NCBI RefSeq assembly: GCF_905475395.1
Contig: NC_058339.1
Coordinates: 5,216,001-5,280,000, forward strand
DNA length: 64,000 bases
Direction of reading: 5' to 3'
Source: Chrysoperla carnea
Taxonomy: Eukaryota > Arthropoda > Insecta > Neuroptera > Chrysopidae
Of the stretch, positions 1-64,000 are shown piece after piece; position 1 is the stretch's first letter, and every line of letters begins with the position of its first letter. The position numbers and the translations under genes are program-made. The notes under the pieces were generated by a model, which had not been told where the DNA came from, did no database searches, and saw only the letters and a program-made list of their open reading frames with translations.

Positions 1-321
1 TATACAAATATGGACAGAAGAGAACCTGTAGAAGATCCTTCTTCCGTACATGGAAATGATGCATGATGCATGATATACGGAATAATAACATACAGCAAGC
101 AAGCAGTACTTACTTAGTAAGTGGTTTGTTTTGTTTTGTATGTTATGTATAACAATTAACAAACAACAATACAATCCTAAACCATATTGGTCAAGAATTG
201 TTTCAGGGAAACCACTCCAGGAATATGCTATTTAAGAGAGGCAGTAGTTTGGAGAATCAACCCATTAGTTAGGGTGAAATTTACAAACTGAAGTTTTGAG
301 TAAGGTTGACCCAGTGTGGTG

Positions 322-598
322 GAAGACCCAATTGACCTATGTTGCTCATTTACGAACTCGTTTACGAACTCATTTTTACGTCCTGAGTACGCTGTAAAAA
401 TATCAACTTGGTATCTTTTTTAGTTTTTGAGTTATCGTGATGACAGACGGACAGACGACAGACAGACAGGCAACCGAAAATGGACTAATTTTGTGAACAC
501 CTATACCAAAATTTGTTCGTGGCATCAACATTTTTAAGCGTTACAAACTTGTGACTAAACTTAATATACTTTGATATATATTTCATATATATGGTATA
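322..598 (+). repeat. GTCY-type dispersed element, partial copy 1
   Basis: This matches the right-hand part of a family seen at least six more times in the window (21.8, 29.4, 35.9, 42.8, 57.3 and 63.3 kb). Shared blocks are a GACCCAATTGACC start, a CGTCCTGAGTACGCTGTAAAAAT block, a degenerate GACAGACGGACAGAC microsatellite and an AT-rich hairpin end (ATATATTTCATATATATGGT). A GTCY microsatellite plus a terminal hairpin resembles non-autonomous Helentron (DINE-1/HINE-like) elements. That class assignment is inference. The first 320 bases of the window hold nothing recognisable. Confidence 0.7.
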
Positions 599-876
599 AC
601 AATGAATCGCTTTAAATAGTTAGTAGATTCCAAAAAAACCCTAACGAAATCGGTTTGAAGAGTACTTTTGGGAATCAATTTCATCCCCCTATATTCGATT
701 CCGTTATCAATGAACCAAATATTGGTGTCAAGTACTTGAATGTCGATATCCAGGCAGTGAAAAAATGGTTCAGATGTAGGTACCGGCTATTCATTAATGA
801 TAGCGAATAAACTATTATGAATAAATACTGATTATTGGGTTGGATTGGGTTGGGTTGATGAAATGGAAAATAGAAA

Positions 877-1160
877 ATGAAAATAATTCCGCCATATCAT
901 CGACTGTTCATCTCATTAAATTATGCGACCAAGATTTGTCGCGTAACTCTTCCGGTCAGCGTAACTACCGCAAAGAGATCTTTTTCTACACTTCACGGAG
1001 TAAAATTTTGGTTGAGTGCTTCAATGGGACAGGAAAGATTATTCGGGCTTGTTTTTCTAAACATCTTGAAACCGATGATATTATCAACGCTTTCGCGAAA
1101 AAAAACGAAAACTTGAATTTGTTATTATTTGATTTGAAGTTTTTTGAAAAATTTCATCAA
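877..1160 (+). pseudogene. hAT transposase C-terminal (dimerisation) fragment, frameshifted
   Basis: One frame from about 877 to 1070 encodes a block reading LPVSVTTAKRSFSTLHGVKF followed by a GQERLFGLVFLNI-like stretch. This matches the conserved C-terminal dimerisation region of hAT-type transposases and ZMYM1-like domesticated relatives (pattern LPVS-aER-FS-lk-iKt-lRs-mgqeRL). The expected continuation, dii-aFakk, then appears in a different frame (DDIINAFAKKNE), so a frameshift interrupts the relic. There is no N-terminal zinc finger or catalytic region nearby. It is a decayed transposase fragment, not a host gene. Confidence 0.6.
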
Positions 1161-2785
1161 AATTGGTTCAGTAGTTTAGAATCTAAATGTGACACTGTGA
1201 TGTGTAAATAAACGGACATTTACTTTTGTAATTTTTGTTACCGAACAAACTAACATTTTACAGGTTTATTAATTTACTAATACACTGTACAAAATCTTGG
1301 TTAGGGCGTCATATATTTTGTAAACATCTCTTTTATACGAATCCACTGTATCGATCGTAAGCGAGTTCATTACTCCGAGTCGCACTTTGCCGATTATTGG
1401 GTGTTGTGCCGTGCCCATCACCTTTTTTGAGGGCTGAATCCGCGCTTGATAGCCTTAGTAATAAGGGCGAGTTATGATTGATTTTCAATACGGATCCCTT
1501 AAAAACTAAATAAGTGTTACTTAAAAAACTGCTGCGTATATTATGTATGAGTTAATAATTTTTTTTAATAATATACAAGAAAAACATTCAAAAAACTTGT
1601 GGCGCCGTTTGTTCAACAACAATAACCAAACCACAATGATTATGTCAAATGAATTAGTCATTGCGTGATGCTGGTGACTACTGTAAAACGAGTCAGTCAC
1701 TACACAGTTTTTTTTTTTGTTCAATCTTCAATAATTCATTCAATACTATAGTCCGTGCTGCATGCTCAATATATTGTTTTTAATGAACGCACCAAATTAG
1801 AACAAAGAAAGGCCAGAAACAAGACACAATTGCAAAACAAAAAAGACCAGAAACAATACACAAAAAATAGGAAGAAACAAGTAAAATTTACAAAATTATA
1901 AAAACCCGACTAATGCATTTTTTTTCCATATAGGCAGATCTCTCCAAACTGAGCCTATTTTCTTGAAATATAGCTAAGACCACCCTCCATTTAATTACCA
2001 TTCAAACAAATAAAAAAATCAACATATGTTCATACGTTTAGGGGCTACGATGCATCGCTATCCTAAACGAAGCTACGATCATACGTTTAGGAGCTACAAA
2101 GAGAAAGATATAGGTTAGTCCAGTATCACCATTGTCCGATATCACCATAGAGATACGTATAAAAATTTGTTTTGCTAAAAGAGATGGGAAATCAATTTTT
2201 GAATGCTTATATATTGGTTAAGTTTATTAAATTTAAATTTAATAATGTAAAAAGAATACCGCTCTTAAACTATGACCATCGAATGACGGGACACCCTGTC
2301 TATTTTTTAATTGTAAAAGTGTGTGTTGACTGTTTTTCATGGAATTTCCGGCTTTAAAAAAAGTTGCGAGCACGAGTCTTTACCAATAACAGTCATACAA
2401 CCAGCGTTCATATCGTTCATACACAGAATAATAATTCATATATTATTCGTGTATTTTTTTAATGAGATCATAGTCTTCTATAGTCTAAGCGCTCATACAT
2501 TTTTTTGGTAGATATTTGATAAATCTTCATTAGAATTCATTCCTATATCGATTACCGTTCCCGAGCATTTTCAGTATAAATTTTTTCCATCCCCGAAAAT
2601 GGGTCGCTCTCACTCCCTGGACAAGATCGCATAAATTTTTTTTAACTTCTCAATTTCAGCTTTAAACAATGCAGTCGAGCAATTTTTATAAAAATTTATT
2701 AACTGGCCCTGGATTCTGAAATTTTAAGATATTTATGCCTTACGCCACTCTGATTCAGTCAATATAGACGAAAAAAAGGCCGGAC
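1161..2785. other. Intergenic, no gene recognised
   Basis: AT-rich sequence with only short chance reading frames. Around 2030-2100 a short motif near CATACGTTTAG is repeated. No conserved domain, tRNA or convincing exon was seen. Confidence 0.5.
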
Positions 2786-3709
2786 CTGGAAAAAATTACA
2801 ATAGTGACTCTGAGGTTATTGATCGTTAGGGGGGCATGTAAATAACTTTAAAAATAATTAAGAGAATTTTTCGTTCCGCTGTTTTTGAGAAAATCCAAAA
2901 AAATGGGGAAAAAAAATTTGGAATGCGTTTTTCTCGGAATCTATTGGTTTAAGGGAAAAGTTGTAGAAGACATTGTCAGCTACATTTTATGTCATTGGAG
3001 CAACGTCATACGAGTTAAATTACAAAAAGTAGGTGGCGTTAAAGTATCAAAAAAAGGGTTTTCACGATTTTCATTAAGAAAAAATGATGTTTTTGTAAAA
3101 GTGTAAATGAGAAAGTTGTTTGACTCAAAATTAGCTTCAACTTTTATTTAAACAATTTTTATGAAAAACTTACCGTTTCCGAGCTATAGTAAAACAATGT
3201 ATGTTTAAAATAAACCAAGAAAATAAAAAGGAAATCAAGTACTCCTTTTCAAAATTTTAAAAAACTTAACTTTCAGATTTTTTAGCAAGCTGTATTTCAA
3301 AAACGGTAAGTTTTACAAAAAAATTGTTGAAATAAAAGTTGAAGCTAATTTTTAGTCCAACAACTTTTTCATTTACACTTTTACAAAAAAATCATTTTTT
3401 CTTAATGAAAACCGTGGAAAACCCTTTTTTTGATACTTTAACGCCACCTAATTTTTGTAATTTAACTCGTATGACGTTGCTCCAAGGACATAAAATGTAG
3501 CTGACAGTGTCTTCTACATTTTTTATTTGAAAAACTTTTCCCTTAAATCAATAGATTCCGAGAAAAACGCCTTCCAAATTTTTTTTTCCCATTTTTTTGG
3601 ATTTTCTCAAAAACTGCGGAACGAAAAATTTTCTTAATTATTTTTAAAGTTATTTACATGCTCCCCTAACGATCAATAACCTCAGAGTCACTATTGTAAG
3701 TTTTTCCAG
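2786..3709. mobile_element. Foldback element with ~400-bp inverted arms
   Basis: The left arm (about 2786-3180) is the imperfect reverse complement of the right arm (about 3301-3709), with a spacer of about 120 bp. Matching landmarks include CAATAGTGACTCTGAGG near 2800 against CCTCAGAGTCACTATTG near 3681, and the CTTACCGTTT / AAACGGTAAG pair next to the spacer. A 73-codon frame in the left arm is explained by the repeat and has no recognisable domain. Transcription through it would give a long hairpin RNA. No target duplication was resolved. Confidence 0.8.
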
Positions 3710-4088
3710 TCAAAATGCCAGATTTACTGTACCACTCTATTAGTGATAATTTTTACAAAGAAAATCTCATTTTTTACTTATTATACTATTTGAGTATTAG
3801 GTATCCATGAACTGTCAAATTTTGTTTTGAAATACATATCTAAATATTAAAATAAAAAAATAATACTTATTTTATTTTGAAATATTTCAAATATTTTGAA
3901 TAGTTTCATACAAAATTATTGTTTAAACAACTCCATTTAATTAATTATGTGATCGATATGAAACCTATGAATAGATAAATACTTATAATAACAAAAGTGA
4001 CATGAATATCCGGAACAAGAAATATAATTTATCCGGAATATTATTCATCATGTACCAAAATTAGACTGAAAATGTTAAGTTTCACTGG

Positions 4089-6398
4089 ATGGCCAATTTT
4101 CATAGTGTTTTTCGAACAACATTACTATTACTAACTACAAAACTGAACAACGTACAATTTCACAGGTAAATCACACAGGTGATCAATATTTACCTAGCTC
4201 TAATAGGTTTCATTAATGCGGAGTCCTGGTCCCGGAATTAAGCACATAAGTGATAGCTAGCGAAAAACTGACATCGTAGCTGAAAAAAATCACCCAAAAT
4301 TAGTGGGTTTCAAAAAAAACTTCAAGAAGATTGGATCAAATTTGCCTGTACTATCAAAAAAATCGAATTTTTTAACTTAATGACGTCATCAGAATCCAAA
4401 AAATTTAATTTTACTCTATCACATCCAAATTTTATCCAATTTTGATAAACTAAATATGTAATTCTACTAAATTTGGGTTATATTTTTCAAATTTGTGATC
4501 AAAATTAACATAGCTCTATTAGGTTCTCTTTATAATTCATATTAAAATAGATGATTATTTCTAGTTATAGACTATATGGAACTTATAAAAACTGGTCCCA
4601 AAAATTTCATGCGGTCTTGAATTCACCGCAATATAATGTATATTGTATTGGTGAACTACTTCATGTGATTCAAATGAAACATTTGTACCCAGACTCTAAA
4701 AGATTTGTTGATAAAAAATTACGTGTTCCACCACAACAAGTACTAAATAATTTTGCATTATTAAAACGTATTAAACCACATTTACCCGAATCGTCTTTAT
4801 CGAAATTTTTACTGAAAAATTTTGAAGATGAACACAGTTTACAACAGTATACGCCAACCGATTGGGCACCATATCCAGAATTGTTGACGAAAATTAAAGA
4901 TCGAAAATTACGTAAATTTGCATTAGAATTGCATGCATTATGGAATGTATTAAGTCGACGTATTTATGAGGATTGTATGATCAATGCAGATAAATATAGT
5001 TTATTGTACGTTCCAAAACCATTTGTTATACCTGGTGGACGATTTCGTGAATATTATTACTGGGATTCATATTGGATCATTCGTGGACTCTTAATCTGTG
5101 ATATGTATGAAAGTGCCAAACATATGATTGAAAATTATTTGTACTTAGTTGAAAAATATGGTTAGTATTTTAACCTCTTTGAATTCGTATTAACCCCTAA
5201 CCCTATTTTTAACCCTTAACCCTTTCCCTTCTAGGTCTGATACCAAATGGTGGACGCTTATATTATGTAGACCGATCTCAACCCCCATTACTAGCAAAAA
5301 TGTTTGATACTTACATGGACTTCACAAACGATGAACCATTTTTAAATGAAGCTCTACCGAAAATTGAAGAAGAATTTAATTTTTGGGATAATACTCGAAG
5401 TGTAAGCGTACAAAAAGATTCGAAAATACATATGATGTATCATTACGATTCATTTCAATTTACACCACGACCAGAATCATATCGTGAAGATTTTCGGTGT
5501 TCATTAGCGTTGCCAAAAGATGCACGGCCGTTATTCTATAATGAAGTTCGTGCAGCTGCTGAATCTGGTATTGATTTTAGTTCTCGATGGTGGGTACCTG
5601 ACTGGGAACTACGACCAGATTTTACAAATATACGTGCTACCCATATCATTCCCGTTGATTTGAATTCAATTCTGGAAAATAATGCACGTATTTTGGCAAA
5701 ATCATTTGAAAGAATTGGTAATGATAAAAAAGCGAAATTATACAAAGCAAAAGCTGATCAAATTAAAACTGCAATCGATCAAGTTTTGTGGAATGATGAT
5801 GTTGGCATTTGGTGTGATTATGACTATATTAATCAGGTCGGGTATACAAAAAATTTTAACTTAAGAGATTTTCGCAAAAGAGGCTCTTTGATTCTAGTTC
5901 ATTAAAACAATTTTTGATTTCATTTGACAGGTTTCACGAACGAGATTTTATCCATCAAATTTGACACCATTATGGACACAAAGTTATCCATTTGAAAATC
6001 AAAAGTATATAGAGAAGGCAGTGAAATATTTAAAAAATAAGGATATAATTAACATTTATGTGGGCGGTGTACCATCCAGTTTAAAGCGAACAGGAGAACA
6101 ATGGGACTTACCAAATGCATGGGCACCACATCAAGATATCGTTATTAAAGGTTTATCCTATTCAAATAATGACGAAGCACAAAAATTGGCTCAATTGTTA
6201 GCTGAACGTTGGGTACGCCATAATTATATTTTATATAAAGAAAGTCGTTCCATGTTTGAAAAGTATAGTGCGATGGCTCCTGGAATGGGTGAAGGTGGTG
6301 AATATGAAATACAAACAGGATTTGGATGGACAAATGGTGTTATCATTGATCTTATAACCTCGTTTAATATTCGTTTAGATGTAGAACAATATATTTAA
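4089..6398 (+). CDS. Treh: Trehalase, secreted (Tre-1-like), four exons
   Basis: Glycoside hydrolase family 37 trehalase, hydrolysing trehalose to two glucose, probably extracellular. The exons that join in frame are 4089-4165, 4565-5160, 5235-5836 and 5931-6398, giving 580 residues, normal for insects. Family signatures seen are PGGRFREYYYWDSYW and QWDLPNAWAP, with GEGGEYEIQTGFGW near the C-terminus. The catalytic acid is expected to be the Asp in ESGIDFSSRWW and the base the Glu in the EYEIQTGF stretch. Exon 1 encodes a short N-terminus with an LLLL core that could be a signal peptide. It is the least certain exon: its donor phase fits the 4565 acceptor, but an alternative acceptor at 4571 also fits. 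No C-terminal membrane segment follows, so the soluble type is favoured over the membrane-anchored Tre-2. The last two donors are GTTAGT and the less usual GTCGGG. Confidence 0.93.
4180..4530 (+). repeat. Single ~316-bp satellite unit inside trehalase intron 1
   Basis: This is a diverged copy of the unit tandemly repeated at 6.7-7.6 kb. Shared words include CTAGCTCTAATAGGTTTC, AAGTGATAGCTAGCG, CCAAAATTAGTGGGTTT and TTATCCAATTTTGATAAAC. It covers nearly all of the 399-bp intron between proposed trehalase exons 1 and 2. Confidence 0.85.
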
Positions 6399-6485
6399 GT
6401 GTAATCCTGGTTGATCTTCCCTCATCCAGCTATCAAATACAAGTGTAAAACAATATTTATGTACTGATGTTTTTGTTTTTTGGTT

Positions 6486-6506
6486 AATAAAATAAGTTTT
6501 AATAAA
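6486..6506 (+). promoter_or_regulatory. Polyadenylation signals of trehalase
   Basis: Two AATAAA hexamers lie at 6486-6491 and 6501-6506, about 90-110 bp after the trehalase stop codon, a normal 3'-UTR length. Confidence 0.7.
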
Positions 6507-6711
6507 AATCCCATTTCCTTAAACTATATATTTGTCATAATGGTTCAGGAGATAAATGGAAAAAATCCGTCCAAGATAACTTGTGTTCAGATTTTAATAC
6601 CAGTCAAAGATATCGTCCTATCTGCCGTTTTGAACCAAGATTAAATACTTGACCAAGATTTAATATAACCGCAACAACATAGGATTCTTTATCCACCAAA
6701 AACCAATAAAT

Positions 6712-7612
6712 TTTATTTTGCTCTATCACATTCAAATTTTATCCAATTTTGATAAACCAAGTATGTAATCCTACTAAATTTGGGTCATACTTTTCAAATT
6801 GGTGATCAAAATTAACCTAGCTCTAATAGGTTTCAAGCATGTGGAGTCTTGGTCCCAGAATTAGCCACATAAGTGATAGCTAGCGAAAAACTGACATCAC
6901 AGCTGAAAAGAATGACCCAAAATTAGTGGGTTTTAAAAAAAATTCCAATAAGATCGGATCAAATTTGCCTTAGTTATCAAAAAAATAAAATTTTTTAACT
7001 TTATGACGTCATCAAAAAACAAAAAATTTTATTTTGCTCTATCACATTCAAATTTTATCCAATTTTGATAAACCAAGTATGTAATCCTACTAAATTTGGG
7101 TCATACTTTTCAAATTGGTGATCAAAATTAACCTAGCTCTAATAGGTTTCAAGCATGTGGAGTCTTGGTCCCAGAATTAGCCACATAAGTGATAGCTAGC
7201 GAAAAACTGACATCACAGCTGAAAAGAATGACCCAAAATTAGTGGGTTTTAAAAAAAATTTCAATAAGATCGGATCAAATTTGACTGAGTTATCAAAAAA
7301 ATAAAATTTTTTAACTTTATGACGTCATCAAAACCAAAAAATTTAATTTTGCTCTATCACATTCAAATTTTATCCAATTTTAATAAACCAAGTATGTAAT
7401 CCTACTAAATTTGGGTCATACTTTTCAAATTTGTGATCAAAATTAATGTATCTCTAATAGGTTTCAAGAATGTGGAGTCTTGGTCCCAGAATTAGCCATA
7501 TAAGTGAAAGCTAGCGAAAAACTGACATCACAGCTGAAAAGAATGACCCCAAATTAGTGGGTTTTAAAAAAAATTTCAATAAGATCGGATCAAATTTGAC
7601 TGTGTTATCTAA
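6712..7612 (+). repeat. Satellite array, about 2.9 units of ~316 bp
   Basis: Tandem units are defined by GCTCTATCACATTCAAATTT starting near 6720, 7036 and 7351, giving a period of 315-316 bp. Units are more than 90% alike by eye. Two unit junctions carry the palindrome TGACGTCA (7004-7011 and 7320-7327), as does the intron copy (4381-4388). The array ends near 7612 where sequence turns unique. A reading frame at 7511-7708 on the minus strand is only satellite read-through. Confidence 0.92.
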
Positions 7613-7935
7613 AAGGCCTGTGTTATTGAGGTTTCCATATGTAGCCAACTTAAGTAGACACGTTGTATAATTGTTTTGTATTATATTCTCAACGCAATCA
7701 TCTCGCAAGGATTTTTCCAGTTCATCTCCCGGACCAGAAGAAAATAACTAACATAATTAATTAGTAAAATACCCTGCATTTGCTATTCTGTTATTCGTCT
7801 GTTTATAATTTAAACCTCTTAAGTACCTAATAATTTCAATAAATTATATATAAATGAATTATTATTTAATTGTTTATAAATAAAAACTTTTTTAATTTTC
7901 TTTAATATGTTTATATAAAATTTACAATATTATGA

Positions 7936-10900
7936 TTAAAAAACTTCATTTTGTTTGTTTTTTCGAGCCTGTAACAATGCTGGAGTTTTTGCTCTGCCAC
8001 TCGGGGGTCGCTCAGTTCTTAATTCACCCAAGCGAGAACCAATGGGAATAATTTGCTTTGTATTTGGATTTTCTTGAAGACTACTCGGTTTTTCTTCATC
8101 AATCGTTTCTGTTAAAAATAAATAAAATAAATAATATTAAAAAAATTTGTTATTAAATCATACAAAATTATGTAAATTTTAGAGCCAAAAAGTCGAATAA
8201 AAAAGAAAAGTATGAAAAATTATTTCAGCTACAACTTTGATTTGCATTCAGTTTTATTGGTTGCATATTTTTCTTATTAATTTCCCCTCCTGCGAAAAGT
8301 ACTGAAAAAAAAATATAAATGTCTAAAATTCATACAAGTAAACCGTGCTACGTTACCATTTTCAATATCTTCTTGTAAATCCGTTGTAAATTGCATATTT
8401 TTCATAACTCGCTCTAAAATATTATGTAAATGTTTCTTAAATTTATTGATATCTTCGAGTCGTGTTAGTGATTCAACATTTGCACGATATGTATCTTTTT
8501 CAGATTTAGCGAAGACCGTACGAAGTAAATGATTCAAAGAAATATCTACCACATCTTCCCAACCCTAAAAAAGTTTAATTTATTTTTAATCTTTATATCC
8601 TATTTTAAATACGAAAGTGACTTTGTTTGTTTATTTGTTATGCTTTCACGCAAAAACTACTTAATGTATTTTAATGAAACTTCACAATAATATAGCTCAT
8701 ACATCAGAATAACACATGGGCTAGAATTTTTTTAAATTGTATTCTTACTGGCGTATTATTCTCACCATTTTTTTAAAAAGTTCAATTTAAGTGTCACTAG
8801 CCAGAGATCATTTTGGGCAACATTGCATGACCGTAATAAACTTATAATCTGTGTTCGTTAGTTAGACTATTTTGATTGAAGTTTCTATGGATCGAGGGTA
8901 ACTTGAATGTTATATTTACCTGATTATCATTTTCAACAACTGAACAATTCAATGCTGATTTTAATTCAAGATAAATCGATTTTGGTACACCAGATAATTC
9001 AATTAACAATAAAATTAAATACAAAGTACTTGATAAACGTGTTTGATTCAATGCCAGTATTGAAAAACTTTCTTCTAAATTATACAATGATTTTAACATT
9101 AAATCGTTAGTATCATCCAGCAACATTTGTAGATTTGTTAATGTGGATGGTGTTTTCTCTTTTAATTTGGACATTAAACGTTTTTCAATCATACGGTATT
9201 GAGTTGCATATTGTGCAGATTCTATTTAAATAGAGATAATATATTAAATTAAGGTATATTGCAAACTATAGTCTCGCCATCTGCGAGTGAATTAAACAAG
9301 TAGTCAGAAATCTTAGTCGGTAATTTAGGTACAAATAAATATTTATATATGAGTAGAAACATTTATGTGAATGTGTGGACAAAAATAAATATGTATATGT
9401 TATTTAACAAGGTGATTCTCGACAGAAAAAATGTAAATCTTTAGGTCCAGGGTACAACGAGCGAAACATACGGACTAGTTGACTACCCTTCGAGAGTCAA
9501 TGTCTGCCAATTGTGTGTACCTACCTGTTTGTAGTTCTAAAACATTTTGTCGACTCTTAAAATGTCGATCAATTGCATCTAATAATTGTGATATTGGTAA
9601 CGATGTAGAAGTTTGTGTAATATTAAAATCTTTTTGTTTGATAAAATGTTTTTTCAAACGTAAAATTAGATCTTGCGTTAAATAATTTAATGATGCAATC
9701 GAATCAGATTGTAATCGATAGCGTTGTGATGATTTTGCTGCTAGTATAGTAACTATATTCGATGGATTCGTTAATTGAACAAATCCAATTGCATTACTGC
9801 TAAGTGATAATGCACTTTCTCCAGCAAATTCTGAAATAGTAATACAAATAATTTTTTTCACGTCTATCTGCATAATAGTTTTTGAGTTGCTGCTCATGAC
9901 TTTGATTTTATACAATAAGCCAGACCGCCGATTTGGTCAAATGGGTCTTATCAATTGGACCAGTCAGTCAAAATGTTGCCGATTCCAATGGAATGAATTC
10001 TTGATATGAAAACACTCCCTCCCTTCTTCTCATCGGTCAACTCTAGTTACGCCACTGAAGACATGTGTGTACAAGAGAATAACCCATGAGAAAATTTTTT
10101 AGGCGACAGGAAAAACTTATCATTTAATAATTTTAAACGATACAGCATATTTTCCAACTATTGCTTTAGTGCCCGCTAAAAAATATAAAAGAAAATTTTA
10201 CCTGGAAACAATGTCGCCAAAGAAACAACCGGTTCGGTGGTGTTTAAAGTAATTTTGACAGCACTCTCTTTAACGGGTGCACATACATTTGAAGCTAATC
10301 GTAATGGTATCTGGCCAAACTTTCGTAAAACTCGTGGTACACCATTTATGGTGATACATGAAATAATCACTTGAAAATTTAGTGAGACAATATCATAGGG
10401 TAGTTCTTGATAAATATATGATTTATAAATATATTTCTCTTGGATTTTATTTAAATAAATGGTTTTCGGTTCACATGTAAACGGTTTCATTACATCAATT
10501 AAAATTTGTATTTCATCAAATTGTACTTTCGGTAGTAATTCTATTGTAATTTCACACATTTGTATATCATAATTTGTTATTTGTGTTTTATAAAAACATT
10601 GTTCCAAATTTGGATTTATTATCATATTTATCTCTAAATCACGTTCAGCTGCTGTTTTCGACATTGCTACCACTAAAAAATGATTTTAGAATATACAGGG
10701 TGTTCTTTATTTGCTAGTAGCTACTATGATATAGGTTAGATTAGGTTAGAGTGGCTGTCCTGGGGTGGGACACACTTAGACCATAGGGTCCGTTGTGTTA
10801 CCGTAAATGAGTTGGCCCATCCCCGGCCACTACTCCATGAACCATTTGGAACTGTTTAAGAACAGCAGGAGGGCTTTGACGTCGACTGACTTTAGGAAGT

Positions 10901-13668
10901 CGTCAAAGAGAGGCTGACTCGAGTAAGTCCATCTCCTCATGACAAGAGCTGGGCAGTGACAGAGAAGATGAGACATTGTCTCCTCCTCGCCATCACTGTG
11001 ACAGCTCCTGCAGTAGTCGTGATACACTGCCAGGCCTAAGCGTTCAGCATGCTTGCCGCCCAGCCAGCATGCTGAACCGCCCAGCCAGTCCTGTGATAGC
11101 CGCAACAACTTTGCAAACAGAGGCCCTTGGAAGTGATATGAGAACTTTGAAACGCCTGCGATTGTACTCAGACCAATCTGTCTTGTAGTACCACAAGTAC
11201 GTTCTTCCCTCCATCTAAGATTGGCCTTTTTCAGAATATCCTCTTTCAGGAGTAACTTGCAGTTCGCAAATGGAACTCCCGGGTATTTATTGATGCTTGT
11301 GTCCGGCAGCATCGTGCCATTTCTGGCAAGCTCGTCGGCTTCACAATTTTCTGGAATGTCCCTGTGTCCCGGTACCCATACCAGGTCTACATTCATTCGT
11401 TCCGCCAGCTCATTTATGGACGTACAGCAGTCCTGTGCTACCTTTGACTACTATGATATACAAACGTAAATCATACCATTAACACTTTGTCGCGAATCAA
11501 TATCCTTTTGTAAAATTTGTAATTCCTCTTCAGCTACAGCAAAATCAATATCTTGATTTACAAGTGGAGGTACTATGTATTGTGAAGGATTTGTACCCAA
11601 ATAACAGCATTGTACATCTCCAGTTTCCGATAATAATGTTATTCCACCTTGTAATCCATTAAAATTACCACGTACAATCGCTACAGGTAAAAAATCAATT
11701 TGTGCTGACCATCGTAAGGTTATCGCTTCATACACAAGCAATGTTTTCGTATCACTTACAACCAAAATCATTAATTTATTTTCTGGTTCTAAAATTTACT
11801 AAATACAAATTATATACTCAAAAGCTTTTTATATGATATCCATATTTGATAAATATCTATAAAATCTGACATCTAAATCCAGCCATCCTTCGATTGGCAA
11901 ACATTGATCATGATAATGTCCACGAAATTACGACAAACAATATCTACCCGAAGCGAATTCGATCAGTTTTATTATCAGCAACAAATTCGAATTACGAATA
12001 ACTATTACGTGATACAATGGTCTTGTAATTTTAGGTCAGTTTTTATAAATATTCTTGCAATAATAATTTAATTATGTCGTTTCAAACCTAATAAATATGG
12101 ATGAAAACATAATGGAATGAATTCAAATCGTTTCATAAATTTTAATTTTCCCAAATCGTTCATACAATATAAATTATGTTCACCTAAAATTACAATATAA
12201 TCTTCAAAACTATTGTTTGGTAATGATACCATATCAATTGTCGATTCAGACAATTCATAAGTCCAATCGGAAATTAAACGTTTTCCGGTTGTTTGACTTT
12301 CATTGGATAACACTCCTGCATCTGATAATAATTGATACCTATGAAGAATAATTATTTATTAAATATTTATTAGGCTCATATTTAAAGATCATAATAGATA
12401 TTTATTCTAGTACTGTAAATAAATGTCGATTTGTGTGTCGACTCATCTGTTCCCTCTTAACTTCTAAACTACTTATCATAACTTGACAAATGGAATATCT
12501 TTGAAAGCGTCTTGATCGCCCGCTGGTTATAGGCTATGTGATGTCACATTAAATTGAATGTGGCGCCCTCTAGAGGCCATAAAGTCATGAACTAAAAACA
12601 TTTCAATTTAATGATACCTTGTTAGGTATCAAATGAAAGGGTAAAAGGAGCACTTTTAAATACTTCACAAAAATATAACTCCAAAATAGTTTAAATAGAA
12701 TATGAAATACATACCTATAAGCATGAACATTCCAGTCCGATCCCATTGTAACAAATAAATCTGATCTAGGAACATATACAATTGGTCCAGGTAATAAAAA
12801 TTCTGGTAAAAAACAACAAAATACAAAAACTTCTTGTTCGAAAAATGTTAATACACCATCTAACGATTGAATACATGTAAAATCCCGTTTATTTACACCT
12901 CCAAATGATCCCAACACAAAATTAGCTGAGGATCTTTGTAATTTATGTTCATATATTAATAATAATTGACTTTGATCACCTACAAGAATATATTTTACAT
13001 GTTAGTCATCAAGAAAAAATTCATAGATCTGCTGCTCATAGGTATCAGCTTTAGGGAGTCATTTCAGAACGACTAAAAATTGCACCGGGTTCGCAAAGCG
13101 AGGGGTGAAGTGCATGTAAAATTAAGTCTAAAAATCATAATAATCATATCGTACGCAATTTAGATGAAAGGGTTTAGTCAGTCCACAATCACAAAAATTA
13201 TAGTTAATTATTATTACCATGATCTGCAAGGCCCTTTTTGGTAACTAAATTATAAACCACGAAACTTTGTGGATGTAAAATACCGATGAATATCTCTTGA
13301 GAACCGCTAAAAATCAAAATTGTATTTCCAATTAAAATCTTCTTTTATTTGTTTTAATTGATTGTTATAACAGCTTCCATAAAAAAAACTCACGAAACTA
13401 ATCTTCCAACACCAATTTGTATTACAGGATGTGTTAGTTGCACTTCCAATAATTGATCAATTGCACGATAGCCCATTTTAACCGTACCATCCTCAGAACG
13501 TTCAGATTTGGGTTCAAATATCCACAAAAATCCATCATGATTCCCAATTAAAATTTTATCAAATTCGCTATTTAATTGTGATAAACAAATGCACTGAGAA
13601 TCAAACACTTCTGTGTTTTTGTCACCACATATGGTCGACCAATAATTTCTAGTATTAAATAATGACAT
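7936..13668 (-). CDS. BBS9: BBS9 / PTHB1, BBSome subunit, ten exons
   Basis: Subunit of the BBSome, the coat complex that moves membrane proteins in cilia. Exons in coding order are 13668-13394, 13306-13218, 12979-12715, 12338-12088, 11788-11477, 10672-10202, 9830-9525, 9221-8920, 8564-8357 and 8108-7936. All introns are GT-AG and phases match. The joined frame is 2652 nt, 883 residues, close to the ~887 of vertebrate BBS9. The start MSLFNTRNYWSTI resembles the conserved N-terminus. Other conserved stretches are LGSFGGVNKRDFTCIQSLDG, FLLPGPIVY, CCYLGTNPSQ, AKSSQRYRLQSD and LKEKTPSTL. The order follows the family: N-terminal beta-propeller (about residues 1-400), then the GAE-like, platform and helical C-terminal parts. 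Intron 5 (10673-11476) holds a retroposon. Single-residue boundaries were chosen by eye. The identification itself is firm. Confidence 0.96.
10721..11460 (-). mobile_element. RNase H-bearing retroposon, copy 1, in BBS9 intron 5
   Basis: The element body is about 10734-11447, flanked by a perfect 13-bp target duplication (CTACTATGATATA at 10721-10733 and 11448-11460). A minus-strand frame (10830-11396) reads VWVPGHRDIPENCEADELA, a classic RNase H C-terminal motif, then a Cys/His cluster ([20 protein letters not shown]) of the kind that ends some non-LTR elements. No reverse transcriptase or endonuclease is present. The 3' end is not poly(A) but CTAACCTAATCTAACC. The element is far more GC-rich than its surroundings. 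Confidence 0.9.
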
Positions 13669-13912
13669 TTTTAAATTTTATTGGAACTTTGGAACTTAAT
13701 TAAGTTATTTAATTGTTTTTTAAACATATTTACATGTAGATGGTGCTAATAACAATTAATTATGTTTATAATATTCATGAATCGATAATTAACGTTGTCA
13801 TGGAGCTTCAAATCATAACACAACAAAGTAACCTTGTATTCGTAAATACAAATATAAAAAAATCTTGAATACGCACTATAATCCAATTAATCTGCGAAAC
13901 GGATAACAAAAT
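13669..13912 (-). promoter_or_regulatory. BBS9 upstream region with a candidate RFX X-box
   Basis: Read on the BBS9 strand, positions 13807-13794 spell AGCTCCATGACAAC. This matches 13 of 14 positions of the ciliary X-box pattern RYYNYYWWRRNRAC, including the full GACAAC half-site. It lies about 130 bp before the BBS9 ATG, where X-boxes of ciliary genes usually sit. Function is inferred from position and pattern only. Confidence 0.5.
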
Positions 13913-14230
13913 TGCTATCAGAAAACAAAAAACACGTTGCTATAGAAGAAAAGAAGCCAAGAAACATAGCGTATTTGTTTACGGCTAATCAAGGGAAGCA
14001 TGTCGCTGAAATTCGAGAATTCAGATGTATTTATTTTTTTCTACTTGTAATTTTATTTTTCGAAATTTGAAATGAGAGACGAAATGGAAATTGTGCAAAA
14101 ATTAGAGAAAAAGAGCGATCTACTCTTTTCTTTTCTTAATGTACCGGGGCCCGATGCTATCAGAAAACAAAAAAACTTACCCAAGAAACATAGCGTTTTT
14201 TATTTACGGCTAATCAATGACTAAGTTACA
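13913..14230. repeat. Dispersed repeat, two local copies plus one at 50 kb
   Basis: The block from GCTATCAGAAAACAAAAAAC to TTTACGGCTAATCAA occurs at about 13913-13990 and again, shortened, at 14156-14219. An inverted copy lies at about 50030-50100 (AGCCGTAAACAAAAAAACGC). No coding potential was seen. Confidence 0.7.
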
Positions 14231-14542
14231 GTGAGGTGAGGAAACAAGAAAAAAAATATAGTAAACATTTCATCCATTTATTTTTGAATATTATTACAAT
14301 AATATTTTACAATATACAGGAAAATAAACAATAAATAATAGATGTAATTCTGTAAGTACAACAAAGTTATGGATAATGTAAACGAATATGTTTCCGTTTC
14401 AAAACAAACGTACCAATCTACAAAAAAAACTAGATTTCGATAATGCGATATCTTTAAAAAAGAGAATGAAAAAACTTTTAACAAAAAGAAAACCGACTTC
14501 AAAAGAAAAACTTTTCCAAAACAAATTAATATGCACTAAAAA

Positions 14543-14712
14543 ATAAAGAAATAACGATAATATAATGTAGTTAAAATTATTGTTATTTTTGGAGTCGGTG
14601 TCAGTTAAGCTAATGTAGCAAAGCTTTGTCAGAGTTGTTTTCTTGGCTGACACCGACTCCAAAAATAACAATAATTTTAACTACATTCATTATATTATCG
14701 TTATTTCTTTAC
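14543..14712. repeat. Hairpin (foldback) with ~62-bp stems
   Basis: The left stem 14543-14604 ends GGAGTCGGTGTCAG and the right stem 14647-14712 begins CTGACACCGACTCC. They are reverse complements apart from a 4-base insertion in the right stem. The loop is about 42 bp. Overlapping minus-strand frames in this stretch are low-complexity and not genes. The rest of 14231-15124 shows nothing recognisable. Confidence 0.8.
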
Positions 14713-15124
14713 TTTTTCATATTTTCGGATATGTAAAATAAATAACAGATTTTAAAAGAATCCAATTTTTTTCTCTTCACAAGAATTATAAAAATCATGC
14801 AGTCTTTCGACTCTCCACGCTAGGTTCCACGATAGTATAAAAAAAAACTTCTACCTAGAGTTGCCACCTCAAAGTTCCAGGAAGTCATAGTCAGGCTGCT
14901 CGGAATTGTCAAACTTACCTGAATATGATACAAATAACCAGAAGGCATCTTTTTTTACTGAACTCTGGGAGAATTTAAGTTGATATCGGGAGTCGAAAGA
15001 GACAGCACGATTTCGGGAGTCTTCCGATCAAATCCCGGAGAGATGGCAACCCTACAGTGAGTTTCACCGATTACATTGAACTAAATTAATAAAATCGTAC
15101 ACGTTTTAAATATACAAATATTAC

Positions 15125-17250
15125 TTAGCTGTTTTCTTCACTACTTGATTTTAAATAATTTTCTTTTCCATTCACTTTGACACCCTGTAAAAACAATTAA
15201 TCAGTTTGAAAACTTTGTAACATTATGGCTTGGTAGATCAAAGGGAATTACCAAACAGAGGGCGCAAGTGCTGACGGGTTAATAAATATTGAATAAATTA
15301 CCTTTAATTTACTTGGTGGCAGTGGATTTGTAGGTGTGACAGGCGCAATGCTTTCGTTTACAACTGGCAACTCTAGTTTTGAATGTGAAAGTCTCATACA
15401 ATCTTCTAGCGATTTTATAAAAGTATCACATGTTGCAGATAATAAACTTGTTGCTTCATTTAATCGCTGTCAATTCAATTACGAATTAGTACAAAATTAA
15501 GAATTTTAATAAAAAAGTTAAAATTTATGTAAAAATATACTTAAATTATCTGATTTCGAGCCATAAAAGCACATTTTTCTTTTGAAATATTAAAATTAAA
15601 AATCGTAATTTTTAAACTGTATATCACGTGACCTAAAACGCGGGTAAGCCTTGCTGTGATGTCATAACGGTATGAGTCATAGATCATCAATTAGTTTAGT
15701 GTAGACAGCTGGGTATAATATATCCGTGGATAATAAGTATTTATATTTATTATAATCAGATGTCTAGGAATATATCTGTCAAACTTATTTGTGTTATTTC
15801 GTATAGTGATACCCATATTACGTCATCAAATTGGATGCCCGCGTTTTTGACAGTTTAAAAAAGGTTTAAAATTTAAAAGTTTTTGGCAAGAAAGATTGTG
15901 TATTTTTCCGAAATAAATTTTTGATGGCTTTTTATTAGCAAAATCAACATTTTGAAGAACTTTTTCAAAAATAGTGGATTACCTTATTATCCTAAGTAAG
16001 AGAATGAATCAGTTTCAGAAAATTGTTTTACAGGATTGTAAATAAAAATAAAATAAAACATTATAATTACGACACTGCTTTGGTTTCTTAAATGAATACT
16101 TACTTCTATTTGAGGACCATTTTCAGAATTAGCTTCAGTTTTCACCATATGTACTTGTTGCATTAATAAATCACAATACAGTCTTAATTCAGATTTTTTA
16201 GATTTTAAAGCATCCGTTGCTGGATCAGCTGTAAAATTTAAAAAAGCATAAAGAGTAATATTTTAATTTGTGAATAATCAAATTAGTAAACACTAACTCA
16301 TATCAGTGTAGGTTCTTACACAGGCTTTAGCGCTACCTAAAGCCACTAACCATTTTTGGCGTTCTTGAGAGCTAGCAGCCTTGAGGTACATATGTTGTTC
16401 ACCAGGTATCACCAAATCCATTCGTGTATTATCTATTGCATTCACTTAAAAAAAAGAAATTTAGTGTAAATAGTCTAAATTTTGCTAGGTTAGATTAGGT
16501 TAGAGTGGCTGTCCTGGGGTGGGACACACTTAGACTATAGGGTCCGTTGTGATACCGTAAATGAGTTGGCCCATCCCCGGCCACTACTCCATGAACCATT
16601 TGGAGCTGTTTAAGAACAGCAGGAGGGCTTTGACGTCGACTGACTTTAGGTCGGAGAGGTCGTCAAAGAGAGTCTGGCTCAAGTAAGTCCATCTCCTCAT
16701 GATAAGAGCTAGGCAGTGACAGAGAAGATGAGACATTGTCTCCTCCTCGTCATCACTGTGACAGCTCCTGCAGTAGTCGTGATACACTACGAGGCCTAAG
16801 CGTTCAGCATGCTTGCCGCCCAGCCAGTGTCCTGTGATAGCCACAACAACTTTGCGAACAGAGGCCCTTGGAAGTGATATGAGAACTTCGGAACGCCTGC
16901 GATTGTACTCAGACCATATCTGTCGTTCCGTCAGCTCATTTAAGGACGTACGGCTATCCTGTGCTACCTTTTTTAATTTTTGCTAACATTTAAATAATAT
17001 TAATGCCATACCATTTATTTCACAAGCGGAAACCTTCATTGATCCTTTACAGCCTTGATTCACTTCTTCTTGAGATTTGTAATATGCTAATACACCATTA
17101 TCAAGTATAAACCATCGAGTTTGCCACCCTTCACAAATATTTCAAATGATTTAATAATATTTCATGTTATTCAATAAATAAATGTACAAAAAAATAGTTT
17201 TTTTATTTACCATTCCAATAATTTGTCCATTTCCATAAAACACCTTCCAT
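15125..17250 (-). CDS. PLEKHA3: PLEKHA3 / FAPP1-like PH-domain protein, six exons
   Basis: PI4P- and Arf1-binding adaptor of the trans-Golgi network by family knowledge. Exons in coding order are 17250-17211, 17128-17012, 16444-16298, 16228-16104, 15466-15302 and 15184-15125, 654 nt, 217 residues, with phases agreeing at every junction. The protein starts [20 protein letters not shown], the hallmark PH-domain start of FAPP proteins, including the basic residues used for PI4P binding. The PH domain covers about residues 1-95 and ends in [11 protein letters not shown]. Downstream, [15 protein letters not shown] and the [19 protein letters not shown] stretch match the FAPP1 central region. It lacks a glycolipid-transfer domain, so it is FAPP1-like, not FAPP2-like. 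It is shorter than the ~300-residue vertebrate protein. Intron 2 carries a retroposon. Confidence 0.95.
16477..16985 (-). mobile_element. RNase H-bearing retroposon, copy 2, in PLEKHA3 intron 2
   Basis: This has the same two ends as the copy at 10.7-11.4 kb: GGTTAGATTAGGTTAGAGTG at 16488 and TGTGCTACCTTT near 16973. An internal stretch of about 200 bp that covers the RNase H motif in copy 1 is missing. The flanking duplication is near-perfect (AAATTTTGCTA at 16477-16487 against AATTTTTGCTA at 16975-16985). The retained Cys/His cluster reads [20 protein letters not shown] in the minus-strand frame at 16584-16844. Confidence 0.88.
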
Positions 17251-17497
17251 ATTAATCACAAATTATTCGTATTTTACTTAAACATATTTTAATTTATTAT
17301 TTTTGAGATTCACTTTTGACTATGGTTGGAAGTTTGTTATGGAATAGAAAGTTTTTCTTGTCAATGTGACGTTTACGGTTTAATTCAGATCACAGACATC
17401 AGAAACATAAACGTAGACTGACAATAATGTTGTTCTTAAAAATGGCGCTAGTCTCTAAGATCGTTCGCCATCTTTGTCCTAATGTCAAATAGATAAA

Positions 17498-17534
17498 ATG
17501 TTCTCAAATACAATTTTTAATTTTTTCAGTAAAG
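17498..17534 (+). other. Candidate first coding exon of an unidentified gene, divergent from PLEKHA3
   Basis: An ATG followed by twelve codons (MFSNTIFNFFSK) runs into a perfect donor GTAAGT at 17535. It starts 247 bp upstream of the PLEKHA3 start on the opposite strand, as expected of a shared promoter. No downstream exon that continues it was recognised, so this is weak. Confidence 0.2.
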
Positions 17535-18446
17535 GTAAGTTTTTTTAACTAACAATTTTTTAATTATATCAAAGCTACACAAAAATTGATACATATTTTT
17601 GGAATATAGTTTTATATTACATTAAGGATCATATTTCGAAAATGTACGCAAGCTAAACTATGCTCAAATTTTTGGGAACAAGAAACTTGAGTACATTTTC
17701 GAAATTATGATCCTCAATGTACTTAATAATTCTGTAAGTGTATATTTATTGAATATACAATCACTCTAGTTACTTTTCAGAGCTAACAAATAAGTCAGAA
17801 AAACTTTAAATAATTTCCTGGACAATAGTTATTTTCCTTAAGATAAAAGTAAAACCTACAGTAATTAATTTTTTCGAAAATGTAAAATGTTTTAAATTTT
17901 ACTGATTAATTCTGAAAAACTCGGAAAAAGTCTTACTCTTACTTTATTTAGCTGACTAAATCTTCATGAAATCTCTTATTAATTCTGAAAAGTTTGAATT
18001 TCAAAATAAGTATTCTGAGTTTCATAACAGATTTTCTGACTTATTTCCACAAACAAGACCCGGCAAGCTCGTCTTTCGTCTACTTCATCGAAATCTGAGC
18101 ACTCAATTTTTATGCCGACGGAATTAATCGACTTATGTAACGTTGGCAAAAGTGCACTGATTCAAATAAAAGTATTCACTGGGATATTACAGTTCAAAGT
18201 AGATTCATGAAAACGGACAAAACTTTTGAAACAACCCAATAATTGGCCATTTTGGGATTGGAATAAGAATAGAAAGAGGCCAAATTCTGGTAAACTTTCG
18301 TAGAGATTAAATATTTTCATAGAAATTAAATTTAATCAATGACATTTCACTGCAATTCATCACTGTGAAGCATAAATTAACGATTTCTGTAAAAAGAGTG
18401 AACGAGATACAATTTATGGTCATCTGTCCAACCAGGGTTTCTGATA
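17535..18446. other. Intergenic, no gene recognised
   Basis: AT-rich sequence. A loose inverted pair (ATCATATTTCGAAAATGTAC near 17628 and its reverse complement near 17693) is present. Nothing else is supported. Confidence 0.5.
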
Positions 18447-18700
18447 TACGCAATCAGGGGCGTAGGAGCCGTATGGGCAGGGTGGGCAGCTGCCCACCCA
18501 GGAATTTCCCTGGGTGGGCCATGCCCCTTTGTTGAAGAGATTAAAAATTTTATTGCTCTATTAAAATTTCGTGTAGGATAATTTTAAGGGCAAAACAATA
18601 GTTTTTCACTAACAATTGACCTTTCTGCCCACCCAGCAAAAAAAAAATTTCGAACCTGCCCACCCAGCAAAAATTTCGTTCCTACGCCCCTGTACGCAAT
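18447..18700. mobile_element. Non-autonomous hAT MITE with 8-bp target duplication
   Basis: The 238-bp element (18455-18692) has terminal inverted repeats CAGGGGCGTAGGARC, 14 of 15 bases identical. It is flanked by a perfect 8-bp duplication TACGCAAT (18447-18454 and 18693-18700), which is diagnostic of hAT transposition. Four GGGTGGGCAG or complementary CTGCCCACCC motifs lie inside each end, including a palindrome at the left end. It carries no coding sequence. Confidence 0.93.
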
Positions 18701-19644
18701 ACATTATGACTGTTTTACATTTTTTTTAAATTGAAAACTGTACATATACTTTTACCTGTGTAAAATAATCTCTATACTTATTTCGAGTATCGAAAAAGGG
18801 GAGGGGCGAGAACAAAGAAGGTGAAAGACTACAATGGGGTGGTCTTTACTTGTAAGTCCATCAAAGTGGGCGGGTATTATGCAAATTAATACAATATTTA
18901 TAGATAAAAAGTATTTTTTATTAAAAAAAAAATATATATTTACAAACTGTTTTGAAAAAACAATTTCTATTCGAATACTAAAACTAATAAAATTTTGAAA
19001 TATAAAAGCACATAACACAAACAATGAACCTTTTCATTTTTTAATAATGATTCAATTTTTATATCCAGAAAAAAATGTAGAAAAAAACAGTATCCAATCC
19101 AATAGAATTAGTTTTAATTATGTCGTTTCTCTCTATATCAATTGACTGCTGTTTCGTTTAAAATCAAAATCAACAACGAAAGGATCCATTTTACATTTAT
19201 TAATTTACTTACGAACACATTAACGAGGTACTTCTGAGATTCACATTTTTGTGCACTTAATTACAAAAATAATAAGTATAAATATGGACGGAATTTCAAG
19301 AAAATAATCTATTTAAAATAAAATAATTCTCCTTTTTTATTTTAAGATCAACCAGCCCCATTCGCACGGAGGGATTATTTGGGGTCAAAATAAATAAAAT
19401 ACTTTATTGTACTCGTATATAAAAGTTTTGTAGATAAAATTTGTGTTTTTTCGATAAAACCACTTGCAACTACGAAGGCGAATACTGTTGAGAAATTATC
19501 AATTAGGATGATTTCAAGTATTTGCAAGTTATTTTATTCGGAGAATCGTAGTCATTTCTTTTAAAAGTGAGTTTGATAATAAAGGCACTGTCGTACATGT
19601 CAAAGGCAACAGTTTTAATATGTCTATAATTTATAATAAATATT
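18701..19644. other. Intergenic and 3' flank of the first Ly6 gene
   Basis: AT-rich with no conserved reading frame. It includes the probable 3' UTR of the minus-strand Ly6 gene to its right. Confidence 0.4.
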
Positions 19645-20832
19645 TTAAGCATAGATAAATCTATTTGCAAAATAAACAACGAAAACTCCTATAACTGAAG
19701 AGACGACGGTGGTTGATGATAAGTGCAGGAAACTACTGCCAGACTGAAAATAAAAATAATATCAATTACATTTAAGTAATAACCCAAAAAAGTATTAGAA
19801 AATTTTAATTTCACGAAAAGTTCAATAAGGTTGTGTTCTAAAAATTTTTTATTGCCTCATTCGACGTTAGTTATCGTTTTAAACAACATCAAAAACTACT
19901 GAAATATGAAGGCGTTAAATGTACAAATAGAAAGAGAGGCAAATAGCACGTAGTGACGTCATAACTTGCGACTACCATAGACATCAAGAGAGATTCAAGA
20001 AAAAAAATAGATAAAATTATTTAAATGCTTCTGCTTTCTTGATTATTTTTTAAATACGCCTAATTTTTGAGGTTTTATTCATTTCTAGCAAAGGGTTTCT
20101 AAATCGTACCACCATTTGTTCACTTAATTGTACCGTAGGATTTAAGTATTCGAAAATTTCATGATTTGTAAGAGCAAAGCAAATTAAGGGTAAGGAAAAA
20201 AGTTATATAAACTTCTGCAAAATCAGCGATTCACAAAATGATGATACATACAATAACTATGAAATACTTAATGATTTTGAAAAAATTAATGACATACAAT
20301 CATTAATACATCTCCTTTTTGAAATCTTGAAGTTTTGCTTTAGGTGGTAATTTCAAAAACTACTTAACTTTTAGGAATATTATTAGAAAAACATAATTAA
20401 ATACTTACAATAATATAATAATTACATCGATCACCTTGGCAACATTCCGAACATTTCCAATCCTGATACCAAATATGTGTACAAAGTGGCATATTTTGTT
20501 TACGTATTCGTTTACATTCATCTTTAGCAGCACATCGTTTTGATACATAATATTGTTTAATGGATCCTTGTGACCAATATGGTGTACTGCCCCATTCAAT
20601 TTCTGATAAACAAACATCTTCACCTTGTTCACATGTTTTTATTGTATTTAAACATTTCTCAACGTTATCCTCTTGTCGATGACACACATAACATTCTAAA
20701 GCTGAACCTAAAAATACGAATTCATGAAGTTTATTCAAATATAAATTATACTTATTAAATATTATACTTACAGAAATTAATAATTACAGTAAGTAATAGA
20801 ATATATGAACAAAAACATTTAAAATAATCCAT
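19645..20832 (-). CDS. Ly6/uPAR (three-finger) GPI-anchored protein, three exons
   Basis: Member of the insect Ly6/uPAR superfamily. Exons in coding order are 20832-20772, 20707-20409 and 19743-19645, 459 nt, 152 residues, with GTAAGT donors at both introns. Exon 1 encodes a signal peptide (hydrophobic SYILLLTVIINF). The mature domain begins ECYVCHRQ and has twelve cysteines ending CSECCQGDRCNYY, the canonical CC...CN close of the three-finger fold. The last exon encodes a small-residue stretch (SGSS) followed by a hydrophobic tail ending in FVVYFANRFIYA, as expected of a GPI-anchor signal. Such proteins act at the surface in septate junctions, channels or sleep regulation (Quiver, Crooked, Boudin). 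Which ortholog this is cannot be told here. Confidence 0.9.
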
Positions 20833-22713
20833 TTTGAAACAATAAACTTTATAAAGTTTTTTTATTTAATAAATCTTCATGACGCCACACCCGTAACTAT
20901 GATACACTGATACAGGTGTTTTAATAAACAAAACCACTACCTATGAATCATCCATTACATTGGATACGTTCTTTTCTTAATACCAATATACTGACCAGTA
21001 TGATAACGACATCCTTTGTAATATTAAATACATATAAATTAAATGTCAAACTGGTACTGGTCAGTGTAATGGCATTAATAAACGAACGCAAAAATAATAT
21101 TTAGCAATGACAAGCACCATGGCATTTATATTGGTTTAAAATTAAAACAATAGATGTCAGCACAAAACTGGTTTTCAAGCGTCTTTAATTTTATATGTAA
21201 TATAAAAATATAATAAAATGTAAATGTAAAATGTAGTTTATATCTTGCTGGAAATGGAAAAATCAAAGGTCAATAAAAATATTCAAATTCAAATGTAAAA
21301 ACCATAAAGAATATACAGGGTGTGCCATTTTAATCTATGAATCTGAATATGTGGCCCATGAAGGTTAGAGAGAAGGAAAACGATCTCTACGCGCTAAAGC
21401 ATTAGCGCGCGTCTGTTTCTGAAAATTTGTAGAATTTACAGTTCGTTTTTCAGCCACCAGCCGCGCTGTCGTCCGTAAGTAGTATCTGCGAAGATAGCTG
21501 TTTATGAGTACAAGTAGATGAAGTTAGTACCATTCAAATTTATAAAGTAGTATAGATAAATTTATAAAGTAGAATAGATAATTTATTCATTAGTAAATAA
21601 TAATAATTAATAATAATTTCATTATTTGCTTTTTTCCCTTTGAATGATATTATATACACGTATATTAAACGTTGATAGATCATTTGTAATTAGCGCACAA
21701 CAGCCTGCTTTTAATGAGACAACTTAGCGATCTCAGCGCCTCACTTATTTTATCCATATTTTGGGGACAATATTTTCTATAGCGATCGTTCTCCTTCTTT
21801 ATAACCTCCATGATTTGGCCAGAAAGGCACCTATTAAAAAGTTACCTTATTTACGAACACGACCTAACTTTTTATCTCCTGAACACGCTATAAAAATTTC
21901 ATTTTGTACCTTTTTTATTTTTGAGTGTACACAGACGGAGAGACGGACAGACAGACAACCGGAAATGGACAAAATTTTGTTCGTAGCATCGGGAGTTAAC
22001 TTAATATACCTTGCCCTGTCGCTCGTACATCCTTAATTACTGGTGAGACATGAAATTTTTCGTATGGGACTGAGGTGGAAAAGATTAGCTGAGGACAATG
22101 AATTTTCAATCTTTTCTGTGTATTTGTCTTCAAGACAAGAGTAGAAGACACCCCGTTGCATCCCATGATATTTAACACCTAAGAAAAACATTCCACCAGG
22201 TTTTAGCACCAAAAGTGAGCTGTTTGTTTCATTTTCCTTAATCTGTTACTTCTTTGACTGTACTATATGAACGTTTGGTATAACAATGATAACGTAACAC
22301 GTTCTTATATACAATGGCAAGTTGTTATATAACAACAATATTACGACTGACTCACCATCATAAACTTTAATAGCGACATAAATGATTTTATATAAATGAG
22401 AAAATACGTTACTCTACTATTATATTTTTGTTTTCCACATTTTCACATTCAATGCACATGCGCATTGATTATATACAGCATAAACAATTATTTTAATATA
22501 AAATATATATCATGCTAAATCCTGCAGTAAAAGAACCTGAAGTCATTCGCTACTAACTTATATTCACTAAAACAGTGAACGGTGATCACTGCAGCTGGCT
22601 GTGCTGTTATCAAACTTAACGTTTATTTAGTTCTTTGAATACGTGAAAAATAACAATGTGGTTTTTGTATCGCTGAAACGTTATATAACGTTCAATTTTA
22701 AACAACGTCAAAA
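20833..22713. other. Intergenic space between divergent Ly6 genes
   Basis: This holds the shared upstream region of the two head-to-head Ly6 genes. A solo ATATACAGGGTGTGCC terminal-repeat-like motif lies near 21312, repeated near 10692, 36577 and 44451. A fragment of the GTCY dispersed element lies at about 21826-22018. No gene was recognised. Confidence 0.5.
21826..22018 (+). repeat. GTCY-type dispersed element, partial copy 2
   Basis: Recognisable by the TTTACGAACACGACC block, the CGGACAGACAGACAACCGG microsatellite and AAATTTTGTTCGTAGCATC. It is diverged and truncated on both sides. Confidence 0.65.
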
Positions 22714-25700
22714 ATGTTCAATGTTTATAAGTTATTCTCATGGATAGTTTTATCGTTTTTGTTATCTTATTGTGATTTTGGTAAGTCTTCATTAATTTAT
22801 TGTTTTCGTTTATTTTAACTTTTGAAATTTTCTGCACTTATTGGATGACTTTTGTGGGGTAGTTATGGAAGTTATTTGACAAGCGGCAAAAAATTTTTTC
22901 TGTTTTTACTTGCTTTATACTGTTTTACAGCAGTTTTCGAAAATTCTGCCACGCTTGATTTCAAATTACCGTCATACTGTCAGTTTGCAGTATCTGCCAT
23001 TGTTTTTCCATAAAAGTGCATGTTATAACAGGAAAATCGTACTTCAGTTTATCCAATTAGGATCCACTTTTTCCGGTTTACTTCAACCCCAGCCCTTTCT
23101 GAAACCGCCATAAATTTTTCTGCCCCTAATTTTTTGGTTTATTAAAACGGGATGCTTTGACTTACCATTGCTTCCAGACAGTTAGGGTCCACTTTTTTCC
23201 CCAGATTTCCACACACTACTTTATCTCGAAAATCGCCGTTCTGCCATATGTTTGTCCTATGAGAGGAAATGCTCCAAATTGACTCAGGAGACAGAAAGGG
23301 TTCATGGATTTTTGACGCACCATATCCTAGAATATTATATTTGCCAGACAGTTTTATCGTTGTTAAAGCTGAACGCACCCTCGTCTGCGCCCTCTGTTTC
23401 AAAATTTGTAGAAAATTTTATCCTTTACAACTTTTATAATAAATGTTAATACGATTGAAGGAAAAAGAAACGTGATATTATCAAAAAACTGATTTTCGCG
23501 ACCTTTAACTGTGAATATCTAAGGACGTACACGCGTGATGGTTTGAGACTACTTTTGAAACAACATTTGTACTATTAAAATAAAGGTTTGCGCAAAAAAT
23601 CAGCTTATTCCGTTAGATTCCTAAGTGAAACCCTAAGATGATTGGAGTATATATAGGTATATCAGATTCTGTTTATGTACAAGTATACTTTCCAATGAAA
23701 GCTCTGAGCTGAAAGCAATCGTATTAAGCATTGAAAATATTTTCTTTGTATACAATATATCATCAATCACCTTGTACCATTATGTAAGAAATGTGTGACG
23801 ATGCATCTGTTGTACAAATGTATCATGAAATCTTCTCGGTATAATAAATTACACCTGAAGCAAACTTTATACTTGAAAACTTCTTATCGTATACATGTAC
23901 AATATACAGGAGAGCTGATTACATTTTTTCCGCGCAATTTCCTTACTCATTAATATGGTTGGTTCACACTACACAGATTTTCGTCTATCGAAAGAATTTT
24001 GTCTGTACAGTAAATAGGTATACATTTTCTATTCGCATCGAGCATGAGTTTTATATCAGGGAGTTTCCATTGTAACGACAGACTACTTTATTAATATAAT
24101 TGTAAGTCTATGTTTTGCATATATTAGTCTAGCCAAGAGTGTGATAGCTCTTTGGATTCAGAATGATATCTAGAAAAATGTGCTAAAAGTGTTATTCAGT
24201 ACATAAAAAATTGCAAAAGTTATAAAAAATTAATGATGAAAAAAGAGGTATTTCGTTTTTCGCCAATATTTCATAAAATATTAATATTTAAGAAATTTAA
24301 AAAAAAAGATTCTTAAAGAGGAGCAAATTTCTAATAAAAAACTCCCACCAATAAAAACCCTCACTCCCGAAAGTCTTTCTCCATTATTTATAATTTAAAT
24401 TGACGCTAAAAATATATAAACTTATTTTGTAATAAACTTATATTTTTTGTACATTTTATTTAAGAAAATTTACTAATCTTACGCAGCACTCGTGAGCCTG
24501 ATTTTTTTTTAAAATTTATGTTGTATACAGATTGTATTTGTTAACTTTATACTGTATACATTTAAACAATAAATCTACAGGATATATGGAGCTATTTATC
24601 TAGGTCTAGGAACATAAAATTTCAGGATATAACTAACAGCTAGGATTTATTTTGATAAAATTATATTAAATAATCTTGTTTCAAATAAAATAAACAATAC
24701 GCTGCGTTCGCCTCTAAGGATCGAAAATCTAACTAAATTTATTTTGTAAATTGTTGTTTAATGTAGTATACAGTGTGTTTCTAAAAAGTAAGCAGATTTC
24801 TGTTGATAGACACATTTATATGAATGTGTGGGTAAAAATAAATATGTATATGTGTTCTTTTAAAAATGTTTTTTAACTTTCAACTAAAATATAAAAAATT
24901 TCTTAACACGAGAATTTTTTCTAAACAGTCTCAATAAATTATTTAATTTCTTATTTACAATAAGTTAGTTTTTCTTTTTAAAAACTCATACATTTTGTGT
25001 ACGAAAAAAGCAAAACAGTTTTGACTGTCAAAATTAGTTAATAAGATTATGTAAGAGAAACCAGGAAATGACTATGATTTTTACATTCATCTACAGGAAA
25101 CTCAAATGCAATAAAATGTTTTCGTTTGAGATATGTATTTATTAAATAAAAATGAAAAACTGATACAATTTATTTCTAATGTAATGCTTCTTGTCTCGCA
25201 AACAATATGAAAATGTTAAATATCGTAAACTTTTCAACAAGTTTCATCGAGTTGTGTTCATAAAATAACGAGCTTCTTCTAGACATGTTTCCTGAAATAC
25301 AATGAAATTCTACTACAGTGGAATCTCTATAATTCGAACCTCGAGAGAAATGGCAAAAATTTCGAATTAACAAGTAGTTCGAGATACAGAGAATTGAATT
25401 GCTAAAATTTCGATTTAGAAAGGTACGATTATTTAACTACGACGTCATTATATTTTACTAACTACGATTAAACGGAGTTTGTTTTTTGAAATTCGATTTA
25501 TAAATTAATTTTCGACTCTATAGAGAGAGATACCGCGTATTTAGGGGTTAGCCGGAAATAAATGGCACTTTTTTTCTTTAAATTACTGAGAGTAACGAGT
25601 TATCGAGGTTCCACTGTATATTGTTTCATATATGATATAACTTCATATATTTGCACTCCACTATTTCTGTATTAACAACTTATGCTACAATGTTTCTCCA

Positions 25701-28700
25701 TTTAAAAAATGTTTTTTTCTTTAGGGAATATGATGTGATGTCAAGAGGTGGGCAGGGTGAGGGGATTTCTGGGAAGAGAGTAGTAATATTGTAGGGAACA
25801 AAAGTTTTATTATTTATATATGTTTTTTTTTATACATAATAACATTGTTTTGCAACAAACTCTGTCCTCTGTGTAAAAATAATGTTAAAATGTTACGAAT
25901 TTTTTCTCTTGTATAAAAAAACTACTTAAAAATATTTTTAACTGATAAAAAAAATTAAATAAGCAAAGGAAGATATTTCCAACCGCAAATACAAATATTT
26001 GTATTACTTATGTAAAGGACTAACTTTTGTAGAGCTTTAAGGTCGTATATTTATACAGAGTGTCCCGTAAATCCTCTTTCCTTTTTTGATCCGATGCACG
26101 AATAGTTAGCTATTGATTAAAATGCGCAGCCAATCAGTAAAAATACTTCATTTGGTTTTTCTCGATATTTTTAAGAAAAGTCGCCAAACCTAACTTTTAC
26201 CAAAACTTTTAAGCCATCGCCCTTTCAAAACGACTACAGCGCTTGTACTTGTGGCATGATGAATAGGTCTATTCAATACGGTTAGCCACCGGGACTAGCA
26301 GTCTAGTTTATATCAGTCTGTGATGTGTGTTACCCATTTGACGTTTATCATGTTATTTGTTAGGTTAAAGTATTTACCTAATAAGCAATCAAAAATTTGC
26401 TTTTTATTTTCTTAATAGCGTGAAAATGGAACTGAAAAAAGGTCAGAAAATCCATTTAACATTAACAGAAGGAGATGAATATGAAGGCACTATACATCAA
26501 ATAAACCCAAAATCTTCACGAATAACTTTATATGGTGTAAAAGATAAATCAAATGGTATGATATTTAACACTCTTCATCATTATCAAAAGAATGAAATTC
26601 GAGAAATCAAAATTATTGAAGAATCTAAAACGAAAAAACCATCTTCCAAAGATGTACCTACTCCAATAGAAAATAAACCAGAAGTTTTCGACGGATTTAA
26701 GGACATTTGTGAATATAAAATTAATTTACCAAAATATGAACTGGATCGTTTGGAATTTATGAAAAAAAATGTTCTGTATTTATCAAAAATAAATAAACAA
26801 TTTTGTAGTGCTGTGAAATATTTAAATTCTTGTGAAAATATAGCAATTGACGCAAAACATGTGGACCATGGTCGTGCAAGTGAGATGAGTTTGTTAGTTA
26901 TTGCATCCTGGAATACTATTTACGTGTTTGATATCAAATTAATGGGTGAGCAAGCATTTGAAAAAGGTATCAAAGACATTTTTGTAAACGAAAACATTTT
27001 AAAAATATTTCATAGTGGTGTCAAGATTGTTGATTGTCTTAAAAATCGATTTAATATTCCTGTAAGAAACATAGCCGATACACAAATTTTAGATGCTCTA
27101 ATCAGATATAAACGCGAAAAACAAGAAAATTTACGAACATTATCAGAATGTTTGACAAGTTTTTTGAATGCACCACACAATTTTATTGATGAGCAGAGTC
27201 ATTATCCAAAATGGAATGAACGACCCGTTCCAGAAATCCTTCGACATAAAGTGGGTGAACGCGTTACATATTCGATTACTTTATATAATTGTATGCAACG
27301 TCAATTACAAAATGATTTTTATGACAAAGTTGATACGTTTATGAATTCGATGTCGAAATTAGATCCAGGTCAGGCGTTCTATGCATTAACCAGGCCAGAA
27401 AAAATGTTAAATATATAAATATACCAGCAATTTACCCGACCGCTTCGTTGGACAATTTCAATTTTAAAAACAAGTGGAACAAACACTTGACTGAGTTAAT
27501 TGTTAAAATAAACTGTAAAAAAAATGTGGAATGTCACTGCTAAATTAGAAGAGTTAAAAAAACCAACAAAATTATGGCACCATTTATTTAGTTTTCAAAA
27601 ATTTTGATATAGTTTCAAAAAGGGCTGTGAGGGGTTTGAAAGGTGTTTAAAAAGTTCTGCATCGATTAGGCTCAAATTTTGACATGATATACAACCAGTT
27701 TCAAGGCTTGTTTTTATCTATTTTTAACCAACGGGGGATGAAAAGGTAGGAAGTGAAAGTGGGGATGAACAATCGAATATTTTCAAATATATACCCAAAT
27801 GGGGTATCAAATAAGAAAGCATGAAGTGTACATTACAAAACTGTAATCTCGATGCAAGGGGATATGGAAGGAAGGGGTGAAAGGGAAGGGAGGGGGGAGA
27901 TGAACGATCGAATATTTTCAAATATACCCAAGTTTGATATCAAATGAAAGGTTATGATGTTTACATTAAAAAATTGTAAGTAACATGAAAATCAATTTAG
28001 CCGTTTAAAAGTTGTGAACTCTTTTATCGGGGGTTTATCGAATTTTATAAAATTTATTAGATACTTCTCATTTATTTCTATTCAACCATTATATCCCACA
28101 GCAAAGCGTGGTCGGGTTCAGCTTTGGCCCTAAAATTAGGCCTCCGCATTAAAATAGTAAAATTGACGAAATTGTAAATAAAAGGAGGATAAGTAATCTT
28201 TTTTATGAAAATATAATCAAATCATAAGTATCACCATCTATGAATAGTAATCAGAAGCTACCAAAGATCAGAATCACTTAATAGTTAATTATACAGCTTT
28301 AATTATTATTACATATATATATATATTTATATTTATGTCTTATGATCCCGAGGGGGACGTAGGGCCTCAAAAAATGCTCGCCAACGAACTCGATTCTGTG
28401 CCATGGACTTGACTTCTCCCCAGGATTTTCCTTCTTCAGTAATTTATTGCTCCAGGATTCTTCGCCAGGTATGACGAGTTCGGCCCACCCTTCTTTTTCC
28501 TTGGGGGTTCCACTCAAGTGCTTCTTTGGCAATGCTGTTGTTTTGCCTCAGTGTGTGAGCAAGCCAACCATATTTGCGTTGCTTGATAGTGTGTCTTGTG
28601 AGTTGGTGTGATCTCCAGATGGGTCGAAGTTGCGCAAACGCTGCCTTGGCTTTTCTGATTCTTTGTTCTACATCTTCATCAGTGCCGCCGTTTTCAGAAA

Positions 28701-31700
28701 CAATACTTCCGAGGTATTGGAACTGTCGTACACGCTCTATGGGTTGGTTGTTAATGATAAGATCTTCGTTGTTGGCGTTGTTTATTCTCAACTCTTTGGT
28801 TTTTTCTTCGTTGATTTTCACTCCCACTTTGTTACCTTCTTCGACTAGGTCGTTTATTTTGCCTTTAATGTCATTGATATTATGTGACATAATTCAAAGA
28901 TCACCAGCATAATCAATATCTTCTAGCCGTTCTGTCATTTTCCACCTGATACCTCTGCGTCTGTTTTCATTGACCTTTCGCATCACTTTGCCAAGCACTA
29001 TTAGGAATAGGAGGAGAGAAAGCAAGCAGCCCTGTTTTACACCAGATTTGACGGGAAAGGGGTCGGTAAGTTTGTTTTGGTGTATAACCTGACACTCATA
29101 CCCCTCGTAAGTTTCCTTGATGATTTTTACCAATTTTGTGGGTACTCCATATTCTGCAAGTCCATTATTACATAGGTGTTGTTTTTTCGATTGAAAAGTT
29201 TTAGTTTCTTATGTTACGGTGTTATATCTGTAGTTATATCTATAGCATATCGCTGACGATTATGATGACTACCAAAATTCGTAAAAAAGGCGTCTAATGC
29301 GCCTATAGAAGTTTTCATTTCAAAAATTATTCCTTATAATTAAAAAATTTACTATATTTTATATACAAAACAAGTGAAAACAAACAATTGACTGAGTTAA
29401 TTGTTGAAATACCATGCATAATCAGTGTTGATTTCTTTATCACATTACACATACAAACATGTGACACATACATAACTGATAATCAAGTATAGTACATATT
29501 ATAAAATTTCCGCCTAATTGGCGCCCTCACGGGTAAATAGTGATGTTTACGAAAAAATGTTTCAAACAAAAGTTGTTTAATTTTTGATAAGAAACATTTA
29601 CATTTAAACTTTTGTTCTATCTCTAACGGTTTACAAGATGGGTCCTACGGACCCAAGACCCAATTGACCTATGATGCTCATTTACGAACTTGACCTCCCT
29701 TTTTACGTCCTGAGTACGCTGTAAAAATTTCAGCTCGATATCTTTTTTCTTTTTTGAGTTATCGTGTCCACAGACGGACGAACGGACAACCGGAAATGGA
29801 CTAATTAGGTGATTTAGTGAACACCTACGACAAAATTTTTGTCCTAGCATCATTATTTTTAAGCGTTACAAACTTAGGACTAAACTTAATATACTATGTA
29901 TATTTCATATATACATGGTATAAAAATTTACTATAAAAAAAATACAAATTTTTAAATTAACGTTAAGAAAGTTTATGTACAAAAGTATATTAAAAGCTGC
30001 AAATATATAAAATTAGTTAAACATTTTGTCAAAATTATTTTATATTAAGGTTTTTTTTTTGGAATGTAATATATCTTGCAATAATTAAATAAAACAAATT
30101 AAAATAAATTATACTAATTTTCTTTTATTAAAATAATAGTAAATTTTTACAAGAACAAAAAATAAGTGCAAATGCTAAAAAATAAACTTTTTAATTTTAT
30201 CAAACCTTAAAATAATCTTAAAATATCCCCCAATACAATCTACTCTATTTGTAATATTAACAAATTAACCTATGGTTCATAATTCCGTAACACTCTGTAT
30301 ATTCTAAATGATGTTAAAGAACGGCCCTGGAACTATTTGAGAAGTAAGTTAATTTAGTTAAACAGGTAAGTAATGAAAATGGAGAGTAATCCATTATAGT
30401 TTTGTCTCATATGATTTAGATTTGCCGAAAATAAATTTATTGACGGCAAATTTTTGCTTTTAAATTACAATCGGACTATCGGAGATTTTTTTGTTGGGTG
30501 AATACAATAGTTTAAGCTGGCAAATGACCGATGAATTGACGAGACACAGAAATGACAGCTCCAGAAAAAACAACCACAGTATTTGTTAAAGGCTTATAAA
30601 TAACTGTACCACAAAACATTCCTGTTTTTAGTTTTTTTGAGATAATTAACAAAAATTTTCACAAAATGTATGAAATTTAATATAACTACATAACGTTTGG
30701 CAACGTTGGACATGTGTTGAAGATATGTCATTGTATTTATACGTCACAGTGTAACTTTTGTTAAAATTTATTTTTAATCATCAAAACTCTTCGAAATAAT
30801 TGAATATATAATCTAATAATTTAAAAATATTAGTAAAATTATACATTTTCATCAATTTAAAATTAAGAAAAATTGGTTCTTTTAAAGTTGGCAACAGATT
30901 GTACATTCTCTGTATAGGACAGAGTGAGAGGGATAATGAGAACACCTTCTACTTTCATACACTTTTAAAAGATGAATAACTTATCATTATGATGTAAACA
31001 AAGCTTAATGTAAGTTAAAATCATATGTAAAACATAAAACACTTTATTTGACTTACAAAACTTTAACTTTCTTCTTCACACATACACAAACAATGATGTG
31101 GAATGTGTGTATAGAAAGTTTTAATCAAAGCACTAAATATTTGAGTTTTCAATGAGAAAACAATATGGTATAAGTTAATACTACATACCCTCGCACTTGT
31201 ATACCTACGTAGCACCCTTAGATTTTAAATAAAGTACTTACCCTATACCATATTCGAATATAATATTGCTCATTTTAGAATATTCCCTAAAATTAACGAT
31301 GTGGCTAAATAACCGCTGTGTCTTGTACATTTCGTAAATTTCTTGTTTTCATCGAATATTTTCATTTACACAATCGTCGCATCAAGGAATATATAAAATA
31401 GCCATAAAAAGTCCTCAATAACAGCTCCGATTTTGGTGATTTTTTTTCAAATGTTTATTTTTATATATTATTTAAAATCAGAAACTTTTCAGAGACGGGA
31501 AATTATACGGAGGGAGAAAAGGCAATGTCCCGATTGATGTATCAACGCCCACCCTAAATCGCTAAGGATTGAAGTTTAAAATTTTGAGAGGATATTGATT
31601 TTATACTGTATGTCTCATTTAAGAAAGGATTTTTGGAAATTCATCTTTTAAAAAGGTGAAATAGGGGATGAAAGTTTGTATGAAAATATGTACAAACCAT

Positions 31701-34700
31701 CATTTTCGAGTTCACTACTTAACCGATTTTAAAAATTTTCTCAACTTATGTTACAAAGCGTTAGCTGTCTCTTCTACCTACTCTGCTCCCTGCCAATACA
31801 ATTATATTAACATATTTTTGTTAGCTATCAATGTGCAAGTGCTAGAAATTATATCAGCACTCGTAAATCTATCGGCAGAGGCGGATAAGCAGCCCCATAG
31901 TATTGTGAAAGGGCAGACGACGAGATGGGAAGTTATGAATATATTAGAAAAGTTTTATATGAATTATATTTCATCAAAAGTTCATAATAACTTTTATTAT
32001 TTACGTTCTTTTGTTTTACACGGAGAGAATTTGTGTAGTTGCAAATAATTAGGTAGTACCTACTTATATTAATGCCACATTGAGATATTACAATGATATG
32101 AGACATATTACAATGATATGGTTTGCGTCAGTAAAGATATTTTCACGAGGCGGCGATGAATTCGGTTCTGCACATAATGAATTACTTCTATATATTTTTG
32201 CATTCAGTAGAAAAACGCAACGTGTATCCCAGTTTTTTCTTTATTTTGTTATGAGAATAATATAGCAGAAAAGTTTTAAAATACATAATACCATTCATTG
32301 ATTTTGTGTGGTATAAGAGTTAATTTATAGTTTAAAACAATTTATAACCAATACTTTTCAAACAAAATGGCGCAGAACAATAAAAAGTAAATAATTACTA
32401 ACTGTAAACTCTGTGAAATTAGTACTTAACTATAGTATCCAGTCAAACAAGAACTAAAGAGAAAATCTTTTAAATCAGTCAACATGCGGTTTTGAAAACA
32501 CTGTAAAACAAAAATCCTTCAATTTTCCAAATGACAGTTTCCCCAACTCAAAAGACAGAAAAGTATTGATCAAATTTTACACGTATTATAAATAATTAAA
32601 AATCGTAAAAACATTTTAAAAAACTGAGTTGATTTAATATTAGTTTGGTCAAGGTAGGCTAAACTCTATCATGTATAGAAATTTCTAGGTAGATTTGCTA
32701 TACCTATTTTTCTGTTTTCAACTTTTCACATCAGAAAATCTTGAGCAGGTACACACCACTTATAAATGAGGCAATATTCGTGGTTTTACTAACGACAATT
32801 TAGTTCAATGTGTATTGTATTGCAAATTGTGAAATCTGTTGGTTGGTAGATTCAGGCACGTAACTAATGATGTGATTCATTTGGAGGGGGTGAAAACTTT
32901 GGAAATTGGGGCGTTTTCAATGTGGTAAACGGAAAAAAATGTCAATTAAACGCCCTATTAAAAAAATATGAAAAACCATTTGCTTCTTTCTTGAGTGCAA
33001 GATAAATGAATATAATGAGAGAGAATAATAGTGGCGTACAAAAATATTGGACCGTTTAGCGTGACCTTCACAAGTTAAAAATGCATCTGCCAAAAATGAC
33101 CGTAAAGTGACACCTCATATTTGTATGTTGACGATGAGCCAACCAATCTTCCGCACGAAAGCATCCAAAACGATATTTAGATAGATATTGGATATGGCAT
33201 TAACCTTTCAAGTTTCTAGATACGCACCTGAGTACATTACAGTATTTTACAATGGTAGAATGTATCCATGTACTTGAAGAATACTTTTATGGAGGTAGAA
33301 TATGTTGAATTAAAATGTACCACTTGACGACAAACCTTCTAAAAAGATAGACCATTATGGCACGTTGTACCTACTCGTACTCTACTACCAATACCAAACA
33401 AACATTTCTACCAAGTCGTGTACGGAAGGGGATTATTCTATACAGAAAGGACAAAAGATATATTTTGTATTCTATGTATGTACATACGAACAATATTCAA
33501 CAAAATAAATGTCAGATTCGTTTTTTAACCGGTCATACGATCGAATAGTCATCTAAAATGAAATACACAGACACTTTATATTATATTTTACATAGAATAG
33601 CTGTGATGAATTTTGATGATTGTATATTTTAAGGTAGTTCCAACATGGTATATGCAGTTCCTATACTGAGGCACAAATTTTATCACTAATATAAGTATCG
33701 TTTAAAACTCCACACAAATACCAATTTGAAAGTCCCGCTAATGTACTTTATTTCGTTAACTACGATATATACCAATAGATGTCAGGAAGAGTCATATTTT
33801 GCAGTATATGTTTTAGTTTTTCATGAAAAGAGGGATAAAACGAAGACCCAAAAAACCCTGCATACTCATTTTCATGAAAATCGTTGGAGCCATTTCCAAG
33901 ATCGTTGTTATATATATAAATATACAAGAATTGCTCGTTTAAATATATAAGATATCAAAAAAAGCTAGGAAGACAGTTTTGAGTTTTATATGCTTTGAAT
34001 GTAAAATCACGAACTTTGCAGCTTTTGAAGGAGAATTATAAAAAACAATGTGATACGAGCATTATATATATTAGACACACAACACTAATGGAAATAAAAT
34101 TAATAACATGCGGATAAAGTTATTTAAAATAAAATTTTTGATGAAATTGACATAGGATAGCTCATATCAATTTCTATGTGTATCTAGGATAACATTACAT
34201 TTGTTGAAATTAGTTTCGTTACTAAATACAGTTTAATATGAATTGACGACATAAACTTTGTTCTATTTTCAAAACATTTCTCTTACCCTTTCTCAAGAGA
34301 CACCATTATACAAAAACAAACAGTGTGAATATACCGTATGCCCATTTTAAATCATCTAGCTGATTGTTGTTTTACTCGGAAATGCACATTGTGACCATTT
34401 TGTATTGAAATGGATATATCTCCAAGAAAATCTATTTTTATCTCCACAGTACTTGATGCAATAGTCGAAGAAATAAAGCAGTGAATTGTGTAAAGCAGTG
34501 TGGTAAGACGTATCGTGATGCGATTTTTTACATTCGATTCGCGAGGGCTTTGTGAACAAAAGTGATGTGGGAGAAATGTAAAACTGGAAAAACAGCAACA
34601 ACTAGAAACTAAATATCGATGGAAATGAGTCTAATTTTGTTATTTGGAAGTTTTTGCCGCTGAACTGGAATATCACAACGAAAATGGTCCCGAGACATCT

Positions 34701-37201
34701 GCTGCTCAGGGCGGGCAGTATACACCTCGTCTCTTGGAGTTTTACAAATTATGTAACATATTTTGTCGAAAGTCTTTACTCGTGGGTTTTTGCGTTCGCT
34801 CAACACGAATATTACTATGCAAATGGACCTCGAAGTATCTATTGACCAAGGCAAACCAAAGGGAGACGCCCAGGGACGAAATATGTTACATAGTCTCGTA
34901 AAAATCCAAGAAACGAGGTGACTGCACGACATTTTGCTGTAAAAGCTAACACTTCCGTTGTTTTGAAATAGAATGCAGTTAAAGTTTAGCGCTGGCCAAT
35001 TTATTTTGAAACGAATCATCAGTATAACGTCGATTCATGACGGCATTACCAATGGCCATTATAGTGATATATATTTCGTAAAACGCCCGATATTTATTGT
35101 TAAGTATGTACCTAACCTATACAATAGCACGAATACAAACACAATAGAAAAGAAGAAGTAAAGCAAACGAGAATTAAATGTATACAATAACGTAGAATAA
35201 TAATTGAGTTTTGTTTGTGTAATACTACCAACATTAAAGATTATTTACAAAATGGTATTATATGTTATATTATATATTTATGTTTATATTATGTATATCA
35301 TATAATATAGAGTATACAATATACATACAATATAGAATATCATAAATATACACTCATTTTAGTTCAGTACCGAATTGCATTGTAATTTTGAAAACTTGTT
35401 ATATTTGTTTGTATTCGTAAATCCAAGAAATTATAGGTGGCACTATAATAACAGTTGAAGAAGGAACTTTTTATTATGCCAGGAAGATATTCGCGTGTCG
35501 TACTTTAAGGGTCGCATCAGACTCTACCCACGGCTTGTTAAATTTAAGATGTAGTAGGCATGGAAAATGATTCTTTTAATGCCTCAGTAAAATGTCAATA
35601 TATGATTACGAAAACAAAAATTATAAATTTAATTTAAAGTACAGTACGTAAAGTACAGAATTCTAAAAAAAGAACGTGCAAATTAAATCAGATATATCGA
35701 CATCTGACGCCTTTTATAAATGCCAAAGTTGAAGATTTTTCTATATGCCATCGACATATCATACTGTTCTAATACAGTAGGTCCTATTATTTACATTTTG
35801 AGGTTTGTATGTAAGCTATAGTACCTCTGTAGAATGAAAATTAAACACATAAATCATAACAAAATGTGGAAATATTTTATTTTTATACCATGTATATATG
35901 AAATATACATAGTATTATAAGTTTAGTCCCAAGTTTGTAACGCCTAAAAATATTGATGCTACAAAAAAAAATTGGTATAGGTGTTCATAAAATCACCTAA
36001 TTAATCCATTTCCGGTTGTCCGTCCGTCCGTCCGTCCGTCCGTCCGTCCGTCCGTCTGTGGACACGATTACTCAAAAACGAAAAGAGATATCAAGCTGAA
36101 ATTTTTACAGCGTGCTTAGGACGTAAAAAGTGAGGTCAAGTTCGTAAATGAGCAACATGGGTCAATTGGGTCATGGGTCCGTAGTACCCATCTTGTAAAC
36201 CGTTAGAGATAGAACAAAAGTTTAAATGTAAAAAATGTTGCTTATAAAAAAATATAAAACTTTTGTTTGAAACATTTTTTTGTAAACATCACTGTTTACC
36301 CACGAGGGCGTTAATTAGGTGCAAATTTTATAGTATGTAATTAATATAGGAATATCAAAGTGAATATCTTTTGTTATTTACGTGACGTCAAAAAAACAAA
36401 CGAATGCGCATCAACACTTGCGCATTATATGAGAATATCAGTTAAATATGTCAGATATGAATGAATGTGAAATGTGAGTTATCAACACTGCCTATACATG
36501 GTATTTCAACAAATAACTCAGTCAATTGTTTGTTTTCACTTGTTTTTATCTACAATACATTTAGGAGGATATTATATACAGGGTGTTCCATTTTAATACA
36601 TGCATATTAATATCTAGCCAGAGGTGCCACCTTTTAAAAAAGTGCCTTAACAAAAATTGTAAAGTTTGATGGGGAACATCAAATTCGGACATCAGATTTG
36701 ACCTTAAAACTTGATAAAGATAATCCGCGGAACAGCACCCTTTTTTATCTTGATTCTTCGTGAGTGGCTTCCTTTTTGGCGAGTCTATCAAACACTACGA
36801 CTTTTTTAGAAAGTTCTGTGCTTCTTTCAAATAAGTCGGAAATTATCATCACTTGATAATATTAATATAATATTAATACTGCATCGGATAAGCTGGTCTA
36901 CCACCTCGAACACGTCGTATTTAAGTATTTTTGTTTTTCAGTACATACATAGTTTACTTTGTAAAATCAAGTGCAGGTCATAATTTCCGGCAAATTCCCT
37001 GCTGACTTTTTTAATAACGATTGCTTAAATATGATTTTATCATGCTGAAGAAAGTTTGATAGAGGAAACCACTCATAAAGTTTCAAGTATGTCCTGATCA
37101 TTTAACATAAAGCGTACTGTCCCGTGGACTAGGAGTTTCTGAAGAGCTACACTTCTGTGCAGACCATAATATAATATAATATCATCACAATGATATTATA
37201 T

Positions 37202-37289
<88 letters not shown>

Positions 37290-40200
37290 ACATAAAAAGT
37301 TTAATATATTTGCTATAAAATAGATTACGTATTACAATGTCAGCAAAAAACTTTTATGTACCTATTGTAGAATTGAATTGAATTGATGTTGAATTAGAAT
37401 TCGTTATTAAACATTATTACATTGAAATAAATTGAAGCTGTGGTTTAAATTACTAATTGGTTCAAAGCTCATTCATTCTATCATGAGTGTTGAAGCACAC
37501 AGCACAAACGAAACGACTGGCTGTGTGCAAACATCGACACATTTAGTTAATAGTACGTTTGTTTGATCGTAGTCGAAACATACAAGTTGGACTATTTTAA
37601 TCTATTATTGCTAAAAGCTCGTTTTATAGTTAGCCAATCAAAAATAATTTAAACAAAGTTGCAGAGTTTGTAAGGGACATCATGTTCTGACATTAGGACA
37701 CTTAGTTCTCCGGGTTTTAGATCCAAAAAGATAAGAGATAGAATTACACTTTAAGTTAGAAAGTTGATCCTCAAAAAGAAACTAATATTTATACAGAGAA
37801 AATGTGATTTAAAATTATGTCATTATTGCATTTAATCATCTTTAGCCAAAAGTTGTCAAGGGCAATAACGGACATTCGCCAGTGTCTTTGACGTACCATT
37901 TATAGTACTTTAAAAAGTGTATGATATACCCGTCAAATTTTTCATTTATTTGACGATAAATACTTCTTTAATTAAACGACTCTATTTGCTTAGAATAAAT
38001 TACTCTATCCATTCTCGTTGTCATTTTCAACAGATGATTTTCCACTCCTCGATGGTGTATTCATTGGGGGTCTTATCTACTTACCGTCATATTTCCAGAT
38101 CAATCGAACCTACAGTAGATAAATTCAAAGGTTTAATCCTCGTTTACTTGGAGTGTAAAATGTTCGAGTTGGATGTTAAATGCGATGTTATTTAGCCTTT
38201 TGTTACAACTTAATTATAGAAAACGATAGAATATTATTTCCCTTGATAATATATTTATTGTGCGATAATACCTACGTATATTCTACTGTTTTATTTAATG
38301 AACAACAAAGCAGACTTGAAATAAAATAATAAAATATAATATAATAAAATAAAACAGAAGCAGATACAAAGAAATGTGTAAAAATAAACACAGATAATTA
38401 TGTATAGAAGGAAATACGATAAATAATTCTAATTGAACGATATCCGTATCGAACTTATTATTTTATATAGATATTATTTCACTACCTTGTTTTTCTATCC
38501 CATTCTTTATCAATTTCCATGAATTACTCACCATTTTAAAACGTATCGTGCTGACTAATAACGAAAAATATCGACTCACGGTCTAAAAATTTTTCCGCTT
38601 AGAAGAAAAAAGGCTAGAGAAATAATATTAAGATTTAATTTTGATCATTATGTAATTTTATTTAACCCACTTGACACATTTTTGAATCGTATTTTACATA
38701 AAATAACATCATCATAAATTTATGTGAACTTCTTTGAACCCTTGAATGAACTGTTATAACTAGTGGCGATCTGGAGCTACTCACTTAGCATCTAGACAGA
38801 CGTATATGGATATGCTTTAGATGATTGTAGGGCTAAATAACTTCAGGGAATACTACAACATTTTACAAGGATTATGAGATTTGATATTGGAGTGACTGTA
38901 TAGGCTTATGTATTTTACTATTTACATTATGAATTTAATGATAGGCCAAGAGCCTGTTTAGTTTTTTTTCATTTATCAATTTTATTTACATTTAACGAGG
39001 ATAGATATAAAATCCTTTTCCGGGATATAAAATATCAATAGTAATTTACTTCTTGTTTATTTATAGGCAATTTTATTACAGATATGATATACAAATTACA
39101 TAGTGAACAAAAGTAAATCTTAATTTGATAAAGGAATAAGAAAATTCTCGCGTAGATAAGAAAAAGCTAGGATAGAGAAATAATATAGGTATAAGTTGGA
39201 CCAAAGTAAAGTTTTTTTAGATTCTTGGACTATGAATGCGGGGGATGAATTTTACACGATGAGAGTGACACATACCAAAACCTCAAAACGAGCTATTACA
39301 TTTATATAAAATGTAGAATTGTGAATGTATTCACCAGACCTAGACGTATGGATAGATAGGTACCTATCTTGTTAACCTTTTGTATATACGAGAGTAGTGT
39401 AATTGGTGACCAAGTCTAGTTCAAATAAATATTTTCAATTCCTTAAAATTGTCAAGCAATTCGTTTTTCTTAAAATTGTCAAACAAAAAACTTGCCTGGA
39501 AAAAATATATATTTACCTCTAAATAGAAGTAATATGTGCCTAAGCATGCAGAGTAGAGTTTACATGAAGAGTGCTCAAAATATCATGACCACAAAAAATT
39601 ATAAATCAAGCTTTTGTAGCTAGCTGAACCAAAAAGTAGAAAATTATTTCTATAAGTTCAAAAAAAAAATATAGAGATTAATAAAAAAATAATTTTAACG
39701 TAAAAAAGCGTGCTAGATTTCAATTATTGTAAATATTTTATTTCCAAATATTGATAAAAGTAAAGTCATTATAAAATATCTTACACCCCACGCTTTTTTA
39801 CGATAAAATGATTTTTTTTAAATCACTCTAATTTTTTTTTTGAATAATTACTTTTTTCTTTTTAAAACTATTATTTATTTTCTATTTTTTAGTTCAGCTA
39901 GTTACAAAAGCGTGTTTTTATAGTTTTTTTATTAATATTATGGAATGTTATCTGCGCTTCCACCATAAATATATGAGTTATTAATACCTAGCATAAAACC
40001 ACTAAATTCTACAGATATTGATCAGAATAATCGGTTTTATCAAATTATTGTATTGTAATCGATCCTTGATAAGTATGCGAAGTTTCAATTAAATCCGACG
40101 ATTTGAAGTGGATGAAAATCATGCTCAAATATTCCGTTACATAGATGTACATACCAACCTAATAAAAGCGTGTTAAAAACATGATTGAAAATCATTGCAA

Positions 40201-41489
40201 TGACTTTGAGTGTACGTGCAACGTATTTGTATACATATAACATATACACCTATTTATGAAAATAAATTATCGTTGTACGTAAATTTGGTAATTCGTAAGG
40301 TCATAAAATCAAGCCGAAAATCATGGCCGAGGAACAGGTCTGTTTTGAACGAATTATTATAATGATGAATTTTTGTTGACTGCCGAATTTGAGAAAACCG
40401 TACCAAAAACTAAAGTGTGTCAGAATTATGTCAGCTACAATCTTGATTCGAATTTTTTTAAGTGAAAACTTCTATAGCCTTTTTGATAGGGTAAAATCTT
40501 ATGAATTCGTGACTGCAATGGTACGTCGTCTTCATCATCAACATGTTTTTGCTAGGTATATCTATAGCTATATATATATTTCAACAGAGGTATAAACATT
40601 GACCTAGTGCCACAGCCGTGGGCTTCAACACCGGAGACCAGCGTTAAAACATGGTTATAGAATCTTAAAATGTTTTTTTTTATTTTTTTTCTAAACTCGT
40701 AAATTATTTCATTTAATTTATCACATATTTCCATCAAATCTACCTTGTAAACAAAAAATGAAATTGGTCTCAGGTGTCATATAATAAATATTAGATTAAT
40801 GTTACTAATTTTAATCAGATTAATGTTAATAATTTTAATTTTTAATATTACAATGAGTTTGTAAATTCAATATACCTACAGTTTTAAGTTTTCACTTCTG
40901 TCGACAGTTCTTATTATTACCTCCGACAATTTTTGTATCTTTTTCGATTTTTGCCCCAATTTCTTAGATCAATTTTTGTATTATATAAATACCTATTTCG
41001 ACTATACCAGCTAGTCATCATCAGTATGAATTAGCTTAAGGCTAACCTAGGCTCTTGTGTCGACGTTTTGCAAATCGAACTTCATATTTTCATCCTTCGA
41101 TTTTCGTATTTCGCCGATGTTCTTTTTCCTGTCGTTTGTGTTAAAAGAAATTTATCGACAACATAATACGTAAAAACAAAGTGTAGTATTTTTTCAAATT
41201 TTGTAGGGATGAAATGAATTGAAATACATTTTTCGAATTTTCAACTCTTTCGACAAAATTCGGAAATCGAAAACCTCGATTTCGATAAATTCGACACTCA
41301 AATTATCGTTACAACTTTATTTTTTCTTATTACCAAACTGATCTTCATCAGTCCTCCAAATGGTTGTCAAATAGAATCATAGAAATTTCGTTTCATTAAT
41401 GATTCACGACCTAATAGTATTGTAAGAGAATCGGAAGTAAAATTGATGTTTTGGATGTTTAGGCGCCAAGTTTACTCACTATTACATAA

Positions 41490-41555
<66 letters not shown>

Positions 41556-44500
41556 CGAATTTGAATGAGTATGTAGATTTGTTATCCTTGTTTGTAAATC
41601 GATTTAATTATTAAATAACATAAACGTTAGACAAAGATCAACATATAGAAAATTTAATGAATATGGTACGTTTATGTTTGTATGTATAAGTATACAAAAC
41701 CTACGTTAATAAATTGGTTTATGTCCATTTACAGTGGAACTTGGATAATTGGGATCTGGGTAAGAGAGAAACCTTCATAACTGGAACTCATGCTAAGGTC
41801 CCAACACTTTGGCATTGAATTACCTCTGGGACGAAGCAAACCTTTATATCTGGGATTCGTTTTTTCGATTTTATCGTCGTAATTACCTATATAACTGACA
41901 CAGCGAGTGAATTTTACATGAATTAACCTCTGTAACTGAGAACTGAGGTAACATCGTTTTATCGTTCATCTAATTTATCGTTCATCGTTCTAAGTAAACA
42001 TAGTTTTGCTTAACTATCATATGGATGTTTATTTGAAAAAATGCCGAAAAGTAGGCTTAAATCGTTAATAGTAGGTCAAAAACTGAAGTTAATATCCGTT
42101 TATAAAAGTGGGAAGTCACGTGATGAAGTCTGTGCCAAAATCTACTCTTTGTAAAATAGAGAAAGTTAACAAATGTAGCCAATGCATTGAAGATCGGCCA
42201 GTTCTTCTGCGCAATTATTCTGTAGCAGGCGAAGCGGGTTTATTTAATGTGTCCACTCGATAAAATGTTCACCTTATAAGACTTACAATACTTCTTGCAG
42301 CTAAATATTTTATTATTTACATGAATATTTTTATATATTACCTTCTGAAACCCTCTGTAAATGAGATAGGTACTTCTTTATACCTGGATATCTGAGACAC
42401 TGGGTAAGTGTAATACTTCTATAAGTGAGACAAATTTACAAGTACCTTGATGACTCACTTATCCAGGTTCCACTGTATTTTGGATTAAACTTTTTTCTTC
42501 CGCTGTTCGTTTTACCAAGACCTTGTCGAGACAAAAAAAAAATTAATTTAATTTTTTAGTTTTATGAATAAAAAATAGGCATACCTGTATCGAGGGTCAA
42601 CGAAAACGGGTGGGGTTGTGTTAGAAATACGTTTTGTAATCCCAAAATATAATTAATCTCGACAATCGTACGTTTCGTCTGCCATACTTTACACATCATT
42701 TTTTTTGTACTTAGAACGAAACAACTTTCTAAATAGTGATTTACTAAAGTGAACCCTTAAAGTTTACTTTACTTAACATCACAATACATAAATTCTTTTT
42801 TAAAGTAGTATGGTCACGGTATCTAATATGTATATCAAGGTATACTAAGTTTAGTCCCAAGTTTTTAACGCTGAAAAATATTGATTCTACGAACAAAATT
42901 TTGGTATGGGTGTTCATAAAATCACTTAATTAGTTCATTTCCGGCTGTTTGACTTCTCGTCTGTCTGCGTAAACTTGATAACTAAAAAATGATGAGAGAG
43001 ACAAGCTGAAATTTTTATAGCGTGCTTTGGACGTAGAAAGTGTGGTCGAGTTCGTAAATAAGCAACATAGCTCAATTGGGTCTTGGGTAGATTGGGTATG
43101 TGCGATATCCTTCCATTATAGTACTGATTGGTATACGTTCCATTTTATTTAAAAAAACCTTTATACAAAAACAGTAAAATTTATTATTTAGGTATCATGA
43201 TCGTTCTCCCTTAAAGCAAGTATTTTTCTCTTGACATTTTTCAGGAACTTTTGTTTCTTTTTCTATTTTGTATACCTTTATATTGGAAAGTAATCAATTT
43301 ACTTTTTTTCAATAGGTGTATAAGAGTAGAGACAATTATTTCCAGTTGAAAAATTTATGTTATTGCCTTCTTCATTTTACATAAAAGGTATATTTAACCG
43401 TCAGCGGTACGATGGTACCCTTTATTTATCTTGACTATGTCGTCTTTTTTAGACAAATTTTCTTTTTATCATCAACATCATACAGAGAAAAAGCATGTTT
43501 AATGCATTCAAGTGAAAATTTAACATAATATATGCTTGAAAAAGTCAGTTTATTCTTTCATTTAAATCTATCTCATTGAACAACTGTCTATAGTATGCCC
43601 TATCATCATGAATTTTAGCTTTATTGTACTAGTTTTATTTTATTGATTCCTTTCTTGAAACCTTATTTTTTTCGAAAATGTTATAAGCTTTCGCACTGTT
43701 AATTTATAAAAGTTAGTATTTCTCGGAATATCAGTAATTAATAAGAATGAAATAAATTTATTGAGAAAGAATGAAATAAATTTATTGAGAAACTTTCCCG
43801 TAATGAAGTATTTAAGTATTATGTAAGCAAATTTTCGGTGACCTTACACACTCACCCATCTCTATAGGAGAAAATAAGAAAATCGTTAAATATGACGATA
43901 TGACCCATTTTGTGTCGCATTTTTGAACGCAAGGGCTAAAGACTTCAGAACCCAACCAACTCCTCTTTAGTCGACAAATTCCACTCAACCAACTCGCAAT
44001 TCAGAGCTTTCAAAAATAAAATCAGCTTCAACATAACAAACAGCTAAACGTTCAAGATAACAAAAATGAAAAAAATAAAAAAAAAACCAATAGATCACAG
44101 AATCACAGACTCGGTAAAATTGATTCCATACAAAACTATTTGGGTTGGAGCTTAATGGAATTTTAAAATCGAATAATAAGAAAACCGAGAAAGAGATGTT
44201 GCAAAATATTAATAACAGCACGAGACTTTCAAACAGTTATTGCTTCTCGGAACTAAAGTATATTCAATGTCAGTGGACAGCATTGCACAATGTTTGGACT
44301 GTTCCTTATGCAAAGAACAGCTACATTGGATATTAATTGGATTTCTAGGAAGTTTCTAGCATCATATAAACGTAATGTATTTAATTATGTTGTGTATTTT
44401 AATGAGATACCCTGAAACCAAATATAATTTATGTCATCATTCAAGAATATACAGGGTGAATCAGCGGACATATTGATATGTTTCTAATATTATTAAATTG

Positions 44501-47500
44501 CGAAAATAAGTTTATTTATAAAATCTATACAACATTTCAATTTCATCCTAATCATTCTCGGTCTGTTTGTTATATTTTCCGGTAAAAACTAAACAAAAAA
44601 CTACCTTTGTGTGGAGGCTATTCCATAAAAATATTCGAGACTTACGTTTCAAATTTTGACGGTGAATTCTGTTACAACTTAGACAAAAATTAAAAGTAAA
44701 ATCTTTTCGACATATATAGTCTAGGAGCCAGGTACAGTTTTGGTCAATTATTTCTTCTCGAGTGAAACTTCGTAAAATGCATTAGGCACTTATACTACGA
44801 ATACTCGCGACCGTCAGCTGCGACTCCGTGGGTGGGACGGGCAGTGGCAGCCTCCCACGCATGGAGGAAAAAAAAATCTTTTCAGTCATTTCCTCCCATT
44901 TGAAAATTTGTCAGATTATAGTTTACCTAGTATTTTAAAGAAAAAACAAAGTCAGCTGACCATAACATGGTGGATTATATATCAGCTGGCTGCTTGAACA
45001 TGAAAAAAAAAATTTATATTTTCAATGATTTCCTCTCAACTAAAAATTTACCTGGTGGTCGTTTATATGCTACTATGAATGAAAATTAATGTCAGCTTGC
45101 TATATCTAAGTGGAAAGTTTGTCAGCTGGTACCTTCAAAGGTGTAACGCAGCAACATCGATCACCTACTGTATCTTATCAGCTGACGACTTTTCCCTTGA
45201 CTTACAGCTAGCTGATTTTTTTCATTATTTACTAGAGCATATTAACAATCATCCTATAAATTTTCGTCCGGGAGAAAATAACGTATCTTAAGTTATTCGG
45301 CAGTATGCTTGATTTGAGTGTTTTGATAACAAATTTAAAGTTAAATAATGGAGAAAATGTTGGTATGAGTGAATTAATTAATGAATAATTTATTGTAGTT
45401 AAATATTTTTTTAATTTATTAACTTTCATTTCAACGAATTCATTAAAAATAACAATCAAAATTAATCACTTTCATTCTCGGCTTTGGCTTGAGTCGCTTT
45501 CATCTCTCTCTGATTCACTGTCAGAGTCGCTATCAGAGTTAGATGCGATCATATCTTCATCATCATCATCTGTAAAAAGATGAAAAAAAAAATTATTAAT
45601 CCGTTTAATTTCGAGAAATTATTGATTTTATACTGTAAATGTCACATTAAAAAGGATTTTTCGAAATTCATCCCCTAAAAGGGTGAAATAGGGGATGAAA
45701 GTTTGTATGAAAATATATAAAAACCGTCATTTTTGAGTTCATTTCTTAACCGATTTTAAAAATTCTTTCACCTATATAATGCTACATTATCAGCAAGTAA
45801 AATGGGCTATATTTTATTTTCAAAAAAATTAAGGTTCCGTAGCAAAAGTTAAAATCAATTAAATACTGAAACCGACATTTTTGAGTTCACTACGTTACCG
45901 ATTTTAAAAATTCTTTCACCTATAGAATGCTATATTATCAGCAATTAACATATGTTGTATTTTATTTTCAAAAAAGTTAGGGTTCCGCACTAAAAGTTAA
46001 AATCAATTTTTGGTGTGCGTGGAAAAAAATCACGCAAGAATGAATTTTTTTATATAAGTTGCAAAAATATTGTTTAAACAATATAAATAACTAGTAGTTA
46101 TAGTCTTCAATTCTCTTAAGTTCCCTTATGTTCACTATTTAATGGATTGTCCTGACCATGACTTTTAGTGCGAATCCCGAATAATTTTGAAAAGAACATT
46201 CGGCCATGTCACTTGTTGATAATATAGCATTCTATAGGTGAAAGAATTTTTAAAATCGGTAACGTAGTGAACTCAAAAATGTCGGTTTCAGTATTTAATT
46301 GATTTTAACTTTTGCTACGGAACCTTAATTTTTTTGAAAATAAAATATAGCCCATTTTACTTGCTGATAATGTAGCATTATATAGGTGAAAGAATTTTTA
46401 AAATCGGTTAAGAAATGAACTCAAAAATGACGGTTTTTATATATTTTCATACAAACTTTCATCCCCTATTTCACCCTTTTAGGGGATGAATTTCGAAAAA
46501 TCCTTTTTAATGTGACATTTACAGTATAAAATCAATAATTTCTCGAAATTAAACGGATTAATAATTTTTTTTTTCATCTTTTTACAGATGATGATGATGA
46601 AGATATGATCGCATCTAACTCTGATAGCGACTCTGACAGTGAATCAGAGAGAGATGAAAGCGACTCAAGCCAAAGCCGAGAATGAAAGTGATTAATTTTG
46701 ATTGTTATTTTTAATGAATTCGTTGAAATGAAAGTTAATAAATTAAAAAAATATTTAACTACAATAAATTATTCATTAATTAATTCACTCATACCAACAT
46801 TTTCTCCATTATTTAACTTTAAATTTGTTATCAAAACACTCAAATCAAGCATACTGCCGAATAACTTAAGATACGTTATTTTCTCCCGGACGAAAATTTA
46901 TAGGATGATTGTTAATATGCTCTAGTAAATAATGAAAAAAATCAGCTAGCTGTAAGTCAAGGGAAAAGTCGTCAGCTGATAAGATACAGTAGGTGATCGA
47001 TGTTGCTGCGTTACACCTTTGAAGGTACCAGCTGACAAACTTTCCACTTAGATATAGCAAGCTGACATTAATTTTCATTCATAGTAGCATATAAACGACC
47101 ACCAGGTAAATTTTTAGTTGAGAGGAAATCATTGAAAATATAAATTTTTTTTTTCATGTTCAAGCAGCCAGCTGATATATAATCCACCATGTTATGGTCA
47201 GCTGACTTTGTTTTTTCTTTAAAATACTAGGTAAACTATAATCTGACAAATTTTCAAATGGGAGGAAATGACTGAAAAGATTTTTTTTTCCTCCATGCGT
47301 GGGAGGCTGCCACTGCCCGTCCCACCCACGGAGTCGCAGCTGACGGTCGCGAGTATTCGTAGTATAAATCCCTAATGCATTTCACAAATTTTTGATTGGG
47401 AGGGACTTGGTCGTGAAAATCTGTCACTGGCTCCTAGACTAATACTACAGTTTTTGAAATATTGATGAGATTTAGAGAAAATTACTTATAGAAGAAATAA

Positions 47501-50500
47501 CACACAAATGTTATTCATGTAATCCCTTTAAATGGATTTTATGGAAAAACGAGTGACGCTTGTTATAATTTTTTTACAGTGATGCTTTTAACTAATGAAT
47601 ATTAAGTTTCCAAATTAATCTTTTTAAAATAAGTCTTGTTACATAATAAAGATTACCTTTAAAAACACTTCAATATAGAATTTATATAACTCAAATCAAT
47701 AAACTTAACATCGTAAACGGTAGGTATTAAAAAATTCACTTGCTTATAAAGGATATTAATGAAAATGTATATACATGATTTAAATTAAAGGTAAATTGTC
47801 CTAAAACCTCGTGCAGAAGGTCGTGCAAATCGTTCCGGAACTGGAAAACTTCGTTTCTGCATTTTTTACAACGAATGCAAGCTATTAAAAAATTAGCCTT
47901 CTCAAATTTTCCGAATGTATTATCAACATCCCGTAGAATTTATCCAACTGTACCTATTTGAAACTTATACGATGTTTGCCGTATTCCTTGTATGATGTGG
48001 GCCACATATCTAACCACTGCAGCTGAATATTAAAAGACAATTACATCATCTTGAATATTGGACAATGGAAAAAATTCTCGAACGTCTATAATCGACTTAA
48101 AAACAAAGTCGATATAGAATTATTATTTCATGTGTTTTTTCCACTTAATTAATATTCCATATTGTATCCACCTTCCATAGAGACAAATGTATTGTGCTTT
48201 CACACAATGTGCAAATTACTATGTAGACTAGTAAAATTCAATGGTTTTGTGCTATCGGAATATTATACTGAACTTGTCTACGTTTTATAATAAACATGCT
48301 AAAATTTACATTATTATGTAAAACTTCTATCTAAACAGAACAATGTTTTCAATTTATTCGTATACAACCCATACGTTCACAAACCTATTTCATTTATCGT
48401 CAGCTTTCAAATTAATTTCTTCGACCATCGCCCCTCATTATATAAGTTTTCTCCTCTAATCATGCACGAATTTGGTGTTAGAAGAATTTTTTGACAATAT
48501 CTAAATTTTTTTAATAAATAAACCTGTCCATGTGGTTGTGACAATCACATCAGTATTTTGTTGTAATATTTATAAGTGGTCGAACCAATTAAAAAAAAAA
48601 AAAAGAGTTGAGATTGAGTTGAAAAAATTGCATTCGTGTCTAGAACTCGAATAGCCTAATTGGTAGGGCGCTTGACATGAATCCAAGAAGTCCGGGTCCG
48701 AGTCCTGGTTCGAGTGTATTTTTTTCAATCCTCTCTTTAATTAAAAATTACTAGACAAGTATTTGTCAATAATTAGTTTACGAATGTATGTAACATATTA
48801 TATATCAAAATTAGTCGAACAGACCATGATGTAAATATTGTGTGCATGATTAAATGTGAACAACAATAATAAGTAATAATAAAAAAAAGATTGTTTAAAA
48901 CTAAATTGCATTTGAAAACAACAATATTTGAAATTTATTAGACAGTGTATTACTTTCATACAAACAACTCATGCGTTTGTGTCAACTTCACCACTCAATC
49001 CCGTACGGTAGTTGTATCACATTGATGGCACCTTTCGCCATATTTGATCTTGAGGTTGAGACAACCTCATATCAGTTGGTATTAAGAGTTTTTTTTTCAG
49101 TGTACTGTATACATGTATAGTATAGTAGATTTGTTTGTATTTGTAAGTTCAAACGTTGTTTACGTGTTTTGTATACAAAATGATGAAATGAAAATGAATA
49201 AAATATTTTGATGAAAATTCTTTTCACTTTATACATTACGTGTTTGTATTTGTATTGATTCATCTCTCATATTACATTAATGCAGTATATGCGGCGTAAA
49301 ATACCACAGATATACCCACTTATTACAGAAAAAGTAGCCTGTCCGGTTTTACAACGGGATAATTACGAGAAAATTAGTAGTTTAAATATACTTTGGAAAA
49401 CCAGTTTCTTTGCAAAGAAAAAGTCTTGGTGATGGTTTTGCAAATATATGTCTTGGTCTTGTAGAATATAGTCTTGGTCTTACAGGGATGAGTCTTGGCC
49501 TTAGTCTTGGAATTGCAAAACCATCTCAATTTTGGTCTTCGCTAATTGAGTCTTGTTATCAGACGACAACAACTGAAATCTAAATTAAAATCGCATTAAA
49601 TAAATTGCAAGGCCAAGGGCAAGACTGTCAGACCGAGACTAATTTTGCTCATCGTCGTTCCAAACTTTATCGCGGTTTTTACACTTGCTGCTAAAATATA
49701 ATAATAAAAGAAGTCTAGGCGAAGAGATTAAGCCCCAAAAAACCGCTCTACTATAATCCCTCGACTAAGAGAAAAGTTTTTACGAAAGGTGTTTTTTCAA
49801 AAGTTATAAACAAATTTAAAAACGACTATTTTCGCTCATTTTTTCAAATTTTCTCGGCATCTACGCATCCAAATTAAACGTACCAGACGTCAATCGATAG
49901 ATAGATATAATCGATTTATTGAGATCTATAACTTTTCTATTTAATTTTTTTGTATTGGAGGTCAACTTTTTTTTAATCGCAAGAAACCCATATTTTCTAC
50001 TTTTGCAAATTTTTTATCTTAGCCATTGATTAGCCGTAAACAAAAAAACGCTTTGTCTCTTGGCTTGTTTTCTTCTATAACAACGTATTTTTCTTAAAAA
50101 GTACTATTTTTCTCCTTATTATCCCGTGGCAAAACCGACCGAGTGAACTTTTTTTAATATGAAATTCCACAGCCTGTACTACATAGAATTATATATTATC
50201 CATCCATCTATCCAAACCGTATCACTGCTTTTTTATTTATTTATTTTTCCTTTTCAAATGTTTGTTTGTCCATGTCATATAATTTCAATTAATTCTAGGT
50301 ATAAACACATACACACAAGTGGGGTGGTGGTGGACGCTGGAAAATATTTGAGGTAGAATAACTGAATGTTGGAGGGAGAGTTTTTTGTTACTAGGGGATA
50401 CAAATTTTTTTACCAAAAGCAGACTTAAAAAAAACATACTAGAATTAAAAAATAATTATTTTAATTAATAACTTAGACATTTATATGAAACAAACATCTG

Positions 50501-51729
50501 TATAACATTTTTTTTTCTGGATAATTTTTGCATTTTTTTGCAGCGGTATAATTTGTTGAGATAGCAGAAGCTATTAAAAATATAATATATGTAATTTGTA
50601 TTACTTATACAGGGATTTTTTTAAATTTGAAACAATTTGAAAAAAATTACGCCAGATATCGAAAAATTGTATTCTTACTTTTCGTCTTTTATCGTCAAGT
50701 TTTAACATAATACATTATGTTATTTATTTTATACTCTACAGTCTAGATATTATAGCGAATTTGAATTTTATTTACCCTTCATTATTTTTGATCATCCAAT
50801 AAAATTAATTAATATTTCCACGAATAATAATAATTACTTGCAGTATTTGTATTTTATGTTATCAATTAATATAAATTTCATTGTTTTCAGTGAAATGTGA
50901 TACTACAAATCTGACATGTTATCAATGTGAACGCAATACAAATGTTGAATGTGGTGAAGAATCTTTGTTGCCATGTCCACCGGTATCAGACCGATGTGTC
51001 ACACATATTGCCAAAAATGGTATGTATCATTTTATAATTATAAACGTATCCACTTTCGTGTTCTATACATGGAATTTTTTTTTTTAACAAAATTGTTTAA
51101 ATATACTCCTACATATCTCGGGGGTGACTTCTTGAACCGTTTCCCTTATTATCTGTTCAAAATGGTCTACATTTCTAAAGGACCATTAATATTCCTATTG
51201 AACTATCTCAATTTGTGGACACACCCTGTATATTCAATGCCAAAAGTTTTTTTATAAATCCAACTTAGCTTCAATAATTTTACTTTACCATTTGTTTGTA
51301 AACAATTGAAAATTACTCTTATTTTAAATAAAACGCATGATTTATTACAAATTTTATTAGGTAATAGCGCTGCAGTCGATTTAACACTATAGTTTCCAAA
51401 AAGTGAAACCAGAAACGTAATGCTAGTTTTTAATTAACTTCTCTATAATAATTCATATTTTCTTTTTTGTTTTAGCTCAAAATGGTTTTACATTAAAACG
51501 TGAATGTGGTCTAGGCCCATGCGGTTTTGACGATGATGCCATGAACAAAGGTTTAGGCCTTGACGGATGTGATCGAAGTCGTGATGAATATTTTTGTATA
51601 TTTTGTTGTCGTGGTAATGGTTGTAATAAAAGTGTTGGATCTCGTTTATTAGTTCAACAATCATTTTTATTGGTTTTTAGTGTTTTAAGTAGTACGTTGT
51701 TTTTTTATAAATATGTTACATGCCAATGA
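22714..51729 (+). CDS. Second Ly6/uPAR GPI-anchored protein with a 28-kb first intron
   Basis: Proposed exons are 22714-22780, 50891-51019 and 51476-51729, together 450 nt and 149 residues. Exon 1 encodes a signal peptide (MFNVYKLFSWIVLSFLLSYC) and ends in phase 1 at a perfect GTAAGT. No other exon before 50.9 kb continues it. Exon 2 opens in the matching phase after TTGTTTTCAG and begins the cysteine-rich domain (KCDTTNLTCYQC). Exon 3 ends it with CIFCCRGNGCNKS, followed by a GPI-type hydrophobic tail (SFLLVFSVLSSTLFFY). Thirteen cysteines lie in the mature part. The last two exons are firm. Linking them to the signal exon 28 kb away is inferred from phase, length and head-to-head placement with the other Ly6 gene. 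A polyadenylation signal lies at 51773-51778. Confidence 0.72.
22781..25314. other. Left part of the large Ly6 intron, no gene recognised
   Basis: A more GC-balanced stretch at 22900-23450 has overlapping short frames on both strands but no recognisable domain. It is most likely an old repeat. The remainder is AT-rich. Confidence 0.4.
25314..25618. mobile_element. Pogo-like MITE, short copy (301 bp)
   Basis: The element 25316-25616 has inverted ends CAGTGGAATCTCTATAATTC and, reverse-complemented, CAGTGGAACCTCGATAACTC. It is flanked by TA on both sides. TA target choice and a CAGTGGAACCT..ATAA end are typical of pogo/Tigger-type elements. No coding sequence remains. Confidence 0.8.
26426..27418 (+). 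CDS. EXD1: EXD1-like protein: Lsm-like domain plus degenerate 3'-5' exonuclease domain
   Basis: Single-exon gene, 330 residues from the first ATG at 26426. An in-frame GTG six bases upstream is not needed. The N-terminal ~55 residues (KGQKIHLTLTEGDEYEGTI) form an Lsm/Sm-like strand pattern, and residues about 115-300 match the DnaQ-type exonuclease fold of EXD1. The usual first catalytic DxE reads IAIDAKHV, so its Glu is Lys, and the last YxxxD motif is not recognisable (VTYSITLYNC). Animal EXD1 is known to be catalytically inactive and to act as an RNA adaptor in the PET complex of the piRNA pathway. The gene lies in the large Ly6 intron on the same strand. AATAAA lies at 27507-27512, shortly followed by an A-tract. 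Lack of introns could mean retroposition. Confidence 0.9.
   Translation: MELKKGQKIHLTLTEGDEYEGTIHQINPKSSRITLYGVKDKSNGMIFNTLHHYQKNEIREIKIIEESKTKKPSSKDVPTPIENKPEVFDGFKDICEYKINLPKYELDRLEFMKKNVLYLSKINKQFCSAVKYLNSCENIAIDAKHVDHGRASEMSLLVIASWNTIYVFDIKLMGEQAFEKGIKDIFVNENILKIFHSGVKIVDCLKNRFNIPVRNIADTQILDALIRYKREKQENLRTLSECLTSFLNAPHNFIDEQSHYPKWNERPVPEILRHKVGERVTYSITLYNCMQRQLQNDFYDKVDTFMNSMSKLDPGQAFYALTRPEKMLNI
27466..27506 (+). repeat. Fragment of the GTCY element's left end, in the EXD1 3' UTR
   Basis: ACAAGTGGAACAAACACTTG followed by ACTGAGTTAATTGTT matches the left ends of the longer copies at 29365 and (inverted) 36545. It lies within 50-90 bp of the EXD1 stop codon, so EXD1 mRNA probably ends inside repeat sequence. 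Confidence 0.65.
27600..28130. repeat. Diverged tandem repeat with CGAATATTTTCAAATATA units
   Basis: Two units share GAACRATCGAATATTTTCAA, TATCAAAT and a TTACATTAMAAAAYTGTAA block (near 27765-27845 and 27900-27980), separated by G-rich sequence. No coding potential was seen. Confidence 0.6.
28300..29165 (-). pseudogene. Non-LTR retrotransposon reverse transcriptase fragment
   Basis: The minus-strand frame contains an RT finger/palm motif (SGVKQGCLLSLLLFL) and then the catalytic-site region. The expected YADD reads YAGD there and is followed two residues on by an in-frame stop. The same frame continues with VEEGNKVGVKINEEKTKE and RVRQFQYLGSIVSENGGTDE, typical of the RT thumb in LINE-type elements, then RIRKAKAAFAQLRPIW and a divergent C-terminal tail. 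The 5' two thirds are missing. An ATATAT tract (28311-28326) marks the 3' end. Dead relic. Confidence 0.88.
29365..29931 (+). mobile_element. GTCY-type dispersed element, long copy
   Basis: Long copy running from ACAAGTGAAAACAAACAATT to the AT-rich hairpin end ATATACATGGTATAA. Inside are GCGCCCTCACGGGTAAATAG, GTTTACAAGATGGGTCCTAC, the CGGACGAACGGACAACCGG microsatellite and AAGCGTTACAAACTTAGGAC. It aligns by eye over its length with the inverted copy at 35.9-36.5 kb. A GTCY microsatellite with a terminal hairpin suggests a Helentron-derived (DINE-1-like) element. Confidence 0.75.
29932..35880. other. Large Ly6 intron, central part, no gene recognised
   Basis: About 6 kb of AT-rich sequence. 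A segment near 31580-31760 is a relative of the repeat in the 44.7-47.4 kb palindrome (shared AAATAGGGGATGAAAGTTTG and TTAACCGATTTTAAAAATT). An inverted pair lies at 34723-34771 and 34877-34922 (CACCTCG...CTTGGA). Open frames here are short and lack family features. Confidence 0.5.
34723..34922. repeat. Inverted repeat with ~45-bp arms
   Basis: The left arm starts near CACCTCGTCTCTTGGAG and the right arm ends CCAAGAAACGAGGTG. Both contain TATGTAACATAT next to the loop. The enclosed ~105 bp is relatively GC-rich. It may be a decayed MITE. No target duplication was identified. Confidence 0.55.
35883..36545 (-). mobile_element. GTCY-type dispersed element, long inverted copy
   Basis: Reverse-oriented counterpart of the copy at 29365-29931, about 660 bp. 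It runs from TATACCATGTATATATGAAA (hairpin end) to GTTTGTTTTCACTTGT. It carries the longest and purest tetranucleotide tract in the window, (CCGT)n at about 36019-36055. The same internal blocks occur in the same relative order. Confidence 0.78.
36546..39598. other. Large Ly6 intron, no gene recognised
   Basis: AT-rich, with a solo TATACAGGGTGTTCCATTTT end near 36577 and an AT microsatellite at 37206-37283. The minus-strand frame 36561-36791 and the plus-strand frame 37917-38195 have no recognisable domain and no coding context. Confidence 0.5.
37206..37283. repeat. (AT)n microsatellite
   Basis: Uninterrupted alternating AT for about 78 bp, able to extrude as a cruciform and likely length-polymorphic. 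Confidence 0.95.
39599..39928. repeat. Foldback repeat with ~120-bp diverged arms
   Basis: The left arm has AAGCTTTTGTAGCTAGCTGA and AACGTAAAAAAGCGTG. The right arm has the complements, CACGCTTTTTTACG and TTCAGCTAGTTACAAAAGCG, in mirrored order around 39750. Arms are clearly diverged. It has no coding sequence. Confidence 0.7.
39929..41729. other. Large Ly6 intron, no gene recognised
   Basis: AT-rich unique-looking sequence containing a second AT microsatellite at 41492-41549. No exon or RNA gene could be supported. Confidence 0.5.
41492..41549. repeat. (AT)n microsatellite
   Basis: About 58 bp of pure alternating AT. Confidence 0.95.
41730..42477 (+). mobile_element. Pogo-like element, internally deleted (744 bp)
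   Basis: The inverted ends are CAGTGGAACTTGGATAATTG at 41732 and, reverse-complemented at 42475, CAGTGGAACCTGGATAAGTG, flanked by TA on both sides. Inside, near 42041, a plus-strand frame begins MPKSRLKSLIVGQKLKLISV and continues to a KSRDEV-like segment before a stop. This matches the N-terminal CENP-B/pogo-type DNA-binding domain (start, lysine-rich, helix-turn-helix). The catalytic part is deleted. More intact than the 301-bp relative at 25.3 kb. Confidence 0.82.
42812..43090 (-). repeat. GTCY-type dispersed element, partial inverted copy
   Basis: Contains CTAAGTTTAGTCCCAAGTTT, GAACAAAATTTTGGTATGGG, GCTGAAATTTTTATAGCGTG and CTCAATTGGGTCTTGGG in the order of the family. The microsatellite is decayed (TCTCGTCTGTCTGCG). 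Confidence 0.75.
43091..44717. other. Large Ly6 intron, no gene recognised
   Basis: AT-rich sequence with a solo ATATACAGGGTG end near 44451 and a short direct repeat at 43746-43790. No coding exon was recognised. Confidence 0.45.
45472..45569 (-). pseudogene. Captured acidic terminal exon, left-arm copy
   Basis: Mirror copy of 46588-46685: a CTTTTTACAG acceptor, then 31 codons rich in Asp, Glu and Ser, then a stop. See the right-arm copy. Confidence 0.55.
46588..46685 (+). pseudogene. Captured acidic terminal exon, right-arm copy
   Basis: After a good 3' splice site (TTTTTTCATCTTTTTACAG) the phase-1 frame reads DDDEDMIASNSDSDSDSESE followed by a further Ser/Asp/Glu/Arg run and a stop, 31 residues. 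It looks like the last exon of a host gene whose protein ends in an acidic Ser-rich tail, perhaps a phosphorylated nuclear protein. No upstream exon is present in the element, so this is a fragment. The source gene was not recognised. Confidence 0.55.
47441..48644. other. Large Ly6 intron, no gene recognised
   Basis: AT-rich sequence without recognisable exons or repeats beyond short A/T runs. Confidence 0.45.
48645..48885 (+). repeat. Probable tRNA-derived SINE (tRNA-like head plus body)
   Basis: The head 48645-48715 folds as a tRNA-like cloverleaf: acceptor ACTCGAA pairs with TTCGAGT, D-arm GCCTAATTGGTAGGGC, T-arm CCGGG-TCCGAGT-CCTGG. The anticodon arm is imperfect and base 33 is not T, so it is not a working tRNA. 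The following ~100 bp (GTTTACGAATGTATGTAACA to TGCATGATTAAATGTGAACA) recur inverted at 57.1-57.2 kb without the head, as expected of a SINE body. Confidence 0.6.
48886..50890. other. Large Ly6 intron, right part, no gene recognised
   Basis: This includes a stretch with many TCTTGGTCTT-type words (49425-49560), a simple degenerate repeat, and an inverted copy of the 13.9-kb repeat near 50030-50100. Frames at 49072-49263 and 50159-50356 are low-complexity and not called. Confidence 0.5.
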
Positions 51730-51772
51730 ATAATATTAATGTTAAGTAATTGAGTATGAGTTATGTAAGGTA

Positions 51773-51778
51773 AATAAA
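51773..51778 (+). promoter_or_regulatory. Polyadenylation signal of the second Ly6 gene
   Basis: AATAAA 44 bp after the stop codon at 51729. Confidence 0.6.
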
Positions 51779-52078
51779 GCTTTCGGTAGTGTACACAGAA
51801 AATTTTTGTGACGTATACATTTACCTTCTGAACCGATAGAACCGAATTTTTGAAGTAAAACTTCCTTAGGCAGGTTTGACTTAGGGAGTAAACTGGAGAA
51901 TGTATGATCAGAATGTTATGAATGTTGTGTGATCAAGCTTATTACGAAAAGTGTGATCAATTTGAGAGGGAGATATAAGTTAGTGAAGATAGAAAGAGAG
52001 AGAATTGTGTTTCAACAATATTACAACATCAATGTCATATTATAAGTATATAAAATATTATACATTAACACAGAGACC

Positions 52079-52135
52079 CAGTAGCTTAGTGGCAGAACAC
52101 TGGGCTCCGATATCGGAGGCTAGTAGATGAGCTAG
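52079..52135 (+). repeat. tRNA-like fragment
   Basis: ACCCAGTAGCTTAGTGGCAG resembles a tRNA 5' half with a good internal A-box (TAGCTTAGTGG). A GC-rich hairpin CTCCGATATCGGAG follows, but there is no proper T-arm. Likely a decayed tRNA-derived SINE head. Confidence 0.4.
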
Positions 52136-54496
52136 TTTTTGTTTTTATTACTTAATAATCCGATAAATAATATTTATTCTATTTGCAACATGTATTTACA
52201 CCAAAAGATGGAGGTAAAGAAGTTTTACTTCAGCCTTATGATCTAAAGCTAATTGACAATTTTTTATAATTATTTTTGCTTATTCAGCATTATGACCCTA
52301 TGATTGATTGATCATGCTCTGTAAGAAATAATTTGGATATATAGGATATTTCAGGATACTGCAATATAAAGTTGTAGTTACAAAATGATATGATGTACAA
52401 TGGCGTAAGAAGCTTTATTTACCAAACTGTTATAAATACCACATACCTACATTGGGTAATGTCAACTAAAACAAATAGAATAACAATTATGTACATAAAA
52501 ATTTATGCTAGAAAACTTAAAGGGTAAATACTCCACTGAAATTAGAATTTTGATACGATTTAATTCATACAAAAGGTATAAATGTATATTTTGCCGTTCT
52601 GCAAAGCTCACTACAATAAGGTGCACGCATAACAATTGGCAAACAAATCGAAACATTTGTACAACTAACTCGCCGTTTACGAATAATATCTCACATCTTA
52701 GAAACACATTCCATCATAATTTAGCAAACAGTGAGCAGTTTGTTTGAATTTTCGTTAGTCTGTTACATCTTTGTCTGCGTACAATAGTTCAACTTTGATA
52801 GTTTAATATAATTCACCAAAGTGATCAAACTTTTCTCAGCATAATTTTATGAATATTTATATTAAATGTTGACATTAGTCGGTGTAAGATATATTAAAAT
52901 GGCTTTAAATAAATTTATTAATAAGTAATTTTAAATTAAATTAATTAAGCTGTAATATTTGAATTGTGCCAAAAATTAATTATTAATACAAATACATGTC
53001 GTTTATAAAAATATTAAGTCGATTATACCAAGGTCTCTAGATGAATTGAATAGAGGAAACATTTTAATTCGAGTTCCATCTTTGATTATTACAAACAATT
53101 AGATCCAAATCAGAGCAGTATGCTATGACCTTTTTTACTTTCCCCACTCAATACTTCTAGGGACCTTGGACTGTACTCATTGAATTTTTACTCTCCTTGC
53201 GGTCTATCAAGAATTTTTCCAAACTGCCATATAGCCAGTCCGCCCCTGCACAAATGACATATTTCAGCCGGATTAAGAAACTTTTTCGAATATATACAGA
53301 CTGATTACTGTGTATTATAAGGCAAATATTATCCGGCAAGCCGGAGTTATATATATCTTGCCGACACGTTAGTGTGTGGCCTTTGTATGCCGGCTAGTCG
53401 GGTAGCGGTCCTATGCGGGAACGCTAGTTAATGGTAGCCATTTAATGTTGATTTTAAATCCATTTTTTTATTGTTCCACCCTGTATAATTCTGTTCTTCT
53501 AATGCGACAATCTTAGAGCATCCGATTTCCTATATAATTATGTAATAGTGGTAAGTATTTAAGTAAACAAAATAATTTTTTTTTCATTAATTAAAAATAA
53601 TTTGTTTACTTAAATAATAAAATTTTATAGTTTTAAATAAAATATTAATATTCAAATAAAATTGTTTATATTTTTTTAAATTTAAATATTACAGCCAATT
53701 TGTGTTACATTTAACCACAACAATTTGGCAATAATTTATGATCTAAGACCCGAATTAGGGTCGACCTTCATTCATCTGCTAACCGAATGAAAGTTATTTT
53801 TTAAGCCAGTCATCTATTAGTCAAAATCGAGCCTGTTTCAAAAAAAATTGCGAATGGCGGTAAGTACTTTTTCTTAGGAGTAATTTTGTGCTCTGATCAC
53901 GAATTTTTGGGTCATTTTGCTCCCTGAGGTGATCAGGATATTAACTCCAAAAGTAAAATGTATGTGGGGAAAGATAAGTGGTTCTTATGTTGTTCTTGTA
54001 GATTTAGGTCAGTATAATCTAAAAATACCATCCATTGTAAGTTTAGTCAATACCCCGATTTCTGAACTAACTTAGAAAAATTCGGACCACGAAAAAGTGG
54101 TAAGTTTTCGAGGTTACCATTATTTTAGATTGGCCAAATTTACACGTTTACAAGACTTCTAGAAGTTTGTCGGTATTTTAAGGAAACATCCTATATACTT
54201 TTTTAATTAAGATTATAATAATTGTTTAGGAATTATTCATTGATTTCTAAAATGAAAAAATTAATGAAACAAAAAAAGTTGTTATGAAAAACTATCATAT
54301 CAATCGGAACCATGAAATTTTGAATGGAAAATCTATTATTTTTATTGAAATTGTAACCTTGAAGAACTACTCTGCAAAATTTAATTAACACCTCTAAATA
54401 TTATAATGTAGGTACAAAAATTCGAAAAATAAAGATAATTTTTCAATTTTATAATAAACATCCAAAGGTTCAAGTGCTTTCAAGTTTAATCTGAAA
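52136..54496. other. Intergenic, no gene recognised
   Basis: AT-rich. A solo CCACCCTGTATAAT end lies near 53478 (the ACAGGGTG motif inverted). Frames on both strands at 52462-52747 overlap one another and lack features. A GC-richer patch near 53330-53440 is unassigned. Confidence 0.45.
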
Positions 54497-57400
54497 ATGT
54501 TTAAATTTTATGTATTTTTGGGAGTTTTATTGCAACTGCATTTTGTAATGATGGAAACATTAATAGCTAGGAAAATTGTCCATCAAAATTTTAACACAAG
54601 TATTCAAGAGAATTGTTCAAATTTTGGTAAGCAAATTATTGTTATAACATTACTACCATTGCTGTATTTAGGCTTAAACAAGTGAAGCAATTGCCTAGGA
54701 TGGCACAGTTTTAGAGGAATCAAAATTTTAAAGGGGAAATCATTCCAATTTTAAATACGAAATAATAGATCTTTGGGCTTCTATCAATAACAGTCTTTTT
54801 ATAAATTTCAGATACAATGGTAAAATTTACTGAATATTTTAACAATTTTATATTAGGGAGATTACCACCGTTTGACCTAACTATTTCGAACGATATTTCT
54901 TCCATTTGCCGATCCCACAGCGCGGAATATCAAAAACAATTGCAAAATTTATCATTTTGGGCAATTAAAAGTATGTAGGTATTCTTACTTTTTTATAAAT
55001 TAGTTAGTGCAGGTTGTAACAGCGATATCTTTAATTTTTACAACGAATAAACCCAAGTTCTTGAATTCAATTTTTGAATTAACAGCATAAATAAAATTCA
55101 AAAGATTTTATTTTAATTAAAAATTAAAAATTTTCAAGTGTACGATGCATCGGCCAAAATACCATCCGGATTGTTAAGTGGAAATATAAATCAATTTGGT
55201 GATTTTGATGAATGTATAAATTCACATTCTGATGATGGTGAAATTGCGGGACAATATTGCTTAGTAGATATTCAAACAGTGGAACCAAGTTCAAAATCTG
55301 ACTATTTGTTAAAACTGAATAATTTAATAAATACATATTATCCAGCTCATAGTGATTTCGACGATGTAAGTTCGATTTGAATGCTTATTATTAAACAAAT
55401 TTAAAAATTGAGATTTCGGTAAACAATAAGCCATTTATAGTCTAGTCAAAAAGTTGACATTGTTCTAAGAAAATGTCTTTATTACAGGCAGGACACATTG
55501 GACCACGTATGTCATCAATTCGTTGGGCCCTGTGTGTGCCAGCATCTTGTTCCCGTCAAGATGTAGAAATTGGTCTGAAAGCTGGATTACAATCTTTTGT
55601 AGAAAAAAATGGAAAACCTTTGCAGATAAAAGTATTTGATGAATCATGTCAAATAATAGAAAATCCAATTCCATGGTCTGCAATTATAGTTGGGTATAGT
55701 AAGATAGAAATTGTTTAAACTAAGAAATAGAGAATTTGAGCTCAAAAATTTTAGGGAACTTGCTGAAAATATGGTTATAGGTAGTTGAAATGAACGTTTA
55801 ATATTATTTAAAAATTGTTATATTCGACAAATTCGATTAATAAAAAAGTTTTTTTTTTTCGCCATTTTTCTCAAGCTCCATGTGATAACAACTTTGATAT
55901 GTTATTTCACATGTTACTTAACACCAAATCAATTAATCCTTAAAATTTTGGATCTCAGATCGTAATTTATTTCTCTATTGATTGTGTTAATAAGTTAAAA
56001 TTAAATTTTTTACTTTTAGATTATTGTTTGCAGTTTATATTTTATTCGTAATCACGGTAACCATAATCGACTCTTATTTTCAATACTCGATAAACGATGG
56101 GAATGATATACTTTATGCATTTTCGTTGCATCGTAACTTAAAATCATTATTTTCATATGAACGATCTACAGATGATATTAAGAGTGTTCATGGGATTCGA
56201 TTTTTAAATATGCTTATGATATTCATGAGCCATAAAACACTGTACGGAATGTACTCAGGCTACGTGAACAAAGCAGATTGGGTAGAGGTATTTCAAAAAG
56301 AATTAAAAAACTCAAGTTTGATAATATAAAGCTTTTTAGAAATTTGTGTTTTACTTTTTTTCAGTTTTTAATAAGTCCTTTGTCGCTCGGTGGTCGAGCT
56401 ACAATTTTGTACACTGATACATTTTTAATGCTTAGCGGAATGTTATGGGCTTACTCATATTTTGGCCGCATAAATCGTGGAAAACAAGTTCATATTATCG
56501 AAGAATTTATATCACGTTTAGCTAGGTAGACTTTTCAATAATTTTGACCAAAAATAAGAGAATTAATTGCTAGCAGAAATTATTTGATGCAGTTTTTGTT
56601 ACTCGTTTTTAGACATGTTGTAAATCGTTAAAAATTACTCCAGACTTTGTTCGGCATCTTGGATTTTGAGGATAAAGGATTTTACTAAGAAAACTGCAGG
56701 AAAATTGAATAAAAATGCAAAAAAAAAAAACTTAAACTGCATGAAAAAATTTCTTAAATAATACAAATTTCCTAAGCCGAAGTATTTCCCCATTTTATAA
56801 ATTTTTGTCTCAATTTTTTTATGGAAGGATTCTACCCTCATTATGTGCTGTAATATTGTTTGTTGGATTTATTCATCCATGGTTAAGTTCTGGGCCGCAA
56901 TGGAATGCAATTGTTGGACATAATTCAAAACTTTGCCGAAATTATTGGTGGCGTAATTTACTATTCATTCAAAATTTCTTTGGTGTTGAAAATATGGTAA
57001 ATTTAAAAAAGATTTCATTTTAGTACAAGAGACACGGTCTAAATTCGAACTTCACCCATCTGATAACCAGATGAGACCAATTTTTTATGAAATTTTATCG
57101 ATTTTTAAACACGTCTATCATATTACTTATTGTTGTTGTTTACATTTAATCATGCACACGATATTTACATCATGGTCTGGTCGACTAATTTTTGATATAT
57201 AATATGTTACACATTCGTAAACTATCATAATTTTTCTATCGAAAAGTGTTCTTGGCTATTTTTATACCATGTATATATTAAGTATATCAAAGTATACTAA
57301 GTTTAGTCCCAAGTTTGTAACGCTTGATACTCACGAACGTTTGTAACGCTCGCGCTTGCTTGTTAAGATATTGATACTCCGAACAAAATTTGGGTATAGA

Positions 57401-59245
57401 TATTTATAAAATCCCCTAATTAGTCCATTATCGGATGTCTATCTGTCCATCTGTCTGTCAACTTGATAACTCAAAAACGAATAAAGATTTGGAGCTGAAA
57501 TTTTTACGACGTAAAAAGTAAGATCGAGTTCATCAATGAGTAGCATAAATCAATTGAGTATTGGGTCCGTAGGGTTATAAAATCAATCCATATTAGAAAA
57601 TCAAGCATTTTTCTGAGGCCGATATTTGTAGAACATTCGTTTCAACAAACTAAAAAAGTATTTATGTTACATCAAATAATTTTAGTGCTTAGTTCCGTCA
57701 CACCATGTTGCAACTGACACATTATTATTTTTAATTTCTCCGTTATTTCTTTGGATGCTACTGAAATGGAAAAAATTTGGAGTTTTTATTATATTGATTG
57801 TAGCTATGTGGTCAACAGTTCTACGTTATAACATGATGTACACGAAAAAACTTTCAGCGAATTTTCACTATGGAACTAGGTGCGTATAAATTTTTATTGA
57901 TACGTATTTTTTAAACCGCATACGACTTACTGCTTAAATTTTTCGAACTTTAATCCCTTTTGTCATTTTTAATTGCTTATAACTTTTTGCAATTTTTATA
58001 TGTGCTAGAAAATCTTCCGGCACATTTTTCCGAATCCATCATTCTGAATCCAACGAACTATCGCACATATTTTTAAAAGCATTATTTCTATCTTTCATCA
58101 TTTTCAACTTGTCTATTTTCAACTAGACTATTTTGTAATTTCTAGAATTAAACAATTAGTGAACGCCGCTGATTATATGTATGTTATACCAACGCATCGT
58201 ATTACTGTTTATCTACTTGGTATTTTATTGGGTTATTATCTGCGTAATATGAAAAATATTAGTTTAAAACCAATTGTATTAAATATTGGACATGCAACAG
58301 CTATTGCATTATTTAGTATTGTTTTCGTTGCACCAGCTTTTACAAGTGGAAAATCATATAAATATAATCCTAGTCATCCAGCATGGTATGCAGGATACGG
58401 ACCGATCCCATGGTGTTTAGTATGGGCATGGATTATTTTTACTGATTGTTTTGGTTTTCATAGTGAGTTAATTTTTCGTAAAATATTTATAATTTAAGTA
58501 ATTTAGGCAAATTAATATAGTTTAAGAACTTCAATAAAAACTTTTTTCATTCAAATAGTGTCACTTTTACTCAATATCAAAATTAAAAGGGTTAAAAGAG
58601 AAATAAAGAAACATTGAGATAGAAAATATCAAATATCACTTCTAAACCTAACTTCGAAAACACCAAAAACCAAATCAACGATAGTAATACATTTTTTTTT
58701 GTAATTTTAGATATTTTAACTAAATTGCTTTCATGGCGTGGATTTTTGATCACAACACGTTTATCATACGCAATTTATTTGGTCCAATTACCAATTTTGG
58801 GTCATAATGCAGCTACAAATCGAAGTTCAAACTATTTCCACCTATTCAAAACATTGGTAAGAAATATCAATTGGTTTTTTGTAATGCTCGAAAGCTTGAT
58901 CTTCGAGCATAGTAAGGGAAGGTGTCCTGTATTGATTCCTCTGAGAAAAAATGCAAAATATAGCCAAACTATTCGAGATGTGTACAATGTCGAAATATTT
59001 TTGGTTTCTTAATTCAAGTATTGCAATATTGGCATGGACAGTAATTATATTTAATTATTTTTTTCTTTATTTCATTTAATTTTTATTTTTTGCAGTTTAA
59101 TTTCCATGAGTTGAGTGTTGTCATTTTATTATCCATAATATTAACAGTTTTATTTGAAAAACCATTTGAAACAATTAAAAAAATTTGTTTGAAGAAATAT
59201 AAAAAAAGATTTACAAAACAAATTACGACAATAAAGGACGATTAA
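54497..59245 (+). CDS. NRF-6-like (nose resistant to fluoxetine) acyltransferase-3 membrane protein, eleven exons
   Basis: Exons are 54497-54626, 54812-54970, 55139-55365, 55488-55693, 56020-56287, 56365-56525, 56828-56996, 57686-57879, 58146-58462, 58711-58856 and 59096-59245. Together they give 2127 nt and 708 residues, and phases agree at all ten junctions. Residues 1-20 form a signal peptide (FKFYVFLGVLLQLHF). The NRF domain follows, with SFWAIKMYDASAKIPSGLL, GDFDECI, YCLVDIQ and CVPASC. From about residue 240 the acyltransferase-3 part begins: HGIRFLNMLMIFMSH with the conserved His, then GRATILYTDTFLMLSG, CRNYWWRNLLFI, THRITVYLLGILLGYY and about ten membrane segments, ending FEKPFE and a lysine-rich tail. 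Family members act in lipid or yolk transport in worm gut and are expanded in insects. The substrate is unknown. The exon 7 acceptor (TTTATGGAAG) is the weakest site. Intron 7 holds a GTCY element. AATAAA is at 59309. Confidence 0.95.
57123..57235 (-). repeat. Inverted copy of the SINE-like body in NRF intron 7
   Basis: Reverse-complement match to 48776-48885 (GTTTACGAATGTGTAACATA, ATTAGTCGACCAGACCATGA). The tRNA-like head is absent here. Confidence 0.65.
57262..57565 (-). repeat. GTCY-type dispersed element, partial inverted copy in NRF intron 7
   Basis: Starts TATACCATGTATATATTAAG and contains CTAAGTTTAGTCCCAAGTTT, a decayed TCTGTCCATCTGTCTGTC microsatellite and CAATTGAGTATTGGGTCC. It carries a short extra insertion near 57325-57365. 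Confidence 0.75.
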
Positions 59246-60009
59246 TGAAAAATATTGTACAAAATTTCTTTATATTAAATATTAGTTTTTTTACAATGTA
59301 ATGTAAATAATAAATAGTGTAAGTAAATCAATAATTTAGGTAAGCTACTGAAATTCTTTAATCCTCAAACACCTAGAAACCGTCGATGGATCCAACATGC
59401 AAACGAACAAATACAAATCCTAGCTTGTATTTAAGTCTAACGAAAGAAGTTCTAATCAAGCGTTAAACTTGGGACACCCTTTTTTATTATTAATTTATTA
59501 TTATTATTATATGTATAAAAGTGATAGAATTTTACTTATTTTGTATTTAAAACCTTTAATTAGAAAAGAAAAATCTCTGTTAATTTGTTTTATGAAAACG
59601 TACCATATAATTTTTCATGAAAACATTTTTTTTTTTTTTGTTATAAATAAATAAAAATCGTTATATATTTTAAATTGTGTTTTATTTTTTAAACTTCTAT
59701 CCTTTTTTTTCTTTCGTTAAACATTAAGTTAATTATATGTTTAAAAATAATACGGGTGGCTGTGTGGGTATAGCACTTGCCTCTTAAACCAACGTACGCT
59801 GGTTCGTATCTTGCTGTGGTTAACTTTTTTACTTTTAAATTAAATGAATTTTTCCTTATGTTAAATATTGTCTACTCTTTTTATAGTTTAAATTATCTAT
59901 ATAACCCGCCCTCTTGGGCGTCAGCTATACATATGTCATAAATCACTATTCTGTCAGGGGGTGGGAATTTAAATAATCACGAATATATATCATGTTCTCT
60001 CTTTAAAAT
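59246..60009. other. Intergenic: NRF 3' flank, tRNA-like module and repeat
   Basis: The NRF polyadenylation signal is at 59309-59314. A tRNA-like module at 59752-59818 has an A-box-like GTGTGGGTATAGCAC, loop CTCTTAA and B-box-like GGTTCGTATC. The block 59932-59976 (TATGTCATAAATCAC to GGTGGGAATT) recurs in direct orientation at 61192-61228. Confidence 0.55.
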
Positions 60010-61134
60010 CATGTTCTCTTGTTACAAAATGTTAAAAATATGTACAAAAATGGCTTGTTATGTTAAGATTTGAAACTTTTTAATAGGAGAACATGTCATA
60101 TAGTTTATCTCACTCATATTCTCCTATTACAAAATATTAAAATTTATATTTATAAAATCTAAAAATCGTTCGTTAAGACTAAAATTTGAAATTTTGTAAC
60201 AGGAGAATATGCAGTGGTGGATTTACACTAGGGGCAGTCGGGCGGCAAAATTTGGAATGTGAGAAAATATTTTCTATACAATATATAATTAACTAATTCT
60301 TTTAAATAAACATTTTATTTTTCAAGAAATATAATTTATGCATTATGTATCAAATCAAAATTTTGTATATTATAATATAGGAAATTTAAGTGAAAACTAT
60401 TAAAATAGTTTAATTAATTTATTTCCATAAAGGTTTGCAAAAATAAAATTTGATATTTTTATTTTCTGGAATTGATAAATTAATATAGTTTTTTTGAAGA
60501 ATTAAAGATATTTTCAAATTATGTATGTCTTTTTGATAACAGAAACTTTAATTGATCAATGAATTTTCCTAAAATTGGAGACTTATCAAATAATACTAAT
60601 TAATTTTAATTTAAAAGAACAGTAATAATAATATGTAATACATAATAAATTTTCTGCAATTAATTAGTTATTCTAATTTTTAAAAAATAAGATATCAAAA
60701 CTATTAAAATAAAATTTCAGTCATAGGGCGGCATTTTCTAAAGTGCCCCAGGGCGGCAGAAATTTAAATCCGGCCCTGAGAATATGTCATAGAGTTAATC
60801 TCAGTCATATTCTCCTATTACAAAATATTGAAATTTGTATTTATAAAACTAAAAATCGTTCGTTAAGACTAAAATTTGAAATTTTGTAACAGGAGAATAT
60901 GTCAGAGTTTATCTCAGTCATATTCTCCTATTACAAAATATTAAAATTTTGTATCTATAAAATTAAAAAAAAATCGCTTAATAACAAAATTTGAAATTTT
61001 GTAACAGGAGAACATGTTATGTATTTTATCCTACTTTTTTTATAACATATTCGCCTATTACTTTATACTAATTTATTCTTTTAATTTATTCTTGTTAAAT
61101 GAAATTTAATAAGATTAAATAATAGGAGAACATG
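60010..61134. repeat. Hairpin satellite: five palindromic ~110-bp units split by a hAT insertion
   Basis: Each unit runs from CATATTCTCCTATTACAAAA to TTTTGTAACAGGAGAATATG, so each unit is itself an inverted repeat. Units start near 60010, 60115, 60806, 60919 and 61047. Ignoring the insertion at 60212-60778, spacing is 105-128 bp. Linkers such as GTCATAGAGTTAATCTCAGT are also shared. Flanks carry a direct repeat (59932-59976 and 61192-61228). Confidence 0.85.
60204..60786. mobile_element. Non-autonomous hAT element inserted in the hairpin satellite
   Basis: The element 60212-60778 (567 bp) has imperfect inverted ends CAGTGGTGGATTTACAC and CAGGGCCGGATTTAAAT, with GGGCGGCA motifs inside both ends. 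A perfect 8-bp duplication AGAATATG flanks it (60204-60211 and 60779-60786). Removing it restores the unit-linker sequence of the neighbouring satellite units. No transposase is encoded. Confidence 0.93.
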
Positions 61135-61241
61135 TTATTTCACACACAAAAAAATAATTATGTTAGTCCCACTTTCCTACTTATGTCATAAATCACCCTT
61201 CTGTCAGGAGGTGGGAATTAAAATAACATAAAATTTACCTC

Positions 61242-61516
61242 GCTGTCTTACTTATTGGTCGCTTTTGGTTCTCATAACAATTATCTAAGCAAATGACATT
61301 ATCTCGGCATAATAAAAATTAATCGGACAATGATAGATACGAACCGAGGTACTCTATAACCGCAGGCGAGTGTGCTAGCTGTCTTACTTATTGGTCGCTT
61401 TTGGTTCTCATAACAATTATCTAAGCAAATGACATTATCTCGGCATAATAAAAATTAATCGGACAATGATAGATACGAACCGAGGTACTCTATAACCGCA
61501 GGCGAGTGTGCTAGCC
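61242..61516. repeat. 136-bp tandem duplication carrying a minus-strand tRNA-like module
   Basis: The unit starting GCTGTCTTACTTATTGGTCG at 61242 is repeated at 61378 with essentially no differences, so the duplication is recent. On the minus strand the unit contains GGCTAGCACACTCGCCTGCG and B-box-like GGTTCGTATC. The full tRNA-like form, GTGGAATAGTGGCTAGCAC, is complete only in the right copy. Confidence 0.85.
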
Positions 61517-62341
61517 ACTATTCCACCTTTGACATATTACACTCATCAATAATGTAATATAAATACCTTTTACTCCCCTTTTTCCATAAACTTATTTTCA
61601 TAAACTTAGTATTTACTTTGCTTTTACTCACCTTTAAACTTACCTTATGAATAATTGTAGTAATATTTTGTTATGAAGGTTCTGTTTGATATTCCTGAAA
61701 AGGATGTAAAGGATAAAAGATAAAGGTAGGTATAATATTGAATAATAATAATTAAACCAGAAAAAGTGATAAAAACGATATTTTATTATATATATTTGTA
61801 CATATTTCACCTAAAATAAATATGAAAGAATTATAATTATTTTATAAGTATAAAATTATTTTTTGTTGGGGGCCAAATTACGTTTGCTGAACACTTTAAA
61901 TGTTAAGTGTATGAATTTTAAGCTACGGAACCCTAAAAAATTATTTTTTTTATTAAATAATATTTTTTTACTTATTCAATTGAACAATAACAATCATGAA
62001 GAAGTTTCAGTAATTCAAATTAATTTTTGAGCTTATGAGTGGTTTTAGAATGATTGCAGTTAGTAGTAAACAAGTTTTAAAATTTTAAACGTGTTGTTTT
62101 ATGTTCATTTTGATGTACTTTTAATTACAAAAGGTAATATCTAATAATAAATTTTTATTCAAATTATATTTATATTGTATTTACAAAGAGTTCGATTTTA
62201 TTTATAAATATTGGAAATAATATTTCGAGTATTAATCACTATGCCTCAACTCGAAGCCAACAAAAATTCATTCTTATATTAACTCTCTTAACTTCCTGCC
62301 CGTAAATATATATACTAAATTTGATTCACTTCTTTAGAGTA
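61517..62341. other. Upstream region of the last gene, no feature recognised
   Basis: AT-rich, no recognisable repeat or exon. The promoter or an upstream exon of the following gene may lie here. Confidence 0.4.
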
Positions 62342-64000
62342 ATGGATAACAGTAAAATTGTGGAATTACCAATAATTGATGATGCCATAAAAGATATAAA
62401 CATTACTCCTCATATGTTGGGAGAATTAAAACAAAATAAAATACTTTACAGTGATGATCTGATGGAAAATGCTGGAAAAACTTTATTGAAATCAAATCAT
62501 TACAACTATAAACATTTATCAGTGTACGGATCATGGAATTCTAAAATTTCAGACATTGATTATGATTACAAAGTAGTATTTTTAAAAACTACCACACCAA
62601 ATAAAACATTTTGGTCAATTATTATAATAATTAAAGATGGTGAAAGCATATTTTACTATTGTAACAATCAAAAGTTTAGAAATCAAAAAGATTTCGAAGA
62701 AAATATCCAATATTGTTGTCCAATGTATGGAGAATGTGGTTTATATGCATTGGTGTATTTATGTAAAATTGTTTTGAAAAATATGAAAAAAACAATGAAA
62801 AATCGTTTAGAAACGACGCTGGGCGTTAATAAAATTAATGAAAATAAAATTACTGCAAATGATGTGGATGATATTCGAAATAATGATCAAACAAATGTTA
62901 AACAAATTAAAGGTATGAATTTTATATTCGCTCCATGCATGAGTTTTATTATAGGGAGTTACTATAGTCACGACACTCTACTCTAATAATATAATTGAAT
63001 GGGTGGATATATAGAATTTAATTGACTGCTGAATTCTTTCCTTCCTGAATAAGCTTATATAAACGAACGTAAAAGCTCTTTACCAAATTTCGATCTGAGA
63101 CCTCATTTCCGAGATAAATAACCAAAAAAAACAATAAATAGAAATATAAGAAATATAAGGATTAGGATGCTATATTTTCTACAAAATTTTAATAAATTAA
63201 TATGTTAAAACTAGCTGTGCCTCGCGCGTTACCCGTGATAAAAAGAGAGTGGTGTTACCCTATCCTTATTTAGCTATCCCCTCCACTTACTATGCTCCTT
63301 TATCAGACGGACGGACGGACGGACAACCGAAAATGGACTAATTAGATGATTCTATGAACATCTATACCAAAATTTTTTTCGTAGCATCAATATTTTTAAG
63401 CGTTACAAACTTGGAACTAAACTTAATATACTATGTATATTTCATATATACATAGTATGATGATTTAGGTACTAACATATTTTTTAAATCGGCAGATACA
63501 ATTTGGAAGCAATTGCATCAGGAAATGGTATCAACTATTAATGAAAAAACCTTATTTGTATCACAAAATAAAGAATTTATGAAAGAATACCATGAATTAA
63601 TAAACATTGCTTTAGAATTCAAACAAGAAAACAATATTAATCAACAATATATTGAAATGTTATCAAAACCAAAAACTATTGAACAGGATCAATTAAAACA
63701 AAAACTTATTGATGATTTAAAAAATATGCAAAATTTAATAAAAAAAGGTAACGATGAAAATCAAATAACACAATTTTCAATTAAAGAAAAATATCCAAAA
63801 GAAATTCAATCAATCACAACAGTATTGAATATTGTTAATAATTATGGTGATGATGAACGTCTAATTAAAATGAAGGAAATATGTGAGAAATTATCGTTAC
63901 CAGCTGAAAAAGTCACGGAATATCTTCAAGTGACATCGTCATCAAAAGAAGATTCAAATTCATCGTCACGACCAGTTATCAATAATGACATACCGATTAA
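62342..64000 (+). CDS. Unrecognised gene, possibly degenerate Ulp1/C48-like peptidase, incomplete at right edge
   Basis: Two exons are visible: 62342-62912 and 63496-64000, the second running off the window. They join in phase across a 583-bp intron that holds a GTCY-element copy. The ATG at 62342 is taken as start. An in-frame TTG codon lies 21 bp earlier, and an acceptor CTTTAG at 62336 leaves room for an upstream exon. Exon 1 reads ILYSDDLMENAG, FWSIIIIIKDGESIFYY and MYGECGLYALVYL. The pattern loosely follows Ulp1/adenain (C48) peptidases: start LxDdxi, HW-sIii, i.yyDS, DCG. Phe replaces the catalytic His, so it would be inactive. Exon 2 is Gln/Lys/Asn-rich, helical, with Ser clusters near the edge. 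The family assignment is tentative; that it is an expressed gene is better supported. Confidence 0.6.
63305..63462 (+). repeat. GTCY-type dispersed element, partial copy in an intron of the last gene
   Basis: AGACGGACGGACGGACGGAC followed by CCAAAATTTTTTTCGTAGCATC-type sequence, AAGCGTTACAAACTTGGAAC and the hairpin end TTTCATATATACATAGTA. Confidence 0.8.

Follow-up and report, generated by a model that had tools for sequence, protein, structure and literature searches.

A near-perfect 2.7-kb palindrome with a terminal exon in both arms in Chrysoperla carnea: a candidate foldback-type DNA transposon with one end present twice

In a 64-kb stretch of the Chrysoperla carnea genome (contig NC_058339.1, positions 5,216,001 to 5,280,000; hereafter the window), we analysed a palindrome of about 2.72 kb, which we read, with moderate confidence, as a non-autonomous DNA transposon of the foldback type. 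In this reading, copying or conversion has transferred one of its end regions, together with a gene's terminal exon, to the opposite end. The palindrome consists mostly of arm sequence, namely inverted repeats of 1,151 bp without a single mismatch that are separated by a spacer of 276 bp; the arms of about 1.15 kb with a mirror sum of 92157 that had been predicted earlier are exact for these identical arms. When the window was searched for exact inverted repeats using 40-bp exact-match seeds, the runner-up was a self-complementary stretch of 78 bp (37207-37284). Several traits of the foldback-type class are present: very long inverted repeats forming most of the element, a terminal motif of 15 bp shared by both outer ends, and repeats within the inverted repeats, each arm having a CAGCTG array as well as tandem units with a spacing of 148 bp. 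Read inwards, each arm holds the tip, the array, a 3' UTR, the last exon and an intron with nested repeats (Table 1). Two other palindromic stretches were noted in the window. The larger one (2786-3709, 924 bp) has other tips and diverged arms that are about 86% complementary overall, with ungapped arm pieces being 89-96% complementary, and the shorter one (14538-14717, 180 bp, arm pieces 96-97% complementary) is MITE-like.

Table 1 Features of the palindrome, in coordinates of the window.
Feature	Position	Strand	Remark
Left tip	44717-44731	+	Inverted identical at 47427-47441; outer TAGTCTA may be tip or target sequence
Left outer flank	44732-44789	+	Homologous to right outer flank, diverged
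Left arm	44790-45940	+	Equals right arm across 1151 bp
Left CAGCTG array, five sites	44815-45184	+	
Left exon copy, 31 complete codons and stop	45472-45569	-	
Interspersed repeat within arm	45607-45773	+	86% identical to 31580-31746
Two tandem copies of 140-bp match, 148-bp spacing	45721-46008	+	87% identical; inner end of left arm
Left inner flank	45941-45997	+	Diverged homology to 46161-46216
Loop	45998-46160	.	Halves without homology to each other (46011-46149 tested)
Right inner flank	46161-46216	-	Diverged
Right arm	46217-47367	-	Equals left arm
Right exon copy	46588-46685	+	Acceptor ending 46587, TGA 46683-46685
Three polyadenylation-type hexamers after exon	46737-46768	+	
Right CAGCTG array, five sites	46973-47342	-	
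Right outer flank	47368-47426	-	Diverged from left outer flank
Right tip	47427-47441	-	Match to left tip

The reading as a transposon with a copied end depends on what surrounds the identical core. At the outer ends, the tip TAGTCTAGGAGCCAG occurs in two identical, inverted copies; the original prediction of a shared terminal motif was thus correct as to the sharing, but the motif is 15 bp rather than 14 bp long and the tips sum to 92158 instead of 92157, because the outer flanks differ by one base in length. Alignment of the complete outer regions (44717-44789 versus 47368-47441) gave 53 identical positions out of 71 aligned (75%) with five gap columns, the identity being complete in the outermost 15 bp, 21 of 34 aligned positions (62%) in the 36 bp that follow and 17 of 22 (77%) in the 22 bp adjoining the core. 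The local alignment score of 54 compares with a maximum of 31 in 2000 mononucleotide shuffles. When the outermost 25 bp are left out, the score drops to 30 and the shuffles reach up to 29, which makes the homology from the tip to the core a real but modest one. On the other side of the core, the inner flanks are identical at 41 of 56 aligned positions (73%; score 50, shuffle maximum 36), a homology that had not been noted before. Inverted homology above shuffles was found neither in the deeper loop (46011-46149) nor in 300 bp of genomic flank on either side.

That the perfect core is flanked by diverged homology on either side suggests that the related ends predate the identity of the core, although the inner homology falls in a repeat that is also found elsewhere, both in tandem and interspersed, and may therefore predate it for other reasons. 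In the alignments, this arrangement favours gene conversion, or else aberrant gap repair, over a plain inverted duplication, and it is the pattern from which we infer copying onto the other end. According to the proposed mechanism, the two tips, whose 15-bp identity beside strongly diverged sequence is observed, would be the transposon ends, and an end region of about 1.15 kb would have been copied, inverted, to the opposite end when a break or an excision gap was repaired. The copying may have used homology on the outside, in the subterminal region, as well as on the inside, in the 148-bp repeats, and would have lengthened the terminal inverted repeats (TIRs) to about 1.2 kb, leaving an element without a transposase domain. 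The palindrome would then offer a snapshot of how long TIRs originate, with a perfect core caught between older, diverged homology and with both the exon and the interspersed repeat present in the two arms.

The abrupt change from zero mismatches over 1,151 bp to about 25% divergence could also be the pattern left by an assembly in which imperfect inverted arms, differing by perhaps a few per cent, collapsed to one consensus that was used twice. Such a collapse would leave the inverted organisation itself unexplained, and the tips and the outer and inner flanks are distinct yet homologous; we hold it to be a rather unlikely account of the palindrome. The diverged outer ends had been taken earlier as an argument against an artefact. 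This argument stands for a simple read fold-back, which would give mirrored genomic flanks: the outer flanks are not the same, and the genomic flanks bear no relation to each other and show no mirroring. It does not extend to a collapse of two similar arms.

At the ends of the palindrome, no target-site duplication (TSD) above chance was detected, including the classes of 7-8 bp and 8-10 bp. The best candidate, TAGTCTA/TAGACTA, matches at six of seven positions and, with its single mismatch, was rejected as a duplication of 7 bp, being no better than chance: in the same scan on random position pairs, 699 of 2000 gave a match of 7-9 bp with at most one mismatch. Because TAGTCTA is near-palindromic, tip and target are inseparable at this position. 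Neither a second copy of the palindrome nor an autonomous relative was seen in the 64-kb window, which has no exact tip apart from the pair at its ends. The lack of a TSD above chance and of a second copy in the window would suit a plain recent inverted duplication of ordinary genomic DNA without any transposon. In that case, however, homology should stop at the breakpoints, whereas it continues past both of them, the outermost 15 bp are identical again beyond diverged sequence, and the CAGCTG arrays adjoin the tips, all of which makes a plain duplication very improbable. In searches outside the window, the 15-bp tip matched seven stretches of viral contigs once each, and we judged these matches, from the size of the collection, to be presumably due to chance. 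Viral contigs gave zero matches to 32 bp from the interspersed repeat of the arm and to 20 bp from the exon, and a 20-bp subterminal piece gave zero in prokaryotic and viral contigs. As insect DNA is not to be expected in these collections, the zeros carry little weight. Seven Rfam matches with E values of up to 5 were all far under the gathering scores and were rejected. Strings of the tip in the literature led, among the matches listed, to mammalian biomedical titles, probably reflecting primers, and were rejected on the titles alone.

The subterminal CAGCTG arrays are far above chance, as had been proposed from the five sites per arm within about 370 bp. A 401-bp subterminal block contains five CAGCTG sites compared to 0.07 expected, a number reached in 0 of 5000 dinucleotide shuffles. 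Altogether, the palindrome holds 10 of the 21 CAGCTG sites of the window and, for the extended motif RTCAGCTG, 14 of 15 occurrences, with 1.0 expected. By analogy, the arrays are probably subterminal binding sites for a transposase or a host factor; secondary transposase-binding sites have been proposed for repeats in TIRs or subterminal regions (PMC3573991, in excerpt). CAGCTG together with transposon terms was absent among the literature matches listed. Adjoining the tip, each arm also has a GC-rich block (44809-44872 in the left arm) for which a stable hairpin of -29.4 kcal/mol is predicted; for a larger stretch of this GC-rich subterminal block, the folding z-score is -2.4, and 6 of 200 shuffles fold equally well.

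Further inwards, the splice acceptor and the acidic 31-codon exon that had been described for each arm were corroborated. Read from the loop outwards, each copy consists of a pyrimidine-rich acceptor, 31 complete codons and a TGA stop, followed in the right arm by AATAAA/ATTAAA hexamers at 46737, 46742 and 46763, i.e. 52-78 bp past the stop. With 24 of 30 residues being D, E or S, the two copies top the 18,253 open 30-residue stretches of the window, the best stretch outside the palindrome reaching 13 of 30. The codons are varied, with Ser drawn from both of its codon families and Asp from both of its codons, which favours a protein-coding origin over a microsatellite. The interspersed repeat and the 148-bp-spaced unit lie between the acceptor and the loop. 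We read the order of tip, array, 3' UTR, last exon and intron as a 3' end, present twice, of an element that bears a gene. We infer that the element's own gene probably ends in the acidic exon and that both arms derive from the 3' end of that gene.

An origin from the element's own gene appears more likely than capture from the host, in which transduplication would have brought some unrelated host gene's terminal exon into the inverted repeats of a foldback element. The exon does look like a genuine gene end, and the comparison of the exon alone with Pfam matched no family, a result that is uninformative for so short an acidic tail and that ties the exon to no transposase, leaving nothing that would assign it to one. 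Moreover, non-autonomous derivatives of Aedes aegypti MULEs are described as carrying fragments of host genes (PMC5225508, in excerpt), but in that excerpt these fragments lie between the TIRs and not in both of them. The order from tip to intron is what would be expected from the end of an element's own gene, the end of the ORF of Galileo itself is present in both of its TIRs (PMC4168063, in excerpt), and a MULE-type TSD of 8-10 bp above chance is lacking at the palindrome. Taken together, we consider host capture unlikely. Of the interpretation put forward in the original prediction, the foldback element and the gene conversion are thus supported and mutually compatible, whereas the capture of a host exon is less well supported.

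Galileo, of the P superfamily, has tips of a different sequence from those of the palindrome. The structural parallel is close nevertheless: in Drosophila willistoni, the final piece of the Galileo ORF was recruited into both TIRs, over more than 500 bp in one copy, similar to the exon in both arms here, the TIRs were expanded by internal tandem repeats, and other transposable elements inserted in one TIR occur in both (excerpt of PMC4168063). For D. mojavensis, TIRs of up to about 1.2 kb, recruitment of internal sequence into the TIRs and twelve chimeric copies, their TIRs diverged and their TSDs not matching, are described (excerpt of PMC3573991). The arms of the palindrome are 100% identical, compared to 95.2% in the one Galileo copy for which that excerpt quotes a figure. 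Since the palindrome has neither a 7-8 bp TSD above chance nor a transposase, we draw no link to the P superfamily. A second parallel is provided by the MULE families of Aedes aegypti, most of which have long TIRs with short subterminal repeats. Muta1 and the foldback-type MULEs of mosquitoes resemble the palindrome in combining long TIRs with a short terminal motif and a subterminal repeat array, and their non-autonomous derivatives may carry gene fragments as the palindrome carries an exon (PMC5225508, same excerpt). In Muta1 itself, a TIR of 145 bp comprises nine tandem repeats of 12 bp, and the TSDs measure 8-9 bp (same source), in contrast to the five dispersed CAGCTG sites, the arms of more than 1.1 kb and the lack of a TSD above chance in the palindrome. 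Judged by these comparisons, the structure of the palindrome is not of a new kind and appears as a clean instance close to the descriptions of Galileo.

The palindrome also has one trait of a hairpin RNA (hpRNA) or Mu killer-like silencing locus, namely a long inverted repeat with gene sequence in its arms. Mu killer of maize comprises two copies of one MuDR end plus about 1.3 kb of its gene and, like the palindrome, is an internally deleted and partly inverted-duplicated transposon with the same end and gene stretch on each side (PMC3440606, in excerpt). The two loci differ in the part of the gene that is duplicated, the TIRA-adjacent start of mudrA in Mu killer as opposed to the 3' end of a gene in the palindrome; the silencing of MuDR is an effect described for Mu killer. 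In an insect counterpart of Mu killer, transcription into or across the arms would give hairpin or antisense RNA and, from it, siRNAs against the end of the parent gene, with matches to the subterminal region, the 3' UTR and the last exon. In this way, the end of a broken transposon that had copied itself would silence its intact relatives, or a host gene if the exon is the host's, and, if transcribed, such arms would be a natural source of RNA against the transposon or gene of origin. According to the same excerpt of PMC3440606, however, silencing lines of Mu killer produce short antisense transcripts that start within the element and are incapable of forming large hairpins, and read-through sense transcripts are associated with failure of silencing. 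This association of silencing with short antisense transcripts, and not with a long read-through hairpin, weakens the simplest hairpin model for the palindrome, and a silencing function of this kind seems to us a long shot.

With regard to the surroundings, the palindrome had been placed inside an intron of a Ly6 gene, which we could not confirm, as the Ly6-like exons (at about 50893-51018 and 51476-51729) both lie downstream of it and a home-made screen gave no convincing signal-peptide exon upstream. Joined together, these exons scored 20.4 bits against the Pfam Quiver/Ly6 family, under the cut-off of 27.3. Under strict settings, the screen yielded no signal-peptide exon. A relaxed screen of 28000-50880 gave three candidates: a pair downstream of the palindrome with a common end at 50318, and a weak one at 28471-28597. 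With its self-compiled donor-site matrix and a single reading phase, this screen carries little weight in either direction. Pfam matches above the cut-offs in the window were to trehalase and PTHB1, with RNase H just below. The trehalase-like ORF (4551-5162 in the Pfam scan) is flanked by repeat copies at 6694-7614 and 4178-4525 that have a spacing of about 316 bp and a mutual identity of 85-97%. An interspersed repeat family has at least six copies in the window (323-606, 29493-29927, 35876-36339, 42819-43088, 57257-57573 and 63304-63467). The only tRNA gene reported by ARAGORN in the window, a tRNA-Ser (tga) at 48645-48716, adjoins a repeat common to 48774-48878 and 57121-57224, and may thus belong to a tRNA-derived SINE.
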